Positions 1 through 64,000 of a stretch of DNA of 64,000 nt are shown piece by piece; within the stretch, counting starts at the first letter, position 1, and each line of letters starts with the position of its first letter. A program made the translations under genes and the position numbers. The DNA is taken from the NCBI GenBank assembly GCA_003225295.1, contig QHYZ01000052.1, forward strand, positions 1-64,000, in the 5' to 3' direction. The notes under the pieces were generated by a model. The model was not told the DNA's origin. It saw only the letters and a program-made list of their open reading frames with translations, and made no database searches. The DNA is from Acidobacteriota bacterium (lineage in GTDB: Bacteria; Acidobacteriota; Terriglobia; Acidiferrales; UBA7541).

Positions 1-1460
1 ATGTCCAGGACGACTGGCGTGTTAGCAACAACTTGACTTTAAACCTGGGTCTGCGTTACGAAGCCCACACTCCGTGGGTGGAACAGAATAACAAGCAGAC
101 GAATTATGGACTCTTCAGCGGTGCGATAGAGCTTGCTGGCCAGAATGGCAACAGCAGGGCGCTTTATAATGGCCAGTATGGAATCGTGGATTTCCAGCCG
201 CGCCTAGGCTTCGCCTGGACGCCCGCGAAGTTGGGCAGGAAGACTGTTGTCCGCGGTGCCTTCACCATCTCATCCTATCTTGAGGGCACCGGTACAAACC
301 TGCGATTGACATTGAATCCGCCCTGGACTCCTGCCGAAATCATAACGCATTACAACAATGTGGCCCTGCCTGGTTCAACGACCGATCAGGGTATCGTGGG
401 GGCGGTGGCGGGGGATCCGTACGCGGGTGCCAATCTTCGCGTGTGGGCTCCCGACTTCCAACCTTCCATTGCCAAGCAGTGGAACTTCTCAGTCCAGCAT
501 CAGTTGGCCAACAGCACGACCCTTCAAGTTGGCTACGTAGGACAGTACGCAGATCACTTGGCCCAACCGATGTGGTTGAAACAGAACATTCTTAACCCGA
601 ACGGTACCGTGTCACCGGGTCCATACCTAGCCGGTAATCCCGCGCTGAAGAACGACATCGGCGCAATCAGCGGGACGTTCGCCAACGCTTGGATGGACTA
701 CAACGCGCTGCAGGCCGTCCTGCAAAAGCGCATGAGCAGCGGTTTGCAGAGTCAAGTCGCATACACCTATTCCAAGTGCATGACCAACTCAGGGGGGTAC
801 TACGGCACGTGGGGTAGTACTCAGGCTTCTCCCGGCATGCCTTATTGGCAGAACGTCTATGACGGGAAGTCGGAGAAGGGCCCGTGCTTCTACGATGAAA
901 CGCACAACCTAACCAGCTACGTTCTATACCAACTTCCCTTTGGACGGGGAAAGAAGTTTGGCAGCAATATGAATAAGGCAGCGAATGGTGTTGTCGGTGG
1001 CTGGCACGTGAGCGGGCTTCTCACTATGCACACAGGATTTGCCATGACCGTCAACAATTGGGGAGACCCCTCGAATACAGGTGGTTGGGTTTCTAGAACC
1101 AATTGCGGTTCGTCGGTTAGCTACCCCAAGACCGTAGTTTCGCAGGCTAACGGTGGCGGCATCCAGTGGTTTGATCCTAGCAGTTTTACACCGGTGGCCG
1201 CTGGTCATTTCGGTAACTGCAGTAACGGCAAGTTGCGCGGTCCGGGTCTTAAAGACTTCGATATGGGCCTCCAGAAGGACTTCTCCTTCGGAGAAACCCG
1301 AAAGCTTGAGTTCCGATCGGAATTTCTAAACCTGACGAACACAAAGATTCTAAGCGCCCCAAGCTACTTCGCAGACTTCTCTTCTGCGACGAGTCTTGGC
1401 CGGATTACCGGATCACAGGGCGAACGCAACATTCAGTTCGCACTGAAGTTCTACTACTAA
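1..1460 (+). CDS. TonB-dependent receptor, C-terminal part (5' end outside window)
   Basis: About 486 residues are visible, open from the window edge in frame 3 (it begins VQDDWRVSNNLTLNLGLRYE), so the start and plug domain lie upstream. The phrases DDWRVSNNLTLNLGLRYE, QVGYVGQYADHL, AYTYSKCMTNSGG, YQLPFGRGKKFG and GGWHVSGLLTMHTGFAMT are those of the outer-membrane beta-barrel of acidobacterial TonB receptors that carry a carboxypeptidase-regulatory N-terminus. It ends in LKFYY: an aromatic terminal residue is usual for outer-membrane barrel proteins. The role would be TonB-driven uptake of a large substrate, unknown here. A strong rho-independent terminator follows 22 bases after the stop, so it ends its own transcription unit. 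Family assignment is firm; substrate is not. Confidence 0.9.
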   Translation, partial: VQDDWRVSNNLTLNLGLRYEAHTPWVEQNNKQTNYGLFSGAIELAGQNGNSRALYNGQYGIVDFQPRLGFAWTPAKLGRKTVVRGAFTISSYLEGTGTNLRLTLNPPWTPAEIITHYNNVALPGSTTDQGIVGAVAGDPYAGANLRVWAPDFQPSIAKQWNFSVQHQLANSTTLQVGYVGQYADHLAQPMWLKQNILNPNGTVSPGPYLAGNPALKNDIGAISGTFANAWMDYNALQAVLQKRMSSGLQSQVAYTYSKCMTNSGGYYGTWGSTQASPGMPYWQNVYDGKSEKGPCFYDETHNLTSYVLYQLPFGRGKKFGSNMNKAANGVVGGWHVSGLLTMHTGFAMTVNNWGDPSNTGGWVSRTNCGSSVSYPKTVVSQANGGGIQWFDPSSFTPVAAGHFGNCSNGKLRGPGLKDFDMGLQKDFSFGETRKLEFRSEFLNLTNTKILSAPSYFADFSSATSLGRITGSQGERNIQFALKFYY

Positions 1461-1482
1461 CCCCAACGCGAGTGTACAATTC

Positions 1483-1520
1483 GAAGGCAGGCACGAGCAG
1501 GGCCTGCCTTCTTTTTGTTT
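1483..1520 (+). terminator. Rho-independent terminator
   Basis: A 10-bp perfect stem (GAAGGCAGGC at 1483-1492 with GCCTGCCTTC at 1502-1511) closes a 9-nt loop and is followed directly by five T and a second T-rich stretch. It follows the TonB receptor stop at 1460. The next gene's ATG is at 1522, immediately after the T tract. Confidence 0.88.
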
Positions 1521-1521
1521 T

Positions 1522-2532
1522 ATGAGCGATCTCTTAGGAACTATTCTCGCGGGTTTTCTTCTTGCATTGATTGCCACAGCGACACAGGCGCAGGTCGCTA
1601 GGAAGGCCACGACGACACCTGACTCGTCCGCGGTGGCCGACCACGGCGCGAAGCTTGCCGAAACGGGGCACTGCGCCGACGCCATGCCGTTGCTGAAAAA
1701 ATCCTTCCCGCAAACTTCGAATAAGGACCTCAAGCTCAAAATAGGTTTCGACGCCGTGCGCTGCGCCATGACTCTGAATCAACCCGACCTGGCAGTCGAC
1801 TTTCTGCGCTTGCTGAGCCGTGAATTTCCGCACGCTCCTGAGGTCCTCTATTTAACCGTCCACATATACTCGGATCTTTCCCTCCGCGCCTCTCAGGAAC
1901 TGGCGGATGTGGCCCCCTCTTCCAACGAAGCCCATCAGCTCAACGCCGAGTCGCTCGAAGTTCAAGGAAAGTGGGAGGAAGCTGCGGCGGAGTACCACCA
2001 GATATTGAACCACAACCCCCACCTCGCCGGCATCCACTTTCGGCTGGGACGCCTTTTGCTCTCTAAGCCCGATCCTGAGAATTCACTGGCGGACCAGGCC
2101 AAGCAGGAGTTCCAGCAGGAGCTGGAGATCGACCCCACCAACGCCGGAGCGGAATATGTGCTTGGAGAACTTGCACGCCAGGCGCAACAGGTGCCGGAGG
2201 CCATCGAGCATTTTACGCGGGCCACGAAGCTGGATGCGGGTTTCGGTGATGCGTTTTTAGGGTTGGGTATGTCTTTGGTATCTGCGCAGCGGTATTCCGA
2301 CGCCATCCCACCGCTGGAGACTGCTGTGAAACTCCAGCCTGCGAACCCGGCAGCCCATTATCAGTTGGCGGTTGCGTACAGCCGCGTGGGGCGGAAAGAA
2401 GACGCCAAGCGAGAAGCGGCTTTGCAGCGGGAAACTGCGGAGAAGATGGATCAGGAAAAAAAGAAAGCAACAGACGCGGTTCAGGGACAGTCTCCTAGCC
2501 CCGCAGGGCAAAAGCCCGAGCCTCCCAGATGA
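1522..2532 (+). CDS. Secreted TPR-repeat protein
   Basis: 336 residues. The N-terminus (residues 1-24, LLGTILAGFLLALIATATQAQ) is a convincing signal peptide, which supports the ATG at 1522 although no Shine-Dalgarno is seen; the start abuts the T-run of a terminator. Residues about 40-310 are tetratricopeptide repeats: phrases such as LGRLLLSKPDPENSLADQAKQEFQQELEIDPTNAGAEYVLGEL and AIEHFTRATKLDAGFGDAFLGLGMSL are classical helix pairs of about 34 residues. The tail (EKKKATDAVQGQSPSPAGQKPEPPR) is charged and proline-rich. TPR proteins are scaffolds; here it sits with a TonB receptor and CRTAC1 proteins, a common acidobacterial neighbourhood, so a periplasmic assembly role is inferred. No catalytic domain is seen. 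Confidence 0.85.
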   Translation: MSDLLGTILAGFLLALIATATQAQVARKATTTPDSSAVADHGAKLAETGHCADAMPLLKKSFPQTSNKDLKLKIGFDAVRCAMTLNQPDLAVDFLRLLSREFPHAPEVLYLTVHIYSDLSLRASQELADVAPSSNEAHQLNAESLEVQGKWEEAAAEYHQILNHNPHLAGIHFRLGRLLLSKPDPENSLADQAKQEFQQELEIDPTNAGAEYVLGELARQAQQVPEAIEHFTRATKLDAGFGDAFLGLGMSLVSAQRYSDAIPPLETAVKLQPANPAAHYQLAVAYSRVGRKEDAKREAALQRETAEKMDQEKKKATDAVQGQSPSPAGQKPEPPR

Positions 2533-2752
2533 TGGCTCGACACACTCCGGCTTTCACAGAGAAATGCATCGACCAAGATGCATAGGATGGGAGTGTGTGA
2601 TTGGAGCAAAGACGAGTAACAGAGAAGGATCAACTGCTTTCGTTCACAAGTGCCCGCCTGACTGCCCCCTGGTATTGCGCGGTATCCCCATCAACCGTGA
2701 ACTGCTCAGCCCGGCCGTCTACGTTGGATTATTCTTTGAAATTGAAAGAAGC

Positions 2753-4369
2753 TTAGTCTGGCTTGGGTTCCTTCGAGGGAAGGGATTGCAAAGCTTTGCG
2801 CGCATCTCTATCGTTCGGCTTAATCCTTAGTACCGTTTCGAGCTCTCGTTTCCCCTCTTCAAGGTCGCCTTTGAGGATATAGATCAACCCTAGATTGCGG
2901 TGCAGATCCACACTCGAAGCGCACCGTCCACACATCTCGATCGCCTCCTGGAAGTTTCGGACGGCTTGAGGCCAATCCTTGGCATTCGCCAGTTCCAGAC
3001 CGTAACTGCCCAGATTTTGGATTCGGTCATTGATCTCACGCTGCTGCTTAAGGCTCCGGAATCGTTCCAAGAACACCTTTGCTTCAGGCTGTCCCGCGCT
3101 TCTGAGCGCCTGCGCGAGGCTGTAGAGAGCAGCTTCGTCATTAGGATCAGCTCCAACTGCAATTTGCAAGTGATGTATCGCTTCAGCGGTCTTACCGAGT
3201 AGGAGCAAGTTCTGGCCAAACAGGTGTTGTGCTTGCGAGTTGCCGGGTTCCAGTGTCACGAGATGATCAAGGACTTCGGCAGAGCGTTGAATGTTGCCGA
3301 GTTGTCTTTCCGCCAGGGCCAGCAAATACAGAACGTCAGGGTAGTCCGGCTGCAGCCCGCGGGCGGCCTCAAGATCTGTTCGAGCTTCGTCGCGACGGCT
3401 CAGGTCGAACAATACTCGCCCTTTGTTGTAATGTGCCGCGGCGGACGCCGGGTCCAGGCGGATCGCTTCGGAAAATTGTTCCAGAGCCCCGGGCAAATCA
3501 AATCCGTCGCCTGCGAGGGCTATGCCTAGATTCAAATGTGCGGGAGCCGAATTGGGTTGGAGTCGTGTCACCTTCTGCAGGATCCCAACGGCCTCCTCCC
3601 CCCGGCCCAGCTTTGCCGTGACCATCCCAAGGGCGCTGTAGGCCGCGAGAGAGTTCGGGGAAGAACGGAGGGCGTTCCGGAATTCTTTTTCGGCTTCGGC
3701 GAGCTTTCGTTCTCCGGCAAGTACAAGACCCAAGTTCACATGGGCCTGCGCATATTGCGGACGCTCCTCAAGCGCCTTGCGAAGCAATTCAACCGCCTCG
3801 GAGCCTCTTCCTTCACGGCCGCATAAGACTCCCAGGTTATTTTTGGCCTCCACGAAGTGTGGGTCGGCCAAGATCGCAGCTTTGAATTCGTTCTCTGCCT
3901 TTGATGTTTCACCTTTCACCATGCACCAAATTCCCAGATGATTGCGCGCCTTTGCCAAGTTGGGGTCCAGCCGGACTGCACTCTCCAATTCCTCCTGTGC
4001 CACCGGTGCTTCACCAAGTTTCTCGAGAGCGAGAGATAGGTCGAAATGCAGTTCAGCGTTAGTGGGGTCAGTCTTCAACGCTTCTCGATATATTGCAGCC
4101 GCAGCCCGGACACGGCTCTGCTCCGCCAGCCCACTCGCCTGGCTGCCGACTTCTCCCGTTGTGATGCTGAATTCCTTGAGATTCCCACCCAGTGTGGCTT
4201 GTAGCTCCGCGGTCGCCGCTTCCTGCTGCATCTTCTTCGCCAATTCCAGGGCGGAAGCGGCATCTAGCCCGGTGACGCTCCCCTGGGCAAGACATGAGGC
4301 ACCGGAAAACATCATCAGGAGCGCCAGCCGGCTACCGAAGGACCGCGCGCTGAGAGAACTTGAGTTCAT
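2753..4369 (-). CDS. Secreted TPR-repeat protein (long)
   Basis: 538 residues on the minus strand, divergent from the CRTAC1 gene at 4530. The first 30 residues (RLALLMMFSGASCLAQG) form a signal peptide. From about residue 85 to the end there are roughly a dozen tetratricopeptide repeats, e.g. AAIYREALKTDPTNAELHFDLSLALEKLGE, AENEFKAAILADPHFVEAKNNLGV and AIHHLQIAVGADPNDEAALYSLAQALRSAG. No enzymatic domain is visible. The 160-bp gap to the divergent CRTAC1 gene must hold both promoters, suggesting joint regulation. The role is inferred only: a periplasmic scaffold associated with the FG-GAP proteins beside it. Confidence 0.87.
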   Translation of the reverse strand: MNSSSLSARSFGSRLALLMMFSGASCLAQGSVTGLDAASALELAKKMQQEAATAELQATLGGNLKEFSITTGEVGSQASGLAEQSRVRAAAAIYREALKTDPTNAELHFDLSLALEKLGEAPVAQEELESAVRLDPNLAKARNHLGIWCMVKGETSKAENEFKAAILADPHFVEAKNNLGVLCGREGRGSEAVELLRKALEERPQYAQAHVNLGLVLAGERKLAEAEKEFRNALRSSPNSLAAYSALGMVTAKLGRGEEAVGILQKVTRLQPNSAPAHLNLGIALAGDGFDLPGALEQFSEAIRLDPASAAAHYNKGRVLFDLSRRDEARTDLEAARGLQPDYPDVLYLLALAERQLGNIQRSAEVLDHLVTLEPGNSQAQHLFGQNLLLLGKTAEAIHHLQIAVGADPNDEAALYSLAQALRSAGQPEAKVFLERFRSLKQQREINDRIQNLGSYGLELANAKDWPQAVRNFQEAIEMCGRCASSVDLHRNLGLIYILKGDLEEGKRELETVLRIKPNDRDARKALQSLPSKEPKPD

Positions 4370-4529
4370 ATTCTTGCTGTTGACCAGATTCCGCCTCCGG
4401 CAGAGGCCGCCGCGACGAAAACCTGTGTGGAAGCAGAATCACATTATCAAAAGTTGCTATCGATTATGCAACCTTGATGCGGATCTGTGCGGGCTAGCGG
4501 AATTTCAAGTATCCTCGGGAAGCACCGCC

Positions 4530-6347
4530 ATGAGAAAAGAAACGACGCATTTTTCGATTGCCGCGTTCACGTTGGGGTGCTTGCTGTTGGGCTGCTTGAC
4601 TTTTGCCCAACAGCCCGGCGAGAGTGCCGCTTCCCAGAGTTCCCTCCCCGCGCCTCCTAAAATCAATTTCGTCGACATTGCCGCGCGTGCCGGACTGGTT
4701 GCTAAGACCGTTGCTGGCAACGAGAAAATCAAAAGGTACATCATTGAGACCACCGGTAGCGGTGCCGCCTTCTTCGATTACGACAACGACGGATGGCCGG
4801 ACATCTTCTTAGTAAACGGGAGCACCCTGGCAGGTTTTCCGAAGGAGCAGGAATCTACCAGTCACCTTTATCACAACAACGGGGATGGCACGTTCACTGA
4901 CGTAACCAAAAAGGCTGGAGTCGCGCTGACAGGCTGGGGTCAGGGGGTCTGTGCGGGCGACTACGACAACGATGGTCGGGTAGATCTATTCGTTACTTTC
5001 TGGGGCCACAGCGTCCTGTTGCACAACAACGGGGATGGCACGTTCACTGATGTCACAAAAGAAGTTGGATTGTGGCACGACAAAGCGCGCTGGGGAACCG
5101 GATGCGCGTTCCTCGACTACGACCGCGATGGCCACCTAGACCTGTTTGTCTCGGAGTACGTGGATTTTGACCCCAGCCATACGCCGGAACCTGGGAGCAG
5201 CACGCTGTGTCAGTGGAAAGGTATCCCCGTGATGTGCGGCCCGCGGGGCCTGAAAGGCACGCGGAACGAGCTATATCACAACAACGGAAACGGCACATTC
5301 AGCGACGTCAGTGATAAATCAGGAGTGTCCAAGACAGACCCTTACTACTGCTTTACGGCACTCACAGGGGATTTCGACAACGATGGCTGGCCAGACATCT
5401 TCGTGGCCTGCGATTCAACACCCAGCCTCCTATTTCACAACAACCACGACGGGACGTTCGCGGAAATTGGTGTGAGCGCTGGAGTGGCGTATAACGAGGA
5501 CGGCCATGAACGAGCCGGTATGGGCGCCCATGCTGCGGACTATGACGGCGACGGCTGGCTCGACATCGTCAGGACGAACTTTTCTGACGAGACATCCACG
5601 CTATATCACAACAATCGAGACGGTACCTTTACCGACGTTACGTACCTCGCGGGGCTCGGTGTCAATACGCAATTCCTAGGATGGGGGACACTCTTTGTCG
5701 ACGTTGACAACGACGGCTGGCCGGACTTGTTTATGGCCAACGGTCATGTCTATCCCGAGATAGACAACAAGGGCTTGAGCAGTACATTCCGGGAGCGCAA
5801 ACTGCTTTACTGGAACCAGCACAACGGGAAATTCACGGACATCTCGGTCAGTGCAGGGCCGGGCATTACGAAGCCTTTCAACAGCCATGGCGTGGCCGCC
5901 GCCGATTTCGATAACGACGGTGACGTGGAGATTCTCGTGAACAACAGCCATGACCCGCCCAGCCTGCTGAAGAACTACGGAGAGCACGGAAACTGGGTCA
6001 TGCTGAAACTGGTAGGGACGAAGTCCAATCGCGATGGGATTGGCGCGCGGGTCACCGTACATGTCGATGGTCAGCAGCAGCTGCAGGAGGTGCACAGCGG
6101 CGGAGGTTACATTTCGCAGAGCGATTTCCGATTGCATTTTGGTTTGGGCAAAGCCACGCGGGCGGAAACCATTGAGGTCCAGTGGCTCAGCGGACAGCGG
6201 CAAGTCTTCCATGATGTGAGTGCCGGTAAGTTCTATCTGATCGAGGAAGGCCGGGACCAGTTGGATCTGCAGCGCATCGTTCGACATTCGTCCCCCGCAC
6301 ATACCGAAAAACGCTCGGGTTCTAAAGCTTCCAAGAAAGAGTCGTAA
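4530..6347 (+). CDS. CRTAC1-like protein with FG-GAP/VCBS repeats and ASPIC/UnbV domain
   Basis: 605 residues from the ATG at 4530. The reading frame is open far upstream (to 3942) but that stretch lies over the opposite-strand TPR gene, and a signal sequence begins at 4530 (FSIAAFTLGCLLLGCLTFAQQ, with a possible LLGC lipobox). At least six FG-GAP-type repeats carry the calcium-binding core DYDNDGWPDIFLVNG and the partner phrase [14 protein letters not shown], the pattern of a beta-propeller. The last ~110 residues (NWVMLKLVGTKSNRDGIGARVTV, EVHSGGGYISQSDFRLHFGLGKA, IEVQWLSGQ) are the ASPIC/UnbV module. It is exported; in this family the biochemical activity is not established. Divergent from the TPR gene at 2753 and followed by a paralogue. 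Confidence 0.92.
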   Translation: MRKETTHFSIAAFTLGCLLLGCLTFAQQPGESAASQSSLPAPPKINFVDIAARAGLVAKTVAGNEKIKRYIIETTGSGAAFFDYDNDGWPDIFLVNGSTLAGFPKEQESTSHLYHNNGDGTFTDVTKKAGVALTGWGQGVCAGDYDNDGRVDLFVTFWGHSVLLHNNGDGTFTDVTKEVGLWHDKARWGTGCAFLDYDRDGHLDLFVSEYVDFDPSHTPEPGSSTLCQWKGIPVMCGPRGLKGTRNELYHNNGNGTFSDVSDKSGVSKTDPYYCFTALTGDFDNDGWPDIFVACDSTPSLLFHNNHDGTFAEIGVSAGVAYNEDGHERAGMGAHAADYDGDGWLDIVRTNFSDETSTLYHNNRDGTFTDVTYLAGLGVNTQFLGWGTLFVDVDNDGWPDLFMANGHVYPEIDNKGLSSTFRERKLLYWNQHNGKFTDISVSAGPGITKPFNSHGVAAADFDNDGDVEILVNNSHDPPSLLKNYGEHGNWVMLKLVGTKSNRDGIGARVTVHVDGQQQLQEVHSGGGYISQSDFRLHFGLGKATRAETIEVQWLSGQRQVFHDVSAGKFYLIEEGRDQLDLQRIVRHSSPAHTEKRSGSKASKKES

Positions 6348-6555
6348 CTTTAAGACTCATCAATCTCTCCGGATGCTGCAAATGTGAAAGGAATCTTCAG
6401 CAGAGCTAATCGGTGAGGTTCTTCCCCAGTGCTGAAGAGCCCGCATCTTTCCGTCTTGATCGAATGCTACAGTATGATGTTTCGTGCTCTGTGAAAAACT
6501 CTGCTCCGGGAGACCCGCAAGCTGCCGGATCTACATCGCAGCGGGAAAATTGCTG

Positions 6556-8307
6556 ATGAACGGATGGACGCGACGACAGTTTGTCAGGGGACTAAGTTTG
6601 GCCTGCAGCGCTGGTATGGCCAAACTTCGCACCATGAATTCATGGCCGGGCTTTATCTCCATCTCTCCCGTCAGTCCAGCGCGAACACTTCTGAAGCCGC
6701 TCTTTGAAGAAATCCCTCCGGCCGCCAGCGGCATCACATGGCGGCACGAAAATGGCCGTTCCCCGGACTACTACCTGCCCGAAACTACTGGCGCCGGCTG
6801 CGCGTTTCTTGACTACGACAACGACGGGTGGATGGACATTTATCTGGTGAACAGTGGCAAATGCGATTTCCTCAAACCAAATCCTCCTTTGCGTAACGCG
6901 CTTTACCGTAACAATCGAGATGGAACTTTCACTGATGTGACGGAAACCGCTGGCGTTTCCGGCGGCGGCTACGGCATGGGTGTCGCCGTGGGAGACTACG
7001 ATGCTGATGGCTGGCCCGATCTCTACGTCACCCAATACGGCCGGAGCCTCCTCTATCACAACAATGGGAATGGAACGTTTACAGACGTAACCGAAAAGGC
7101 CGGTTTGGGTGCCCCGGGCTGGGCCTCTAGCGCCGTGTGGTTCGACTATGATAATGACGGACGCCTAGATCTGTTCGTGTGCCGCTTCGTCGACTACGAT
7201 AAATCCAAGAACAAATTCTGCGGCAACGAGAAAACCGGGGAACGCTTCTACTGCATTCCGCGTATCTACTCTCCGGCCGCGAGCTGGCTTTTCCACAACG
7301 ACGGAGACGGCACCTTCACCGATGTCAGCAGGGAATCCGGCATCGCAAAAGTACTCGGAAAAGCCTGGGGCGTTGTTGCGACCGACATCAACAATGACGG
7401 TTGGATGGATCTCTTCGTGGCCAACGACACCGTGGCCAATTTTCTATTCCTAAACAAGGGCAATGCAAAATTCGAGGACATTGGGCTCGAAGCCGGCGTG
7501 GCCTACAGCCAGGAGGGCCGCGAACGATCCGGCATGGGGGTCGATTCGGCGGATTTCGATCAGGATGGCTGGCAAGATCTTTTCGTAACCAATGTGGATC
7601 AGGAAATGTATTCGATCTATCGCAACACTCACGACTTCAGCTTCGAGGACATGGCCGGAGCCATGGGCCTTGGGCGCTTGACGCGACTGATGAGCGGCTG
7701 GGGCGTGAAATTCTTCGACTACGACAACGACGGCAACACTGACCTGTTCATTGCCAATGGACACCCGGACGACAAAATCGAAGTACATTCGAGCCATGTC
7801 ACATACAGGGAACCTCTGCTGCTCTTTCATAACAACGGGCGCACGCTCGAAAACGTGAGTGGTATAGCCGGTCCCGCGTTTGCGAAGAGCTTTGCAGCGC
7901 GCGGCATGGCCATCGGGGATTTCTACAATGACGGTGCGCTTGGTGTGCTGGTCGCCGTTAACGGCGGACCGCCAGTGCTTCTCAAAAATGTTTCAGCACC
8001 TGAAAACCACTGGCTCGGTGTGCGCCTCATCGGCAAAAAATCAAACCCGGATGCCATCGGAGCAAGCATCACCTGGCAGGCGGGCGATCTGAAACGCAGC
8101 AAGTTAAAGGTGGGCGGCGGCAGCTATCTTTCCTCACATGATCCCCGCGAGGTGCTGGGCATCGGCAAGCGCACGAAGATCGACAAACTGGAGGTTCGCT
8201 GGCCTCAACCCAGCGGACGCACCGAAACTTTCACCGATCTTCCGATCGACCGTTACATCACTATCGTCGAGGGATCATCAGGGAGTGATTCCCGGCGGCG
8301 GCCTTAG
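6556..8307 (+). CDS. CRTAC1-like FG-GAP/ASPIC-UnbV protein with Tat signal
   Basis: 583 residues starting at the ATG at 6556; the frame extends to 6484, but the internal start puts a twin-arginine motif ([16 protein letters not shown]) at residues 5-20. That makes Tat export likely, unlike the paralogue upstream, which has an ordinary signal. FG-GAP cores ([64 protein letters not shown]) alternate with [14 protein letters not shown] phrases. The C-terminus ([72 protein letters not shown]) is the ASPIC/UnbV module. The different export route suggests it folds, perhaps with metal, in the cytoplasm. Function otherwise unknown. Confidence 0.91.
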
Positions 8308-8392
8308 TAAGAATAGGGTTCCCGTTGCCGCGCGATTCGAATGCGGTGGTCGGTAAACTGAAAGGGTGCGCCCGATAACTCTTGCGGGACAA

Positions 8393-8677
8393 TTAAAAAT
8401 TGTCCGGGGGGCTCAAGCCGGTCGGCGCGGACGTCTCCTTGAATTTTCCGCCGCCCTCGTTGTGGAACAGTGTGTTGTGTTGTTTGTAGTGCGTTTCCGG
8501 AGAGACCTGCTCGATTTCGGGATAGACATGACCGTTGGCGATAAACAGATCGAGCCAGCCATCGTTGTCATAGTCGAAAAATCCGCCGCCGAAGCTCGGG
8601 ACGTCGCGTGTTGGGACCGTAATTCCCGCTTCGTCGCTTACTTCGTCGAAGTAGCCCTTTCCGGGACACGGTAACAT
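8393..8677 (-). pseudogene. CRTAC1-like gene fragment, minus strand
   Basis: A 94-residue open stretch on the minus strand reads [66 protein letters not shown]. This is the last FG-GAP repeat region of a CRTAC1-like protein, missing both the N-terminal propeller and the C-terminal ASPIC/UnbV module. It lies head to head with a plus-strand fragment from the same family starting at 8693, so the two cannot be halves of one intact gene without an inversion. Confidence 0.75.
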
Positions 8678-8692
8678 CCACGAACTGAGTGG

Positions 8693-9275
8693 GTGATGAG
8701 GTCTGACGTTGCGCGCTGGTCGTTCTTCGACTACGATAATGACGGCGACCTTGATCTATTCCTTGCGAATGGTAATGCGGATGACCTTAACCGGTCGCTC
8801 CACGGTGAAGTAGCGTACGAAGAGCCACTCTTGCTCTTTCACAAAGAGGGGAAATCGTTCGAAGACGTCAGCGCAAAGAGCGGGCCGGTTTTTGCGGCGA
8901 ATGTCTCGTACCGCGGATTGGCGCCCGGCGACTTCAATAACCATGGCGCCGTGGACGTTCTGATCTCCGCGAACAACGGTGCGCCGGTCCTGCTTCGAAA
9001 TAATACCGCTCGAAAGAACCACTGGCTGGGAATTCGATTGATCGGAAAGAAGGCGAATTCGGATGCCATTGGCGATGTCGTTACGTACAAGGCCGGTGAT
9101 CTGGTTCGCCAGCGTCTAAAGGTCGGCGGAGGCAGCTATCTCTCGGCTCATGATCCGCGTATGGTTCTGGGATTGGGAAACGAACGCTAATCGATTCCCT
9201 CGAGGTGAAGTGGCCGCAGCCTGGGTGCGGAATCAGCGCTTCAGCGATCTTCCCATCGACCGGTACATCACAACT
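8693..9275 (+). pseudogene. CRTAC1-like gene 3' fragment, frameshifted
   Basis: The plus strand from 8693 to 9190 encodes [35 protein letters not shown] and the ASPIC/UnbV part [44 protein letters not shown], closely matching the end of the intact gene at 6556. The frame stops at 9190, but the expected continuation is still present in other frames: IDSLEVKWPQPG at about 9191-9227, then [11 protein letters not shown] at about 9240-9272. Two frameshifts and the loss of at least 400 N-terminal residues make it a pseudogene. It ends just before the Shine-Dalgarno of the next gene. Confidence 0.8.
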
Positions 9276-9291
9276 GGGAGGGTGAACAGAA

Positions 9292-10617
9292 ATGGGAATA
9301 GTTGGACGCTCGATCGCACGTTTCGCCATTCTCTCAGCGGCGATATTCTGTCTTGCTGTGCAATCGCGTTCGCAGGAACCGACTAGTGCGCCCCCGACAT
9401 TTACCAAGGACGTCGCGCCGATTCTGCAAAAGCATTGCCAGACCTGCCATCGGCCGGGCGAAGCAGCTCCCTTCTCGATGCTCACCTACGAAGATACGCT
9501 GCCTTGGGCCGCCGCGATGAGGATGGTGGTGACAAGAAAGATCATGCCGCCCTGGTTTGCCGATCCGCGTTACGGACATTTCGCGAACGAACGATCGTTG
9601 TCTGCGGATGAAATTCGAACTCTGGTGGCGTGGGTCAATGGAGGAGCGCGAAAAGGCGCCCCAGAGGACATGCCGCCTCCCGCGAAGGATTTTGTGCAGG
9701 GTTGGGGCATCCCCGCGCCAGATGTTGTATTTCAACTTCCCAAGCCTTTCTCGGTCCCCGCCGCTGGAGTCCTTGACTATCAGTATGTGATCGTTCCAAC
9801 TGGTTTTACGGAAGACAAATGGGTGCAGGCACTCGAGGTACGGCCAACCGATCGCGCGGTAGTGCACCACATCATCGCGTATCTTCGCGAGCCCAGCTCC
9901 GATTATTTCAAGGACCAGAAGCCCGGCGTATTCTTCATCGCGCCTCCGAAAGCCGATGGTAAGACGGATACCAGCGCGTTGCCGAGCGATTTCCTCGTCG
10001 GATACGCACCGGGACAGCCCGCCGAAATTCTGCGCAGCGGTGAAGGCAAGCTCATCAAGGCGGGTTCTGACATCGTCTTTGAAGTTCACTACACGCCAAA
10101 CGGAAAGCCGACGACGGACCAGACCAAGCTGGGGTTCGTTTTTTCGAAATCTGTGCCCAAAGAGCGCATCTTGACACTCTCCGCCTCAAACGGAACATTC
10201 AAGATTCCTCCGGGTGACCCGGACTACGAGGTGGATGCGTCGTTTGAGGTACAGAAGTCCGTAAAGCTGGTCGGACTGCACCCGCACATGCACTCACGCG
10301 GCAAGTCGTTCGAATATCGGCTGACATTTCCGGATGGTAAAACGGAAACGATTCTTAGCGTTCCGGTCTATAACTGGCATTGGCAGCTTTGGTACAACCT
10401 TGCCGATCCGATTGATCTGCCACAGGGCACAAAAATTGAGTGCACCGCCCATTTCGACAATTCGCCGAACAATCCGGAAAACCCGGATCCGACCAAGCCG
10501 GTCATTTGGGGACAGCAAAGCTGGGATGAAATGATGGTCGGCTTCTTCAATTTGAAATTTGACGCGGCGATGCCTGCGAAGGAAATCTCTTCACCAGGAG
10601 CCGTGCACGTTCACTGA
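9292..10617 (+). CDS. Cytochrome c / copper type II monooxygenase-like protein
   Basis: 441 residues with a signal peptide (residues 1-28). A single class I c-type heme motif, CQTCH, is at residues 49-53, and the later KIMPPWF could supply the axial methionine. Residues about 150-430 resemble the catalytic fold of PHM/DBM-type ascorbate-dependent copper monooxygenases, with histidine clusters VVHHIIAYL, FEVHYTPNG and LHPHMHSRGKSFEY that fit copper sites. The start at 9292 has GGAGG about 10 nt upstream. It opens a run of four co-directional genes, the other three being ThuA proteins (1-34 nt apart or overlapping). An extracytoplasmic oxidation linked to electron transfer is inferred; the substrate is unknown. 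Such proteins are often mis-annotated as thiol-disulfide isomerase. Confidence 0.8.
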   Translation: MGIVGRSIARFAILSAAIFCLAVQSRSQEPTSAPPTFTKDVAPILQKHCQTCHRPGEAAPFSMLTYEDTLPWAAAMRMVVTRKIMPPWFADPRYGHFANERSLSADEIRTLVAWVNGGARKGAPEDMPPPAKDFVQGWGIPAPDVVFQLPKPFSVPAAGVLDYQYVIVPTGFTEDKWVQALEVRPTDRAVVHHIIAYLREPSSDYFKDQKPGVFFIAPPKADGKTDTSALPSDFLVGYAPGQPAEILRSGEGKLIKAGSDIVFEVHYTPNGKPTTDQTKLGFVFSKSVPKERILTLSASNGTFKIPPGDPDYEVDASFEVQKSVKLVGLHPHMHSRGKSFEYRLTFPDGKTETILSVPVYNWHWQLWYNLADPIDLPQGTKIECTAHFDNSPNNPENPDPTKPVIWGQQSWDEMMVGFFNLKFDAAMPAKEISSPGAVHVH

Positions 10618-10618
10618 T

Positions 10619-11434
10619 ATGTTCCGACTCGGCGGAAACTCGCATGCCAGGGCGCTTCGGCAATTGCTCGCGCTCGCTCTTGCGTCCTGGTTCGCCGTGT
10701 ACCTCACGGCCGCGCAGGATAAGACCGTTCGATTCCATGTGGTCGCACTTGCCGAACACGGCGGCATCCACAAACCGTTCGTGGATGCGGCAAAGGCTTG
10801 GCTTGACAAGCTGTCGAGCGAAAACAATTTCACCGTGGACTACATCGAAGATACCCAACAAATCGACGACGCTTTCCTCGCACAATACAACCTGTTCATC
10901 CAGTTGAATTATCCTCCGTACAATTGGACCGATAAGGCGCAGACCGCGTTCATCAAGTACATCGAACAAGGCAGAGGCGGTTGGATCGGATTTCATCACG
11001 CCACTCTGCTGGGAGAGTTTGACGGTTTCCAGATGTGGCCCTGGTTTCACCAGTTCATGGGAGGCATCCGCTTCAAGAATTACATCGCAAGCTTCGTCAC
11101 GGGTGCGGTCGCTGTCGAGGACAGAAATCATCCCGTGATGAAAGGTGTTGCATCGCCCTTCGTGATCGAAAACGAAGAGTGGTACACCTACGACACCACG
11201 CCGCGGCCGAATGTTCACGTGCTCGCCAGCGTTGATGAAAAGACTTATACGCCGGCCAGCGATAAGAAGATGGGCGATCACCCGGTGATGTGGACAAACG
11301 AACACATGAAAGCAAGGAACGTTTACATTTTCATGGGTCATCGTCCTGAACACTTCAACAATCCATCGTTCACGCAGATTTTCACCAATGCCATTTTTTG
11401 GGCGGCCGGCCAGCAAGAGAGTTGCGAGAAATGA
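10619..11434 (+). CDS. ThuA-domain protein 1
   Basis: 271 residues. The ATG at 10619 lies one base after the previous stop (10615-10617). A signal peptide (LLALALASWFAVYLTAAQ) covers residues 14-31, so the protein is exported. The remainder is the ThuA (trehalose-utilisation-like) Rossmann-type fold seen in glutamine-amidotransferase-like proteins: YNLFIQLNYPPYNWTDKAQTAFIKYIEQGRGGWIGFHHATL, FHQFMGGIRF, HPVMKGV, EEWYTYD, HPVMWTNEHMKARNVYIFMGH. ThuA proteins are implicated in sugar metabolism, but the reaction is not well defined. It overlaps the next ThuA gene by 4 nt (ATGA), which indicates translational coupling. Confidence 0.87.
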   Translation: MFRLGGNSHARALRQLLALALASWFAVYLTAAQDKTVRFHVVALAEHGGIHKPFVDAAKAWLDKLSSENNFTVDYIEDTQQIDDAFLAQYNLFIQLNYPPYNWTDKAQTAFIKYIEQGRGGWIGFHHATLLGEFDGFQMWPWFHQFMGGIRFKNYIASFVTGAVAVEDRNHPVMKGVASPFVIENEEWYTYDTTPRPNVHVLASVDEKTYTPASDKKMGDHPVMWTNEHMKARNVYIFMGHRPEHFNNPSFTQIFTNAIFWAAGQQESCEK

Positions 11435-12240
11435 ACCAGGTTCGTGTTCGAATGAAAGTTCGTCGTAGAAGACTTCTATCTGCCCTAATTCAAACGATGA
11501 TGGCGGCCTGTCTTGCCCTGATTTTCTCGAGCAGGTTCGCCCGTGCGGAGGAGCTGACCTTCAAAGTCTTGGCGTTTTATTCAACCGGCGTCGAGCCGGA
11601 TCACGTCAAGACCGCCAAAGATGCCCTCGCTTTCTACAACGATCTGGCGGCTAAACATAACTTTATATTGGATACCACCATCGACTGGAACAAGCTCAAC
11701 GAAAGCGATTTGAAACCGTATCGTCTGATCCTGTGGCTCAACAACCTTTCCCAGACTCCCGAGCAGCGAGCGGCATTCGAAAAGTACATGGAACACGGCG
11801 GCGGATGGATTGGCTTCCATGTCGCTGCATACAATGACAAAGATACGCATTGGCCGTGGTTCGTCCAGTTTCTCGGCGGCGCCGTGTTTTACACGAACAA
11901 TTGGCCCGTCCTGCCGGCGAAACTGACCATCGATGATCGAATGCATCCTGTGACCAAGGGATTGCCTGCAACTTACGAGGCCCCGGCAAATGAGTGGTAT
12001 CTCTGGAAGCCCAGTCCTCGGCTCAATAAGGATGTCCACGTTCTCCTGACGCTCGATCCTTCCAACTATCCGATCGGAAAAAAGGACATCATCGCCGAAG
12101 GCGATCTTCCCGTTGTGTGGACGAATACAAAATACAGGATGCTTTACATCAACATGGGCCACGGACTCATGGTTTATGGCGACCCAACGCAAAACACACT
12201 TTTCGAAAATGCGATTCTCTGGCTCGGGACTGACAAGTAG
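11431..12240 (+). CDS. ThuA-domain protein 2
   Basis: 269 residues from the ATG at 11431, overlapping the previous stop as ATGA. A basic N-terminus (VRRRRLLSALIQTMMAACLALIFSSRFARAEE) forms a signal peptide cleaved near ARA-EE. The ThuA core is clear: YRLILWLNNLSQTPEQRAAFEKYMEHGGGWIGFHVAAYN, FVQFLGGAVFY, HPVTKGLPATYEAPANEWYLW, VVWTNTKYRMLYINMGHG. It is a close paralogue of the genes on either side, giving three successive ThuA genes after the cytochrome/Cu-monooxygenase gene. The three may form a hetero-oligomer or act on related substrates; that is inference. Confidence 0.87.
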   Translation: MNQVRVRMKVRRRRLLSALIQTMMAACLALIFSSRFARAEELTFKVLAFYSTGVEPDHVKTAKDALAFYNDLAAKHNFILDTTIDWNKLNESDLKPYRLILWLNNLSQTPEQRAAFEKYMEHGGGWIGFHVAAYNDKDTHWPWFVQFLGGAVFYTNNWPVLPAKLTIDDRMHPVTKGLPATYEAPANEWYLWKPSPRLNKDVHVLLTLDPSNYPIGKKDIIAEGDLPVVWTNTKYRMLYINMGHGLMVYGDPTQNTLFENAILWLGTDK

Positions 12241-12274
12241 CTGGCGTCGGTGGCCGGCATCGTGGAGGCTTCGA

Positions 12275-13174
12275 GTGACGGGTATTCGGATGGTTGCGAT
12301 CGTTCTTTGCTTGGCGTTATGCGGCCGATGCCAGGCTCAAGCACGGGCCGTCGCTCAACCGATGAAGCATCTCCTTGTGCTTGGCGAAGAAAAAGGCTAC
12401 CGGCATGAGTCGGTGTCGCACGCCATGGCTACGATTGAACGCCTGGGCCGTGAGTCCGGCCTGTGGACGACGACGATTCGAACGGACACCGAAGTACTCA
12501 CAAAGAAAAAACTCGAATACAACGCCAGAAATCTGAATGATTTTGATGCGGTACTCTTCTACACGGGCGGCGAGCTCGAGATGAATCCAGAACAGAAGGT
12601 GGCGTTGCTCTCATTTGTGCACGACGACGGAAAGGGCTTTATCGGGGTGCACAGCGCGACCATCACATTCACCTCCTGGCCCGAATATGGAGAAATGATC
12701 GGCGGATATTTCGACGAGCATCCTTGGGTCACGTTTGATGCACCCATTATCGTCGAGGATCCAGACTTCCCTGGCATGCAGCCGTGGCCGAAGTCCTTCA
12801 TTTTGAAGGACGAGATTTATCAGATGAAAGACTTCTCGCGAGACAAGGTTCGCGTCCTGATGCGGCTCGACACGAGCAAACTCGATCTGAATAATCCACG
12901 CGTTCACCGGAAAGACCGCGATTTCGCCATTACCTGGGCTAGGATGTATGGAAAAGGGCGCGTCTACTACTCCACACTTGGCCACGTCGAGCAAAATTGG
13001 GACGATCCTCGGCTTCAGAGAATGTACGTGGAAGCCATCAAGTGGGCGATGGGTCTTGTGAATGCCGATGTAACGCCAAGACCGCTCGCGACTCAATTAG
13101 GAAGGGCCGGGAATGAGCGGCCCGATATTCATTCGAGCACAGGGGGCCCGCATCTGAATCGCGGGAGTAAATGA
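12275..13174 (+). CDS. ThuA-domain protein 3
   Basis: 299 residues. The GTG at 12275 is preferred because GGAGG (12264-12268) lies 6 nt upstream; an ATG at 12290 is the alternative. Both give the signal peptide MVAIVLCLALCGRCQAQA. The core KHLLVLGEEKGYRHESVSHAMATIERLG, DFDAVLFYTGGELEMNPEQKVALLSFVHDDGKGFIGVHSATITF, EMIGGYFDEHPW and WARMYGKGRVYYSTLGHVEQNWDD is more typical of the ThuA family than the two preceding paralogues. It is 34 nt after ThuA 2 and appears to end the operon; a decayed thioredoxin/GH116 locus follows. Confidence 0.88.
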   Translation: MTGIRMVAIVLCLALCGRCQAQARAVAQPMKHLLVLGEEKGYRHESVSHAMATIERLGRESGLWTTTIRTDTEVLTKKKLEYNARNLNDFDAVLFYTGGELEMNPEQKVALLSFVHDDGKGFIGVHSATITFTSWPEYGEMIGGYFDEHPWVTFDAPIIVEDPDFPGMQPWPKSFILKDEIYQMKDFSRDKVRVLMRLDTSKLDLNNPRVHRKDRDFAITWARMYGKGRVYYSTLGHVEQNWDDPRLQRMYVEAIKWAMGLVNADVTPRPLATQLGRAGNERPDIHSSTGGPHLNRGSK

Positions 13175-13227
13175 CGGGATCGACGAAAGATTTCGGTCAG
13201 GATTGTTGAAACGGAGGTTGAAGGGTT

Positions 13228-13490
13228 ATGTGGCAACTGCTCTTCGCGTTATTGTTGGCGCTCCCAAAGGCACAAGCCGCTGGCGACGTCTCGACGGCGG
13301 CCTCACCGACTCCGATCGGTCATCGCATTCTGGCAATGGGCTCCTCCGCTCCTGACTTTTCCCTGCCTGGGTAGATGGAAGGAATCACACGCTTGCGGAC
13401 TACGCGGCCGCTCCGATTTTGGTCATCGTCTTCACCTGCAATCACTGCCCGATAGCTCAAATGTATGAGCAGCGGATTCAGCAGCTAGAG
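13228..13490 (+). pseudogene. Thioredoxin-like (AhpC/TSA-type) exported protein, N-terminal fragment
   Basis: Starts at the ATG at 13228 with GGAGG 10 nt upstream and a signal peptide (LLFALLLALPKAQA). The frame meets TAG at 13372 after APDFSLPG. Restoring one base gives VDGRNHTLADYAAAPILVIVFTCNHCPIAQMYEQRIQQL, the typical FTCNHCP redox-like motif of the thioredoxin-family proteins common in Acidobacteria and Planctomycetes. The protein should continue for over 100 residues but breaks near 13490, where GH116 coding begins in another frame. Frameshift plus truncation, so a pseudogene. Confidence 0.75.
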
Positions 13491-13494
13491 ACCG

Positions 13495-14310
13495 GAACAG
13501 TTCTCGCCGATCCTTCCCCAAAACTACAAGGAGAGCAGCTATCCGGTTGCGGTTTACCGATGGCACTCAGAAAACCCGACAAGCAAACTCGCCACCGTTT
13601 CGATTATGTTGTCATGGACGAATATGGGGGGATGGTTCCGAACGTACACGCACGATTTTGAGGCTGTGTTGAATCAGGGCAATCAAAATCATTTTCGTAT
13701 GGAGACTGTGCCAGCAAGCGCAGCCGTGAAAGGTGTTGTGTTTGGCGGGAGTCGCGCGGACAACGTCGTAAACGAATGGGATGGCGAATTTACGATCGCT
13801 GCTCTCGAGTCGCCAGGCGTCGAGGTTTTCCACCATACAGAATTTCTCGCCGACGGTGACGGCAAGGCAGTGTGGGCTCCTTTCTCCAAACATGGAACAC
13901 TTGCGAACAGCGATACGGAGTGGAGCAATTCCAGGCAAAAGCCTTACATACAGGATGAAAGCAAGCCCGCATGGTATCGCGGCATGCTATTCAACGAGCT
14001 TTATACGCTCAAAGATGGCGGAACGTTTTGGGGGCGTCAGCTGAATTCTGACCGCAATGCTCCCGCCACGCTTGCTCTGCTTGAGTGCTTTGGGTACAAG
14101 CTTCGCGCTAGCAGCTCTTCTCCTTAGCGAAGGACTAAAAGACGAGGCCTACCACACAGCGTGGGGCATTCATCATGTAATTTACGAGACCAAAGGCTAC
14201 TGGTTTCGCACGCCGGAAGCCTGGAACGACTCAGGAAATCCCGTGCCTCCATGTATATGCGTCCTGCCGCGGTATGGGCAATGGAGATGACCAGTCCGCC
14301 TTCTCACTAG
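13495..14310 (+). pseudogene. Glycoside hydrolase family 116 (glucosylceramidase-like), collapsed gene
   Basis: From 13495 one frame reads EQFSPILPQNYKESSYPVAVYRWHSENPTS, VSIMLSWTNMGGWFRTYTHDF and later WYRGMLFNELYTLKDGGTFW, all hallmark phrases of GH116 (bile acid beta-glucosidase/GBA2-like). After about 14120 the match moves to another frame, GLKDEAYHTAWGIHHVIYETKGYWFRTPEAW, then to a third, RASMYMRPAAVWAMEM, ending at TAG 14308-14310. The family normally exceeds 800 residues, so large internal parts are deleted between the N-terminal, middle and C-terminal blocks. The LFNELY block probably contains the catalytic nucleophile glutamate (family knowledge). Clearly non-functional. Confidence 0.78.
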
Positions 14311-14357
14311 GCCACGGCGGTTTAGAGGTTAGAAGCTTGAATCAGAGTAAACATAGG

Positions 14358-14434
14358 AAAAGTAGTAGCACGGCGCAAATAGCCGCATGTTTACTGATGA
14401 TTTGAGCTGTGGCGGAGAGGGGGGGATTGTAGCC
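14358..14434 (+). repeat. Direct repeat copy A (tRNA-Ser 3' tail plus flank)
   Basis: This segment matches 16011-16087 at constant offset (1653 bp) with only a handful of mismatches and no indels, from AAAAGTAGTAGCA through TGTTTACTGATGAT to TGGCGGAGAGGGGGGGATT. The last part is the complement of the tRNA-Ser acceptor 3' strand with its CCA. The two copies bracket a single ATPase gene. Confidence 0.82.
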
Positions 14435-14559
14435 CCAATTGGTGAGTAGGAGGTGAGGGGTTGGTGAGCGCTGGTATGTCTCTTGTTTTCAATGCGTTTT
14501 TCCATTTGAAAGAATCGCTAGCGTTTATGCGGGTTCCGAAAGAGTTCAAATGGACCAGA

Positions 14560-14583
14560 AGTAGTAGCAAAAGTAGTAGCAAA
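14560..14583. repeat. Tandem 12-bp repeat AGTAGTAGCAAA x2
   Basis: Two perfect copies of AGTAGTAGCAAA with a 12-bp period. AGTAGTAGCA also occurs at the start of both 77-bp repeats (14361, 16014). The spacing of about one helical turn and the position beside a tRNA remnant resemble arm-type binding sites of a tyrosine integrase. Confidence 0.5.
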
Positions 14584-14662
14584 ACAGACTGTTGCTGGGG
14601 GCTCGGTCCAGCATTCCACTGCCTTGTCGGAACCTGCCCTGAGCAATGGCGCCTCATTTGGC

Positions 14663-15802
14663 CTACGAAGAAAGCGAATCGGCGAAGGACCGAAGGCCAT
14701 CAAAGCGCACTCTTAGGTCTCCATAGCTGCGGGTGAAGGCACGCTCCACATCGTGAGCGAGTACGAGGTTGTCGCCTTCCGGATGTTGGTATCGAAATGC
14801 AATAAGATTGGTGGGATCGAAATTGTTCGCGGACCATTTGCACTCGATGGCTGCCGGTCTCTTTCGGTGGGTCGCGATGACAAAGTCCACCTCGTGCCCG
14901 CGCTTGTCGCGCCAATAGAACACTTCCCGGCTCTGCGAGCGCGCCATAATTTCATTCAGTACGAAATGCTCCCACAACGTCCCAAGGTCATCATCACGCA
15001 AGTCCTGCCAGCCTCGGTAGTAGCAAATGAAACCGGTGTCGAAGCCATAGACTTTAGGCGCAGCGACTATCTCGGTGGGCCGACGAGTGCTGAAGGGGCG
15101 AATGACATGAGCGACGAAGGTTGCCTCAAGAACGCGGAGGTAGTTTGTGATGGTTGGCCGGCTTACCTCGCAAGGGCGGGCAAATCGAGTTGCGTCAAAG
15201 ATGCCGCCGCTTTGTGCCATGACCAGTTCCGTGAATCGCTGGAACGAATCTCGCCGCTCCAGACGGAAGAGTTCCTGGATATCCTTAGCCCAGTAAGCAT
15301 CCATCCATTCCTGAAAGTCCCGTTCTGGGTGTTTCTCCGGCAGAAAGAAGGGAGGAAGGCCGCCCCGCAGAAAACGGTGCTTTAGGTCCGTCTGGTTCGC
15401 GTCGACCATGTCGAGAAGACACATCGGCGCCAGCCAGAGGTCCCTCTTCCGTCCCGCCAACGTGTCTCTGAATTTTTTCGAAGCTCCCAGAGTCGAAGAA
15501 CCAGTCGCCACAATGTGTGTGCGTGAATGATGGTCGGCTGCAATTTTGAGCAATTCTGACGGGTTCTGCAGCCTGTGGATTTCATCCAACACGATGCGCT
15601 TGCCGACCAGACCGTCGAGAAAGCTCTCTGGATCAAGCATCATGCGGCGAACCCGAGGGAGTTCACAGTCGAAATATTCAATTTCGGAGAGATCCTGACA
15701 AAGGCAGGTTTTTCCAACCCGCCGCACGCCAGCGAGCCAAACGACGGATCGCTCCTTCCATGCGCGTTCGAGCAGTTTCAGCCAGAATCGCCTGTGTACC
15801 AT
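14663..15802 (-). CDS. AAA-type ATPase with DUF4143 domain
   Basis: 379 residues. Walker A-like AGVRRVGKT at about residues 25-33 and Walker B LVGKRIVLDEIHRLQNP near 66-82 define the AAA_14 ATPase module; VATGSSTLGASKKFRDTLAGRK is the sensor-like segment. From about residue 190 the DUF4143 part follows (FTELVMAQSGGIFDATRFARPCEVSRPTITNYLRVLEATFVAHVIRPF, VYGFDTGFICYY, LWEHFVLNEI, VFYWRDKRGHEVDFVI, IECKWSANNF), the last being a PD-(D/E)XK-like nuclease core. The family is widespread in mobile and accessory regions; its role is not known. It is the only gene between two 77-bp direct repeats, so it is probably cargo of a small element. Confidence 0.9.
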   Translation of the reverse strand: MVHRRFWLKLLERAWKERSVVWLAGVRRVGKTCLCQDLSEIEYFDCELPRVRRMMLDPESFLDGLVGKRIVLDEIHRLQNPSELLKIAADHHSRTHIVATGSSTLGASKKFRDTLAGRKRDLWLAPMCLLDMVDANQTDLKHRFLRGGLPPFFLPEKHPERDFQEWMDAYWAKDIQELFRLERRDSFQRFTELVMAQSGGIFDATRFARPCEVSRPTITNYLRVLEATFVAHVIRPFSTRRPTEIVAAPKVYGFDTGFICYYRGWQDLRDDDLGTLWEHFVLNEIMARSQSREVFYWRDKRGHEVDFVIATHRKRPAAIECKWSANNFDPTNLIAFRYQHPEGDNLVLAHDVERAFTRSYGDLRVRFDGLRSFADSLSS

Positions 15803-16010
15803 ACGAAACTATACTTACATATAGTAGCACCAAACGTAACTGCATTTTCAAATCGAATCTCTTGCAATCTGTACCCACCCTCGGGACTGCGGCTCCTACA
15901 ACAATTGAGACCGCCAAGAACAGGCGGAAGGCGTTTCCTCTAACTAAAATCCGATTCGGTTTTAGATTAGATTCCACGAAAAGTTAACTCGACATGAAGT
16001 ACACGCTACA

Positions 16011-16126
<116 letters not shown>

Positions 16127-16218
16127 GGGTGATTGCGCTCTGGCTCGCTGGTAAGTTGCTGAAAACTAAAGACGCCGTTCGGCTGACCCTGGACGGTTTG
16201 GGCACGGTTGGCAGGTTA

Positions 16219-16238
16219 TTGCGATAAATTGGGATAAA
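16219..16238. repeat. Two 10-bp direct repeats, TTGSGATAAA type
   Basis: TTGCGATAAA and TTGGGATAAA follow each other with a 10-bp period. The same core, TGGGATAA, is repeated with an 11-bp period at 25646-25664 beside the intact tRNA-Ser. The two sites would be the two ends of one element, in the position of integrase arm sites. Confidence 0.5.
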
Positions 16239-16273
16239 GGCTATTGCACCGCACGCTGATCCAAAACTGCGAA

Positions 16274-18937
16274 CTACTCGTACCGCAAGGCCACTATGGG
16301 ATCGACGCGCATCGCACGCCGCGCCGGGATGTAGCACGCTGTTAGGGCAGCTAAGCAGAGCAACAGGGCGACAGCCATGAATGTCAGAGGATCCGTCGCG
16401 GTGATGCCGAACAGTTGGCTACTAAGAACTCGACTGACGGACAGCGCTCCGCCAAAGCCGATTACAGTGCCCAGGAGAGCTGCCTTTCCGCCTTGTCCCA
16501 AAACGAGTCGAATCACCTCAAGCGGCTGCGCACCGAATGCCATGCGAATGCCAATTTCGTGTGTACGTTGCGCCACCGAGTAGTGTATGAGGCCGTATAT
16601 GCCAATCGCTGATAAGATGACCGCCAGAACCGCAAAAAGACTCAACAACAGGGTCTGGAAACGTCTTGGAGCCACCTGCTCGCGAAGTGCGTCCTCAAGC
16701 GTGCTCACATTAACGACAGGTGCTGTCTTATCCACAGACCAAATAGCACTGCGTACGGCGGCTGCGAAACTGCTCGGATCAGCTGAAGTTCTCACGACAA
16801 GGTCCATACCGCGCGCGGGATGCTGAGGGAGAGGCAAAAAAATCTCCGACACGGGATTCCGCGTAACGCCATCCCGATGCATGTCTCCGACTACACCAAC
16901 AACTGTGGTCCATGGGTCTCCTGATTTTTGATAGGCGAACCTGAATCGCTTGCCTACGGCGTCTTCGCCCGGCCAGAAGCAGCGCGACATGGTTGCGTTG
17001 ATGATAGCCGCTGGGGCAGAGGTCGGCCCGTCTTGTTCTGTGAAGAAACGTCCTCGCAGCAACGGCACTCCTAGAGCCTGAAAATATCCCGGGCTAATGC
17101 CATCATCAGTTACTTGAGAGAGGGAAGTGCCGGGAGGGAGCTGTGGACGCCCTTCCACAATAACCGCCTCATCTGGAAAGGATCCAAAGAAAAAGTTATC
17201 AATCGCGCCGACCGACTCGACGCCTGGAATCGCTCGGATGTTACGTAGAGCCTGCTCATAAAAATCTCTCCATTGTGTTTGAGACTTGAGCTTTGACTGC
17301 ACAACGCGAGCCGTGATGACGTGGTCTGACCTGAAACCAGGATCAACATGCCGAACCCGCAGGAAGCTACGAATTAAGAGACCTGCGCCGACGAGCAAAA
17401 TCACTGCCAGAGCAAACTGACCTGAGATAAGCAGTGAACGGAGTCGCACTACCGTAGCTGATTCGGAAAGTTCTCGTCCGGATCCCCTTAGCGACAAATG
17501 CGGATCAGTTCCCGACACTCTCAGGGCCGGGAAAAGACCAAAAACGAAAGCCGCTAAAAATGAAAGGGCTAGCGCGAAACAAAAAACTCTGGAGTCGATG
17601 CCAGCTTCGTGCAATCGTGGGATGTCGGTCGGAGCCAATCGGATGAGTAGCCGATCAACGGCTGCGGCTAGGGCGATTCCAAACACGCTGGAAGTCAAGT
17701 ACAGCACGCAGCTTTCCGTAAGCAATTGGCGCACAACCCTCTTCTTTCCCGCGCCAAGAGCCATCCGCGTGGCGAATTCCCTGGCTCGGGCCGCGCCTCG
17801 TGAAAGCAGCAGGCTTGCCACGTTCGTGCATGCAATGAAGAGAACCAATACAACTGCGCCAAAAAGAAGCCACAGCGACGCGCGGACTTCCCGCCCCGTG
17901 ACATAAATGCTGAACGGCATCACATTGACTCCGAAGCCGAAGAAGTCGAGGCTGGCCGCCAGGTCGGGATACTGTCGAGCGAGGTTTGCTCCAACCACGC
18001 TCATATCTGCTTGCGCCTGCGCGAAAGAAACGCCTGGCTTGAGCCTTGCAACGACAAAGCCTGACGGTGTGTTCCTCTTTACCTTGAGCGCATTCCAGTT
18101 CGGAAAGACTGTCAATGGCTCCCACAATTCAACGTTCCTGGCCGGGAACTGGAAGGCCGCAGGCATAACGCCCACAATCTCCATCTTTGTTCCGTCGACT
18201 TCGAGGGTCTTGCCAAGGATGTCTTGAGAGGAACCAAACGAACCTTGCCAAAGCCGATGACTTACAACGATTACGCGATCGGCGTGCCTTTCTTCCTCGC
18301 TGGAAAAAATGCGCCCTAAGATTGGCCTCACGCCCATAAGGGAGAAGAGGTTTGCCGATGTTCTTCCGGCTAGCAGACGCTCGGGCTCTTCGCCCCCGGT
18401 TAAGTTCACGGTGAATGCGCTGGCAAAGGCCATGTCTTCGAAAATTGAGTTTTGCTTCCGCCAGTCCTCGAAATTGGGATATGAGGTGCGCTCCTGATGG
18501 AGGTTTTGCCTCACGTTATCCGTCCAGAGGATCGCAAGTCGGCTCGATTGCTGGTAGGGCAGCGGCTTTAGCAGTACTGCTTCGACCATACTGAATAAGG
18601 CTGAGGTAGCGCCGATACCCAGAGTCAGCGTGAGAACCGCAACAACCGTAAATCCAGGATTTTTGCGCAGGTTCCGCAGCCCAAACCGCACATCCTGCCA
18701 GCACGTCTCAACAAAGGATTCCCAGCTGCCAGAGCGAACGACTTCCTTTGCAAGTTCAAGGCCGCCGCGCTCCAGGCGAACGGCGCGAAGGGCATCCCTG
18801 CGACTCATGCCTTGTTTCATCTTTTCAGCCGCTTCCATCTCCAAGTAGGCGCCCAGCTCCTCATTCAACTCCCGGTCGACCTGATCCTTTCGGAACAGTG
18901 ACCGAAGGCCGCTCGTTATATTTCGCAGCAAGGACAT
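16274..18937 (-). CDS. ADOP-family ABC transporter permease
   Basis: 887 residues. The N-terminal 85 residues (LRSLFRKDQVDRELNEELGAYLEMEAAEKMKQGMSRRDALRAVRLERGG) are the soluble permease-prefix domain of acidobacterial duplicated orphan permeases. First TM near 95-120 (FTVVAVLTLTLGIGATSALFSM), a MacB-like periplasmic domain, an FtsX membrane unit at about 370-450 (FIACTNVASLLLSRGAARAREFATRMALGAGKKRVVRQLLTES), then the second copy ending in another FtsX unit (AIGIYGLIHYSVAQRTHEIGIRMAFGAQ). It starts 6 nt after the stop of the preceding ADOP gene in a PadR-ADOP-ADOP operon. No ATPase is adjacent, as usual for this family; substrate unknown. Confidence 0.92.
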   Translation of the reverse strand: MSLLRNITSGLRSLFRKDQVDRELNEELGAYLEMEAAEKMKQGMSRRDALRAVRLERGGLELAKEVVRSGSWESFVETCWQDVRFGLRNLRKNPGFTVVAVLTLTLGIGATSALFSMVEAVLLKPLPYQQSSRLAILWTDNVRQNLHQERTSYPNFEDWRKQNSIFEDMAFASAFTVNLTGGEEPERLLAGRTSANLFSLMGVRPILGRIFSSEEERHADRVIVVSHRLWQGSFGSSQDILGKTLEVDGTKMEIVGVMPAAFQFPARNVELWEPLTVFPNWNALKVKRNTPSGFVVARLKPGVSFAQAQADMSVVGANLARQYPDLAASLDFFGFGVNVMPFSIYVTGREVRASLWLLFGAVVLVLFIACTNVASLLLSRGAARAREFATRMALGAGKKRVVRQLLTESCVLYLTSSVFGIALAAAVDRLLIRLAPTDIPRLHEAGIDSRVFCFALALSFLAAFVFGLFPALRVSGTDPHLSLRGSGRELSESATVVRLRSLLISGQFALAVILLVGAGLLIRSFLRVRHVDPGFRSDHVITARVVQSKLKSQTQWRDFYEQALRNIRAIPGVESVGAIDNFFFGSFPDEAVIVEGRPQLPPGTSLSQVTDDGISPGYFQALGVPLLRGRFFTEQDGPTSAPAAIINATMSRCFWPGEDAVGKRFRFAYQKSGDPWTTVVGVVGDMHRDGVTRNPVSEIFLPLPQHPARGMDLVVRTSADPSSFAAAVRSAIWSVDKTAPVVNVSTLEDALREQVAPRRFQTLLLSLFAVLAVILSAIGIYGLIHYSVAQRTHEIGIRMAFGAQPLEVIRLVLGQGGKAALLGTVIGFGGALSVSRVLSSQLFGITATDPLTFMAVALLLCLAALTACYIPARRAMRVDPIVALRYE

Positions 18938-18943
18938 GGCTCT

Positions 18944-21682
18944 TTACTCGTACCTCAAAGCAATCATAGGATCGACACGCATCGCACGCCGCGCCGGTAT
19001 ATAGCAGGCCGCGCCCGAAACAATCGCGAGCAGCGCGACGACACCGACAAATGTCAGCGGATCGTGCGGCGTCACACCATAGAGCAAGCTCGCGACCAAT
19101 CGCGTGGCAACCAGTGCTGCGACGAGCCCGATCGCACCGCCACCCAGTGTCAGCCGCACGCCTTGCCCCACGACGAGCCCCAAGATGTCCGCCCGCTCTC
19201 CGCCGAGTGCTATGCGAATGCCGATTTCGCGCGTGCGCCGCGCGACTACATAGGCGAGCACGCCATAAAGCCCCAGCGCCGCGAGCAGCGCCGCCAGAAG
19301 CGCGAGCGAAACGGAAAGCCCGGTGACCAGCCTGTCGTTTAGCATCGAATTGCTGACCTGCTCCTCTAGCGTGCGCATATTGTTGACAGGCAAGTTCGGA
19401 TCGAGCCGCTGAATCAGCGAACGCAGCGCCGCGGCTATTGGCGCTGGATCGCGTTCCGTGCGGACGTAGAACGCCAGATGGCCGAGATTCACGTCTTGTG
19501 AATAAGGCATATAGAGAAACGGGACGATATCGCTGCGCGCGTCATCCCATTTGCTGTTGGCAACCACGCCGACGATTTCCATGGGCGGGTTTGTATAGAG
19601 TCTGCCCGACCCCTGGGTCATGTGCAGGCCAATGGGATTGCGCCCCACGAAGAATCGCTGCGCCTGTTTTTCGTTGATGATGCAGACCTTTGGGCTGCTC
19701 GCTGTATCAGCCTCGCTGAATTCCCTCCCGGCGATGAGCGGAATGCCCATCGTCGAAAAGTAATTTGGGCCAATGTAGTCATACATGGCGTCGGTATCAT
19801 CCCCAGGTCGCAAGGAATAGCCTTCCGGCATGAAGTTGGAACTCCGATCGTCGCCCGCAAAAATCTCAGTGGTAGAAATGCTCGCGGAGCGCACGCCGGG
19901 GAACGCGGCAATTTCATTCCGCGCACGGTCGGCGAACGCAAGCGTCTGCGCGGGTGTGCTGCCGTTCAAGCTTGGTGCCACCTTAAATTGCAGCACGTGG
20001 CTGGTCTTCACGCCGAGATTGGCGTGTTCGAGATTCGCAAGAGTTCGGGCGAAAAGCCCCGCGCCTGCGAGGAGCACTGCGGTGAGCGCCACTTGCGAAA
20101 CAATCAATACTTTGTGGAGGGGAAGGTTTGAGCGGCCGGCAGAAAGGTTCGAACCCTGATCTTTCAATGTGCTTTGCAAGTCGAGGCGCGTGGCGCGCAT
20201 GGCCGGAGCGAGGCCGAAAAGGATAGTGGTTGCGAGCGTTAAGACAATCGCAAACGACAGCACGCGAAGATCGGGGCTTCTCACGAAACCGAGCATGCCT
20301 TGGCCTGGAGGAATGGCGGCCATGATGGCGTTCAAGCACCACCGGGCCAGCGCGATGCCCGCGGCGCCTCCCGCAATGGCGATGAGCAGACTTTCCGTAA
20401 GGAGTTGGCGAATCAGGCGCGCGCGTCTCGCGCCCATGGCCAAGCGCACGCCAATTTCCCGCCGCCGCGCTTCACCGCGCGCCACCAGCAGGCCGGCGAG
20501 GTTCGCGCAAGCAATCAGCAAGACCAAGCCGACCATGCTCATCAAAACCAGCAGCGGCTCTTGCGTGCCTTCCTGCAGAACCAACCGCCCATGCGCGCCG
20601 CTCATGAGCAGCAGCGGCTTCGAGATGAACCGCTTCAAGTCGTCCCCGGAGAGCTTGAGCAGCTTTGCATCCGATTCCAGAATCGGCTGATAAATCGGAT
20701 GCAGCTCTGCCTCGGCGCGAGCGACCGTGATTCCCGGCTTGAGCCGGCCCATGACTGGCAGCCAGTGGTCGGTGCGATCCTCAAGCGTTTGATTCGGGTT
20801 CGGCGCCATTTGCGCCTTCATGGTGACAGGGATAAAAATGTCCGGCGTCAAACCGATTTGCACGCCGAAGAATCCCTTGCGAGTCACGCCGACAACTGTC
20901 AGCGGGACGCCGTTCACCGTGAGCGGCTTGTTTAAGATGGCTGGGTCGGCGCCGAATTTCCGCGACCAGTAGTCATAGCTTAGTACCGCGACGGTATTCG
21001 CGCCGGAAGCTGTCTCATCGCCCGGCATCAACAGGCGGCCAAGAGCAGGCTGCACTTCTAGGGTCTCGAAGAAATTGCCGCTGACCAAGTCCGCGTGTGC
21101 AGCCTGCGTCTCCCCGTGGCCGGAAACATTCACCGTCGTCCCGCGGCACGCCAGCAGGCTGTAAAACACAGTCGAACGTTCGCGCAGATCTTTGTACATC
21201 AGATAGGAAAACGACTGCGCGCCTTGGTCCACATCGCCCCAAGTATGCCCATGATTCGGCCCGGGCGAGCGCAAGATGACGAGTTGCTCTGGATGCGGCA
21301 CGGGCAATTCGCGCAGCAAGATTTGGTCCGTCAGCGAGAAGATGGCCGTGTTAGCGCCGATGCCGAGCGCGAGCGTGAGGACGGCCACGGCGGCAAAACC
21401 AGGAGACTTTCGGAGCATGCGAACGCTATAGTGCAAATCCTGCCAGCATGGCTCCACAAAACATTCCCAGCCGCCAGAGCGAACGAGTTCCTTGGTAACT
21501 TCGAGACTGCCGCGCTCTAGTCGCACTTCGCGAAGCGCATCCTTACGACTTACGCCTTGCCTCATCTTTTCCGCCGCTTCCATCTCCAAATAGGCGCCTA
21601 GTTCTTCATCCAACTCTCGGTCGACTTGGTTCTTTCGGAAAAGCGACCGCAGGCCGGTTGCAAAATTTCTGAACAAGGACAT
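18944..21682 (-). CDS. ADOP-family ABC transporter permease
   Basis: 912 residues with the same architecture as its downstream neighbour: prefix domain (LRSLFRKNQVDRELDEELGAYLEMEAAEKMRQGVSRKDALREVRLERG), first TM (FAAVAVLTLALGIGANTAIFSLTDQILLRELPV), two MacB-type periplasmic domains and two FtsX units (LLIACANLAGLLVARGEARRREIGVRLAMGARRARLIRQLLTES; ALLAALGLYGVLAYVVARRTREIGIRIALGGERADILGLV). The prefix is nearly identical to that of the 887-residue gene, but the remainder is well diverged, so this is an old duplication or domain shuffling. It begins 10 nt after a PadR gene and is very likely repressed by it. Transport or signalling role unknown. Confidence 0.92.
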   Translation of the reverse strand: MSLFRNFATGLRSLFRKNQVDRELDEELGAYLEMEAAEKMRQGVSRKDALREVRLERGSLEVTKELVRSGGWECFVEPCWQDLHYSVRMLRKSPGFAAVAVLTLALGIGANTAIFSLTDQILLRELPVPHPEQLVILRSPGPNHGHTWGDVDQGAQSFSYLMYKDLRERSTVFYSLLACRGTTVNVSGHGETQAAHADLVSGNFFETLEVQPALGRLLMPGDETASGANTVAVLSYDYWSRKFGADPAILNKPLTVNGVPLTVVGVTRKGFFGVQIGLTPDIFIPVTMKAQMAPNPNQTLEDRTDHWLPVMGRLKPGITVARAEAELHPIYQPILESDAKLLKLSGDDLKRFISKPLLLMSGAHGRLVLQEGTQEPLLVLMSMVGLVLLIACANLAGLLVARGEARRREIGVRLAMGARRARLIRQLLTESLLIAIAGGAAGIALARWCLNAIMAAIPPGQGMLGFVRSPDLRVLSFAIVLTLATTILFGLAPAMRATRLDLQSTLKDQGSNLSAGRSNLPLHKVLIVSQVALTAVLLAGAGLFARTLANLEHANLGVKTSHVLQFKVAPSLNGSTPAQTLAFADRARNEIAAFPGVRSASISTTEIFAGDDRSSNFMPEGYSLRPGDDTDAMYDYIGPNYFSTMGIPLIAGREFSEADTASSPKVCIINEKQAQRFFVGRNPIGLHMTQGSGRLYTNPPMEIVGVVANSKWDDARSDIVPFLYMPYSQDVNLGHLAFYVRTERDPAPIAAALRSLIQRLDPNLPVNNMRTLEEQVSNSMLNDRLVTGLSVSLALLAALLAALGLYGVLAYVVARRTREIGIRIALGGERADILGLVVGQGVRLTLGGGAIGLVAALVATRLVASLLYGVTPHDPLTFVGVVALLAIVSGAACYIPARRAMRVDPMIALRYE

Positions 21683-21692
21683 GGCTCGCTCC

Positions 21693-22025
21693 CTACGAGG
21701 CCTCCAAAATTCTGCCGATTGCGGCCACTTGTCTGCCCCATTCTCGTGTTTCGCTGTCGAGCCTCTTTCGTCCCTTCGCCGTCAGAGTGTAGTACCTTGC
21801 CCGCCTGTTGTTTTCAGTGGGTTTCCATTCGCCATCGATTAGCCCGTCCCTCTCTAGTCGTTGAATGGCCAGAAATAACGAGCCCGCATTCAGGCGGAAA
21901 ACGCCCTTGCTCATCTGTTCGATTCGCACGGAAATCCCATATCCATGCATAGGCTCCAGAGCCAACGTTTTTAGGATGAGCATATCGAGCGTGCCCTGAA
22001 CGAGATCACTCGGCTTGTCTGGCAT
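21693..22025 (-). CDS. PadR-family transcriptional regulator
   Basis: 110 residues: DLVQGTLDMLILKTLALEPMHGYGISVRIEQMSKGVFRLNAGSLFLAIQRLERDGLIDGEWKPTENNRRARYYTLTAKGRKRLDSETREW. This is the complete winged-helix domain of the acidobacterial PadR subfamily, in which the QGTLDMLIL start and GSLFLAIQRLERDGLI recognition helix are diagnostic. The usual GTLYPAL is here GSLFLAI. It heads an operon with two ADOP permeases (gap 10 nt), so it probably represses its own operon. A sigma-70-like promoter lies at 22055-22082. Confidence 0.92.
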   Translation of the reverse strand: MPDKPSDLVQGTLDMLILKTLALEPMHGYGISVRIEQMSKGVFRLNAGSLFLAIQRLERDGLIDGEWKPTENNRRARYYTLTAKGRKRLDSETREWGRQVAAIGRILEAS

Positions 22026-22054
22026 AAACCTTCTTCCCCTTGGCTACCAAGAGG

Positions 22055-22082
22055 AACATACGCTTTTTCTACTGACTGTCAA
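22055..22082 (-). promoter_or_regulatory. Promoter of the PadR-ADOP-ADOP operon
   Basis: On the minus strand TTGACA (22077-22082) and TATGTT (22055-22060) are separated by 16 bp, about 30 bp upstream of the PadR ATG at 22025. Confidence 0.6.
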
Positions 22083-22229
22083 TAGGAGAAAGACCTGAGC
22101 AGGCAACTGCCAGGCTTGGAGGGGTGAGTTCGAGCTACGACGAAAATAGCCGCGTATCTCATTGAAAAGATTGGCTCAGCAGCGAGCGGCTATTTTCATC
22201 CTTCGTTGTGACCCCGCAGGGGCCATGAT

Positions 22230-25010
22230 TTACTCGTACCGCAGCGCCACCATGGGATCGACTCGCGCGGCGCGTCGAGCGGGAATCCATGCCGCAGCCA
22301 GTGCCACGGCCAACATCACACTGATCGCGCTCACTAGCGCCGCCGGATCGCGTGGGCCAACACCAAAAAGCTGGCTGCGCAGCAGACCAGCCAGCCCCAG
22401 AGCCAGCGGCACACCTGCCGCTCCGCCCATCGCCACCAGCACCGCAACTTCGCCCAAAACCATGCGTAACACTTCTCCCGACTGCGCCCCCAGCGCCATG
22501 CGAATGCCGATCTCGCCCGTACGGCGGGTGACCGAAAAGGCGGTGACCCCATAGACGCCCAGCGAAACCAGCAACAGTGCGAACCCGCTCAGAAAGGCTG
22601 ACAGCGTTGCCAGTACGCGCTCCTGCAGCGTGTCTCGGTCGATCATATGCCGCATGGTATGGGTTTCCGTGGCCTGGATGCGAGCGTCGATCCTGCTCAC
22701 CAGTTTCTGCACCGTGGCGGAGATCGCATCCGGCGAGCCGTACGTGCGCACAAAAAACGTCGGATCGTCGCCAAACCCACCTGCCGTCTGGAAAAACGGA
22801 ATGTAGAACGCTCGCGGCTTGGGATCGCGCAAGCTGCGGTAGCTGGTGTCGTTCACGACGCCGATGATGCGCATGCGCCCCTGCGGTGCCTCCGCATCCG
22901 GGGAGTCGAAGTGGAGATAACGCCCGAGGGGGTCCTGCTGGCCGAAGTAGTAGCGCGCTAGGCTCTCACTAACGATCACCACAGGCGGAAGCTGCGGGCC
23001 CACGCCCGGCTTCGGCTCCGCGGGTGGGTGCTCGGGCTGGTCTTCCAATCCGAAGTCCCGCCCGGCCAGCAGCTTCAAACCGGCAGCCCTGGCGAAATCC
23101 GGGCCCACCGTCACGCCATAGCATTCGACATCTTCGTCCTTACCGCGCACATATCCGTCAGGGACCAGGTTATCGGTCCACGAACTATGGCTAAGGTAAG
23201 GGATCATGGAAAAACTTGCAGCAACGGTGCCGGGCAGCCGCTGGAGTTCCGCCAGAATGCGATGGTAAAGACCCCACCGCACTGCCAACTTGTCATAGCT
23301 TGGGCCGAGGTCGAGCGAGAAGAGCAGTACATGGTCGCGATCGAAGCCGGTGTCCACGCTGCGCAGCTTGTCCAGAGTGCGGATGAACAGCGCGGCAGTT
23401 GTGATCAGCAACAGCGCCAGCGCAACTTGCGCGACGATCAGGCTCTTGTCCAGTCGAAGCCCCAGCTTGTCGGCAACGAGTATCCCGCTGGTGGCCGGCT
23501 TCAACACTGGGCTCATATCCATGCGCGTCGAACGCAGCGCCGGAGCGACGCCGAACAATATGCCCGTGACGATAACAAGCCCGGTCACAAACGCGAACAT
23601 GCGCCAGTCGGGCGCAAGGTTCAACTTCAGAGGTTCGTCGCCCGAAGCGAATCCCACCAGCATGCGGCTGCCCCAGATCGCAACCACGACGCTCAACGCG
23701 CCCGCAGCGACGGATAACAGTGCGCTCTCCGTGAGCAGTTGGCGGCAGAGGCGCCAGCGCCCCGCACCGATCGATATCCGGACGGCAATTTCCCTCCGCC
23801 GCGCCGCCGCGCGCGCCAGCAGCAGGGTGGCGACATTCACGCACGCGATCAGCAGCACCAGCCCGCCAATCGTCAATAAAACGTAGAGCGAACGCGAGTA
23901 TCTGTCGCGATTCCATGAGAAACCGTTGGCGCCCGACTCGATTTCGACGTGACGCCTCTGCTCTTCGGCGAGTTGCTGCGGAGTGAGCTGCGAGCCGAAG
24001 CGCCTTAACTGCTCGCGGTGATCCACCTGGAAGAGCATGTCGAGTTGCGCTCGCACCTGCGCAGAGGTCGTGGTAGGACGCAGACGTGCGATGACGGTGA
24101 GCCAGGACGACCCGTGTTCTGTGAAGGCGCGAAAGCCCGGCTGCAAATGCTTCCTCGTCGTGACTGGAACCCATATCTGCGGCTGCTCATCGGGCTGGGT
24201 GCCACGAAACTGCAGCGGCGCCACCCCGATGATGGTGAAGGGCGTGTTGTACAGAATGAAGGTGCGCCCGATCACATGTGGATCGAGGTCGAACCGGTTC
24301 TTCCAGAACGCATAGCTGATCACCGCCACATCGTGTGGATCGCCGAGCTGATCATCCTCCTCTGTGAACATGCGGCCCACCGCAGCGCGAACGCCCAGCA
24401 CCGACCAATAACCCCCTGAAACGTCTTGACGCTCGACGAGCTCAGGTTGAGAATCGCTAACCACCGAATGGAACGTCGCTCGCGTCTTGCCGCCACCGGC
24501 GATGCAAAGCACGCCGGCTAGCGCGTCAACATGATCCCGAAACTGCTCGTACAGCGGATAGCTCCAGGCATAGTCGGCTTCTTGAGCCGTACGCTGCGAC
24601 AGCAGCACCAACTGATCTGGCGCCGTCACTGGAAGCTGGCGCAGCATGAGCGCGTCCACGATACTGAAGATCGCCGCGTTGGATCCAATGCCCAGCGCCA
24701 GCGAGAGTACGACCACGGCGGTGAACAGCGGCGAGTGCAACAGCAGGCGTGCGCCGAAGCGAACGTCCTGGGTGAATTGTTCCAGCCAGCGCCAGCCCCA
24801 GGTGTCGCGCGCTTTTTCTTTCAGGAAGATAGGATTGCCAAAAGTCCGCTGGGCGGCGTACCGGGCTTCTTCGGGGCTCATGCCTGCGGAGATGTTCTCG
24901 GCGATTTGCTGGTCAAGATGGAATTGAATTTCGTCGTCTAATCGCTGAGTGATTCGATCTCGACGAAACAAAGTCTGTAACCGCAGCCAGAATCGATGAG
25001 CCCACACCAT
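22230..25010 (-). CDS. ADOP-family ABC transporter permease
   Basis: 926 residues. Prefix domain at residues 8-80 (LRLQTLFRRDRITQRLDDEIQFHLDQQIAENISAGMSPEEARYAAQRTFGN), first TM (FTAVVVLSLALGIGSNAAIFSIVDALMLRQLPV), FtsX unit near 385-450 (LLIACVNVATLLLARAAARRREIAVRISIGAGRWRLCRQLLTESALLSVAAGALS) and a C-terminal FtsX unit (LVSLGVYGVTAFSVTRRTGEIGIRMALGAQSGEVLRMVLGEVAVLVAMGGAAGV). Its prefix differs in type from the two permeases downstream, so the two operons are not a simple tandem duplication. It starts 12 nt after a PadR gene. Role unknown; related to MacB/LolC-type extruders. Confidence 0.92.
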   Translation of the reverse strand: MVWAHRFWLRLQTLFRRDRITQRLDDEIQFHLDQQIAENISAGMSPEEARYAAQRTFGNPIFLKEKARDTWGWRWLEQFTQDVRFGARLLLHSPLFTAVVVLSLALGIGSNAAIFSIVDALMLRQLPVTAPDQLVLLSQRTAQEADYAWSYPLYEQFRDHVDALAGVLCIAGGGKTRATFHSVVSDSQPELVERQDVSGGYWSVLGVRAAVGRMFTEEDDQLGDPHDVAVISYAFWKNRFDLDPHVIGRTFILYNTPFTIIGVAPLQFRGTQPDEQPQIWVPVTTRKHLQPGFRAFTEHGSSWLTVIARLRPTTTSAQVRAQLDMLFQVDHREQLRRFGSQLTPQQLAEEQRRHVEIESGANGFSWNRDRYSRSLYVLLTIGGLVLLIACVNVATLLLARAAARRREIAVRISIGAGRWRLCRQLLTESALLSVAAGALSVVVAIWGSRMLVGFASGDEPLKLNLAPDWRMFAFVTGLVIVTGILFGVAPALRSTRMDMSPVLKPATSGILVADKLGLRLDKSLIVAQVALALLLITTAALFIRTLDKLRSVDTGFDRDHVLLFSLDLGPSYDKLAVRWGLYHRILAELQRLPGTVAASFSMIPYLSHSSWTDNLVPDGYVRGKDEDVECYGVTVGPDFARAAGLKLLAGRDFGLEDQPEHPPAEPKPGVGPQLPPVVIVSESLARYYFGQQDPLGRYLHFDSPDAEAPQGRMRIIGVVNDTSYRSLRDPKPRAFYIPFFQTAGGFGDDPTFFVRTYGSPDAISATVQKLVSRIDARIQATETHTMRHMIDRDTLQERVLATLSAFLSGFALLLVSLGVYGVTAFSVTRRTGEIGIRMALGAQSGEVLRMVLGEVAVLVAMGGAAGVPLALGLAGLLRSQLFGVGPRDPAALVSAISVMLAVALAAAWIPARRAARVDPMVALRYE

Positions 25011-25022
25011 GGCATCTCACTC

Positions 25023-25352
25023 CTACGTCGTTTGCACCACAAGATTGATCGCCGCGGATAACCGATTCCAATTTTCGGCTTCTTTCTCGAGCTGCGCGCG
25101 TCCTGCGGCGGTCAAGGAATAGAACTTGGCTTGTCTGCCCGTCTCCGTCTCCTTCCACTTGGCCTTGATCCAGGCTTTTTGTTCCAAACGGTGCAAAGCT
25201 GGGTACAGCGAGCCTTGCTGCACTTGAAGCACCTCACCCGAAATCTGCTGGATGCGTTTGGCAATGGCCCACCCGTGTTTAGGTTCGAGCGAGACCGTTT
25301 TCAGGATTAAGAGGTCGAGCGTTCCTTGAACCAGATCGTTTGGCTTCGCCAT
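25023..25352 (-). CDS. PadR-family transcriptional regulator
   Basis: 109 residues: NDLVQGTLDLLILKTVSLEPKHGWAIAKRIQQISGEVLQVQQGSLYPALHRLEQKAWIKAKWKETETGRQAKFYSLTAAGRAQLEKEAENWNRLSAAI. This is a full acidobacterial PadR winged helix with the canonical GSLYPALHRLE recognition helix. It lies 12 nt before the 926-residue ADOP gene and its own promoter (25361-25389) contains a perfect inverted repeat between -10 and -35, a good candidate for autoregulation. It is the first gene inside the tRNA-Ser-bounded segment, next to the intact tRNA. Confidence 0.93.
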   Translation of the reverse strand: MAKPNDLVQGTLDLLILKTVSLEPKHGWAIAKRIQQISGEVLQVQQGSLYPALHRLEQKAWIKAKWKETETGRQAKFYSLTAAGRAQLEKEAENWNRLSAAINLVVQTT

Positions 25353-25360
25353 ACTATGGT

Positions 25361-25389
25361 TATCTACAATCAGTATTGTCGATTGTCAA
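25361..25389 (-). promoter_or_regulatory. Promoter of the PadR-ADOP operon
   Basis: On the minus strand TTGACA (25384-25389) and TAGATA (25361-25366) are 17 bp apart, ending 9 bp before the PadR ATG at 25352; translation would start from a short leader. Confidence 0.65.
25366..25379. promoter_or_regulatory. Candidate PadR operator (inverted repeat)
   Basis: ACAAT-CAGT-ATTGT is a perfect 5-bp inverted repeat with a 4-bp spacer located in the promoter spacer. A further ATTGTC repeat flanks it at 25382-25387. Placement suits repression by the adjacent PadR protein; binding is inferred. Confidence 0.5.
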
Positions 25390-25645
25390 GATATGACTCT
25401 TCGGCAAGTGTGGGCGGAAGTTCACACAGCGCGGTCTCTCCGCTCGGCTGCGATTGGCACGGGTTCCGAAAGGACATTTCCAAGTCTGACAGCAACGGTT
25501 TTCCGGACCGTTGCTCCGACGAAACAGCGTATAGCACTGGAATCGAATCTGTCGCAAGAGCTCTGGAACTTCTTGTAAATCAGTACGATTGGCTACCAGG
25601 TCCGCTGACCTTTCGGGTTGTAAAACGGCTCAAATTTTCAACAGT

Positions 25646-25664
25646 TGGGATAACACTGGGATAA
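25646..25664. repeat. TGGGATAA direct repeat, 11-bp period
   Basis: TGGGATAA occurs at 25646-25653 and 25657-25664, 69 bp from the 3' end of the intact tRNA-Ser. It matches the repeat at 16219-16238 next to the tRNA-Ser 3' half. Confidence 0.55.
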
Positions 25665-25732
25665 GAGAACCGCCCAATTGCTCGCCTGAACCGACAAGCG
25701 GATTCTTCCTAACTCCAATGCTGGCAAGAATC

Positions 25733-25826
25733 TGGCGGAGAGGGGGGGATTCGAACCCCCGTTGGAGGTTTTAGCCCCCAAAACGGTTTAGCAAACCGCC
25801 GCATTCAGCCGCTCTGCCACCTCTCC
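25733..25826 (-). tRNA. tRNA-Ser (anticodon GCU)
   Basis: Complete class II tRNA on the minus strand: acceptor GGAGAGG pairs with CCTCTCC, discriminator G and an encoded CCA; D-arm GGCAGAGCGGC; anticodon arm GCGGT-TTGCTAA-ACCGT; long variable arm; T-arm GGGGGTTCGAATCCCCC. Anticodon GCT reads AGC/AGU serine codons. It is the intact member of a series of tRNA-Ser pieces on the same strand (14.4, 16.1, 34.5 kb), consistent with a gene regenerated by integration events. Confidence 0.95.
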
Positions 25827-26198
25827 GCGGTTTGGTTTCAATAGCTTAGCACAGTTCTCAAAATCTGCTGGGTATGCTTTTGGTGCACTATAACTGCGAA
25901 AGTGTGTGCTTCGCGAGAAAGTTGGCGGTGTAAGTCCTGCGAAATCAATCCCGGCTCCGACTGAACTTTGCACTTAGCGGTTGGGAAAACCGGCGCCATT
26001 CCTGATTCCGGTAATCGTGGCACGCTGGCCCGAACGACCGAAACGGCATGAACGCTACGCAAACACTTTCGATCATCATGGGGCGTGTCGGTCGCCCTTC
26101 TCCCCGAACCCCGTTTTTGGAATGCAAAGGCGGAACCAAACACCCAGGGCCGAGCGGGGGCGCCTCAATGTAGAGTGCGTCATTCTTCACCGAAACGG
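25827..26198. other. Intergenic region upstream of tRNA-Ser
   Basis: Holds the tRNA promoter region and one copy (25878-25945) of a degenerate sequence, TTTTGGTGCACT..TAAC followed by GTAAGTCCTG, also found at 34420-34490 beside the tRNA-Ser 5' half. A 101-codon minus frame (25838-26143) has no recognisable domain and is not called. Confidence 0.55.
25878..25945 (+). repeat. Degenerate direct repeat, left copy (TTTTGGTGCACT/GTCCTG)
   Basis: TTTTGGTGCACTATAAC (25878-25894) and GTAAGTCCTGCGAAAT (about 25929-25945) match TTTTGGTGCACTTTAAC and GTAAAGTCCTGAAAAT at 34420-34490 in the same orientation, with a poorly conserved middle. The two copies would bound an 8.5-kb segment. Confidence 0.5.
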
Positions 26199-27563
26199 TT
26201 ATCTTGCCGGCGTTCGGGTCCTGATATGTCCCGGCGTGGCGCCAAGTATGGCAGGATCAATTTTCGCGACCGCGCGCTCGAGAGGCTGAAAATCGGGCCA
26301 TGAGTATTCCTTCGCAACGGCTCGAAGCAGTTCCTGAATGAGCGGTTTGCCGCCATCCGAGTTCGTCATCACCGCAAAACCAGGCCCCATCTCGGTGTAA
26401 ACCTCTAACTCGCAACGGTACCCTTCGTTCTCTCCGGCGTGAGCGAATTTCGTCTTGTGCCCGGGCGACTCCAGCGCGAAGCCGAGTCCCCACCAATCAT
26501 CATACTGGCGGGTCAGCATCTCGCGGACCATCCGCTGCGAAAGGATCTTGTTTGATTTCCCGACGTATTCGTTCTGAACCTCAATCGCCATGCGCGCAAG
26601 ATCCGACGGAGTAGTCCAAAGTCCAGCAGGCGCCATCTCGGGATAGGTATGCCAGCCGCCCTTTATAGGTTCGCCGTTGTCGAGATAGGGCGTAGCGGCC
26701 AACGGCCAAAGATTTCTCGGGAGCGGCTGTTCGTACGTGCCGTGCGTCAAACCCGCGGGTCGCAAGACAAGCTCATTCATAATTTCCGGGAAAGCTTTCT
26801 GCGTAACATCGCTCATAAGCGTCTGCAGAATGACGTACCCGCCTCCCGAATACCGCCCAATCGTCCCGGGCACAACATTAACCCGAATTGGGCCGGTGTT
26901 TGCTGGTTTTTCGCCATTCAAGATTTGCACGACGGTGGGGATAGGCTCGTCAGAGGCGTAACCGGGGAAGCCGCGGACCGTTATTCCGGCTCTGTGGCTC
27001 AGGATGCGACGGACGGTGACCTTTTGCTGCGCAGTGAATTGGTTATCGGGAACTTTCCACGCGCGCAGCTTGTCGTTCACGTTCTCGTCCAGGCTTAGCT
27101 TGCCCTCCTGCACAAGATGCAGTGCCGCCAGTGCGCTCACCGGCTTGCTGATCGATGCCGCTTGAAACAGAGTTTCCGAAGTCACCGGCTTTTTCGTGGC
27201 CATGTCAGCCAGTCCGTATGCGCGCGTCCAGATAATCTTCCCGTGGTCGAAGAATGCGACGCTTACGCCCGGAACTTTGTAGAACTGCATGCGCTCGTTG
27301 AGTTTCATTGAGCGAACCGCTTGTCCCTTGATGACAACTGCGGGAAGCAGGTCGTTTTCGATGCGCGCGATACGAGCCGCACTGCCTTCGTCCTCAGGTT
27401 GCTGCGACTGACCGAATCCGGGCTGCACCAGGCCGGCGGCAAGCGCGGAAAAGCGAAGCGAGGATTGTTCGACCTGCTGCGTTGATAGCGCATTCGCATG
27501 CGTGATCAACGCGATCGCAGAAAACAGTCCCGATAAGGCAAGACGCCGATTGACCAGAGTCAT
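26199..27563 (-). CDS. Serine hydrolase, beta-lactamase class C / esterase family (S12)
   Basis: 454 residues with an N-terminal signal peptide (LALSGLFSAIALITHANA). The active-site tetrad S-x-x-K is SISK in LFQAASISKPVSALAALHLVQEGKL (about residues 140-165); RYSGGGYVILQTLM supplies the second motif, with YSG in place of the usual Y-x-N, and FAHAGENEGY gives the H-x-G third motif. The fold is that of penicillin-binding protein-like beta-lactamases, D-peptidases and esterases. It is transcribed after a PadR regulator and a small membrane protein (46-nt gap), so it may be part of that operon. Antibiotic resistance should not be assumed from homology. Confidence 0.9.
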   Translation of the reverse strand: MTLVNRRLALSGLFSAIALITHANALSTQQVEQSSLRFSALAAGLVQPGFGQSQQPEDEGSAARIARIENDLLPAVVIKGQAVRSMKLNERMQFYKVPGVSVAFFDHGKIIWTRAYGLADMATKKPVTSETLFQAASISKPVSALAALHLVQEGKLSLDENVNDKLRAWKVPDNQFTAQQKVTVRRILSHRAGITVRGFPGYASDEPIPTVVQILNGEKPANTGPIRVNVVPGTIGRYSGGGYVILQTLMSDVTQKAFPEIMNELVLRPAGLTHGTYEQPLPRNLWPLAATPYLDNGEPIKGGWHTYPEMAPAGLWTTPSDLARMAIEVQNEYVGKSNKILSQRMVREMLTRQYDDWWGLGFALESPGHKTKFAHAGENEGYRCELEVYTEMGPGFAVMTNSDGGKPLIQELLRAVAKEYSWPDFQPLERAVAKIDPAILGATPGHIRTRTPAR

Positions 27564-27609
27564 CGTGATTTCTCGGCCGAAATTGTCTTGGAGCCGCTGA
27601 ACCAGTTAA

Positions 27610-27924
27610 CTATTTGCCGTTGCACACATGCGACATTGCATGAAATATCGCGATGAACAAGGCGAACGAGCAAAGCAGCGACAGCGACGTCGCAACCACA
27701 ATTGAGCTTTGCAGTTGAAGTGGAACAGCGACAGAAAACACTTCCGCTAGTGCGAACCGCCACACTCGCACGACTCCCGGCAGACCGTTGTGTTCCCACT
27801 CGCCGCAGATCAGATCAGAAAACGTGGTTACCATCTCGCTCCCGAAGCGCAGGCGAAAGTCGCCCGGATGCGTGAGCAACAGCATTTTGTAGAGGCCACA
27901 GCTCACTCGAACAGCGCTACTCAT
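27610..27924 (-). CDS. Small membrane protein associated with PadR/permease modules
   Basis: 104 residues from the ATG at 27924, four bases after the PadR stop. The N-terminus VSCGLYKMLLLTHPGDFRLRFGSEMVTTFSDLICGEWEHNGLPGVVRVWRFALAEVFSVAVPL is a soluble motif (LYxxLLxxxPxxFRxRFGxEM) that in Acidobacteria typically precedes ADOP permeases or stands as a small ORF beside PadR genes. It is followed by one or two TM segments (SSIVVATSLSLLCSFALFIAIFHAM). An in-frame ATG 13 codons upstream is less likely because it would overlap the PadR gene. Function unknown; perhaps a stripped-down permease prefix. Confidence 0.7.
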   Translation of the reverse strand: MSSAVRVSCGLYKMLLLTHPGDFRLRFGSEMVTTFSDLICGEWEHNGLPGVVRVWRFALAEVFSVAVPLQLQSSIVVATSLSLLCSFALFIAIFHAMSHVCNGK

Positions 27925-27928
27925 AACA

Positions 27929-28306
27929 TCACTCCGATGTTTTCGGCACGAGCTTCTTGTCACGTGCCAAGCGCACTACAGATTCCATGCGGCTGACGTC
28001 GGCGACTAGGATTGCCTTTCCCGTGCGGGTCAGCTTGTAATACCTCCTCCGCTTTTCGTGGTCGGATTGACCGCCGGCGCTCTCCGTTTCTTCAATCAAG
28101 TCCAAATCCAATAGCCTCTGGATTGTCGTATAGAGCGTGCCAGGGCCCATACGGAAGTGGTTGTCAGAAATTCGGGAGGCTGTCTGCATGATGGCGTATC
28201 CGTGCTTCTCCCCGTCGGCCAGCGCGAAAAGAATAAAGAATACCGCAGGAGTCAGGGGGAGCAGGTGCTGCAGATCATCTGGAACGCGATTGGCCGCAGT
28301 AGGCAT
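27929..28306 (-). CDS. PadR-family transcriptional regulator
   Basis: 125 residues from the ATG at 28306; the frame is open to 28549 but that extension overlaps a promoter and has no domain. LPLTPAVFFILFALADGEKHGYAIMQTASRISDNHFRMGPGTLYTTIQRLLDLDLIEETESAGGQSDHEKRRRYYKLTRTGKAIL is a PadR winged helix of a branch distinct from the three other PadRs here (GTLYTTIQRLLDLDLI recognition helix). It leads an operon with a small membrane protein and a serine hydrolase. The promoter at 28323-28350 overlaps the palindrome TGATATATCA. Confidence 0.9.
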   Translation of the reverse strand: MPTAANRVPDDLQHLLPLTPAVFFILFALADGEKHGYAIMQTASRISDNHFRMGPGTLYTTIQRLLDLDLIEETESAGGQSDHEKRRRYYKLTRTGKAILVADVSRMESVVRLARDKKLVPKTSE

Positions 28307-28321
28307 GGCTATGTCATCTAC

Positions 28322-28331
28322 TGATATATCA
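28322..28331. promoter_or_regulatory. Candidate PadR operator TGATATATCA
   Basis: A perfect 10-bp palindrome lies over the -10 element; it sits inside a larger imperfect dyad, ATCT at 28316-28319 opposite AGAT at 28337-28340. Probable autoregulatory site of the PadR gene starting at 28306. Confidence 0.5.
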
Positions 28332-28350
28332 CTAACAGATAGTCTGTAAA
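28323..28350 (-). promoter_or_regulatory. Promoter of PadR-membrane protein-hydrolase operon
   Basis: Minus-strand TTTACA (28345-28350) and TATATC (28323-28328) with 16-bp spacing, 16 bp upstream of the PadR ATG. Confidence 0.5.
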
Positions 28351-28364
28351 GTTTTTTTTGTGAC

Positions 28365-28918
28365 TGGTGTCTTCGGATCCGGGCAGTGCTCAACGACGAC
28401 GCGGAGCGTCCACGGGTCATCACAACCCTGCCACGGCGGGGGTATCGGTTCATCGCAAAAACTACGCCCACGGCAGCGGCTGGAGCCCCCTTACCGCAGG
28501 TTTCATCTGAAAGGCACGAAGACAGCGCGAAGAATCCGGCGGCGAGCACGCCTTTGGTCGCTCATACCTCGCGTGCGCGGCTGTGGCTGGCGCTAGGGCC
28601 GTGGTGCTTTTGATCGCTACGGTGATCGCCTATCGCTCTGTGGTGCCAAAGCGTCCGGCGGCACAGATGCGCATTGTCGTGCTGCCGTTCCAGAACCTGA
28701 CTGGAGATCCGAGCCAGGAGTTTTTCGCTGATGGGATGACGGAAGAGATGTTTTCACAGCTCGGCGCCATGGACCCGAAACAGCTCGGCGTGATCGCTCG
28801 TACGTCGGCAGTGAAGTACAAGAACAGTGGCAAGGGCATTGACCAGATCGGAATGGCCTGTTGGCAACAACCGACTGACGACGTAGGTGGAGACGCGCGG
28901 CTTTCCACGTGCGAGTGA
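28365..28918 (+). pseudogene. CadC-type winged-helix / TolB-like regulator, fragment
   Basis: Frame 28386-28613 begins VLNDDAERPRVITTLPRRGYRFIA, the very end of a trans_reg_C (OmpR/CadC) winged-helix domain. A frameshift near 28600 moves to the frame 28583-28918, VVLLIATVIAYR (membrane segment) then MRIVVLPFQNLTGDPSQEFFADGMTEEMFSQLGAMDPKQLGVIARTSAVKYKNSGKGIDQIG, the TolB/adenylate-cyclase-associated domain found in acidobacterial CadC-TPR sensors. The start of the winged helix and the whole TPR region are missing, so this is a remnant truncated at both ends and frameshifted. Confidence 0.75.
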
Positions 28919-28945
28919 ATCTATTCCAGTCTGTGCCGCGGTAGC

Positions 28946-31600
28946 TCATTCTTCGCGCAGGAGTATCGCCGGATCGATTGACAGCGCGCGCCGCGCCGGA
29001 ATCCACGTAGCCAGTAGCCCCAGCAACGCCATAACAAGAACAACACCAGCCAATACCAGCGGATCGCGCGCAGTTGCCTGATATACGATGGAGGCCAGCA
29101 CGCGGCTTGCCAGAATTCCGAGCAGCAACCCTGCCGCGGAACCAACAGTTAGCAATTTGAATGCGCCCCCCAACGCGACCTGTAACACTGCGTGACGCTG
29201 TGCGCCCAGGGCAATACGAATACCCAACTCCCGCAGCCGCTTACTAACCGAGTACGCGGCCATTCCAAAGATGCCCGATATGGACAGCATTGCGCCCATC
29301 GCGCCTAGCACACTCAGCGACAGCGTCGCCACACGTGCAGGGAATAGAACGGTGTCCAGTCCTCGGTTCCACGTTTGCATGAAAAACGGTAGCCCCCCAT
29401 CAAGGTCCCGCAGCTGATTCCTCATGGCTACCGCCAATTGCTGTGGATCGCGGCTCGAACGAATCACAAGCCATGAGCTACTCGATGGCGACTGCAGGAT
29501 GGGGAGAAACATGGCCGGCTGTGGATTTTCGGTGAGGCTGTTATATTTGCCGTCTTCGACAATGCCAACCACTTGTACGCGCGTGCCGTCGGGCGTCTTG
29601 CAGTATCTACCCGCGGCGTTTGTTGCACTGCCAAAGAGCCTCCTGACAAACTCCCGATTCACCACGGCCACGCGTGCGGCGTCTTTGTCGTCACGCCAGG
29701 AGAAGGTCCTTCCCGTCAGTAAGGTGGTACCTGCCGCGCGGAAGTAATCGGGAGAGATGTTGAAGATTAAGGCTTCAGCTAAGGCATTCGATGGCCTTAG
29801 ATCTGTTGTTTCGTCAGTGAAGACATTCCAACGGGGATTTCCGCCACCCGCTAATGGTGGCGCATCGACCAATCCCACGGAGGTTACACCGGGGATTGTC
29901 TCCATGGCGTCGATCATGCGCTTTTGCATGACGCGCACTCTGTCGCCTCGGTAACCTGCCATATTCAGATCTGTGTTCACCAGCATGGTGTTCCGTGGCT
30001 CAAAACCGAAATTGCTGTGCAGCGAGCGCAGCAGTCCACGCACTGCAACGAATGAAGAAGTGACCAACACTGCACAGATCGCGATTTGCACACCAAGCAA
30101 CAGGTCTCGGACTGCCAACCGCCGCCCCACCCTGACGATTGATCCCGACTTAACAATCTGATAAGGATCGGTGTGAAGTACCTGTCTCACCGGGACCGCT
30201 CCAAAGAGGAATCCGCCCGCCACGGCCAACAGCAAAGCGACTCCGTAAACATTTGCATCCGGGCTCACCGGTATATTGATGGGATATTGGGGTATCGGCT
30301 GCCACGTGCTCAGCCCGCGCAATAGAATTAGACTGCACCAGAGTCCAACGGCGCCTCCCATCAGTGAGACGAGCACTGCTTCGGTAAAGAGTTGCCGTAG
30401 AATTCGTGTGCGGCCAGCTCCCATGGCGAGCCGTAGCGCGACTTCTCGGGAACGGTCAGCGGCTCGGGCGGCAACCAGGTTGCCCAGGTTGGCGCAGACG
30501 GCCAGCAGAATCAACCCCGCCAACAGCATCAGCCCGGTTAGAAAGGCTTGTACCGGACCACTGAAAGAATCGCCATAGAGACTCGGGCGCGCTAAGAGAA
30601 AACTCATTTGACCATCGTCTTTGGGGTAGTTCTTTTCGAGATCGGAGCCAATCGAGTTCAGATCCGCAATGGCCTGGGCCGGAGTGATTCCCGCCTTTAC
30701 ATGTCCGAGCGGCGTGACACAACGGTTTCCGCGCGCATTGAGGACGCTCCACCCATCCACCTGTTCTTGCTCAACGATCGGCACAAAGAAATCCGGAGAG
30801 AAAAACAATAAAGTCCCGCGAAACTCAGGCGGCGCCACGCCGACGATGGTAAACGGACTCTTATTGAGCTGAACCGTGCGGCCCACCACGCTACGATCGC
30901 CCTCGAAATGGCTACGCCAATACGCGTAGGTGAGCACGATATACGGAGCGCTGTTGGGGCCGTGTTCATCGGACGGGTGAATGATCCGGCCAAGGTATGG
31001 TTGAATGCCTAATGCTTCGAAGTAATTCCCGCTCACCTGATAGACCCAGACGTGGGACGGGTTTACGCCCGTGTCAAGCGCTGCCCGACCAATGGAGAAA
31101 GCTGCCAGGCCATCAAAAGTGCGGTTGCGATCGCGCAGATCAAGATAGTTAGGATAGGATTCGATGCCCAGCTTATCGCTTGCGCGCTCAAGTTCGTACA
31201 AGGTCTCGGCCTGGGGCACATTCAGCGGTCGGAGGATCAGCGCATTCAATACGCCAAAAACAACGGCGTTTGCGCCGATGCCCAGCGCCAGCGTGACGAT
31301 AGCCACAGCAGCAAAGCTGGGAGATCTGCGCAACGTGCGGAGGGTGAAGCGCAGATCCTGGAGCAAATCTTCGATCAATGGCAGTCTTCGCTCTGCTCGA
31401 TAATCTTGTTTCATGGCCTCCACCCCGCCAAATTTCAACATGCTTTGCCGTCGTGCCTCAATGGGTGACAGACCGGCGCGAAGATTTTCCTCGGTTTGCA
31501 AAGCGATGTGTTCCTCAATCTCTTCTCGCAATCGTTCGTCTTGTGCCCGCCTTGCCGCCGGGTTGAGCAGACGAGTGAGGAACCGCCTCAGAGATCTCAT
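28946..31600 (-). CDS. ADOP-family ABC transporter permease
   Basis: 884 residues from the ATG at 31600, which overlaps the PadR stop as ATGA; the frame extends 20 codons upstream but inside the PadR gene. Prefix domain residues 1-80 (LRRFLTRLLNPAARRAQDERLREEIEEHIALQTEENLRAGLSPIEARRQSMLKFGG), first TM FAAVAIVTLALGIGANAVVFGVLNAL, FtsX unit LLAVCANLGNLVAARAADRSREVALRLAMGAGRTRILRQLFTEAVLVSLMGGAVG and C-terminal unit MAAYSVSKRLRELGIRIALGAQRHAVLQVALGGAFKLLTVGSAAGLLLG. ADOP of the same type as the others; no partner ATPase adjacent. Strong translational coupling to PadR. Confidence 0.92.
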   Translation of the reverse strand: MRSLRRFLTRLLNPAARRAQDERLREEIEEHIALQTEENLRAGLSPIEARRQSMLKFGGVEAMKQDYRAERRLPLIEDLLQDLRFTLRTLRRSPSFAAVAIVTLALGIGANAVVFGVLNALILRPLNVPQAETLYELERASDKLGIESYPNYLDLRDRNRTFDGLAAFSIGRAALDTGVNPSHVWVYQVSGNYFEALGIQPYLGRIIHPSDEHGPNSAPYIVLTYAYWRSHFEGDRSVVGRTVQLNKSPFTIVGVAPPEFRGTLLFFSPDFFVPIVEQEQVDGWSVLNARGNRCVTPLGHVKAGITPAQAIADLNSIGSDLEKNYPKDDGQMSFLLARPSLYGDSFSGPVQAFLTGLMLLAGLILLAVCANLGNLVAARAADRSREVALRLAMGAGRTRILRQLFTEAVLVSLMGGAVGLWCSLILLRGLSTWQPIPQYPINIPVSPDANVYGVALLLAVAGGFLFGAVPVRQVLHTDPYQIVKSGSIVRVGRRLAVRDLLLGVQIAICAVLVTSSFVAVRGLLRSLHSNFGFEPRNTMLVNTDLNMAGYRGDRVRVMQKRMIDAMETIPGVTSVGLVDAPPLAGGGNPRWNVFTDETTDLRPSNALAEALIFNISPDYFRAAGTTLLTGRTFSWRDDKDAARVAVVNREFVRRLFGSATNAAGRYCKTPDGTRVQVVGIVEDGKYNSLTENPQPAMFLPILQSPSSSSWLVIRSSRDPQQLAVAMRNQLRDLDGGLPFFMQTWNRGLDTVLFPARVATLSLSVLGAMGAMLSISGIFGMAAYSVSKRLRELGIRIALGAQRHAVLQVALGGAFKLLTVGSAAGLLLGILASRVLASIVYQATARDPLVLAGVVLVMALLGLLATWIPARRALSIDPAILLREE

Positions 31601-31944
31601 GACAAGTCCTCGGCTTTCACTTCGAAGAAGCGAGCGATGATCGCAGCCGTTTGTTCCCAATCTTGTGTCTCGACCTGCAACTGCTTACGTCCTGCCCGTG
31701 TAAGTCGATAGAAGCGCGCCCTACGATTATTCGCTGAGGCACCCCACTCGGACGCAATCGCTCCTTCTTGCTCCAGCTTCAGCAGCACGGGATACAGAGT
31801 CCCTTGATTCACGGCAAGCAGATCCCCGCTGATCTGCTCGATGCGCCGGGCGATACCATAGCCGTGCTGCGGTCCTAGGACACCGAGAGTCTTAAGGACC
31901 ATCAATGCTAACGTGCCCTGTAGGACGTCCGCTTTTTGTTTCAT
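31597..31944 (-). CDS. PadR-family transcriptional regulator
   Basis: 115 residues from the ATG at 31944; an upstream in-frame start at 31986 would add 14 unrelated residues. KADVLQGTLALMVLKTLGVLGPQHGYGIARRIEQISGDLLAVNQGTLYPVLLKLEQEGAIASEWGASANNRRARFYRLTRAGRKQLQVETQDWEQTAAIIARFF is a full acidobacterial PadR with GTLYPVLLKLEQEGAI recognition helix. The stop overlaps the ADOP start by 4 nt (ATGA). Probable repressor of this two-gene operon; I see no clear sigma-70 promoter upstream. Confidence 0.93.
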   Translation of the reverse strand: MKQKADVLQGTLALMVLKTLGVLGPQHGYGIARRIEQISGDLLAVNQGTLYPVLLKLEQEGAIASEWGASANNRRARFYRLTRAGRKQLQVETQDWEQTAAIIARFFEVKAEDLS

Positions 31945-32363
31945 GACGCCATCACATTTTGGTTTCCAACAGGAAGGATCGCACACTTCCTTTGGGAAAG
32001 CAACAGGTAGGTCTATCGCAAGCCGCGGGGCTTATGCCTTCTCACCGCATCTCGTAAACGCGCTATCGGACACATGAAATCTTGCAGGCTCCTCGAACTC
32101 CCGTTGTGGGAAGTATGCAACTCCGTTTGGAGCGTATCGCCGATTGCGGGCGGATCAGGGCAAACCGGAAGAAATGCGTCCGGGCTGGCAGATTGCTCCC
32201 GATAAACGTTAGTGCTCGACATGGGCAACGGCTGGGTTGGATGTGATGACGGAATCGGCCACGCCGTCGAAAGAGTCTTCGGCAAAGGGGGAAGCGTTGC
32301 ACTTCTGTCCAACGATCGCAGAATTTGGCCCGCAAGTGGCCGAAGGCTTGATCGGAACGATAG
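31945..32363. other. Intergenic stretch without a convincing gene
   Basis: Overlapping short frames exist on both strands. One minus-strand phrase near 32230-32290 (SPFAEDSFDGVADSVI) is reminiscent of the motif of class I SAM methyltransferases, but the flanks do not support it. It may be decayed coding sequence. Confidence 0.4.
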
Positions 32364-32765
32364 CTAGCCGTTTTCGACGCGCGCCTTTATATCCGAGTAC
32401 GCCGTATCGATGAGCCTGCTGAGCGCTGCGGCGTTTGTGGCCGTTCCCGGTCTCAGCTTCACATGACGCATGAACTTGCCGGTGCCTTGCAACAAGCGAG
32501 CCGGATCCGGCAGTTCTGCGCCGTGAAAGAACCCCACGTTTACGTGTGAGGTGAATACATTCACATAGCCGAAGGCCGCATCTCCCAAACATACAACCGG
32601 ACAGCCGTCATGCAAAAGCTCCCGGACTTCGTCCCCGCACTTTCGCATCACCTCAAACCACTGATGCGCGATGGCTCCCAATTCACCCGCATGCTCTTTC
32701 ATCCACGCGTCGATGGCGGGATCCCGCTCGACAGCGCCGTTGAATCGCAGCAATTCCGTTCTCAT
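32364..32765 (-). CDS. DUF1801 (YdhG-like) domain protein
   Basis: 133 residues from the ATG at 32765. The sequence MRTELLRFNGAVERDPAIDAWMKEHAGELGAIAHQWFEVMRKCGDEVRELLHDGCPVVCLGDAAFGYVNVFTSHVNVGFFHGAELPDPARLLQGTGKFMRHVKLRPG matches the DUF1801 / YdhG-like fold: a helical N-terminus then the strand pattern FGYVNVFTSHVNVGFFHGAEL and LLQGTGKFMRHVKL. Members are small cytoplasmic proteins of unknown function. It is monocistronic here. The alternative start 10 codons upstream (32795) is possible. Confidence 0.8.
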   Translation of the reverse strand: MRTELLRFNGAVERDPAIDAWMKEHAGELGAIAHQWFEVMRKCGDEVRELLHDGCPVVCLGDAAFGYVNVFTSHVNVGFFHGAELPDPARLLQGTGKFMRHVKLRPGTATNAAALSRLIDTAYSDIKARVENG

Positions 32766-33071
32766 CGTCGCTCGCCTTTCTGGTTTCGGGATCAATGGTT
32801 ACGTTGCACCCTTACCTTCCCTCCAGCAAATCCTGCCATGACCGCATCTTTCTTTTTGTTACTATAGCGTGTCCATAGAAGCGAGACATATCGAGTTCAT
32901 AACTCCCCATACGCCGTAATCGGAAACGTGGGGGGGGACTATGAGCAACGTCTCCGATAATCCTCCCCAGGAGGTAGTACGTGTGCGCCGCTGAGGCCCG
33001 CTCAGGAGAGCGCGGCGTGCGGCGTGCTAGTATAGCGGGCCGCGACGGCACCACCCGTTTCGGAGGCGTGA
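32766..33071. other. Intergenic, nothing recognised
   Basis: A run of nine G near 32931-32939 and small frames only; the 5' region of the DUF7010-like gene lies at the right end. Confidence 0.4.
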
Positions 33072-33628
33072 ATGGATATTCAGGATGCTCAGCGCGAGGT
33101 GCGGTCTGTCTACATTGGGGGCTTTTGGGGACAGCTTGTCAGTTCCGTAATTTGGCTGGTGTCCGCGACGCTAGGCACCTGTGGGTCACTCCCAAAGCGT
33201 CTATCCTGACGGTCGTCATCGGGGGATTTTTCATCTTTCCGCTCACGCAAATGCTGCTGCGTTTGCCGGGCCGCCGCGCGTCCTTGAGCAGAGAGAATCC
33301 GTTCAATAGCCTGGGGATGCAGATCGCGTTTGTGCTGCCGTTTTCAATGCTGCTTCTTGTGCCCGTAGGTCTCTACAACTTGAACTGGTTTTTTCCGGCT
33401 CTGATGGTCCTATTGGGCGCGCACTATTTGCCGTTCGCTACTCTCTACGGGATGCCCTTGTTCCTGTACCTCGCGGGAATTCTGATCGCTATGGGCGTCG
33501 TGATCGCACATTATTTTTCGCGAACGTTCAGTCTAGGCGCATGGATCGCCGGACTGGCCCTATTCGCCTTCGCCTGGATCGGGCGCTCCATCGCGACCGG
33601 CGAAGCTTCCGCGCCTTCCACTCACTAG
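33072..33628 (+). pseudogene. DUF7010-like membrane protein, frameshifted
   Basis: The natural start is the ATG at 33072, MDIQDAQREVRSVYIGGFWGQLVSSVIWLVSATLGT, after which the frame breaks at about 33180 and resumes as WVTPKASILTVVIGGFFIFPLTQMLLRLPGRRASLSRENPFNSLGMQIAFVLPFSMLLLVPVGLYNLNWFFPALMVLLGAHYLPFATLYGMPLFLYLAGILIAMGVVIAHYF, ending at 33628. Joining the two frames gives one coherent multi-TM protein of about 185 residues, the DUF7010 type. The shift equals two extra bases (or one lost) at 33180-33181. It is either a recent null mutation or a sequencing error; the rest of the reading frame is intact, which favours a recent event. Function unknown. Confidence 0.7.
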
Positions 33629-33793
33629 TTCGCCTGATGGCTCGCTGGGACGAAAGCGGGATTAGCGAGACGTAGATTCCCAATGATGTCTTAGTCGGCA
33701 CCGATTCCTCACAACTCTTGATAAACGCGCTGGATGTGAGTGTTGTATTGCTGGCGAGATGCCGTCTGGGGACCTATCTGGGTTGGCTCGGCA

Positions 33794-34159
33794 TCAGTCA
33801 GTTGCGACAGGCTGCCAAAGCTCGACACGATTTCCTTGTGGGTCGGTGAACCAGCCAAACCTTCCGAAATCGTAGCTTTCGCGTCTTGGATCGACCGTGA
33901 CACCTTCGTCTACCAAACGGTCCAGCACTCCATCGAGGTCATCCACTTGGAGGTTGATCATGGCTTTCTGTTCCCGTGGAAAGTATGCATCATCTTGTCC
34001 GAAGAAGGCGAAGACGACCTGAGCGCGTTGCGTCGAGGCAGGAAACGCGAACGATCCCCCGGACCTCGCTAGACCGAGATGCCGCTCGTACCAACTATAT
34101 AGAGATTCTGGATCATTCGCTCGGACAAATGCACCCCCAAAGCCGGTGATTGAAGCCAT
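33794..34159 (-). CDS. VOC (glyoxalase/bleomycin-resistance) family protein
   Basis: 121 residues from the ATG at 34159; an upstream in-frame start at 34204 adds 15 residues not seen in the family. ITGFGGAFVRANDPESLYSWYERHLGL is the first beta-alpha-beta unit, KAMINLQVDDLDGVLDRLVDEGVTV and ESYDFGRFGWFTDPQGNRVELWQPV the second, with the metal-ligand-type glutamate in RVELWQP. It could bind a small electrophile or metal; the VOC superfamily is too diverse to say more. Monocistronic. Confidence 0.88.
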   Translation of the reverse strand: MASITGFGGAFVRANDPESLYSWYERHLGLARSGGSFAFPASTQRAQVVFAFFGQDDAYFPREQKAMINLQVDDLDGVLDRLVDEGVTVDPRRESYDFGRFGWFTDPQGNRVELWQPVATD

Positions 34160-34269
34160 GCATCCTCCTATGTGGAACATCTGTCCGGAGCTTACGCCTG
34201 TCACAGTGCGACCGTCACCTCAGAGCTGTTGATTAATTTAATCCTGCTAAACGCCCTTGTACGCTGTGA

Positions 34270-34398
34270 TGTAGCCCGTTGCACCACAGCGACCCATTCG
34301 ACCGCCTGATCCTTGCCCAGGCCCTCGGGGAAAGGATCCCGGTTGTGACTGCTGACGAGAAACTCAGCCTCTACAGGGGGCTCAGGATGGTGTGGTGA
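34270..34398 (+). pseudogene. PIN-domain (VapC-type) toxin, C-terminal remnant
   Basis: The frame reads PLHHSDPFDRLILAQALGERIPVVTADEKLSLYRGLRMVW then TGA at 34396-34398. The phrases DPFDRLILAQA and VVTADEKL are the conserved end of Sll0205-like PIN ribonucleases, including the acidic residues of the active site. A stop at 34267-34269 and missing N-terminal two-thirds show it is a fragment. No antitoxin gene is visible. Confidence 0.72.
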
Positions 34399-34419
34399 CC
34401 GGTGCGGATTGGCTAGCGG

Positions 34420-34490
34420 TTTTGGTGCACTTTAACGTGCAAATGAGACCGACTTAGAGCAACTGAGAGCAACGTAAAGTCCTGAAAATA
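34420..34490 (+). repeat. Degenerate direct repeat, right copy
   Basis: Partner of 25878-25945: TTTTGGTGCACTTTAAC (34420-34436) and GTAAAGTCCTGAAAAT (34474-34489). Between them lie two AGAGCAAC copies. Confidence 0.5.
34456..34473. repeat. AGAGCAAC direct repeat, 10-bp period
   Basis: AGAGCAAC at 34456-34463 and 34466-34473, 54 bp from the tRNA-Ser 5' half. Same layout as the other tRNA-proximal repeats but a different sequence, so a different integrase specificity is inferred. Confidence 0.5.
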
Positions 34491-34526
34491 CTTGCAAATA
34501 GGCGAGCGCAAGCAAGCCAGGTGGGT

Positions 34527-34565
34527 CTAGCAAGCCGCCGCATTCAGCCGCTCGGGCACCTCTCC
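34527..34565 (-). pseudogene. tRNA-Ser(GCU) 5' half
   Basis: On the minus strand GGAGAGGTGCCCGAGCGGC and the following D-arm lead into the anticodon loop CTTGCTAGA, where tRNA similarity ends; no variable arm or T-arm follows. It matches the intact gene at 25733-25826 except for a few bases in the D-stem region (GCCCGAG versus GGCAGAG), so it is a related, separately diverged copy. A 5' half ending at the anticodon loop complements the 3' half at 16.1 kb. Confidence 0.75.
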
Positions 34566-35029
34566 GCGATCGGTTCGGCCGAGCAAACCGGCCGAATGGT
34601 CTGAGTCCATCATTAACGAAAGTCACAAAAGGTCTGGTTCTCGCAAGAAATGCTGGTGTTGGGCTGACCATTGGGAATTGCTTGCGTCAAACAGAAAGGG
34701 TCGGTTGTCGGATTCCGCCTTGGCGGGACTGGAATTCTTTCCTTTCGGGCGATTTGAACATAGAATGGATGACACTGGGCAGGGGGTGCGGCTGACGCCG
34801 GTGGAGATACCGGTTCCAGTAAGTCCCCTGCTTTGAAGCCCGAACCGCGAAAGTGGAGCAAACCTCCCGCGAAACATTTCGACCCGAATGGGCGTATGTA
34901 GGGTAGAGGCAGTCGGGCTGACATCTGTGTCCCCGCGGGTTTAATCGCTCCTAGGATTGCTTGGAATAAGGCGCCCGTGGCGGAAGTTTCGAAGCGCGAC
35001 GGCAGCATGGTGGTTTGAAGGGGAATCGA

Positions 35030-36439
35030 ATGAAGACGTGGCATAAGGTAGCGATTGGCGCGGGCGCCGTGGTGGTGCTCGGCGGAATTGTTATGTTCAG
35101 CGTGAATCAGGCGAATAAGGGCGTGGTCACCGTTCAGACGGCCAAAGTGGCCAATCAGGAAAGCCTGGTGTCGCTCGTGACAGCCTCCGGCGAAATCAAG
35201 CCGACAACCTATACAAACGTGACCGCTCAGGGATTCGGAAGAATCACTCAGATCCTTGTAAAGGAGGGCGACCACGTCAAGAAGGGGGATAAATTGCTCC
35301 TGCAGGAGAACGTGCAGGCGAATGCGGACGTGCAAGCGCAGGGCGCGGCCGTCAATTCGGCAGAGTCTGGCGTGCAGGCTGCTGAAGCCAGTTTCAAGGC
35401 GGCGCAATCGGATCTGATCTCCCAGCAGGCCAACCTTGAGAAGGCGAAACTGGATTACGATCGCGGACAAGGTCTTTACAAAGATGGTCTGATTCCAAAG
35501 CAGGATTTCGATCAACGCAAAACCGCCTATGATGCCCAATCCGCAACCGTGGATTCTTCGAAAGCGCGGGTACAATCGCTGAAGGCCACGCTCGATCAGA
35601 TGCGGGCACAAGTGAATCAGGGCCGTGCCGTGCTGGTGCACACGCAAGATGTGCTGCACAAGACGACCTATACCTCGCCGATCAACGGAATTGTCAGCTA
35701 TCTTCCTGAGCGTGTGGGCGACTTCGTCGTCCCGGGCATGCAGAACGCCAATGGCAGCTTCATCATGACTCTTTCGGATATGTCCGTAGTGACGGCAGAA
35801 GTGAAGGTCGACGAGACGGACATCGTCAACGTGAAAATGGGCCAAGAGGCCGACGTGACCATCGACGCGGTGCCGGGAAAGATTTTCAAGGGCAAAGTGA
35901 CGGAGATTGGTTCGCAAGCGGTGCTGCGTAGTTCGGGACTCACAACGACGCAGACGACGACCAGCACGCAAGAAGCCAAGGACTTTAAGGTGGTCGTGAC
36001 GCTGGCGAATCCTCCTGAGAATTTGCGGCCCGGTCTATCCTCGACAGCCAAGATCAAGACGGCAGAACGAAAAAATGTCGTGGCCATTCCGATTCAAGCT
36101 CTGGCGGTGCGCACGCGGAAGGATTTGGAAGAAGCCGCCAAGAATGCAAAGAAGCAGGGCAGTTCAAATGTGACGCTAGCAGCGCCGCCACCTCCGGCAC
36201 CGGGCGATCCGAAAAAGGACGAAGTCCAGGGCGTGTTCGTGATCAATGGAAAGAAGGCATTGTTCCGGGCGGTTGAGACCGGCATCGCCGGTGTCACGGA
36301 CATCGAGATTACCAAAGGTTTGCAGCCCGGTGACGAGATCGTCGTGGGCAGCTACAAAGCACTGCGCACCCTGAAACCGGAGTCTCAGGTGAAAGTGGAC
36401 AACAGCGCGCCGAAGAAGCAGGAAGATCAGCAAAGCTGA
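35030..36439 (+). CDS. Efflux periplasmic adaptor subunit (MacA/HlyD family)
   Basis: 469 residues from the ATG at 35030 (GAAGGGG 7 nt upstream; a TTG at 35015 is in frame). An N-terminal membrane anchor ([19 protein letters not shown]), a biotinyl-lipoyl-like segment ([32 protein letters not shown]), a long alpha-helical hairpin with coiled-coil character (residues about 105-205), a second lipoyl half ([23 protein letters not shown]), and a beta-barrel ([41 protein letters not shown]) are in order. The adaptor bridges an inner-membrane transporter and an outer-membrane channel. A MacB-type ATPase follows in the same operon but no permease or TolC is adjacent. Confidence 0.92.
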
Positions 36440-36467
36440 GGCGCAGCCAAGCAGGAGGGAGATGCAA

Positions 36468-37211
36468 ATGCCTGTCGAGACACCAGCCATAGATTCCTAC
36501 CGTGAAGACCTGGTCAGCTCCGGCGTAGTGATCAAGACGGAAGCTCTGGCCAAGGTCTACGAAATGGGCGCGGAACAGGTTCATGCGTTGCGCGGGGTGG
36601 ATGTGGAGATCCGCAAGGGCGAATACGTGGCGATCATGGGGCCATCCGGATCGGGCAAATCCACGCTGATGAATCTGATCGGGTGCCTGGATTCGCCCAG
36701 TTCCGGGAAGTACTGGCTGGCGGGGCGGCTGGTGAGCGACTTGGATGATGATGAGCTCGCTTACATCCGGAACAAAGAGATTGGCTTCGTGTTTCAGACC
36801 TTCAACCTGCTGCCACGCGCGACGGCGCTCCACAACGTCGAATTGCCGCTGATCTACAACGGTACGCCGTCAGAAGAGCGCATCGAGAAAGCGAAGAAGG
36901 CGCTTGAACGCGTGGACCTGATGGACCGGATGCACCACAAACCGAATGAGCTTTCCGGAGGCCAGCGGCAGCGCGTGGCAGTTGCGCGAGCGCTGGTCAA
37001 TTCCCCATCGATCGTGCTGGCTGACGAGCCCACCGGAAACCTCGATTCGAAAACGGGCGAAGAGATCATGGCGCTCTTCGCGAACCTGCACCAACAGGGA
37101 AACACGATTATCCTGGTGACCCACGAACATGACATTGCACAGCACGCGCACCGCATCATTTTCATCCGCGACGGCAAGATCGCTTCCGACGAGGCAGTCG
37201 CCAAGAAGTAA
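36468..37211 (+). CDS. ABC transporter ATP-binding protein (MacB/LolD type)
   Basis: 247 residues from the ATG at 36468, chosen because AGGAGG (36453-36458) is 9 nt upstream; the ATG at 36462 is too close. Walker [10 protein letters not shown] at about 58-66, Q-loop [22 protein letters not shown], signature [15 protein letters not shown], Walker [14 protein letters not shown] and the H-loop LVTHEHD are all intact. The [24 protein letters not shown] form is typical of the MacB/LolD group that drives mechanotransmission with FtsX-type permeases. Coupled to the MacA gene (28-nt gap). Its permease partner is not adjacent; the ADOP permeases upstream also lack ATPases. Confidence 0.93.
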
Positions 37212-37336
37212 GCGGACAATTCGGCTCTTTCCTTCCTCCAAAATCTGAGTAACGTATCCGCGCGGGCAAGAAGCCCGTCCAAGCCGTGGTGTCATGGCGC
37301 GGACGAAAGCATGCCGAAGCAGAAAGGCCAAGCCCA

Positions 37337-38728
37337 ATGGCAAATCAGGAAGGAATAGGCGCACAAGTGCAAATCAACGACTTACTCATTCTGGCGGCGG
37401 AGCGCGCACGGGGATACGTTCGAGATGTAGCCGAGCGAAGAGTGGAACCTTCCAAAGCAGCGGTGACCGCACTTGCTGAACTACAGGAATCTTTTCCCCA
37501 ATCGCCGAACGACCCGGGTGAGGTAATCGCGAAGCTCGACCAAATCGGCTCCGCGGCCACGGTGGCGACGACCGGTGGGCGTTACTTCGGCTTCGTGAAC
37601 GGCGGAATGGTTCCTGCCGCCCTGGCTGCCAATTGGCTGGCAGCGGCTTGGAACCAGAATGCGGCCTTGCGGGTGATGTCCCCCATTGGGGCGGAATTGG
37701 AAGAAGTAGCCCTTCGCTGGGTTTGTGAGGCGCTGGGATTACCGCCGGAGTGTGAGGGGGGCTTGGTGACTTGCGCCACCATGGCGAATTTCACGGCACT
37801 GGTCACGGCACGCCATGCGCTTCTGGCACGTGCGGGATGGGATGTCACCGCTGACGGGATGTTTGGCGCACCACCGCTCGACGTGGTCGTCGGCGCGGAG
37901 GCGCATGCATCAATACTGAAGGCGTTGAGTTTGGCGGGATTTGGAAGCAAACGCGTAACCATCGTGGAAGCAGATGGGCAGGGACGGATGCGGGCCAATA
38001 AGTTGCCACCCCTATCGGAGCGGACCATTGTGTGCATTCAAGCTGGGAACGTAAACACGGGAGCTTTCGATCCCGCCGCGGAAATCTGTAAAGCGGCAAA
38101 GGAACAGGGCGCCTGGGTGCATGTGGACGGCGCGTTCGGATTGTGGGCCCGCATCTCGCGGAAATACGAGCATTTGACGCGCGGTTTCGATCAGGCGGAT
38201 TCGTGGGCCACCGACGCGCATAAGTGGCCCAATGTTGGCTACGACAGCGGCCTGGCCATCGTCAGAGACGGAACCGCACTACGGGCGTCGATGGGCATAA
38301 CGGCGGCGTATCTCGAAGCCGGTTCGAGACGCGAGCCTATGCATCACACTCCGGAAGCGTCCAGGCGCGCGCGGGGTGTAGAGTTGTGGGCGGCGCTGAA
38401 ATCGCTCGGGAAGTCCGGGCTGTGCTCGCTGATCGAACGGACGTGCGCCCACGCGCAGCGGTTTGCCGCAGGATTTCGGGAAGCCGGCTTCACCGTGCTC
38501 AACGACGTGGTAATCAACCAGGTGTTGGTGTCCTTTGGCCGCCCGGAGGTGACACGAGAAGTGATCCGGCGCGTCCAGGAGGAGGGAACCTGCTGGTGCG
38601 GGGGCACCGTCTGGCAAGAAAAGACGGCCATGCGGATCAGCGTTTCCTCCTGGGCGACCACGGAGACGGATGTGGAACACAGTCTACGGGCGATTCTCCG
38701 TATCGCGAGTGAATGCCCCGCGATTTGA
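37337..38728 (+). CDS. Pyridoxal-5'-phosphate-dependent decarboxylase (group II, aromatic-L-amino-acid type)
   Basis: 463 residues; the ATG at 37337 is preferred, since upstream in-frame residues (to 37286) look untranslated. The fold type I core is clear: GGRYFGFVNGGMVPAALAANWLAAAWNQNAALRVMSPIGAELEEVALRWVCEALGLPPECEGGLVTCATMANFTALVTARH near the N-terminus, HVDGAFGLWA with the cofactor-binding aspartate, and the Schiff-base lysine K296 in SWATDAHKWPNVGYDSGLAI. The family includes tyrosine/DOPA, tryptophan and glutamate decarboxylases; specificity cannot be read from the sequence. Monocistronic, 125 bp after the ATPase gene. Confidence 0.9.
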   Translation: MANQEGIGAQVQINDLLILAAERARGYVRDVAERRVEPSKAAVTALAELQESFPQSPNDPGEVIAKLDQIGSAATVATTGGRYFGFVNGGMVPAALAANWLAAAWNQNAALRVMSPIGAELEEVALRWVCEALGLPPECEGGLVTCATMANFTALVTARHALLARAGWDVTADGMFGAPPLDVVVGAEAHASILKALSLAGFGSKRVTIVEADGQGRMRANKLPPLSERTIVCIQAGNVNTGAFDPAAEICKAAKEQGAWVHVDGAFGLWARISRKYEHLTRGFDQADSWATDAHKWPNVGYDSGLAIVRDGTALRASMGITAAYLEAGSRREPMHHTPEASRRARGVELWAALKSLGKSGLCSLIERTCAHAQRFAAGFREAGFTVLNDVVINQVLVSFGRPEVTREVIRRVQEEGTCWCGGTVWQEKTAMRISVSSWATTETDVEHSLRAILRIASECPAI

Positions 38729-38828
38729 CATCTTCCTCTCCCTACAGGGACCCTCGTTGGACACGAGGATAGAACCAACCGAAAAAAAAGAAAGCAGCCT
38801 TTATATCCCCGGCCTGAAACGAAAAGAA

Positions 38829-39881
38829 CTACTGGCTGTGCGCCACGTTGGAATTCTTGAGATCGGCAAAATTCTGCGCCACACTCAGATGTGTGCGCGA
38901 GAGGCGGTCGTGCCAAGTGAGTTCGTCTTCGTCCCACATGGCCCAAAGGAAGCCCAGAAAAAAAGTTCCTGCGGAGAGCATGTAGCCCGTGCTGCGCAGA
39001 AGCATTTGCCTGGACGTGGGCGGTTCGCCAGAAAAGCTGACGACCTGCAAGTCTCGCATCATCATACCCGGAGTGGTGCCGCCGAAGATGGTGAACAGAG
39101 CGAAATATTGCAGATAGACAATGGCAAAGGTCGCGGCGTACACCGCGGCGTTCAGTTTGCTCAGGCTAAATTGCCCGCCGAGTGAGCCGAACAGCAGCAG
39201 GAATCCACCGTAGGCAAACAACAAGCAGCCCAGATCGATAAGCGCCGCAAGGCGTCGATCGTCGATCGATGCCAGGGGATGAAGGCCAGGCTGAGATTTT
39301 CTATGTTCCGCAATGAGCTGTGTTCGCGGGGAAGTCTCAGAATCGGGTGGCACAGAGACATCGATCACCATCCGTGATTCTTCGCAAACCCCCGTTTTTG
39401 AAGGGCGGCCAATCGCGATGGTAAAGGAAAAATCGTCCGCGATCCTTCCGGGACGTTCCGCAACTGCAGCAGAAGTGTGCGACGGCGTCTTGCCGGAAGG
39501 AGTATCGAAAGAAAAATGAGATTGGGCGGCGTGGGGCGCGAGCCTTCGCCGCCGAGTGCGATAGGCCTCGAGACGCTCGGAGAGTTCACCGCGCCAGGCA
39601 GCGTCTTGCTCCACCGGTTGCGAGATCACCAGGCGCTGCTTGAAACGGTCGATCCCAGCCGAGCCGGTATCCGCGCTCACCGCGAGACTGTCAGTCGCGG
39701 AAATACCCAAGGAGTCATTCCAGGATGAAGGACCGACCGAGAAAGCTGAATCACAAAAATTACAGGCGCGCACGCTTGAAGGTAATACAGCGCCACACTG
39801 CAAGCAAGTTTTTGTCACCGGCAAGTTTTGCGCTGCGGACGCTTCCACTCCGGTGAGGAGGGAACGCTCTAAGAATACCAT
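38829..39881 (-). CDS. RDD-family membrane protein with N-terminal zinc ribbon
   Basis: 350 residues. A four-cysteine zinc ribbon is at about residues 26-43 (CLQCGAVLPSSVRACNFC). A long disordered linker follows to about residue 215, and the C-terminal 130 residues are an RDD domain: RLAALIDLGCLLFAYGGFLLLFGSLGG, AVYAATFAIVYLQYFALFTIFGGTTPGMMMRDLQVV, MLLRSTGYMLSAGTFFLGFLWAMWDEDELTWHDRLSRTHL, which contains the R-D-D type residues and three TM segments. The exact start is uncertain; a GTG at about 39818 would still include the ribbon. RDD proteins are implicated in ion or small-molecule exchange; role here unknown. Confidence 0.82.
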   Translation of the reverse strand: MVFLERSLLTGVEASAAQNLPVTKTCLQCGAVLPSSVRACNFCDSAFSVGPSSWNDSLGISATDSLAVSADTGSAGIDRFKQRLVISQPVEQDAAWRGELSERLEAYRTRRRRLAPHAAQSHFSFDTPSGKTPSHTSAAVAERPGRIADDFSFTIAIGRPSKTGVCEESRMVIDVSVPPDSETSPRTQLIAEHRKSQPGLHPLASIDDRRLAALIDLGCLLFAYGGFLLLFGSLGGQFSLSKLNAAVYAATFAIVYLQYFALFTIFGGTTPGMMMRDLQVVSFSGEPPTSRQMLLRSTGYMLSAGTFFLGFLWAMWDEDELTWHDRLSRTHLSVAQNFADLKNSNVAHSQ

Positions 39882-39966
39882 ATACCTGAAAATGTCAAGC
39901 AGACAAAACAGAGGGATGGTAACGAAAGAGACAGCAGGCCAGGGCAGGATTCCAAGAAACCAGGTT

Positions 39967-40368
39967 TCAGGCGTCCATTTGCTGCGCTAGCATGTCCCGG
40001 CTGAAGGAGATGCGGCGCTCCAGGGCGACAGCCGCGAAATAGGCGCACTGTCCGCGTTCCGATTCCGTCCAGGCCCGCATGGAAGGAACAAGGCGAGCTA
40101 CCGTCGAGCGCACGAAATTCAAGAGGCTGAAATAGGCACCGATCGCCTGGACGGAATTGCGGTCTTCCCGGCGCTCCGGACAGAGCTGCAGAAGCTGCAT
40201 GACCCGTTTGAAATCGTCACCGGAAGCAATCCTCTGGATGCCGGTAACGTCCTTTACCTCGGCCGAGAGAACCTGCTTCGAGGACGCGGCGATCAGCGAG
40301 CGGCAATAAGAGATGAAAAACTGCAACAACGCCGCTGCCGAGAAAACGAAAATGACGCCGGCCATCAT
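39967..40368 (-). CDS. Hypothetical membrane-anchored protein
   Basis: 133 residues from the ATG at 40368, whose ATGA overlaps the stop of the membrane protein upstream (40365-40367), so the two are translationally coupled; a second ATG lies at 40365. One TM segment (MAGVIFVFSAAALLQFFISYCRSLIAASS) is followed by a soluble, helix-rich tail (VKDVTGIQRIASGDDFKRVMQLLQLCPERREDRNSVQAIGAYFSLLNFVRSTVARLVPSMRAWTESERGQCAYFAAVALERRI). No domain recognised. It probably functions with its coupled partner. Confidence 0.75.
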   Translation of the reverse strand: MMAGVIFVFSAAALLQFFISYCRSLIAASSKQVLSAEVKDVTGIQRIASGDDFKRVMQLLQLCPERREDRNSVQAIGAYFSLLNFVRSTVARLVPSMRAWTESERGQCAYFAAVALERRISFSRDMLAQQMDA

Positions 40369-41099
40369 CGGGGCACCACGGCGAGCCGGGAAGGCACGAT
40401 ACGAGCATCTTCCGGAAGGTGCCAGAAGGTATAAGCCCACGACAACGGGAGGAAGCAGCCGAACAAGGGCGTCAGAAATTCAAAGAAATTGCCGCGGCTT
40501 TGATAAAGGTTTTGCAACGCAAAGTTGGCCGCAAACAGGCTGAAATAGACACCCATCGAGAGTACCAGCTGAATCAATCGCGTGCGCGTTTCACGCATTT
40601 TCATCACGGCGGCCCACAGGATGTAAGTCAGGACCAGCCCGACAAAGTAGAGATTCTGGGAAAGCTCCACTACGAAATGTGTCACCAGCTTGGAACTGGA
40701 CTGCTGAACCACGGCGTAGGAAAACAGTGCCGTGCCGGAAAATAGGATTAGGGTCCCGATCCTGATGTAGCGCTCGGCTTTCAAATCACTGAAGATGTGA
40801 GAATAGAGGCTCATCAAGGCAAAATAAAGGACAATGGTGAGCAGGGAGTCCGAATAATAATAGAAGTAGAGATATTCCTTGGACGTAAAACCATAGTGGC
40901 TGAGGATGTTGTAGCGGGCAATGCTGAACACCACGGATGCAGCCATGTACACATTCAGAAGGATATAACGCCGAAGCGCGTCCTTCTTGTATGCGCACAC
41001 CACTACTGCTGACTCCAGCACCGTGCACAGAAGCCAGACAACATATTCGTAAGGACCAAGCACGAAACCATCCTTGCCGCGCCCCGGTCCTTCCCGCAA
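40365..41099 (-). CDS. Seven-TM hypothetical membrane protein
   Basis: 244 residues with about seven hydrophobic segments, e.g. YEYVVWLLCTVLESAVVVCAY, YILLNVYMAASVVFSIARY, TIVLYFALMSLYSHIF, IGTLILFSGTALFSYAVV, NLYFVGLVLTYILWAAV, LIQLVLSMGVYFSLFAANFAL, PLFGCFLPLSWAYTFWHL. The sequence does not match a family I can name, though such seven-TM proteins are frequent in Acidobacteria. The stop overlaps the next gene (ATGA). The true start may be internal (for example a GTG/TTG before GPYEYVVW). Confidence 0.75.
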   Translation of the reverse strand: MREGPGRGKDGFVLGPYEYVVWLLCTVLESAVVVCAYKKDALRRYILLNVYMAASVVFSIARYNILSHYGFTSKEYLYFYYYSDSLLTIVLYFALMSLYSHIFSDLKAERYIRIGTLILFSGTALFSYAVVQQSSSKLVTHFVVELSQNLYFVGLVLTYILWAAVMKMRETRTRLIQLVLSMGVYFSLFAANFALQNLYQSRGNFFEFLTPLFGCFLPLSWAYTFWHLPEDARIVPSRLAVVPR

Positions 41100-41116
41100 A
41101 ATATCAGTTCAGCGGA

Positions 41117-41338
41117 TTACTTCCAAGGCGTCGGCGGTTGCGGCGCTCCACCGTTCTTCCAAGGCGTCGGTGGTTGCGGCGCTCCACCATTCTTCCATGG
41201 TGTCGGCGGCTGTGGTGCCCCACCGTTCGCCATGATTATGGAGCCATTACTCCCATGCGTGACGACTATCGTCTTTAGACTCATTGCCCCGACCAGTACG
41301 AGCATGGCGAGGAAGAGAACCGTTAGTTTACGTGACAT
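41117..41338 (-). CDS. Small secreted peptide with three NGGAPQPPTPWK repeats
   Basis: 73 residues from the ATG at 41338 (GGAGG 4 nt upstream); the frame to 41362 would add eight residues before the signal peptide. KLTVLFLAMLVLVGAMSLKTIVVTHG is a secretion signal or membrane anchor, followed by IIMA and then exactly three copies of NGGAPQPPTPWK up to the stop. The underlying DNA is three 36-bp repeats with a few silent differences, so the peptide repeat is being conserved against synonymous drift. No known domain. A TTGACA box lies about 60 bp upstream of the ATG. Confidence 0.7.
   Translation of the reverse strand: MSRKLTVLFLAMLVLVGAMSLKTIVVTHGSNGSIIMANGGAPQPPTPWKNGGAPQPPTPWKNGGAPQPPTPWK
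41120..41227 (-). repeat. Three tandem 36-bp coding repeats
   Basis: Three copies encode NGGAPQPPTPWK each; copies differ mainly at third codon positions (for example GGC/GGT, GTC/GTT on the coding complement). Confidence 0.85.
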
Positions 41339-41782
41339 TGTGCCTCCGAGGTGAGGAAACAACCCCGGAAACAGTATATGTTACATAACCAATGTCAAGC
41401 GGTTCAGACGATAAGCCTGTTTCCTATCAATACACAGCTACTCATCCCATTCTTTCGATAAGCTTTCGCCTACCTCGGTGTGTGGGACGTGTTCCATCCA
41501 GTGCAGGATAGTTTCTGCGACTGTGTGGGTCAACGGTACTGAGGTACTAGAATTAATAGGACCAATGGCGCTCGTGAGTCTCCTACGAAGGCTGCCAGGG
41601 ATTTCCGCAGGATCCCGATAACCGCACTTCTCTGCTCTCGGTTCAGTCAGTGTGTTGCGGCTGGCTTCGGCTGGCCTGGCCAGAACCTTCTCTAGGAGGC
41701 CTAGTCCGTCCCGACAAATCCGACAAATACAGCGCCTTGACACATTCGCAGGCGAATCCGTAGCATAAAGGACTGCGTCCTG
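41339..41782. other. Intergenic region before tRNA-Met
   Basis: The upstream part carries the promoter region of the small repeat peptide. A 101-codon minus-strand frame (41438-41743) covers much of the rest; its product has no domain I recognise and it may be decayed element sequence. Confidence 0.5.
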
Positions 41783-41857
41783 CCGGCGTAGCTCAGTGGA
41801 AGAGCGAGGGTCTCATAATCCCTAGGCCGTGGGTTCGATTCCCCCCGCCGGCACCAT
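41783..41857 (+). tRNA. tRNA-Met (anticodon CAU)
   Basis: 75 nt including encoded CCA: acceptor GCCGGCG/CGCCGGC, D-arm AGCTCAGTGGAAGAGC, anticodon loop CTCATAA, T-arm GGGTTCGATTCCCCC. The anticodon is CAT. The last pair of the anticodon stem (AGGGT/TCCCT) is a T-T mismatch where elongator tRNA-Met usually has A-T, so slight decay is possible. Downstream lie integrase-arm-like repeats and an IS21 remnant. Confidence 0.88.
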
Positions 41858-41900
41858 TCCTTCTTCTTGATTTGAAAGGAATTACACGCGCACGCTTTTT

Positions 41901-41921
41901 CGTGTACCCGGGCGTGTACCC
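41901..41921. repeat. CGTGTACCC direct repeat, 12-bp period
   Basis: CGTGTACCC at 41901-41909 and 41913-41921, 44 bp beyond the tRNA-Met 3' end. Same layout as the repeats beside the tRNA-Ser pieces. Confidence 0.5.
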
Positions 41922-41995
41922 TTCGTTGTGATTCAGGAGTCTCCAAGTGCGACGAACATCAGCCTCCAACTGCTCCTGACGCGCACGAACCCAGG

Positions 41996-42237
41996 GCGCG
42001 TAGGATCTTCACCACCACCAACAAGCCGCTCCGCACGTGGGGCAAGGTGCTGCACGATGAGGATCTGGCGGCCGCTATTCTGGATCTGTCCTGGAACGTG
42101 GGCGGTTCATTCATCTCGATGGACCCTCCGGGCGAACCGGTCATCTGAACTTGGAGGAGGCATTGCCGGGAACGGCAGACCGTGCCAGAATTTCCGGAAT
42201 TAGCCCGCCACAATTTCCGGAACCCACACCATTGCAG
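41996..42237 (+). pseudogene. IstB-like IS21-family ATPase, C-terminal remnant
   Basis: The frame from about 41996 reads RRIFTTTNKPLRTWGKVLHDEDLAAAILD, the conserved Walker-distal part of IstB; a short indel near 42090 moves the remainder to another frame, RFIHLDGPSGRTGHLNLEEALPGTADRARISGISPPQFPEPT, which is the usual IstB C-terminus. The first ~170 residues, the IstA transposase and recognisable terminal repeats are absent. A mobile-element scar beside tRNA-Met. Confidence 0.75.
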
Positions 42238-42552
42238 GGACATCGTTCGTGCAGTCCATCTCACCAGCCCGAAAGAGCGACTCGTCTAGACTGGCTGCTC
42301 CCACAAACGCTGCTCCGTTTAGCGGTTCGAGCATTGGGCAGATTCGCTTTAAGACCGGAGGCTTGAACAGATCAAATTTATCCGCAGTATGATCGCTCCA
42401 CGACCGCTGTTCCACAGCCCCATCACCCGCTGGGTTCCCAGGTAGTATGTTCAAGGCGCATCCTGAACGCTAAACTGCTCGAAAAGACATTGAGAGGGTA
42501 GAGCGGGAATCGCTCTGCCTGGGTCTGCCGGTTGGAGCCGAGGAGCAGAAGC
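42238..42552. other. Intergenic region, nothing recognised
   Basis: An 84-codon minus-strand frame (42200-42454) overlaps the IstB remnant and shows no domain; the right end carries the Shine-Dalgarno of the lipid kinase gene. Confidence 0.45.
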
Positions 42553-43497
42553 ATGATTGATCGCGCGGAAGCGTCTAGCATTCTGCGTGAGTCTACGGTC
42601 ACCGTATTCGTCAACTCCGTGGCCGGCGGAGGCCGGGCACGCTCTTGTCTGCCACCGATCCAGAAACTATTCGAAGCGTTCCGCATTCATGCGCAAATTG
42701 TGATGACGAACAGTGCGGCGGAACTCGAGTCGTCCGCGAAAAATGCCATATCGCAAGGAAGGCGTGTGCTGTTTGCCATGGGTGGAGATGGAACGTTTCA
42801 GGCGCTAGCGAACGCGGCATTCGGGGCCGACGCGCTCTTGGGTATTCTCCCTATCGGAGGAGGAAATGATTTCGCCGCGGCGCTGGCCTTGCCGGATGAT
42901 CCCGTCAAGGCGGCTGAAGCGATCCTGCGGGGCCAGCCGCGCTTTGTGGATCTTGTGAGAGTACGCACCGCCGAGGGGCGAGCGCGATTTTATGCAGGTG
43001 GGGGAGGTGTTGGACTTGACGCCGAGGCAGCGCGCTACGCGAATGGTCCGTACCGTTGGCTCCCCGGTCGATGGCGTTACATCGCGTCAGCACTACGAGC
43101 GCTGGTGAGCTACGTACCCCTCGAAGTCCGCATCGACTTTCCGGAGGGCGAGGTCGTCTCCTGGGAAGCGAAAGCGCTGCTGGCAGCGGTGTTGAATTCT
43201 CCGACCTATGGTGCCGGTTTGAGACTGGCTCCCGGCGCGACCCTCGACGACGGGTCGCTCCACGTGGTCCTGATCGAAGATATCGGTACGCTCGGAGTGC
43301 TGCGACTACTGCCGCGACTGATGGGCAGCGGTGAACTTCGAACTTCACGCGTGAAACGCTGGCGCGCCCAACACGTGCGGCTCACCACCGACCGGCCTTG
43401 CATGTTCCACGGCGACGGAGAGATTCTGGGGCCAACGCCCGTGGAAATCGAAGTGGTCCCCAGGGCCGTGCAGGTCTGGGCTCCCGTACGGCCATAG
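42553..43497 (+). CDS. Diacylglycerol/lipid kinase family protein (YegS/BmrU-like)
   Basis: 314 residues from the ATG at 42553 with AGGAG 7 nt upstream. The DAGK catalytic domain begins TVTVFVNSVAGGGRA, contains the ATP-binding FAMGGDGTFQALANAAFGADALLGILPIGGGNDFAAAL (about residues 75-115), and the C-terminal beta-rich half has LLAAVLNSPTYGAGLRLAPGATLDDGSLHVVLIED and HGDGEILGPTPVEIEVVPRAVQV. The enzyme would phosphorylate diacylglycerol or a related lipid (or sphingoid base) on the inner membrane. Monocistronic. Confidence 0.93.
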   Translation: MIDRAEASSILRESTVTVFVNSVAGGGRARSCLPPIQKLFEAFRIHAQIVMTNSAAELESSAKNAISQGRRVLFAMGGDGTFQALANAAFGADALLGILPIGGGNDFAAALALPDDPVKAAEAILRGQPRFVDLVRVRTAEGRARFYAGGGGVGLDAEAARYANGPYRWLPGRWRYIASALRALVSYVPLEVRIDFPEGEVVSWEAKALLAAVLNSPTYGAGLRLAPGATLDDGSLHVVLIEDIGTLGVLRLLPRLMGSGELRTSRVKRWRAQHVRLTTDRPCMFHGDGEILGPTPVEIEVVPRAVQVWAPVRP

Positions 43498-43696
43498 GGC
43501 ATGCGCTCCTGGCAGGCGGCGCCGAGCAACCGCGTATTTCTTGTGAAGCGACTACTGTCCGGCCTGGATTCCCTTCCCTGGACATTAGCCGAAGGTGAGG
43601 CTAGCGGCCTGCTCGCCGCCACCGGTCCGTGCAGTCGCTCTACCTGAAGAAACTCGGCTGGGACGATTCGGGGAGCAACTACACAACAGAGGAAGC

Positions 43697-46261
43697 TTAC
43701 TGAATCAGATCTAATACCAGGCCGGTGTAACGCCGCTGGAAACCCGCGAACTGGCCAAAGATGGGAGACGTGACGTTGTTATATACGTCGTGTGGGTTTT
43801 GACGATTCGTGATGTCAGTCGAATATACGCCGAGACGAACCTTGTGAGTCTTGGAACGCTCCGTGCGCGGTATGTGAACGGCAAACTCCCGGTAAAGCCT
43901 TACGTCAAGTGAGAAGTAAATGGGGAAGCGCTGGTCATCGGGCACACCGACATAGTTCTGCAGAACGTCTACGTTTGAAAATGGCAATCCCGAATGCGTG
44001 TCAGCTACGGGGCTAATAACCATTTTCCAGGGAAGACGGAAGAATCCCGAGGCTACAATGCGATTGGGAACGTCCGAGGACAAGATACCCGTAGCGTTCG
44101 GTCGAATTACCGGAACCTGAAAGGGGACAAGAGTATCCGAGAGCGAGTTGAGGTCCCCGCGTCCCCGGCTCCAGGTGTAGGACAGGCTCATATCGGCGCG
44201 TTCGCCAAGGCGATAGTGAGCGGTGATGTCAACCTGGTGATACTCTGAGACTGCCGAGTTCTTGAGAGCCAGCAATCCGCCTCCTCCGGCGGCGTGGAGG
44301 ACCGGATCGAGAAAAAAGAGATCCACGGTGTGGCTGTCAAGATAGCTAGCCCGGAGATTAAGATTCTTGCGCACTTGGTGTTCAAGCACGACATTCCAGC
44401 TAAACGTGCGAGGGCTTGATCCAGGGTCGCGCGGCACGCCAGGCGCACTGGGGGGCGCGCCCGAAACAAGATAGGAATTTACTAGCACGACGGGCTGGCC
44501 CATCAGCGCGCCGGAGGAATCGAAGAAGCTGAGTACGCGCGCCTGATTGCTGGTGAAGTCGGCCGCCAGCAACGGGACATGGCCGTAAACCTCGGCGGCT
44601 CCGGCACGGATTACGGTCTTTCCTTCATTCAGCGAATAGGCCGCGCCGATGCGTGGCGCGAAGGCGGCATCGCGACCGATGGATTGAGTGGTCAAACGTG
44701 CCCCGAAGCTGAGCGTCAAATGGCTGTTCAGAATCCAGTGATCCTGGATAAACTCCGCGACCTCCGCATCCGATGCGCTCAACAGGCCCGCGCCTTGAAA
44801 GTCGATCCGTTCGGCAACCGAGCCATCCTGCCTCAACAGCTCGAGCGGATGGGAAATGCTGCTACCGTCATAGTCACGATACAGGATATCCGTGCCCAAC
44901 CGCATTTCATGACTACCGTGCCACGACTTCGCCGAGAGCTGATACGCGGGCAAGACTTCCAATTGGTTGGCTCTCCGATTCCAACTATTGAAGTAATTGC
45001 CGCCCCACCCTGCCGGTGAGATTTCCATGTCGGCGGGTCCCTGCCCGTGGGCATTACTGTCGAAGCGGGTGTAGCGAACCACGGTGTTCAGCAACGCTCC
45101 TGAGCCGAACTGATAGGAATCGGAGAAGCCGATGGATACTCCCCTGCGGCCATAGTTCGTGGACGCGGTTTGCGGGATCAGCGCATTGATGTTGGCAAAG
45201 TCGAGTTCCATGGGGAAAACATTGGCGTTGAAGTTCAGCACGTGTCGAGGGGAAAGTATCACCTGAAGGTTCGTGAAGGACGAGACGCTTCTCGTCTTGA
45301 TCTCATTCTCGGGAAACGACAACCCGCGCACAGGCTGTCTTCGCAATTCGTAGGTCACCTCTTCGGTGAAATTCATCTTGTTTTTGATGAGCGGGCCTTC
45401 GAACTCAAATCGTGGCGTCCAGTTGGCTAGCCCCACGAGGTGATCGTTCTTTCCCCGGAATGCCGGGATGAAATCGCGCAGCTTGTAATCCCATGTGCCA
45501 GATGGCGGCTTCGTTTCGATGGTGGTCAGACCCCCGGTAAAACCTCCGTACGCAGAACTCTCGGGCGAACTGTAAACCGTCATGGATTGAATGATGTCGA
45601 CAGGAATGGGAATCGAAAAGCTTCCCGAGACGGGATCCACGTTTTCCGCCGAGTCCACCACCAGCATCCCCTGGCTTTCAGCCTGGCCCTTGAATGTCAG
45701 CTTGCCCGTGGAGGTCCGAATGACACCCGGAATCAAGGACAAAGCCTCAGTAAATTTCTGGGTGGGCAAAGGCAGGCTCTCCAATTGTTCGGTGTTGACC
45801 GTGGCAGTTATCGCTACATTCTGAGTGGCAATTTCGGGGGCCTCTCCTTGAACTTCGACTTGCTGATTAACCGAACTAATCTGTAGAACGAGGTCTTTGA
45901 CAAGCGCCTGGTCCGCACCGAGGGTTATCTTGGCGGACCAGGGCTTAAAGCCATCGGCACTCGCTTCCAGTGTGTAGGTTCCGGTGGCCAGAGCAGTGAA
46001 CTCGTAGCGGCCGTCCGCATCGCTAACCGTCGATGGGGGTACCGCTCCCATCGCCGGACCCGTCAACTTTACGGTGACTCCGCTAAGATTATTGGTGGCC
46101 CCTTCCCCGGAGACTACCGTGATCCTTCCCGTAAGAGAGCCCCTGGGAAGGTTGGAACCTGCGCTCTGTGGCTGTCGAGCGAAAGTCGGATAGGCGAGCA
46201 GCAGCAGCGCGATGGAAATCGTGCGGCAAGCGGGAAACACAACTCTTCGAGCCGTTTTCAT
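43697..46261 (-). CDS. TonB-dependent receptor with carboxypeptidase-regulatory N-terminal domain
   Basis: 854 residues from the ATG at 46261. Signal peptide (VVFPACRTISIALLLLAYPTFA), then a carboxypeptidase-regulatory-like Ig fold (TGRITVVSGEGATNNLSGVTVKLTGPAMGAVPPSTVSDADGRYEFTALATGTYTLEASADGFKPW) at about 45-120, a plug (VNTEQLESLPLPTQKFTEALSLIPGVIRTSTGKLTFKGQAESQGMLVVDSAENVDPVSGSFSIPIPVDIIQSMTVYSS) at about 155-245, and a barrel ending TGLVLDLIQ. Smaller than the ~1100-residue receptors common in the phylum. A monocistronic outer-membrane importer of unknown substrate. Confidence 0.92.
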   Translation of the reverse strand: MKTARRVVFPACRTISIALLLLAYPTFARQPQSAGSNLPRGSLTGRITVVSGEGATNNLSGVTVKLTGPAMGAVPPSTVSDADGRYEFTALATGTYTLEASADGFKPWSAKITLGADQALVKDLVLQISSVNQQVEVQGEAPEIATQNVAITATVNTEQLESLPLPTQKFTEALSLIPGVIRTSTGKLTFKGQAESQGMLVVDSAENVDPVSGSFSIPIPVDIIQSMTVYSSPESSAYGGFTGGLTTIETKPPSGTWDYKLRDFIPAFRGKNDHLVGLANWTPRFEFEGPLIKNKMNFTEEVTYELRRQPVRGLSFPENEIKTRSVSSFTNLQVILSPRHVLNFNANVFPMELDFANINALIPQTASTNYGRRGVSIGFSDSYQFGSGALLNTVVRYTRFDSNAHGQGPADMEISPAGWGGNYFNSWNRRANQLEVLPAYQLSAKSWHGSHEMRLGTDILYRDYDGSSISHPLELLRQDGSVAERIDFQGAGLLSASDAEVAEFIQDHWILNSHLTLSFGARLTTQSIGRDAAFAPRIGAAYSLNEGKTVIRAGAAEVYGHVPLLAADFTSNQARVLSFFDSSGALMGQPVVLVNSYLVSGAPPSAPGVPRDPGSSPRTFSWNVVLEHQVRKNLNLRASYLDSHTVDLFFLDPVLHAAGGGGLLALKNSAVSEYHQVDITAHYRLGERADMSLSYTWSRGRGDLNSLSDTLVPFQVPVIRPNATGILSSDVPNRIVASGFFRLPWKMVISPVADTHSGLPFSNVDVLQNYVGVPDDQRFPIYFSLDVRLYREFAVHIPRTERSKTHKVRLGVYSTDITNRQNPHDVYNNVTSPIFGQFAGFQRRYTGLVLDLIQ

Positions 46262-46441
46262 AGTGGTTGCGTGCATTCTCCGAAGACGTTTTCCGTCGAA
46301 AACTAATTTCCACCCTCGACTGATGATGCAACGCCCAAAGCACTCCGGGAGTTGCGTTATAGTCTTGCGGCTGGGCCCGAATTACCTACGAGTGCGCCAA
46401 CGCTGCTAGAAAGGCTCTTAGGAACAGTAAGCCGCGCTGTA

Positions 46442-47239
46442 CTACGGCGTATTCTTATGAAACACTTTGCGGCGAATATCCGGCCAGAATTCCTTCAATT
46501 CGTTGTTCATACCGTCATACAGAATCAAAAAGGCAAACGTGGAGGCGTTTCGCGAGGCGGTGCGATCCTCCGGAACATGGTAGGCATTGGAGAGTGCCGC
46601 GGCCGCCGCATTGCCAGCCGATTCCGAGAAATTGAAGCGCTCGTGTCCTGAATCCGTCCTAACAACAAAGAGCCGGTTGATAGCATGGTAGGCGCGGTGA
46701 GCGAAGCGCCCTTTTCCCAACTGGTAGTACCGCGGATCTTCATGTAGCAAGCTGGGGAAGATTGCTGTCGTCATATAGGTGCCGATGCTGTTATCGGCGA
46801 AGGACGCGCCATAGCGTTTTCCGTAGGCGTCCCATCCTTGTCCCCACTCTTTTGGATCATTCTTTGCTTGCGCGATTCCCGCCAGGATGACGTTGAAGGG
46901 ATAAGCCCCCCAATCAAAAACGCCGGCGGTTGCCAATCTGAACTTCTGTCCGGCGGTGAGCGGCGGAAGATTCTTGGTGTTTTCGACCGTCCCGTAGTTC
47001 GGCAGGACCTCGAAAATACGATCATTAATGGTTCCGGTTTCTTTCTCGAGCTTGCTCTTTCCAACCGTCCCGCCGGGTTTGTCTTTATCCTCCTTCCCCT
47101 CTTTCGTACTTCTTTTTTGGGGATCCGGAGCGGGCTGCTGGCCCTCTTGCTGTCGTGCCAAGGCAGGCGAAACGACAAGCAATAGTCCCACGAGAACTGA
47201 AAGCGCGATGTGACCCTGCATATCATTTTGCCTGACCAT
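46442..47239 (-). CDS. Conserved secreted hypothetical protein (acidobacterial)
   Basis: 265 residues from the ATG at 47239 (alternative ATG 47221), with signal peptide MQGHIALSVLVGLLLVVSPALARQ. A lysine/glutamate-rich linker (STKEGKEDKDKPGGTVGKSKLEKETG) follows, then a conserved region: PPLTAGQKFRLATAGVFDWGAYPFNVILAGIAQAKNDPKEWGQGWDAYGKRYGASFADNSIGTYMTTAIFPSLLHEDPRYYQLGKGRFAHRAYHAINRLFVVRTDSGHERFNFSE. This type recurs in Acidobacteria but has no assigned function; the tyrosine- and glycine-rich pattern hints at an envelope protein. Monocistronic. Confidence 0.8.
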   Translation of the reverse strand: MVRQNDMQGHIALSVLVGLLLVVSPALARQQEGQQPAPDPQKRSTKEGKEDKDKPGGTVGKSKLEKETGTINDRIFEVLPNYGTVENTKNLPPLTAGQKFRLATAGVFDWGAYPFNVILAGIAQAKNDPKEWGQGWDAYGKRYGASFADNSIGTYMTTAIFPSLLHEDPRYYQLGKGRFAHRAYHAINRLFVVRTDSGHERFNFSESAGNAAAAALSNAYHVPEDRTASRNASTFAFLILYDGMNNELKEFWPDIRRKVFHKNTP

Positions 47240-47467
47240 GGATAACCCTAATTGTCTCCCGGCACCGTGCATTTCAGTAGCAAAAGGGACGACCTCGTTT
47301 CCACAATGCTTGGTCCCAACTTAGATTCGCTGCATGAAGAAAGGGTTTTACCCGCAGGACACCCGGCAGGGGGGATTTTGCCCCGCGTCGCTCGTGGTTT
47401 CAGCAAAACGGCGCGCCTTTGCGGGCAGTTCCCCCGACCTAGCTCGCTTGCGGACGGAAAACGAGAG

Positions 47468-47830
47468 TCAGCTCTTTTTCTTCTCGATTTTGAGATTCAG
47501 AACGATGTCCTTGCGACTGTCGAAGCTGGAGACCGTACGGGTGGGAGATTTGGCGCCTTCTTTTTCCGCATGCAATTCGTAATCGGCATTAGGATCTAAG
47601 CCGCTGAAACGGTAGTTTCCGCTGTCATCGGTGTAACTGCTGCGGACGGAATTGGTGCGTACGTTTTTCAGAAAAACTACGCTGCCGGAAAGAGGGCTAT
47701 CGGACTTGTCCGCCACCACGCCGCGCACCGTGCGGAGCTGAGCTTCACGCTTCTTGTCCTGAGCCCCACCAACGGCAGCCAAGAGCGAGAGAAGCACCGC
47801 CACACCGCAAATGCGTCGCCGCACGTTCAT
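47468..47830 (-). CDS. Secreted carboxypeptidase-regulatory-like domain protein
   Basis: 120 residues. A signal peptide (ICGVAVLLSLLAAVGGAQ) is followed by a single Ig-like carboxypeptidase-regulatory domain: LRTVRGVVADKSDSPLSGSVVFLKNVRTNSVRSSYTDDSGNYRFSGLDPNADYELHAEKEGAKSPTRTVSSFDSRKDIVLNLKI. The lysine-rich end (IEKKKS) is unusual. Its ATG overlaps the stop of the similar gene upstream (ATGA at 47827-47830), so the two are coupled. Isolated domains of this type are thought to act as envelope binding modules; role not established. Confidence 0.85.
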   Translation of the reverse strand: MNVRRRICGVAVLLSLLAAVGGAQDKKREAQLRTVRGVVADKSDSPLSGSVVFLKNVRTNSVRSSYTDDSGNYRFSGLDPNADYELHAEKEGAKSPTRTVSSFDSRKDIVLNLKIEKKKS

Positions 47831-48282
47831 CCCTTGTCTCCTGCAGCCGGCTGCATTCGGAACACCATGCTTTCCTCATTCCCGCCGGTTTTGGCATCGA
47901 TGGTGCGGGTCTGCTCGGCGAAACCCTTTACGCGAACCAGCAGCTCATAATCTGAGCCCTGCGGCACACGGATGGCAAATTCACCGCGCGAATTCGTGTA
48001 GCTCTCCCAACGGAATTTCTTCTCTCCTGCCCGCCGGATGCGGAGTTGCACGCCCGGAAACGAAAGGGCTTTGTCCGTAAAGACGGTTCCGCGAATCAAA
48101 AAATCATTTGCGTGGCTGTATTTTTTCTTGGCCGGTTTACCCGGCGTGGCCGCAGGGGCTTGCGGAGCGGCGGCGGAACTAGGCGGCGGTGGCACCGCCT
48201 CCTGGACCTGTCCAAATGCCGCGCCCAAGGAAGCTACCAGCCCAGCCGTCGAGAGAATTGCCATCCATCGCGCCAAGTGCAC
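47827..48282 (-). CDS. Secreted carboxypeptidase-regulatory-like domain protein
   Basis: 151 residues from the GTG at 48282, which has AGGAG 8 nt upstream and starts a signal peptide (VHLARWMAILSTAGLVASLGAAFG); the frame is open to 48459 but that part is antisense low-complexity sequence of the zinc-ribbon gene. After a proline/alanine-rich linker (VPPPPSSAAAPQAPAATPGKPAKKK) comes an Ig-like domain, FLIRGTVFTDKALSFPGVQLRIRRAGEKKFRWESYTNSRGEFAIRVPQGSDYELLVRVKGFAEQTRTIDAKTGG. Coupled by a 4-nt overlap with the 120-residue homologue downstream. Confidence 0.82.
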   Translation of the reverse strand: MHLARWMAILSTAGLVASLGAAFGQVQEAVPPPPSSAAAPQAPAATPGKPAKKKYSHANDFLIRGTVFTDKALSFPGVQLRIRRAGEKKFRWESYTNSRGEFAIRVPQGSDYELLVRVKGFAEQTRTIDAKTGGNEESMVFRMQPAAGDKG

Positions 48283-48352
48283 TTTTCTGCTCCTGACAGA
48301 TTTAGATGGCGGTACGAGCACAGCAGGATGCCAGGCGGGTGGGACGTACCTG

Positions 48353-48601
48353 TTACTCCTCGTCTTCTTCGTCGTCGTCGTCATCATCATCGTCGATGAG
48401 GTCGCCATTTTCACCGGTCTTGCCTTCATCTTCCTCGTCGTCCTCTTCGTCCGAATCATCGGCGATGAGGTTTAGGTGGACGGGATGCGTCTGCGAGACC
48501 TCGAGTTCAGATTCACACTCGGGGCAACTCAGGATCTCGCCTTCTTCGACTTCGTCTTCATCGACATCGATTTCGGCGGAACATTCAGGGCAACGGATCA
48601 C
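48353..48601 (-). CDS. LysW-like zinc-ribbon protein with acidic tail
   Basis: 82 residues. The N-terminal 40 residues contain two CPEC pairs (Cys4/7 and Cys26/29) around IDVDEDEVEEGEILS, the zinc ribbon of LysW-type amino-group carrier proteins. Instead of the short EDWGE terminus expected of a carrier, it continues into about 35 residues almost entirely of Asp and Glu (DDSDEEDDEEDEG and a final run of Asp/Glu). No lysine or arginine biosynthesis genes are nearby, so a carrier role is doubtful; an electrostatic or metal-binding role is possible. Monocistronic, divergent from the Nudix gene. Confidence 0.78.
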   Translation of the reverse strand: MIRCPECSAEIDVDEDEVEEGEILSCPECESELEVSQTHPVHLNLIADDSDEEDDEEDEGKTGENGDLIDDDDDDDDEEDEE

Positions 48602-48736
48602 GGGTCCACCCTCCGTACAGTTGTTTGCAAAGTGGGGGTACGAGGACCGTGCCCGCCACCGTGCAGCGTATTATATACCGCGGGGTATGAAGTCAACTCC
48701 CGCGCTTGATGGCACTGCTTTGAATGCCATGGCATT

Positions 48737-49231
48737 ATGGGCAGAAAGATGTTGCCAATGAGTTCTTCCAGAGAATACCCCGAACGGCCAGTGGTTGGCA
48801 TCGGGGGCGTGATTATCGATCAGGGCCGCACGCTGCTGATCCGCCGCGGCAACCAGCCGTTGCTTGGTGAATGGTCAATTCCGGGTGGCACACTGGAGAT
48901 CGGCGAGAGTCTGGAGGAAGGTGTCGCTCGCGAATTGCTGGAAGAAACCGGAATCGAAGTTCGCGTTCTCGAGCTGATCGAAGTGTTCGATCGGATTTAC
49001 CTGCAGGATGGTTCAACCGGCGGAGCGGTTAAAGGAAGGCCGCGATTTCACTTTGTCATTGCGGACTATCTTTGCGAACGCCTCGGCGGTGAACCCCGCG
49101 CGGGAAGCGATGTAACTGAGGTGGCATTCGCACGCGAAGAGGAACTCGCCCGATTTCATCTTACGGAGACCGCCACACGCGTCCTGAAGAAAGCGTTCGC
49201 GATGGCCCACGCGCGGCAGTCCGCAGGATGA
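48737..49231 (+). CDS. NUDIX hydrolase
   Basis: 164 residues; ATGs at 48737 and 48758 are both possible, the second giving SSSREYPERPVVGIGGVII. The Nudix box GxxxxxExxxxxxxREUxEExGU is intact: GGTLEIGESLEEGVARELLEETGIEV (about residues 50-75), following LLGEWSIPGG. It would hydrolyse a nucleoside diphosphate linked to a variable group, perhaps as a house-cleaning enzyme. The gene lies divergently beside the LysW-like gene and convergently to the DUF4097 gene (16-nt gap). Confidence 0.92.
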   Translation: MGRKMLPMSSSREYPERPVVGIGGVIIDQGRTLLIRRGNQPLLGEWSIPGGTLEIGESLEEGVARELLEETGIEVRVLELIEVFDRIYLQDGSTGGAVKGRPRFHFVIADYLCERLGGEPRAGSDVTEVAFAREEELARFHLTETATRVLKKAFAMAHARQSAG

Positions 49232-49247
49232 AGGAGAGCACCCACGA

Positions 49248-50897
49248 TCAGGGAGCTTTGGCGATTTCGATGTTTCCGTTGGAATCAGTGAGCTGCAGCT
49301 GGCAGCCGCCCGAACCGATGGTGCCGTTTAGGGTATCGCCCCCGATGCTGCCCGTTGAAGTGACCGGCAATTGGGAAGATATCCGGCCGAATGAAGTCCT
49401 CGCCGTGAGGTTGTAGCCCAACCCCTCGGGAATGCTCACGCGGATGGAGGAGAACGATGTTTTGAGGGAAATGTCGCGGCAACCGCTGGCCGGACGCATG
49501 GCCGTCACCGAGATCGCTCCGTTCTGATTGTCCACGGTGATTCGCCCCCCGATCGATTCCAAGGTGACGCCAGCAAAAGAGGTATTCACGCCGGTGTCGC
49601 CCTTTACGTTTCTTGCGGTCACCGAACCATTGCTGTTTTCCACCGTCAGATTGCCGCTGATGCGTTCCGTCGAGACCCTTCCGAAACTGGTCTTGGCAAA
49701 AGTATCTCCGCCGATGTCGGTGAGCGTGATGTCCCCGTTCCCCGTGATGGCGCGAATTCCTTTCGGAACGTTTGAGGCTTCGATAGCGCCAAAGGAGGAC
49801 TTCAACGTGACGCTTCCGCGCGCGTCGCGCACGGTGATTCTTCCGTTGGAAGTTTCGGCCTGCAGAGCGCCACTGATGGTATCCAACTCAATGTTGCCGA
49901 AGGAATCGCGAATGGTCACGGAGCCGCCCGTCGCCGAGCTACCCTTGACCCGGCCATTGTTGGTGGTGCAATTCACGCGGCCACGGACATCGGCAAAGGT
50001 GACGTTGCCGAAACTATTGGTAATGTCAGCAGCACCGCCGACACCCAAAATCTCTACGTTTCCGTTGTTGTCGCGGACCGAAAGATCACCACGGATATTC
50101 CGTGCGTCGACGCTGCCGAACGAAGTTGTGATGTTTGCGGAGGCGGCATCCGTCAAGGTAACGGCGCCATTGCCGCCGGTAATGGTTGCCGCGCCCTGAA
50201 TACTTCGTGCTGTGATGCTGGCGAAACGATTGCGTACCTCGAGAGTGCCCTTTACGTCCGACACTTGCACGGAGCCGTTGTTGTCGCTCACGGAGACATT
50301 TCCCGTGGCCCCGGTAAGCTCAATGCTGCCAAAAGCATTGTTCCACCGGCCGGCGCCGGCGTCACGGACGGTGAGCATGCCGTAGCCGTTCTCGACATCC
50401 GCAGCTCCGTGAAGGCCGGCTACCTCAACACTCCCGAAACTGTTTCGCACGGTGATCGGCGCGTCGGAGGGCATGGCAATGTCATAACTGACGGACCACG
50501 AAGAGTTCTTGCTAGCGTGAAACCATTTCTTCTCTTCCTCGGGATAGATGGTCTTGATGCGGACTCCTTCGCCAGTCTGCTGTACTTCAATCTTGATTTT
50601 TTGCGCGAAGGATTCCGCTTCCTCGTGCGAACTCGCCTGCGCCCGGATGGTGGCAGAAATCTTGACCTCGCGGCCGGCCTCACCGTGGAGTCTGACGCTA
50701 CCGAACTTGTGCTCGACGCGCACGGACTGACCCGCCCCGAGCGTCACCGTCTGCTGAAAATCTCTCGACACTTGGTGCTGCGCGGAATTTGCGGCGGGCA
50801 CGGGCTTGGCCGTGAAAAGCAGCATCGCAGAGAGCAGTCCCGCAAGCGCGGCAAGCCGCAACGGCTCTCTTCGGAAAATGGATGGAATACGAATCAT
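49248..50897 (-). CDS. DUF4097-family secreted beta-repeat protein
   Basis: 549 residues with a signal peptide (LAALAGLLSAMLLFTAKPVPAANS). From about residue 60 it is an unbroken series of short beta units in which two phrases alternate: one ending in SFG (NSFGSVEV, TSFGSVDA, NSFGNVTF, DSFGNIEL, SSFGAIEA, TSFGRVST) and one containing NG (NNGSVQV, NNGNVEI, NNGRVKG, SNGRITV, GNGDITL, SNGSVTA). Each unit is about 20-21 residues. This looks like a right-handed beta-helix or solenoid, as in DUF4097/adhesin-like proteins. It is the last gene of the sigma/anti-sigma operon, overlapping the anti-sigma stop by one base (TAATG). Confidence 0.9.
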   Translation of the reverse strand: MIRIPSIFRREPLRLAALAGLLSAMLLFTAKPVPAANSAQHQVSRDFQQTVTLGAGQSVRVEHKFGSVRLHGEAGREVKISATIRAQASSHEEAESFAQKIKIEVQQTGEGVRIKTIYPEEEKKWFHASKNSSWSVSYDIAMPSDAPITVRNSFGSVEVAGLHGAADVENGYGMLTVRDAGAGRWNNAFGSIELTGATGNVSVSDNNGSVQVSDVKGTLEVRNRFASITARSIQGAATITGGNGAVTLTDAASANITTSFGSVDARNIRGDLSVRDNNGNVEILGVGGAADITNSFGNVTFADVRGRVNCTTNNGRVKGSSATGGSVTIRDSFGNIELDTISGALQAETSNGRITVRDARGSVTLKSSFGAIEASNVPKGIRAITGNGDITLTDIGGDTFAKTSFGRVSTERISGNLTVENSNGSVTARNVKGDTGVNTSFAGVTLESIGGRITVDNQNGAISVTAMRPASGCRDISLKTSFSSIRVSIPEGLGYNLTARTSFGRISSQLPVTSTGSIGGDTLNGTIGSGGCQLQLTDSNGNIEIAKAP

Positions 50898-51571
50898 TAC
50901 CGTTTAGTCTCCAAAACTTCCTCCAGCGCGTGCTGCTTTTCCTCATACATGGCGAGCAACTGGTAGCGCAGTTGCGCGTTCGATGGATTCATTCCCGCTT
51001 GCGCGCGCAGTTCAGCGATGGCGCTATCCAAAACAAGTAATTTCTCGTGATAGTCGGCGAGCAGCGGGGTCGCCGGACTTTCAAGTTGCGGCTTGGCCTC
51101 GGCCGCGAGCTTGTCAATCGACCGCTGGTAAGCCGTTTCCGCGCTTTCCACCTCTTTGAGGGCCTTGCTCTTTAGAAGTGATTGATCTTCGGTACCGCGC
51201 CCGTCGACTGGACGGCGAAGATAGATCCAGGCCGCGGAGAGCGTCAGAATCAGAACCAAGGCGCCGGCCAGGGCCGCTGGCCAGGCAGGCGAAAGGCTGG
51301 GCAGGAACGAGAACCAACCCTGGCGCTCGGCGCGCCGCGGATTTCGCGCCGCCTCTTCGGCCAGTGCGCGTTCGATCCGCGGCCAGAACGAAGGGCTGTC
51401 CGAGTAGTCGCGCAATTCCCCCGCCGCCACGCTCAGCGATTTCCAGGCACGAACCTCCTCCGCGCAGAGCGGGCAGGTGGCCGCGTGTGCTTCCAGCGCC
51501 GCCCATTCGGCGAGCGTGCCATCTTCGAAAATCGGATCGCGATCGTTACAAGTGACCTGCATGATTTTCAC
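50897..51571 (-). CDS. Membrane anti-sigma-like protein with zinc-finger N-terminus
   Basis: 224 residues; the GTG at 51571 overlaps the sigma factor stop, and an ATG at 51562 is the alternative. The N-terminus CNDRDPIFEDGTLAEWAALEAHAATCPLCAEEV has the His-x-x-x-Cys-x-x-Cys zf-HC2 arrangement that binds ECF sigma factors. A TM segment AWPAALAGALVLILTLSAAWIYL lies near residues 92-114, then a helical periplasmic tail (SLLKSKALKEVESAETAYQRSIDKLAAEAKPQLES). It would hold the sigma factor until an envelope signal is sensed. Translationally coupled on both sides. Confidence 0.87.
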   Translation of the reverse strand: MKIMQVTCNDRDPIFEDGTLAEWAALEAHAATCPLCAEEVRAWKSLSVAAGELRDYSDSPSFWPRIERALAEEAARNPRRAERQGWFSFLPSLSPAWPAALAGALVLILTLSAAWIYLRRPVDGRGTEDQSLLKSKALKEVESAETAYQRSIDKLAAEAKPQLESPATPLLADYHEKLLVLDSAIAELRAQAGMNPSNAQLRYQLLAMYEEKQHALEEVLETKR

Positions 51572-52200
51572 CGTGTCTCTGCGGCGCTGTCCCGCGGAGG
51601 CTCAAGCATCAGGCGGAGATTCTTCTTGGCCTGAAAAAGTGTGTTCTTCGAGGCCGTCTCGGTCATTTCGAGCATCCCGGCGATTTCCGCATGGCGGAAT
51701 CCTTCGACCTCGTACAGGAGAAAAACATCACGCTGGTGTTGGGTGAGCTTGGCCAGAGCGCGCTCCAGCGCCATGCGGAGAGAGGGATGCGCTCCCGGTG
51801 CCCGGGGCTCAGGCCGCGGGGTCTCCTGGGAATCGTCGTTGGCGACTTCCTTTTTGCGCAGCCGGCTGCGCCGCGCGTCGTAACAGGTGTTGATCAGGAT
51901 GCGGTAGGTCCAAGTGACGAAACTGGATTGGCCGCGAAAGCTGGCGATGCTGCGCTGCACTTTCAAGAAGGTCTCCTGCACGGCGTCTTCGGCGTCGCTG
52001 GGGTTGCCGAGGACATTGCGCGCCAGGTTCTTCATGCGCGCGCCATGCAAGGTGTAGAGACGGTCGTAGGCGCGCAGATCGCCGGATCGACACGCCGCGG
52101 CCAGTGCGGCATCCTCGCTGCTGGCCTCCCCGAGGGCCGGACGGGGGCCGCCAGCAAAGTGCTCGGAAGGTTCCACTCGCGTCCCCCGTTCGCGCGGCAT
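51568..52200 (-). CDS. ECF-type RNA polymerase sigma factor
   Basis: 210 residues from the ATG at 52200 (the frame is open to 52248). Region 2: AYDRLYTLHGARMKNLARNVLGNPSDAEDAVQETFLKVQRSIASFRGQSSFVTWTYRILINTCYDARRSR, with the DAVQETF core-binding segment; region 4: RALAKLTQHQRDVFLLYEVEGFRHAEIAGMLEMTETASKNTLFQAKKNLRLML helix-turn-helix. An intervening acidic/proline-rich linker (DDSQETPRPEPRAPGAHPS) separates them. It directs transcription of an envelope-stress-like regulon, with the zf-HC2 anti-sigma and DUF4097 protein downstream. Confidence 0.94.
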   Translation of the reverse strand: MPRERGTRVEPSEHFAGGPRPALGEASSEDAALAAACRSGDLRAYDRLYTLHGARMKNLARNVLGNPSDAEDAVQETFLKVQRSIASFRGQSSFVTWTYRILINTCYDARRSRLRKKEVANDDSQETPRPEPRAPGAHPSLRMALERALAKLTQHQRDVFLLYEVEGFRHAEIAGMLEMTETASKNTLFQAKKNLRLMLEPPRDSAAETR

Positions 52201-52474
52201 GGAAGAGATTCTAGCCTTCCAAGGCAGCGCCAGTCCCATAGTTCCCATTCCTGGCTCCTGGGGTATAGACGACCGCGCCGGATGAAATGTCAGGGGTGGG
52301 CTAGGGATGCCGGCGGCAACCGCAACCTGCTTATTGTGAGTAGCTTAAGAACTCCCCCGGGCCGGACCGGTCGGGTGTGTGGCGTGGAGAGGCTGCGGCC
52401 AGCGGTCAAAAGCTGCCTGACACTCGGGCATCCCCTGGTTCACGACGGTTCACCACGGGAGGATGTCCATCCCG

Positions 52475-53233
52475 CTAACCCGCGATGGCATCCGGTAGCG
52501 CACCACGGGTGCGTTCGCGTCGGCTGAATTCCTTCACCGCCGCATCCAGATCGGCGGCCGTAAAGTCCGGCCAGCGTTTTTGCAGAAACACGAATTCCGC
52601 GAAGGCGCATTCCCACAAGAGAAAATCGGAGAGCCGCTGTTCGCCGCCGGTACGAATCAACAAATCGACCTCCGTGGAGCCCCCGCGGTGGACTTCGGCA
52701 AGCACGGTGCTAAAAGACTGGGGCGAAAGCTCGGTGACTTTGTAAAAGCGGCAGGCCGCGTGATAGATGGCTTCGCGGGCGGAATAATCCACCGCCAGCC
52801 GAAGGTGCAGCCGCGGGCCCTTTGCCGTGGCGGCTTCGGAATCCGCGATGGCCTGGCGCAGCGCGGCGGGCAAGCGATCGCGGCGCCCGATGATGCTGAG
52901 CCGCACACCTTCGTCGATGCAGTGGTGCGTTTCTGTAAGAAGGTACTCCTGCAGCAGACGCAAGATGGCCTGGACTTCGGCAGCGGGACGCTGCCAATTC
53001 GCGGAGGAAAGCGCGAAAAGCGTCAGTGTATGAATGCCCATGCGGGGCGCAGCCTCGATCACGCGGCGGGCAGACTCCGCTCCCGCGCGATGACCTGCGG
53101 AGCGCGGCAAACCTCGCGAAGTGGCCCATCGGCCATTGCCGTCCGAGATGATGGCGACGTGCAGCCGCGGGGCCTGGGCGATGGCCGGCGGCAGCGTGGG
53201 AAGTTGGCGTACCGTCAGATGAGGCATAAGCAT
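52475..53233 (-). CDS. uppS: Isoprenyl transferase (undecaprenyl diphosphate synthase type)
   Basis: 252 residues from the ATG at 53233 (53227 is also plausible; AAGGA precedes). The cis-prenyltransferase signature is intact: LHVAIISDGNGRWATSRGLPRSAGHRAGAESARRVIEAAPRMGIHTLTLFALSSANWQRP at the N-terminus (the Asp of DGNGRWA binds Mg-diphosphate) and DLLIRTGGEQRLSDFLLWECAFAEFVFLQKRWPDFTAADLDAAVKEFSRRERTRG at the C-terminus. It makes C55 undecaprenyl diphosphate for peptidoglycan lipid carriers. No cdsA/dxr neighbour as in most bacteria; a second family member elsewhere cannot be excluded. Confidence 0.92.
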   Translation of the reverse strand: MLMPHLTVRQLPTLPPAIAQAPRLHVAIISDGNGRWATSRGLPRSAGHRAGAESARRVIEAAPRMGIHTLTLFALSSANWQRPAAEVQAILRLLQEYLLTETHHCIDEGVRLSIIGRRDRLPAALRQAIADSEAATAKGPRLHLRLAVDYSAREAIYHAACRFYKVTELSPQSFSTVLAEVHRGGSTEVDLLIRTGGEQRLSDFLLWECAFAEFVFLQKRWPDFTAADLDAAVKEFSRRERTRGALPDAIAG

Positions 53234-53307
53234 GTTCCTTCTCCGCCGCGGGGAAGCTCTGTAAACTACTCTGCGACACAAAGTGAAAACCTAAATTTTT
53301 TTGCCGC

Positions 53308-53700
53308 TCAGCCTTCGCGCGTCGCGCGGATTAGCGCTTCCATGTGATTCAGGTAGCGCTCCAGCGCCCGCCGCCCCGCCGGTGTCAGGCGATATTCCGT
53401 TTTCGGCAAGCGCCCGTCGAAAGACTTGGTGCACACAATGTAAGCGGCTTCTTCCAGTTTGCGGGCGTGAACGCTCAGGTTGCCGTCGGTGGTTTTCAGC
53501 AGCGCTTTCAGCTCGTTGAAAGTCAGCGAGCGGTTGACCGCCAGCGCGCTGACGATACCCAGGCGAATGCGTTCGTGAATCAGCCGGTCCAGATCGGCCG
53601 GCACGGTCTCCCGCGCCGGATTGCGGATGGCTTCCAGGGACGCGCCGCGCTCGCGAGACCGCTGCAGACGTTCTTGATGCGCTGTAGACGACTTAGCCAT
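53308..53700 (-). CDS. Winged-helix transcriptional regulator (HTH_34 / ArsR-like)
   Basis: 130 residues from the ATG at 53700; the longer frame to 53916 reads across the membrane protein gene and is rejected. DLDRLIHERIRLGIVSALAVNRSLTFNELKALLKTTDGNLSVHARKLEEAAYIVCTKSFDGRLPKTEYRLTPAGRRALERYLNHMEALI is the winged-helix domain of PF13601-type regulators, with TDGNLSVHARKLEEAAYI as the recognition helix. It follows a membrane-protein gene by 11 nt; the operon promoter carries a palindrome (54363-54379) that could be its operator. Confidence 0.9.
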   Translation of the reverse strand: MAKSSTAHQERLQRSRERGASLEAIRNPARETVPADLDRLIHERIRLGIVSALAVNRSLTFNELKALLKTTDGNLSVHARKLEEAAYIVCTKSFDGRLPKTEYRLTPAGRRALERYLNHMEALIRATREG

Positions 53701-53711
53701 GCGCTTCGCTG

Positions 53712-54326
53712 CTAGCCTCCAAAGTGCCGGGCGATCCACCAGCCGAAGCCGATCTGCACCACCCCAAAGCCTGCAGCCATGAACGCATCTCCCCACACGG
53801 GGGGGGCCAAGAGTGCCGCGGCGCCCAGCAACATCAGGCACAGGCCCATCACCGGCACCACGCGAACGGAAAACGCCCCTCCGGTCACGATGGCGGTGCC
53901 ATACAACAAGAGCCAAACACCCGGCAGGGCGGCCAGGAAGTGGGCGTGATAAAGGGCGAACGTCAAGAGCCCGCCAGCGACAATGGGCGGTGCAAAACTA
54001 AGAACGAATTTGCGGCCAGGCCCGGAGAAAAGCCGGGAGTTGGCACGGTGCGCTTTGGTGGCCGCCGCGGGCGCGGCAATGGCCACGGCGACGAAGGCTT
54101 CGATCAGCCACACCGCCAGCCAAGCGCGAGGCGTGGTCTGCCGGGAGGCCGCCCATGCGGCCATCAGCGCGGTGACCCCCATGGCCACGCCGCCCCAACC
54201 GGGCACAGCGGTAAATTCGGCAGCGCGCTCCATGGTTTCGCGGATGTAGCGGAGATGATCGGCGGCGCGAGCGTCGATGGGGATGGGCGCGCGTGGCGGA
54301 GAGTGCAAAGGACCGGCGGTGGCCAT
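53712..54326 (-). CDS. Multi-TM membrane protein partnered with HTH regulator
   Basis: 204 residues. The cytoplasmic N-terminus (HSPPRAPIPIDARAADHLRYIRETMERAAEFTAVPGWGGVAMGVTALMAAWAA) is a conserved feature; six or so TM segments follow (TPRAWLAVWLIEAFVAVAIAAPAAA, FVLSFAPPIVAGGLLTFALYHAHFL, LPGVWLLLYGTAIVTGGAFSVRVV, VMGLCLMLLGAAALLAPPVWGDAFMAAGFGVVQIGFGWWIARHF). I do not recognise a functional family. It is the first gene of a two-gene operon with a small winged-helix regulator. A good sigma-70 promoter lies at 54333-54360, ending 7 bp before the ATG. Confidence 0.8.
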   Translation of the reverse strand: MATAGPLHSPPRAPIPIDARAADHLRYIRETMERAAEFTAVPGWGGVAMGVTALMAAWAASRQTTPRAWLAVWLIEAFVAVAIAAPAAATKAHRANSRLFSGPGRKFVLSFAPPIVAGGLLTFALYHAHFLAALPGVWLLLYGTAIVTGGAFSVRVVPVMGLCLMLLGAAALLAPPVWGDAFMAAGFGVVQIGFGWWIARHFGG

Positions 54327-54332
54327 GGAAGA

Positions 54333-54360
54333 AGTCTAGCACAGCGATTGCCGCTGTCAA
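54333..54360 (-). promoter_or_regulatory. Promoter of membrane protein-HTH operon
   Basis: Minus-strand TTGACA (54355-54360) and TAGACT (54333-54338) with 16-bp spacing. The spacer holds CAGCG-ATTGC-CGCTG, a 5-bp inverted repeat. Confidence 0.65.
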
Positions 54361-54362
54361 GT

Positions 54363-54379
54363 ACTTTGCCATGCAAAGT
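54363..54379. promoter_or_regulatory. Palindromic candidate operator ACTTTGC-CAT-GCAAAGT
   Basis: Perfect 7-bp inverted repeat with a 3-bp centre, two bases upstream of the -35 box of the membrane protein-HTH operon. The position suits an autoregulatory site of the winged-helix protein encoded in the operon. Confidence 0.55.
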
Positions 54380-54393
54380 GAAGGCCTCACCAA

Positions 54394-55134
54394 TCAGCCT
54401 TTCCGCGGGTAACGTCCTACCAGCGAATTCCACCGGATCGTGAATATGTCGATGAACATCTGGATGCTGTCGTGCAGCATGCTTACTTTCGTGGCCGGTG
54501 AATGCCCCCAGCGCACGGGAATTTCAACCGCGCGCAAGCCATGGCGCCGCGCCAGATACAGCAACTCCGGATCGAACCCGAAACGCTCAATGGTCTGCTG
54601 TTCGAAGATGATGCCGCAGCGCTCGCGCCGGAAGGCCTTGAAACCACACTGGGTATCGACGAATGGCAGCCACAAAATGCTGCGCACAATCTTGTTGAAA
54701 ATGATTCCGGCGAATTCGCGGAAAGGAGACTCGTGCACGGTGATCAGGCTGCGGTCCATGGCCCGAGAGCCAATGGCCACGTCATTGGTCTCCAGACCAT
54801 CAATGAGCTTGCCGGCTTCCTCAATCGGCGCGGAAAGGTCCGCGTCCGTGAAAAGCGCGATGCGGCCGCGCGCTTCCTCGATGCCGTGGCGCACGCTGTA
54901 GCCTTTACCTCGGTTGACACCGTTGGAAATCACGCGCAGCGTCAGAATCTTGCTGCGATAGGATTCCGCCACCGCCGCCGTGCCATCCTCTGAGCCGTCG
55001 TCCACCACCAGGACTTCCGCCTCGTGCGCATAGGTCGAAAGGTATGCCGCAATCCGCTCCAGAGTGGACGGGAGGCGCAATTCCTCATTGTACGAGGGAA
55101 TGATTATGGACAGATGGGGGACCGCAGAGCCCAT
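54394..55134 (-). CDS. Glycosyltransferase family 2, dolichyl-phosphate glucosyltransferase-like (DPG/Alg5 type)
   Basis: 246 residues. SIIIPSYNEELRLPSTLERI, VLVVDDGSEDGTAAVAESY, RGKGYSVRHGIEEARGRIALFTDADLSAPIEEAGKLI (the DAD metal-binding motif, TDADLS) and DTQCGFKAFRRERC are the GT2 pattern of polyprenyl-phosphate mannosyl/glucosyltransferases. The C-terminal RWGHSPATKVSMLHDSIQMFIDIFTIRWN fits the Alg5/Dpm-like group. It transfers a hexose from a nucleotide sugar to a polyprenyl phosphate on the cytoplasmic face of the membrane. It is separated by 2 nt from the pcm gene upstream; the operon also has a kynureninase-like gene. Confidence 0.9.
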   Translation of the reverse strand: MGSAVPHLSIIIPSYNEELRLPSTLERIAAYLSTYAHEAEVLVVDDGSEDGTAAVAESYRSKILTLRVISNGVNRGKGYSVRHGIEEARGRIALFTDADLSAPIEEAGKLIDGLETNDVAIGSRAMDRSLITVHESPFREFAGIIFNKIVRSILWLPFVDTQCGFKAFRRERCGIIFEQQTIERFGFDPELLYLARRHGLRAVEIPVRWGHSPATKVSMLHDSIQMFIDIFTIRWNSLVGRYPRKG

Positions 55135-55136
55135 CG

Positions 55137-55796
55137 TTAGGAAGGTTCCTGCCAGCCATGGTAGCCGACCAGGGGCACAAATCGGCAGCCTTCCAGCATC
55201 TTGGTGGGGAAGGCATCACCACGCTTTTCGATGAGCCGCAATTCCTGATGTTCCGCATCCCCCACCGGGAGAATCAGGCGGCCGCCTTCGGCCAGCTGAG
55301 CCAGGAGCGGCTGCGGAACCCGAGGAGCGGCCGCGGCAACCAGGATGGCGTCGAAAGGAGCGAGTTCCGGCAGACCGAGTGTGCCGTCGCCGCAGTGAAC
55401 ATGCGCGTTGGGGGAGCCCAGCCGAGCAAGCGTGGCGGAAGCACTGGCCGCAAGCTCTGGCCGCCGCTCGATGGTGAAAACTTCCTTGACCAAACGTGAG
55501 AGCACGGCAGCCTGATAGCCACAACCCGTGCCAATTTCCAGAACCCGGTCGCCGGGTTGCAGGTGCAACGCGGCGGTCATGGCGGCGACCATATAAGGCT
55601 GCGAAATGGTTTGGCCGCCGCCGATGGGCAAGGGAAGGTCATCATAGGCGTGCGATCGCAGCTCCGGCGGTACGAATTCGTGCCGCGGCACAGCGGTCAT
55701 GGCTGCCAGCACGGCGGCATCACTGATGCCGCGCCGGCGCAACTGTTTTTCAATCATTTCCGCGCACTGGGGTGCGTAGTTTTTGTTCTCAAGCAT
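55137..55796 (-). CDS. pcm: Protein-L-isoaspartate O-methyltransferase
   Basis: 219 residues. SAM-binding motif I is VLEIGTGCGYQAAVLSRLVKEVFTIERRPELA (about residues 85-115); RHEFVPPELRSHAYDDLPLPIGGGQTISQPYMVAAMTAAL is the diagnostic N-terminal Pcm signature with the ISQPY substrate loop. Motifs AHVHCGDGTLGLPELAPFDAILVAAAAPRVPQPLLAQLAEGGRLILPVG complete it. It methylates L-isoaspartyl residues for repair of damaged proteins. The 5' end overlaps the kynureninase-like gene by 8 nt, and the GT2 gene follows at 2 nt. Confidence 0.95.
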   Translation of the reverse strand: MLENKNYAPQCAEMIEKQLRRRGISDAAVLAAMTAVPRHEFVPPELRSHAYDDLPLPIGGGQTISQPYMVAAMTAALHLQPGDRVLEIGTGCGYQAAVLSRLVKEVFTIERRPELAASASATLARLGSPNAHVHCGDGTLGLPELAPFDAILVAAAAPRVPQPLLAQLAEGGRLILPVGDAEHQELRLIEKRGDAFPTKMLEGCRFVPLVGYHGWQEPS

Positions 55797-56973
55797 GCGT
55801 TACCGCCGCGGCATGTTTTTCCCATGCGCCCGTTTTCAGGATCTCTTCCATTTGCGAGAGGGCCAAGTCGCATTCATCCTCTCGATTGTAGAAGTGTGGC
55901 GAGAGGCGCACGCCGGCTTTGGGACGGTAGTCGACGAGGATGTCCCGGGCCAGGAGTTCCCGGCAAACCTCGTGGGCATGCGGGCATTCGACCGAAACCG
56001 TCCCGGCGCGCTCGGCTGGGTTTTCCGGAGTGTTGACGTGCCAGCCGCGAGTTCGAGCGCTCTCCATCAAGCGCGCGGTCATGCGCATGGACTTCTCGCG
56101 GATAGCGGCGCTGCCAATTTTGTTGAGAATGTCCAGGCCGGGCTGGCAGGCGTAAAGCGCGGGAATCTGCGGAGTGCCGTTCAGATAGCGGAAGGAGTCG
56201 TCGCGCGCATCGATGCTGCCGGTTTCGAAAGCAAACGGGCGGCGGTGCGCGATCCATCCCGTGAGCGCGGGACGCAGTTTGGCCCGCAAATCTTCGCGCA
56301 CGTACAGGTAAGCGACACCCGGTCCGCCACACAGCCACTTGAGGACTCCGCCGACCGCAAAATCAACGCCTAGGCTGCGCACATCGAGAGGAATCGTTCC
56401 CGCAGCCTGAAAAAGATCCAGAATCACGTGCGCGCCGACACGGTGAGCGCGTTCCACAATGGCACGCGCGTCTACGATCGAGGAACTGCGAAAAAGAACC
56501 TGCGAAATGGGCACCAGCAGCGTAGTTTCATCGATGGCCGCGAGCAGCTTATCCAGATCAATGCACATGTGGTTGGGGGTCGGAAGGAGTTCGACGCGGG
56601 CCCCCAGCCGTCGTTGCTCGTGGTAGAAGTACTGAATCGAAGGAAACTCCAGCTCGACCATTACAACTTTGTTGCGCGGGCCGCGAAAGTCGAAGCAGGA
56701 GGAAATCACGGCCTGGGTGAGGGTCACATTCTGGTGGAGTGAAATCTCGCCGCGACCCGCCCCAATCAGCGGCGCAATCTGGTCGCCCACGCCGACGGCC
56801 ATCTCCCACCAGCCCTCCTCCCATACGCGAACTCCTCGTTCCGCCCAGGAATCCGCATAGGCGCGCACCGCGTGGTACACGCCACGAGGCATCGCGCCGA
56901 GAGAATTGCTGATCATGTAGGTGGTGTGGTCCAGGATCGGAAATTCTCCCCGCCACTTCAAAAGCGGATCCAT
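55789..56973 (-). CDS. Kynureninase-like PLP enzyme (aminotransferase class V fold)
   Basis: 394 residues from the ATG at 56973, chosen because a GGGGGAG sequence is about 6 nt upstream; the frame reaches 57030. Fold type I: ISNSLGAMPRGVYHAVRAYADSWAERGVRVWEEGWWEMAVGVGDQIAPLIGAGRGEISLHQNVTLTQAVIS, the cofactor aspartate in VILDLFQAAGTIPLDV and the Schiff-base lysine in GGVLKWLCGGPGVAYLYVRED. SDSQ-like residues typical of kynureninase are less clear than in KynU, so the substrate may be kynurenine or another amino acid. First gene of the pcm-GT2 operon. Kynurenine pathway genes are not adjacent. Confidence 0.83.
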   Translation of the reverse strand: MDPLLKWRGEFPILDHTTYMISNSLGAMPRGVYHAVRAYADSWAERGVRVWEEGWWEMAVGVGDQIAPLIGAGRGEISLHQNVTLTQAVISSCFDFRGPRNKVVMVELEFPSIQYFYHEQRRLGARVELLPTPNHMCIDLDKLLAAIDETTLLVPISQVLFRSSSIVDARAIVERAHRVGAHVILDLFQAAGTIPLDVRSLGVDFAVGGVLKWLCGGPGVAYLYVREDLRAKLRPALTGWIAHRRPFAFETGSIDARDDSFRYLNGTPQIPALYACQPGLDILNKIGSAAIREKSMRMTARLMESARTRGWHVNTPENPAERAGTVSVECPHAHEVCRELLARDILVDYRPKAGVRLSPHFYNREDECDLALSQMEEILKTGAWEKHAAAVTHA

Positions 56974-57214
56974 ATCGGCTCCCCCTTCGGTCACCCTTGC
57001 GGCCGCGAAACCAAGTTTACCTTTTATCATGCGGCCAGAGGTTGGCGGTGAGCAAACGATATGTCTTGAGCGCGTATGTCGAACCGGCGATGGTCGGCGC
57101 GGGGTAATTCCTGCACCTTTGTAGCGTCCGGCAAAGGAAAGAACGCCCGGGCCTGGACTCTAGAAAGAGCAGCTCGCTTACCTCGCCCTCGAGCGCGGCG
57201 CGCCACTGGGTCAA

Positions 57215-58687
57215 TCATTCTGGGCGGTGAAAACTCTTTGGCACTGTGGAAACGCCGGTGCTTACTCCTTGCGAATGGCACGCTGCACGGTTATTCCGAT
57301 TCGCGCGGGACCAAACCCCATAGCACAGCGTGATAAAGACCAGCCAAGGAAGCCCGGCCAGCAGCGTGACACGAAAGCCGGGGACCCACCAGGTGGAGAC
57401 GAGAACCCCGAGAAGAGCAACAAGGCCGGACAGCGAGCTCCACGGACCGGTCGGCGCGAAGCGCAATACCGGTTTTGCCGCGCGAGCGTTGGCCCGCCGG
57501 AACGCCAGATGGGTGATTAGAATCATGATCCAGATGAAGGGCCCGCCGAAGAACGCCACGCCGATCATGAACACGAAGGCCGTGGCCTCGAGGAAATGGG
57601 ATAACATTACCGCCACGACCATTCCGGCGCTGGAGGCCAGCACCGCGGATACCGGCATGCCAAGTTTGCTCAAGCGGCCGAGTGCCGTCGGCGCATAGCC
57701 GCCGCGAGCCAGAGAGAAGAGCAATCTTGATGTGAAATAGAGATTGCACATGGCGCTCGAAAGCGCCGCCGTCAGCACAACAAAATTCATCACATGTCCC
57801 GCGGCGGGAATGCCCACGATCTGGAAAACGTGGACGAAGGGACTCTCGCCAAGACCGATTTGATTCCATGGCACGATTCCCACCACCAGCGTCAGGCCCC
57901 CGAGATAGAACAGCACCAGGAAGAACAGAGTGCGGCGAAGCGCCTGCGGCACGGCGACTCGCGGTTCTGCCGCTTCGCCGGCCGTGGCGGCCACAACCTC
58001 GATCCCCAGAAAACTGAAGACCGCCATGGTGATTCCGAGCAGCACACCGGTCCAGCCCCTGGAAAAGAAACCGCGGTAGTTGACGGCCCCAATCGGAGGG
58101 AATCCGATGCCCAGCAGAAGCGCCGTTCCGAGCACCAGGAAAACCGCGATGGTCAATACCTTGATCATTGCCAACCAGTACTCGAATCGCCCGAAGTTCT
58201 GGATGCTGACGGTGTTCAAGTAAATTATCGCGGCGGAAAAGGCCGCCACCCACATCCACGAGGGAATGCCAGGAAACCAGAGTTTGCAGTAGATGGCTGC
58301 GGCCACTACTTCGCTACCAACAATCACCACCAGACACAGCCAGTAGGTGTAGCGGATAGCAAACCCCGCCCAGGGATGAAGATAAATCTCCGCGTGCAGG
58401 CCGAAGGAGCCCGCAGCGGGATGCTCGGCGGTCATTTCCGCGAGTGCCCACATCACCGTGAGCGCAATCATGGATCCGCCCAGAAAGCTGAGAATCACGG
58501 CGGGGCCCGCCAGCTTCACAGAAATGGCGCTGCCAAGAAACAAACCCGTTCCGATCGTGCTGCCTAGCCCGATCATGGCCACCTGTCGCGAGGAGAGGTT
58601 TTGATGGAGGCCCGCCTCGCGCTCAACAATTGCCGCGGGATCAGGAGCTCCCAGAGACGCGCTGGCGGGCATTTCCGTTTTGCGCAT
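57215..58687 (-). CDS. Amino acid permease (APC superfamily)
   Basis: 490 residues, about twelve TM segments. The first membrane helix region LSSRQVAMIGLGSTIGTGLFLGSAISVKLAGPAVILSFLGGSMIALTVMWALAEMTAEHPAAGSFGLHAEIYLHPWAGFAIRYTYWL contains the GSTIGTGLF substrate-binding motif of amino acid/proton symporters of the AAT family. Transmembrane helices continue with IYLNTVSIQNFGRFEYWLAMIKVLTIAVFLVLG and GVLLGITMAVFSFLGIEVVAATAGEAAEPRVAVPQALRRTLFFLVLFYLGGLTLVVGIVPW. Closest in type to GABA/amino acid permeases; substrate uncertain. Monocistronic, divergent from the DUF2059 gene. Confidence 0.93.
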   Translation of the reverse strand: MRKTEMPASASLGAPDPAAIVEREAGLHQNLSSRQVAMIGLGSTIGTGLFLGSAISVKLAGPAVILSFLGGSMIALTVMWALAEMTAEHPAAGSFGLHAEIYLHPWAGFAIRYTYWLCLVVIVGSEVVAAAIYCKLWFPGIPSWMWVAAFSAAIIYLNTVSIQNFGRFEYWLAMIKVLTIAVFLVLGTALLLGIGFPPIGAVNYRGFFSRGWTGVLLGITMAVFSFLGIEVVAATAGEAAEPRVAVPQALRRTLFFLVLFYLGGLTLVVGIVPWNQIGLGESPFVHVFQIVGIPAAGHVMNFVVLTAALSSAMCNLYFTSRLLFSLARGGYAPTALGRLSKLGMPVSAVLASSAGMVVAVMLSHFLEATAFVFMIGVAFFGGPFIWIMILITHLAFRRANARAAKPVLRFAPTGPWSSLSGLVALLGVLVSTWWVPGFRVTLLAGLPWLVFITLCYGVWSRANRNNRAACHSQGVSTGVSTVPKSFHRPE

Positions 58688-58851
58688 GGCCAGGCATCGT
58701 AACAGAAATTCATCACCTGTTCCCGGGCCTGAACGTTAGGCCAGTGAACGACGCGGCACGACTGTCCCGCGAAACCGTCGCGCCGCTCGACGGCTGTTCC
58801 TAAAATCGGAGTCGTGGCGCAAACACGAGCAAAGCCGCCACGGAGGCAGTC

Positions 58852-59523
58852 ATGAAGGCGGTCCTTGCACTGGTCATTATTTACGTTGGAACTTTTTTCC
58901 TGGTGATTCAGGGAGCATCGCAGAATCCCGTCGAAGCTGTCCCGCAAGGCACGACCCTGGGCAACGCAGCGGTTCGACAAGCAAATTCCTCCGTTGACCC
59001 GGCGAAAGAAGCGGACATTCGTTCGCTGATGGAGCTCGTCGGCGCGCGGGACCTCGTAGAAGACGGCGAGAACACGGCCATCGAACAGTCCCGGGAAAAA
59101 GTACTCGCTACCTTGCCCAACAACGACAAAGGCCAGGCGTTTGTAAATGCCTTCGCCGCCAGCTGCCAGAAGAAATTCGACGTCAACCAACTAACGGATC
59201 AAATCGTAGCGGTTTACGACAAGCACTTCACGGATGAGGAAATCAAAGGGTTGCTGCAGTTTTACGGCTCGCCCCTGGGACAGAAAGTCGCCGCCGAGAT
59301 GCCCAAGATCGGTCGTGAAACTCAGGCAGCGACCCGTGCAGCGAGCGCCAAAGCTGCCAAGGAAGCGCTGGCGGAAATGAAACAGCAGAATCCGCAGATG
59401 GGCCAGTGGGCACGGCTCGGGAATGGTCAAGGCCAGGGCCGCTGGCAGCAGCGCCGTGGACAACCGCGAGGAGCGGGACAACCACACCAGCAACAAACCG
59501 CGCGACAGCAAGATCCGCAATAG
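58852..59523 (+). CDS. DUF2059-domain secreted protein
   Basis: 223 residues with an N-terminal signal/anchor (AVLALVIIYVGTFFLVIQGASQ). Residues about 50-170 are DUF2059: KEADIRSLMELVGARDLVEDG, FVNAFAASCQKKFDVNQLTDQIVAVYDKHFTDEEIKGLLQFYGSPLGQKVAAEMPKIGRETQAA. The end (NGQGQGRWQQRRGQPRGAGQPHQQQTARQQDPQ) is Gln/Arg/Gly-rich and disordered. The domain occurs in secreted proteins of unknown function. Convergent with tamB (30-nt gap). Confidence 0.88.
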   Translation: MKAVLALVIIYVGTFFLVIQGASQNPVEAVPQGTTLGNAAVRQANSSVDPAKEADIRSLMELVGARDLVEDGENTAIEQSREKVLATLPNNDKGQAFVNAFAASCQKKFDVNQLTDQIVAVYDKHFTDEEIKGLLQFYGSPLGQKVAAEMPKIGRETQAATRAASAKAAKEALAEMKQQNPQMGQWARLGNGQGQGRWQQRRGQPRGAGQPHQQQTARQQDPQ

Positions 59524-59553
59524 CGCCAATCGCCATTCGCGAAACTCCGGCGG

Positions 59554-62500
59554 TTACGGAAAGCGTTTCTTGATTTTTATGTCGATACCAAACGTTCCGT
59601 TCTGATCACGCAACCCCACGATGGAGACGTTGCGGTCCACGTTGTATTCCACTTGAATGACCTGTTGCTGAGTTGAACTCACATTCGAAACGTAAGTGAT
59701 GGTGAGGTTACGAGCAATCTGTTGTTCGACGGTAATGCGTGCCGCGGCGTTCTGTTCCGAGCCCGTCGAGCCAACTCCTGCGAGGCCGGGATCAACGCGA
59801 AAGCGCGTTATCCCAAACAAGCGCTCCAGGCGCCCGCCTAATTGGCTGGAAATCGCTTCCGAGAGAATCGCCGAGGCCCCGGCGGTCCCGCTCTGTGATG
59901 TGCCGCCGCTACGCGCCGTCGCTTCAGAGCTCGTTTGCCCAAGAGCCAGCAAGGTGATGATGTCGTTGGCCGGAAGGGGAGGATCAGAGCGATATGCCAG
60001 GGTGAGCTTGCTGGCCGGACCATTGAAATTCAGGGTGATCTCATATTGCTGAATCGTGGTTGTTGCTTCCACATTCAAAACCGGGTCAAGACGGAAGGGA
60101 TTGGAGAAATTCAGATCTCCGCGCGCAACCCGGTAACGGTTGCCCGCGAAATACAAATCACCAGAGAGGATGTGGATGTGTCCGAGGAGAATGGCATGCT
60201 CCCAGGTCCCCCGCACGCGCAGATTCGCATCGGCTTGGAGTTGCGCGCCGGGCCATTCCATGCGCGCATCGGGCGCCGAGAGGGCTTCGACGTCGAATTG
60301 CAGGTTGCGCAGATACGGCGAACTGGTGGCCGGACTGCTGATGCCTTCCTTGGCGGAGACCAACATGCCCGCGACTTCCAGTCCTTGTGTGAGAGTTACG
60401 CGCTCGATGGTCACGCGCCCGGACAGCAACCCGGCTGTCGGCGTGCCCGTCAGCCGGAGCGAACCCCCCACCAGCCAACTCATGCCCTCCGGATAGCGAA
60501 TCCGTACGCGCTCGGAGTAAACGCTGACATCGTAGCGAAGCGGGCTCTCGGCATAATTCACGCCGCCTGAAAGATGCAGCACGCCACCGCCGGATTCCGC
60601 GCTCATATTCTCGAAGTACAGGCGCGTGGCATCGAATACCACGTCACCCTTGATCGCGCTGAGACCTGCGGGAAAATCCGCAGCGCGGGCAGAGGCGTTC
60701 TCGATGTGCACGCGGCCGGTGATGCGCGGTCGGTCCAGTGTCCCTTCGAAGGAAGCGTTGATTTGCGCCGGACCGCGGGCATCGAGATTGGACACAAAAC
60801 CGCTGATGAGCCGCAGGTCCAGGGCGCCATTGAGGCGCAATCCGACGGCGCGGCGCCCGGCAAACTGAACCGCACCGGCAATCCGCAAATCGGTGTCCAC
60901 TCCACGCAGCGTGACCGGGTCGATCTCCAGGCTGTTCTTGGTCGATCGGAAATGGACCGGGCCGGCGTTTTCCAGCCGCACATTTGCGTAGTTCATTGCC
61001 AGGCGCGAGAGATTGGCATCCACGATGATGCTCTCCGGCTGCTGCAGCGCACCATTTAGCGAAATGTCGCCATCTGCGTTGGCATGGCCGCTGAATTCTT
61101 TCAGGTGCAAAGCGGTAAGCAGGAAAGGGTCCAGGTTTATGTTTTTGATGGAAACCTTCCCACTCAGTGGGTAGGGATCGGCAAGTCCGAGTGTGCAGCC
61201 TCCGGTAAGCTCTCCGGTGGCCATGGCGGATCCCAATTCGAGATGGGCCGTGCGGCCATCCGAGGTTAGCTTACCGTCGAAACTGCCGACAATCACCTGG
61301 CCAATGCGCAGGTCTACGACTCGATAGGTCCCGTCCCCGAGCGGCGTTCTAACCGGGCCATTGGCCTTCAGCCGGAAACTCACCAGCCCTCCCACAGGCA
61401 GGCGTGTCGGCTGCAATTTCTCAAAATTCTCCAGTGGCAGCGCCGCACCCACGAGGTCAGCGGAAATGGTCTGGTCCTCGGGGCGGTAACCAGCCGATCC
61501 GGTGATAATCCCCGCGCCGCGCCCATTTTCTTTTCCGGGTGGCAAGAATCGCAACTCCGCGTCCGCGATGCGCACCTCATCCGGCGAGACGTTCAGTTGC
61601 CCGCGGAGACGATTGAAGGAGAGTCCATAGACTTTGCCATCGGCGAGATCAAAGAGCCCCGTGACAGTGGGTTTTTCCCGAGTGCCCTGCCCGTGAAACT
61701 GGCCTGTCAATGATCCCTTCACCGGATACGACAACCCCAGCAACTGCTCGATACCTTCGACCGGAACTCTTTCGAAATTGATTTCAGCTGTCCAGTTGTT
61801 CTCCGGCAGAAAACTCCAGTTGGTCAGGGAAAGATTGGCCTCAATATCTGTTTCCATCTCACCGCGTCTGGCGTGACCACGCACCAAAGTGAATTCCAAA
61901 GGTGCATAGGTGAGATCGCCGTCGAGGTAGTCCAGGAAGACGCCGTCGTAGCGCACCCGCTCCCCGCGTAGGTGGCCTTGAAATCGAGGGCCGCCGGAGG
62001 CCCCGGCGATTTTGCCATCCCATCGTACGCTGCCCGAGATCGGCTTGGCTGCCTCGGAAGAATGAGGCAGCGCGCCTCGCAGGGCATCAATGAAATCCTT
62101 GTAGGTTTCAAGCGTTCCCGTTTCGAATCGCATATTCAGGGCAGAGTTGCGCGGAGCAAGAATTCCGTCGATGCTACCACGCGACGCCGGCGTTGCGAAT
62201 TCACCCGCATCGATGGTCAGGATGTTGGGATCGTAACGATAGCGGAACTTCCAGGCCGCCGTCACCGGTTGATGGTGTTCCGCCAACTGTTCGGGAGCCT
62301 CCCACACGCTCTTCGCGAAGATCTCGAAGTGCCGGAAAGGGCCGCTCCAGGTTTCCACCGTGTCTGCCGAGATCCGTCCGTCCCAGTGCAGTTCGTCGAT
62401 CGGGAAGTTGCGATGCTCGATGGAGGGCAGGACCCCTGCGAGCCTAACATCTTGCACATGAGTGTCGGCCCTAAATTGTAGCCCATCGAAACGCATGGTC

Positions 62501-63564
62501 ACGCGCCCGGTTACCCGGCCGCCAAAAGCGCCGGCAAAAAAATCGGGCACCTCGAGGCCACGGTTGTCAATTCGATAGCTGCCGCGGGTAGTGAGCCCGG
62601 TCGCATGAAAGTCCGCATACGGCAGCGCGATGTTCTGTCCCCCATAGCTCCCGCTCCCGTGGTACTGTCCGCCGGCGAAATGGCCTTCTCCGGCCACATC
62701 GACCCGCCCCGTCGGGACCGTAGGCTCACGCAGGGTTTCCCGGAAATCCAGGAGATCGACCCAGCCGCGGTACCGGAAACTCCACTGCGGATCCGAGAAG
62801 CCATTCATTTCCGCTTGTACATCGAGATGCGAACGCCCGGCGCTAAGTACCCCTTGTTCGAGGGTAAACCCCTCGCGCCACAGCGTGAATTTCGCTGCCA
62901 GACCAACCTGCAGGGGCGCATAGTGCATCGAGGTGAACTGCGTGGTCTGCCACTCCAGGTCGCCGAGGTACAAGGGATGGTCCAGCGTACCTCCGGCATC
63001 CAGCCCCAGCCGCAGATCTCCTCCATGTACGGTGATCGGCGTCTTGGTGTTGTTGTAGAGAACCCACCCGTCGACGAGCAGAAGGCGCCGGATGTGCAAT
63101 TGGAAAAGCGTGTCGCGCCATGGCTTATTTATAGAGGCAGGCCGCCGAGGCGCGGGCACGTTTGTCGTGCCGTTCTTTTCAACTCGGATGTGCAGGTGGG
63201 GCCTCTGCACGACGAGCTCATTCAGTGAAATTCGGCGGCCCCAGAAGGAATCGATGCGCAGCCCCGCCCGCACTTCCTCGGCGGCAAAAAGAGGTTCCGT
63301 CCCCGCGGACTCTCTCCCATGGATCACCACACCCTTTATGGTTGCTTGCATGGCGAGCCATTGAATGGATACGCTCCGCAACTCCACCTTACCGCCAGTC
63401 AGCTGTTCGAAACGGCTGATGAGCAGCCGGCTCAACAATGGGTTGCCCGCGCCGCTGCCGAAAAAAATCATCAGACCCGTGACGATCAGGAAGATCTTGG
63501 CGCCGAGAATCCAGGCGACGTGACGCAGCCAACGCCACTTCCGGCCGCGGGTCTCGCGGGTCAT
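59554..63564 (-). CDS. tamB: Translocation and assembly module protein TamB (DUF490)
   Basis: 1336 residues. A single N-terminal TM (VAWILGAKIFLIVTGLMIFFG) anchors it in the inner membrane; a very long beta-rich periplasmic region follows (repeated short strands such as VVIHGRESAGTEPLF, GSGSYGGQNIALPYADFHATGL), and the last ~450 residues are the conserved DUF490: GRVTIERVTLTQGLEVAGMLV, QYEITLNFNGPASKLTLAYRSDPPLPANDIITLLALGQT, LGGRLERLFGITRFRVDPGLAG, AARITVEQQIARNLTITYVSNVSSTQQQVIQVEYNVDRNVSIVGLRDQNGTFGIDIKIKKRFP. TamB links inner and outer membranes for outer-membrane assembly and lipid transport. It overlaps a SurA-like gene by 4 nt (ATGA). No TamA gene is in the window. Confidence 0.94.
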   Translation of the reverse strand: MTRETRGRKWRWLRHVAWILGAKIFLIVTGLMIFFGSGAGNPLLSRLLISRFEQLTGGKVELRSVSIQWLAMQATIKGVVIHGRESAGTEPLFAAEEVRAGLRIDSFWGRRISLNELVVQRPHLHIRVEKNGTTNVPAPRRPASINKPWRDTLFQLHIRRLLLVDGWVLYNNTKTPITVHGGDLRLGLDAGGTLDHPLYLGDLEWQTTQFTSMHYAPLQVGLAAKFTLWREGFTLEQGVLSAGRSHLDVQAEMNGFSDPQWSFRYRGWVDLLDFRETLREPTVPTGRVDVAGEGHFAGGQYHGSGSYGGQNIALPYADFHATGLTTRGSYRIDNRGLEVPDFFAGAFGGRVTGRVTMRFDGLQFRADTHVQDVRLAGVLPSIEHRNFPIDELHWDGRISADTVETWSGPFRHFEIFAKSVWEAPEQLAEHHQPVTAAWKFRYRYDPNILTIDAGEFATPASRGSIDGILAPRNSALNMRFETGTLETYKDFIDALRGALPHSSEAAKPISGSVRWDGKIAGASGGPRFQGHLRGERVRYDGVFLDYLDGDLTYAPLEFTLVRGHARRGEMETDIEANLSLTNWSFLPENNWTAEINFERVPVEGIEQLLGLSYPVKGSLTGQFHGQGTREKPTVTGLFDLADGKVYGLSFNRLRGQLNVSPDEVRIADAELRFLPPGKENGRGAGIITGSAGYRPEDQTISADLVGAALPLENFEKLQPTRLPVGGLVSFRLKANGPVRTPLGDGTYRVVDLRIGQVIVGSFDGKLTSDGRTAHLELGSAMATGELTGGCTLGLADPYPLSGKVSIKNINLDPFLLTALHLKEFSGHANADGDISLNGALQQPESIIVDANLSRLAMNYANVRLENAGPVHFRSTKNSLEIDPVTLRGVDTDLRIAGAVQFAGRRAVGLRLNGALDLRLISGFVSNLDARGPAQINASFEGTLDRPRITGRVHIENASARAADFPAGLSAIKGDVVFDATRLYFENMSAESGGGVLHLSGGVNYAESPLRYDVSVYSERVRIRYPEGMSWLVGGSLRLTGTPTAGLLSGRVTIERVTLTQGLEVAGMLVSAKEGISSPATSSPYLRNLQFDVEALSAPDARMEWPGAQLQADANLRVRGTWEHAILLGHIHILSGDLYFAGNRYRVARGDLNFSNPFRLDPVLNVEATTTIQQYEITLNFNGPASKLTLAYRSDPPLPANDIITLLALGQTSSEATARSGGTSQSGTAGASAILSEAISSQLGGRLERLFGITRFRVDPGLAGVGSTGSEQNAAARITVEQQIARNLTITYVSNVSSTQQQVIQVEYNVDRNVSIVGLRDQNGTFGIDIKIKKRFP

Positions 63565-64000
63565 TTAGATCCTCCCTCCAGGAGAATGTCGATGTGCAGG
63601 CGCGTGCGGCTTTCCCTAAGCCACTTCTCTGACTGTTCGTTGATTCCGCGCTGCACCAGCGCTTCCTGAATCAGGTCGTGCGCGGCATCTAGCGACGGTG
63701 GTTCCTGCCCGCCAGCCTTGGCCTGCGGCACGAAGGTGTTGCGATAAAAATCTTCAATCGCCGGGGGATCGACTTGCACGGCAGGGCGAAAGCGCGAGTC
63801 CAGATAGTTGCTCAAGTACAGTTGCGAAGCTAGCATTCCCCGCACTTGCGAATCGCTCAACCCGCTCTGCTTTCTGCTGGCCTCGTATTGCTCTGCGGAG
63901 CTGAACGACTTCCGCAGACGCTCCAGGGCGCCGTCAATCTCGGCGTCGGAGGGGTGCGGGAATCGCGACACATCGGCCTCGGTTCGCACCATCCACTGAT
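63561..64000 (-). CDS. SurA-like N-terminal domain protein, C-terminal part (5' end outside window)
   Basis: About 146 residues are visible, open through the right window edge on the minus strand (QWMVRTEADVSRFPHPSDAEIDGALERLRKSFSSAEQYEASRKQSGLSDSQVRGMLASQLYLSNYLDSRFRPAVQVDPPAIEDFYRNTFVPQAKAGGQEPPSLDAAHDLIQEALVQRGINEQSEKWLRESRTRLHIDILLEGGSK), so the initiating codon is beyond 64000; the ATG at 63992 may be internal. The pattern resembles the N-terminal chaperone domain of SurA/PpiC-type proteins without a following parvulin domain. Coupled to tamB by ATGA overlap. A role in periplasmic folding is inferred from sequence pattern and neighbour. Confidence 0.65.
   Translation of the reverse strand, partial: QWMVRTEADVSRFPHPSDAEIDGALERLRKSFSSAEQYEASRKQSGLSDSQVRGMLASQLYLSNYLDSRFRPAVQVDPPAIEDFYRNTFVPQAKAGGQEPPSLDAAHDLIQEALVQRGINEQSEKWLRESRTRLHIDILLEGGSK

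Follow-up and report, generated by a model that had tools for sequence, protein, structure and literature searches.

The yeast alpha-factor receptor Ste2 is a seven-helix GPCR. In Gram-positive quorum sensing, represented by AgrD/AgrC, PapR/PlcR and SHP/Rgg, a short secreted peptide is encoded beside its cognate receptor, and divergent specificity groups exist. Bacteria also possess seven-helix sensors, namely 7TMR-DISM and 7TMR-HD, with fused periplasmic and cytoplasmic domains. To our knowledge, the combination of an exported peptide signal with a bare seven-helix receptor is familiar from eukaryotes and not known from diderm bacteria. With regard to precursors, a study of fungal alpha-pheromone and KEX2-processed repeat precursors describes an export signal followed by 1 to 16 tandem copies in Ascomycota, with copy number and sequence changing between species and with repeats that frequently vary within one precursor (PMC6339444).

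In the window, i.e. the whole 64,000-nucleotide stretch of acidobacterial DNA that was analysed, a small gene for a repeat peptide heads a three-gene operon. As in fungal alpha-factor, there is an export leader followed by tandem copies of a short peptide, variable between species in number and sequence; unlike the fungal precursors, the host is bacterial, dibasic sites are absent between most units, and the copies are mostly identical. Membership in the KEX2-processed repeat proteins was rejected, since dibasic sites are lacking between nearly all units. The candidate receptor has seven predicted helices, as many as that of yeast, and may work in the manner of alpha-factor/Ste2 without belonging to that system; unlike Ste2, it is encoded in the same operon as the peptide and has no detectable GPCR sequence similarity. 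A short exported peptide beside a candidate receptor, with divergent specificity, recalls the Agr, PlcR and Rgg systems, but the window operon has a multi-copy precursor and a diderm host, and it contains neither a histidine kinase, nor a regulator of the Rgg/PlcR type, nor a processing transporter. Compared with 7TMR-DISM and 7TMR-HD, the candidate sensor is likewise a bacterial seven-helix membrane protein, but a bare bundle without a Pfam match of that kind. A literature search, thin on subscription journals and bioRxiv, found no report of such a system in Acidobacteriota, and the three-gene module, present in several families of soil Acidobacteriota, is apparently undescribed.

The peptide precursor and its homologues

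The features of the operon are as follows.

41117..41338, minus strand: gene 1, exported repeat-peptide precursor of 73 aa (ATG at 41338-41336, stop at 41119-41117), an ORF with homologues in the same operon slot
41343..41347, minus strand: GGAGG, likely ribosome-binding site of gene 1; ggagg also lies 5' of most genus homologues
41228..41338, minus strand: leader, residues 1-37, MSRKLTVLFLAMLVLVGAMSLKTIVVTHGSNGSIIMA, recognised by its long hydrophobic stretch and strong genus-wide conservation
41192..41227, minus strand: repeat unit 1, NGGAPQPPTPWK, tandem repeat
41156..41191, minus strand: repeat unit 2, NGGAPQPPTPWK, tandem repeat
41120..41155, minus strand: repeat unit 3, NGGAPQPPTPWK, tandem repeat
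40365..41063, minus strand: gene 2, seven-helix membrane protein of 232 aa, with a GTG start chosen by alignment (an alternative TTG start at 41099 gives 244 aa)
39967..40368, minus strand: gene 3, protein of 133 aa with one N-terminal TM helix and a helical part, in ATGA overlap with the gene 2 stop

An initial annotation of this DNA had described a small exported peptide with three identical 12-residue repeats, and the ORF, its 73 residues and its units were all confirmed, residues 38-73 being three perfect copies of the 12-residue unit. At the DNA level, a tandem repeat spans 41120-41228 (period 36, three copies, 86% DNA matches). The three copies differ in 8 nucleotide columns, 8/8 of them synonymous, against an expectation of 26% for random change in these units; the earlier wording, that the repeats differ mostly at silent positions, was correct but understated. 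The tandem-repeat match and the all-silent differences argue against a chance repeat. As for the claimed signal peptide, the hydrophobic leader stands, its role as an export signal being judged by eye from the sequence and not by a predictor. The leader is likely cut, or anchored, directly before the first repeat unit, at a putative cleavage site. Gene 1 has no match among Pfam and NCBIfam models. A search of the window genome (8.13 Mb, 385 contigs) returned one convincing peptide copy, that of the window, and three further matches (E 0.56-8.75) were dismissed as noise. The promoter and terminator scan gave 2 and 4 sites, respectively, compared with 1.5 and 3.7 in shuffles. Close upstream of the operon, the other strand carries a tRNA-Met gene (window 41782-41856, plus strand).

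The search for relatives proposed in the initial annotation found the repeat peptide, at E <= 1e-4, in 33 of 36 genomes of the genus and in 16 of 53 genomes of other genera of the family (89 family genomes, most of the genomes compared being metagenome assemblies); matches above this threshold were left out of the counts, though some of them gave real operons. No frameshifted peptide was seen in the translated loci, and the stops found inside homologue matches correspond to shorter arrays. Neither of the two outcomes that would have counted against the initial annotation, missing homologues or frameshifts among near relatives, was therefore observed. In the genus, the leader follows the consensus MSRKLxVxxLAMLVLVGAMSLKTVVV...IMA, and alignment columns L15, G17, A18 and M19, together with the A preceding the first unit, are invariant in 30 of 30 aligned leaders (5 of 35 loci were omitted: two cut by contig ends, two second copies and one spurious). 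By eye, the A-ending junctions before units (xMA|N, LVA|N, VIA|N) resemble cut sites.

The core of the unit varies from species to species (QPPTP, LPPTP, LPPNP, APPVP, APPTP, VPPVP, LPPSP, TPPSP, PPTTP and others). Genes mostly carry 1 to 4 copies in the family and 1 to 8 overall, and the repeat is absent in 10 of 59 family loci, after prior removal of L086 (contig end) and L093 (spurious). The PP pair is missing in 4 of 38 distinct aligned cores, as well as in a DGTTTAPEMR unit. Dibasic KEX2-type sites do not occur between the repeats of the window peptide, and among the linkers compiled only L047 has KR and KK at the junctions.

Selection on the repeat copies

In a motif-anchored count with unlimited mismatches (L086 and L093 excluded beforehand), 42 of 49 multi-unit genes of the family have identical 9-residue units, with 321 silent columns and 24 codons with a replaced residue. 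Of the seven exceptions, two (L049 and L085) reflect a lost register, whereas the units of L065, L072, L078, L088 and L091 differ, which leaves about five real ones; L078 is unequal only at the ninth residue, and in L091 one of four copies has one replaced residue (WGGTPMPKTPW). An alternative count of 48/49 identical is biased, because it took the best exact repeat as core. In another family, copies counted at no more than 2 mismatches to the motif-anchored core are identical in 21 of 23 multi-copy genes, with 133 silent columns versus 2 replaced codons (P ~ 3e-66 if columns are independent). Fifteen genes of the first family, which were picked for an exact 12-residue core and hence for identity, display 129 silent columns and no residue change where 26-29% silent change is expected, an excess with log10 P of about -73 under the assumption of independent columns, which does not hold across related species. 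Linkers vary where cores do not (e.g., MFR/SSR/SFR/SAQ). The initial annotation had proposed purifying selection for a defined function, and this reading is supported by cores that stay mostly identical within a gene while linkers drift, and by the position of the gene at the head of a conserved operon with a seven-helix protein.

Among 13 three-unit genes of the genus, the 39 within-gene copy pairs show no residue difference (0 in 39/39), whereas the cores differ in 74 of 78 pairs of genes. Copies at the same position in related genes are 0-3 nt apart in 10 of 12 comparisons and 7 and 8 nt apart in the remaining two, compared with 5.7-6.3 nt on average for copies at different positions. Since related species share silent inter-copy differences in most same-core comparisons, the copies are old, which speaks against a recent duplication of units. 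Identity within genes combined with change between species implies that new variants must spread to all copies, rarely, and are then held. L240 has only 3 silent columns among its eight IGSAPMPTGK copies, and was therefore perhaps recently expanded; in L247, degenerate unit-like stretches were seen by eye beyond the counted copies.

The operon and its surroundings

Gene 2 (about 232 aa, seven predicted helices) lies downstream of the peptide gene on the same strand in 53 of 61 loci, window included, mostly at a spacing of 40-90 nt (53 nt from peptide stop to gene 2 start in the window; about 0.9 kb in L061). The eight exceptions comprise the contig end L086, the spurious L093 and six loci with a related distant layout (L083, L084 and L087-L090). 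Gene 3 (about 133 aa, one TM helix) follows. When the start codon closest to the end of gene 2 is assigned to it, start and gene 2 stop overlap (ATGA) in 49 of the 53 loci of a second collection where gene 3 was found. This collection (L094-L147) stems largely from the same genomes as the first and is not an independent sample. The peptide is present in all of L118, L119, L122, L143 and L146, about 0.9 kb away in L118. In L054 (genome G008), where the peptide consists of one unit, gene 2 is broken into two ORFs, of 165 and 114 aa, that overlap, through either an assembly error or decay.

Around the fixed trio, the synteny changes. In the genus, an RDD protein gene lies downstream in 30 of the 61 loci, followed on the opposite strand by genes for a PLP-decarboxylase (18 loci), an ABC ATPase (27) and an HlyD protein (25), and a DAG-kinase-like gene is located upstream in 20 loci. 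In other genera, TilS and FtsH genes follow the trio instead (about 15 loci). The HlyD and ABC-ATPase pair, at 35015-37211 on the plus strand of the window, is separated from the operon by about 4-6 kb on its downstream side and runs on the opposite strand. Retained in 25 (HlyD) and 27 (ABC ATPase) of 61 loci, it may be an exporter or simply shared synteny; a role of this pair or of FtsH in export or cutting is possible. Among the neighbours common to at least 10 of the 61 loci, no regulator linked to the window-type operon was seen, and neither the operon nor those of these neighbours that could be named include a modification enzyme. Elsewhere in the window (16274-31660, minus strand), four ORFs of about 900 aa resemble MacB-like permeases by eye, and three of them end in VDP(I/M)(V/I)ALRYE.

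The predicted seven-helix protein and its one-helix partner

The AlphaFold model of gene 2 has seven helices (pLDDT 79.5, pTM 0.75). Mean K+R values of 2.64/2.11/3.73 in inner loops versus 0.09/0.93/0.07 in outer loops predict an N-out/C-in topology; as predictions, helix number and topology agree with those of the GPCR and rhodopsin superfamily. A Tyr-rich stretch where helix 3 begins on the outer side (Y64, Y66, Y68 and Y70) ranks among the residues that are invariant or nearly so. In an alignment of 52 sequences, no position of this kind is a His or Cys. Exosortases and intramembrane proteases rely on conserved catalytic Cys/His or Ser-His residues; gene 2 is thus unlikely to encode an enzyme that depends on a His or Cys, and both identities were rejected for it.

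The window protein has no match in Pfam or NCBIfam and its relatives share no consistent Pfam family; none of 52 members matches the Pfam 7tm or rhodopsin families at E <= 1, and the profile retrieved from the PDB sequences a single unrelated chain (E 1.5). In Foldseek, GPCRs and rhodopsins ranked first, with a best E of 0.017, none at E <= 0.001, and query TM-scores of 0.30-0.55 among the matches listed. VIA Z scores were 14.6 for a designed GPCR-like fold and 13.7 for a class T GPCR, values that may reflect nothing more than an arrangement common among helical bundles. Gene 3 belongs to no Pfam or NCBIfam family, and its fold search gave nothing useful (best Foldseek E 2.0).

Covariation of the core with gene 2

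Across 45 loci, core distance follows gene 2 distance beyond gene 3 with a partial correlation of 0.33, compared with 0.055 for gene 3 beyond gene 2. In the genus (26 loci), the core follows the outer half of gene 2 (partial r 0.58) and not the inner half (-0.18), and 0 of 500 random column splits did as well, for halves that were fixed after the top-scoring columns were known and loci that are related by descent. Splits as good were frequent in the genus controls (leader, 143/300; gene 3, 200/300; RDD, 247/300, with 25 loci). The signal was also found with outer versus inner thirds (5/300) and with halves set by helix midpoints (2/400), and was weaker when only the 17 loci with the classic 12-mer were used (49/400). 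For the thirteen closest pairs, Spearman coefficients were 0.72 for the outer half (P 0.005) and 0.49 for the inner half (P 0.09), and 0.53 for the difference between the two halves (P 0.06).

In 19 loci of other genera, no effect was observed (partial 0.03, 276/300 splits as good; 278/300 with hand-aligned cores). Pooling all 45 loci gave 12/300, and the second family (27 loci) showed a trend only (partial 0.30, 43/400), with 68/400 in its 22 loci with gene 3 and 387/400 for the gene 3 control. These results lend moderate support to a core that touches the outer side of gene 2.

Distribution and related operons

At E <= 1e-5, the gene 2 profile matches 111 of 299 genomes of the class, in 41 of 106 genera. 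Of 40 loci read outside the family, 33 encode an exported, Pro-containing peptide ahead of gene 2, with units such as HGGAPIPPIPF (x3), IGADPVPLPP (x4), IGSAPAPMPP (x5) and IGSAPMPTGK (x8). In six of the seven misses the contig extends no more than 382 nt upstream, and in the seventh, L230, the small exported ORF is dissimilar. In the second collection, 54 records are named, and they carry Acidobacteriota labels (Ca. Acidiferrum typicum, Acidiferrales, 'gp2', Terriglobia and others), apart from one bin labelled Betaproteobacteria, in a scan that covers close relatives only. Gene 2 has no relative in viral contigs or plasmids and the peptide none in phages, and mobile cargo was rejected on these grounds.

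The six loci of distant layout form a second type of operon, in which peptides of, e.g., the ADGG.P.PP kind are followed by a different multi-TM protein of about 260 aa, again of the seven-helix kind, and a one-TM protein of about 180 aa. The two multi-TM groups are related (hhalign probability 98.1 over 211 columns), whereas homology between gene 3 and the one-TM protein of the second type is unsupported (probability 0.6). The profile of the second group matches 36 of 297 genomes of the phylum, and a short exported Pro-containing ORF was seen by eye upstream in about 9 of 29 loci. The window genome itself has two second-type operons, L148 (G000:C316) and L149 (G000:C148), with different peptides containing ...ADGTDPVPPPKPLPW... 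and ...YADGAPWPPRLAPKPP...ADGGPLPPPIPPTP..., respectively, and thus three candidate peptide/receptor channels in all (C140, C316 and C148). A further seven-helix gene of this genome, L151 (G000:C332), has no recognisable peptide upstream, and is a candidate orphan receptor or a decayed locus.

An XRE-type regulator lies near the second-type operons in 7 of 8 family loci, and a protein of about 149 aa in the same 7; both are found near L148 and L149, and also beside the operons of L083, L084, L088, L089 and L090. The regulator ties the superfamily to gene regulation, and the pair is a possible output arm.

A putative peptide-receptor module

In our preferred reading, to which we assign a probability of roughly 55%, the operon is a module made of a multi-copy peptide precursor and a dedicated seven-helix receptor encoded side by side. 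The leader would export the precursor across the inner membrane and be cut near the conserved ...(I/V)MA|N junction. The array would then be cut between units, or act as a multivalent chain, to give copies of one Pro-rich peptide of about 11 residues, in the window NGGAPQPPTPW(K). This peptide would bind the outer face of the neighbouring N-out/C-in gene 2 protein, which would pass the signal inside with its translationally coupled one-TM partner, gene 3. Copies would stay identical because every one of them must fit the same receptor, and peptide and receptor would drift together between species into species-specific pairs. In a diderm host, action between cells would still need a route for the peptide through the outer membrane. 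Within this scheme, the operon, the selected identity of copies, the change between species and the spread are observed, helices and topology are predictions, and processing, binding, direction of signalling, action between cells and output are inferences.

This reading draws on operon synteny, the identity of copies under selection, linker drift, core differences between genes, outer-half covariation in the genus, the XRE regulator near the related version and the lack of conserved His/Cys in gene 2. Counted against it are the failure of covariation outside the genus, the weak GPCR-like fold match, the unequal units and the lack, among neighbours common to at least 10 loci, of a regulator linked to the window-type operon. 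Among the functions listed in the initial annotation, a ligand and a precursor cut at each repeat gain from the core identity, the linker drift and the operon with a seven-helix protein; it had overlooked the two downstream partner genes, the change of the core between species and the spread through the class. A class-wide logic resembling alpha-factor and GPCRs, with species-specific multi-copy pheromones, free-standing seven-helix receptors in the same operon, a one-TM relay and several related channels per genome, is a tentative extension to which we give somewhat less than even odds.

The strong conservation of the leader, the single peptide gene per operon and the tight synteny would also suit a cis-acting subunit, i.e. 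a leader-anchored peptide whose Pro-rich tail sits permanently in a three-protein membrane complex and sends no diffusible signal. We regard this as unlikely, as it leaves the 1 to 8 copies, their identity and the free linkers unexplained, and the A-ending junctions look like cut sites. Still less probable is a bacteriocin, with antimicrobial units and a seven-helix protein protecting the producer: a fast-changing core, a membrane partner, covariation in one genus and the HlyD/ABC pair downstream would all be in keeping with it, but the peptide is not sporadic in the genus, the transporter pair is outside the operon and replaced by tilS and ftsH in about 15 loci of other genera, relatives of gene 2 are absent from viral contigs and plasmids and those of the peptide from phages, and the related version adjoins a DNA-binding regulator.

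Precursors of multi-core modified peptides (RiPPs) consist of a leader and repeated cores, an architecture that gene 1 resembles. The initial annotation had accordingly listed a modified or polymeric peptide, an option that fares poorly: the operon encodes no modification enzyme, the nameable common neighbours are the RDD, DAG-kinase-like, PLP-decarboxylase, HlyD/ABC, TilS and FtsH genes, repeat number ranges from 1 to 8, and single-copy versions exist in the genus, so that a RiPP or a structural cell-surface polymer appears very improbable. An export leader and a Pro-rich C-terminus directly upstream of gene 2 could finally recall SecM, with a polyproline arrest in the peptide regulating gene 2 translation. 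As some cores and the DGTTTAPEMR unit have no PP, and as an arrest motif need not be repeated, identical between copies or species-specific, we give this explanation hardly any credence.

Implications for Acidobacteriota

With regard to the peptide-receptor module, the ligand candidates can be read directly from the DNA in about ninety loci, and the within-gene repeats provide a built-in record of the residues under selection. If the reading is true, synthetic peptides could be used to test the system at once, its small seven-helix proteins would form a new receptor family, and Acidobacteriota, which are abundant but poorly understood soil bacteria, would have a means of communication or self-recognition.
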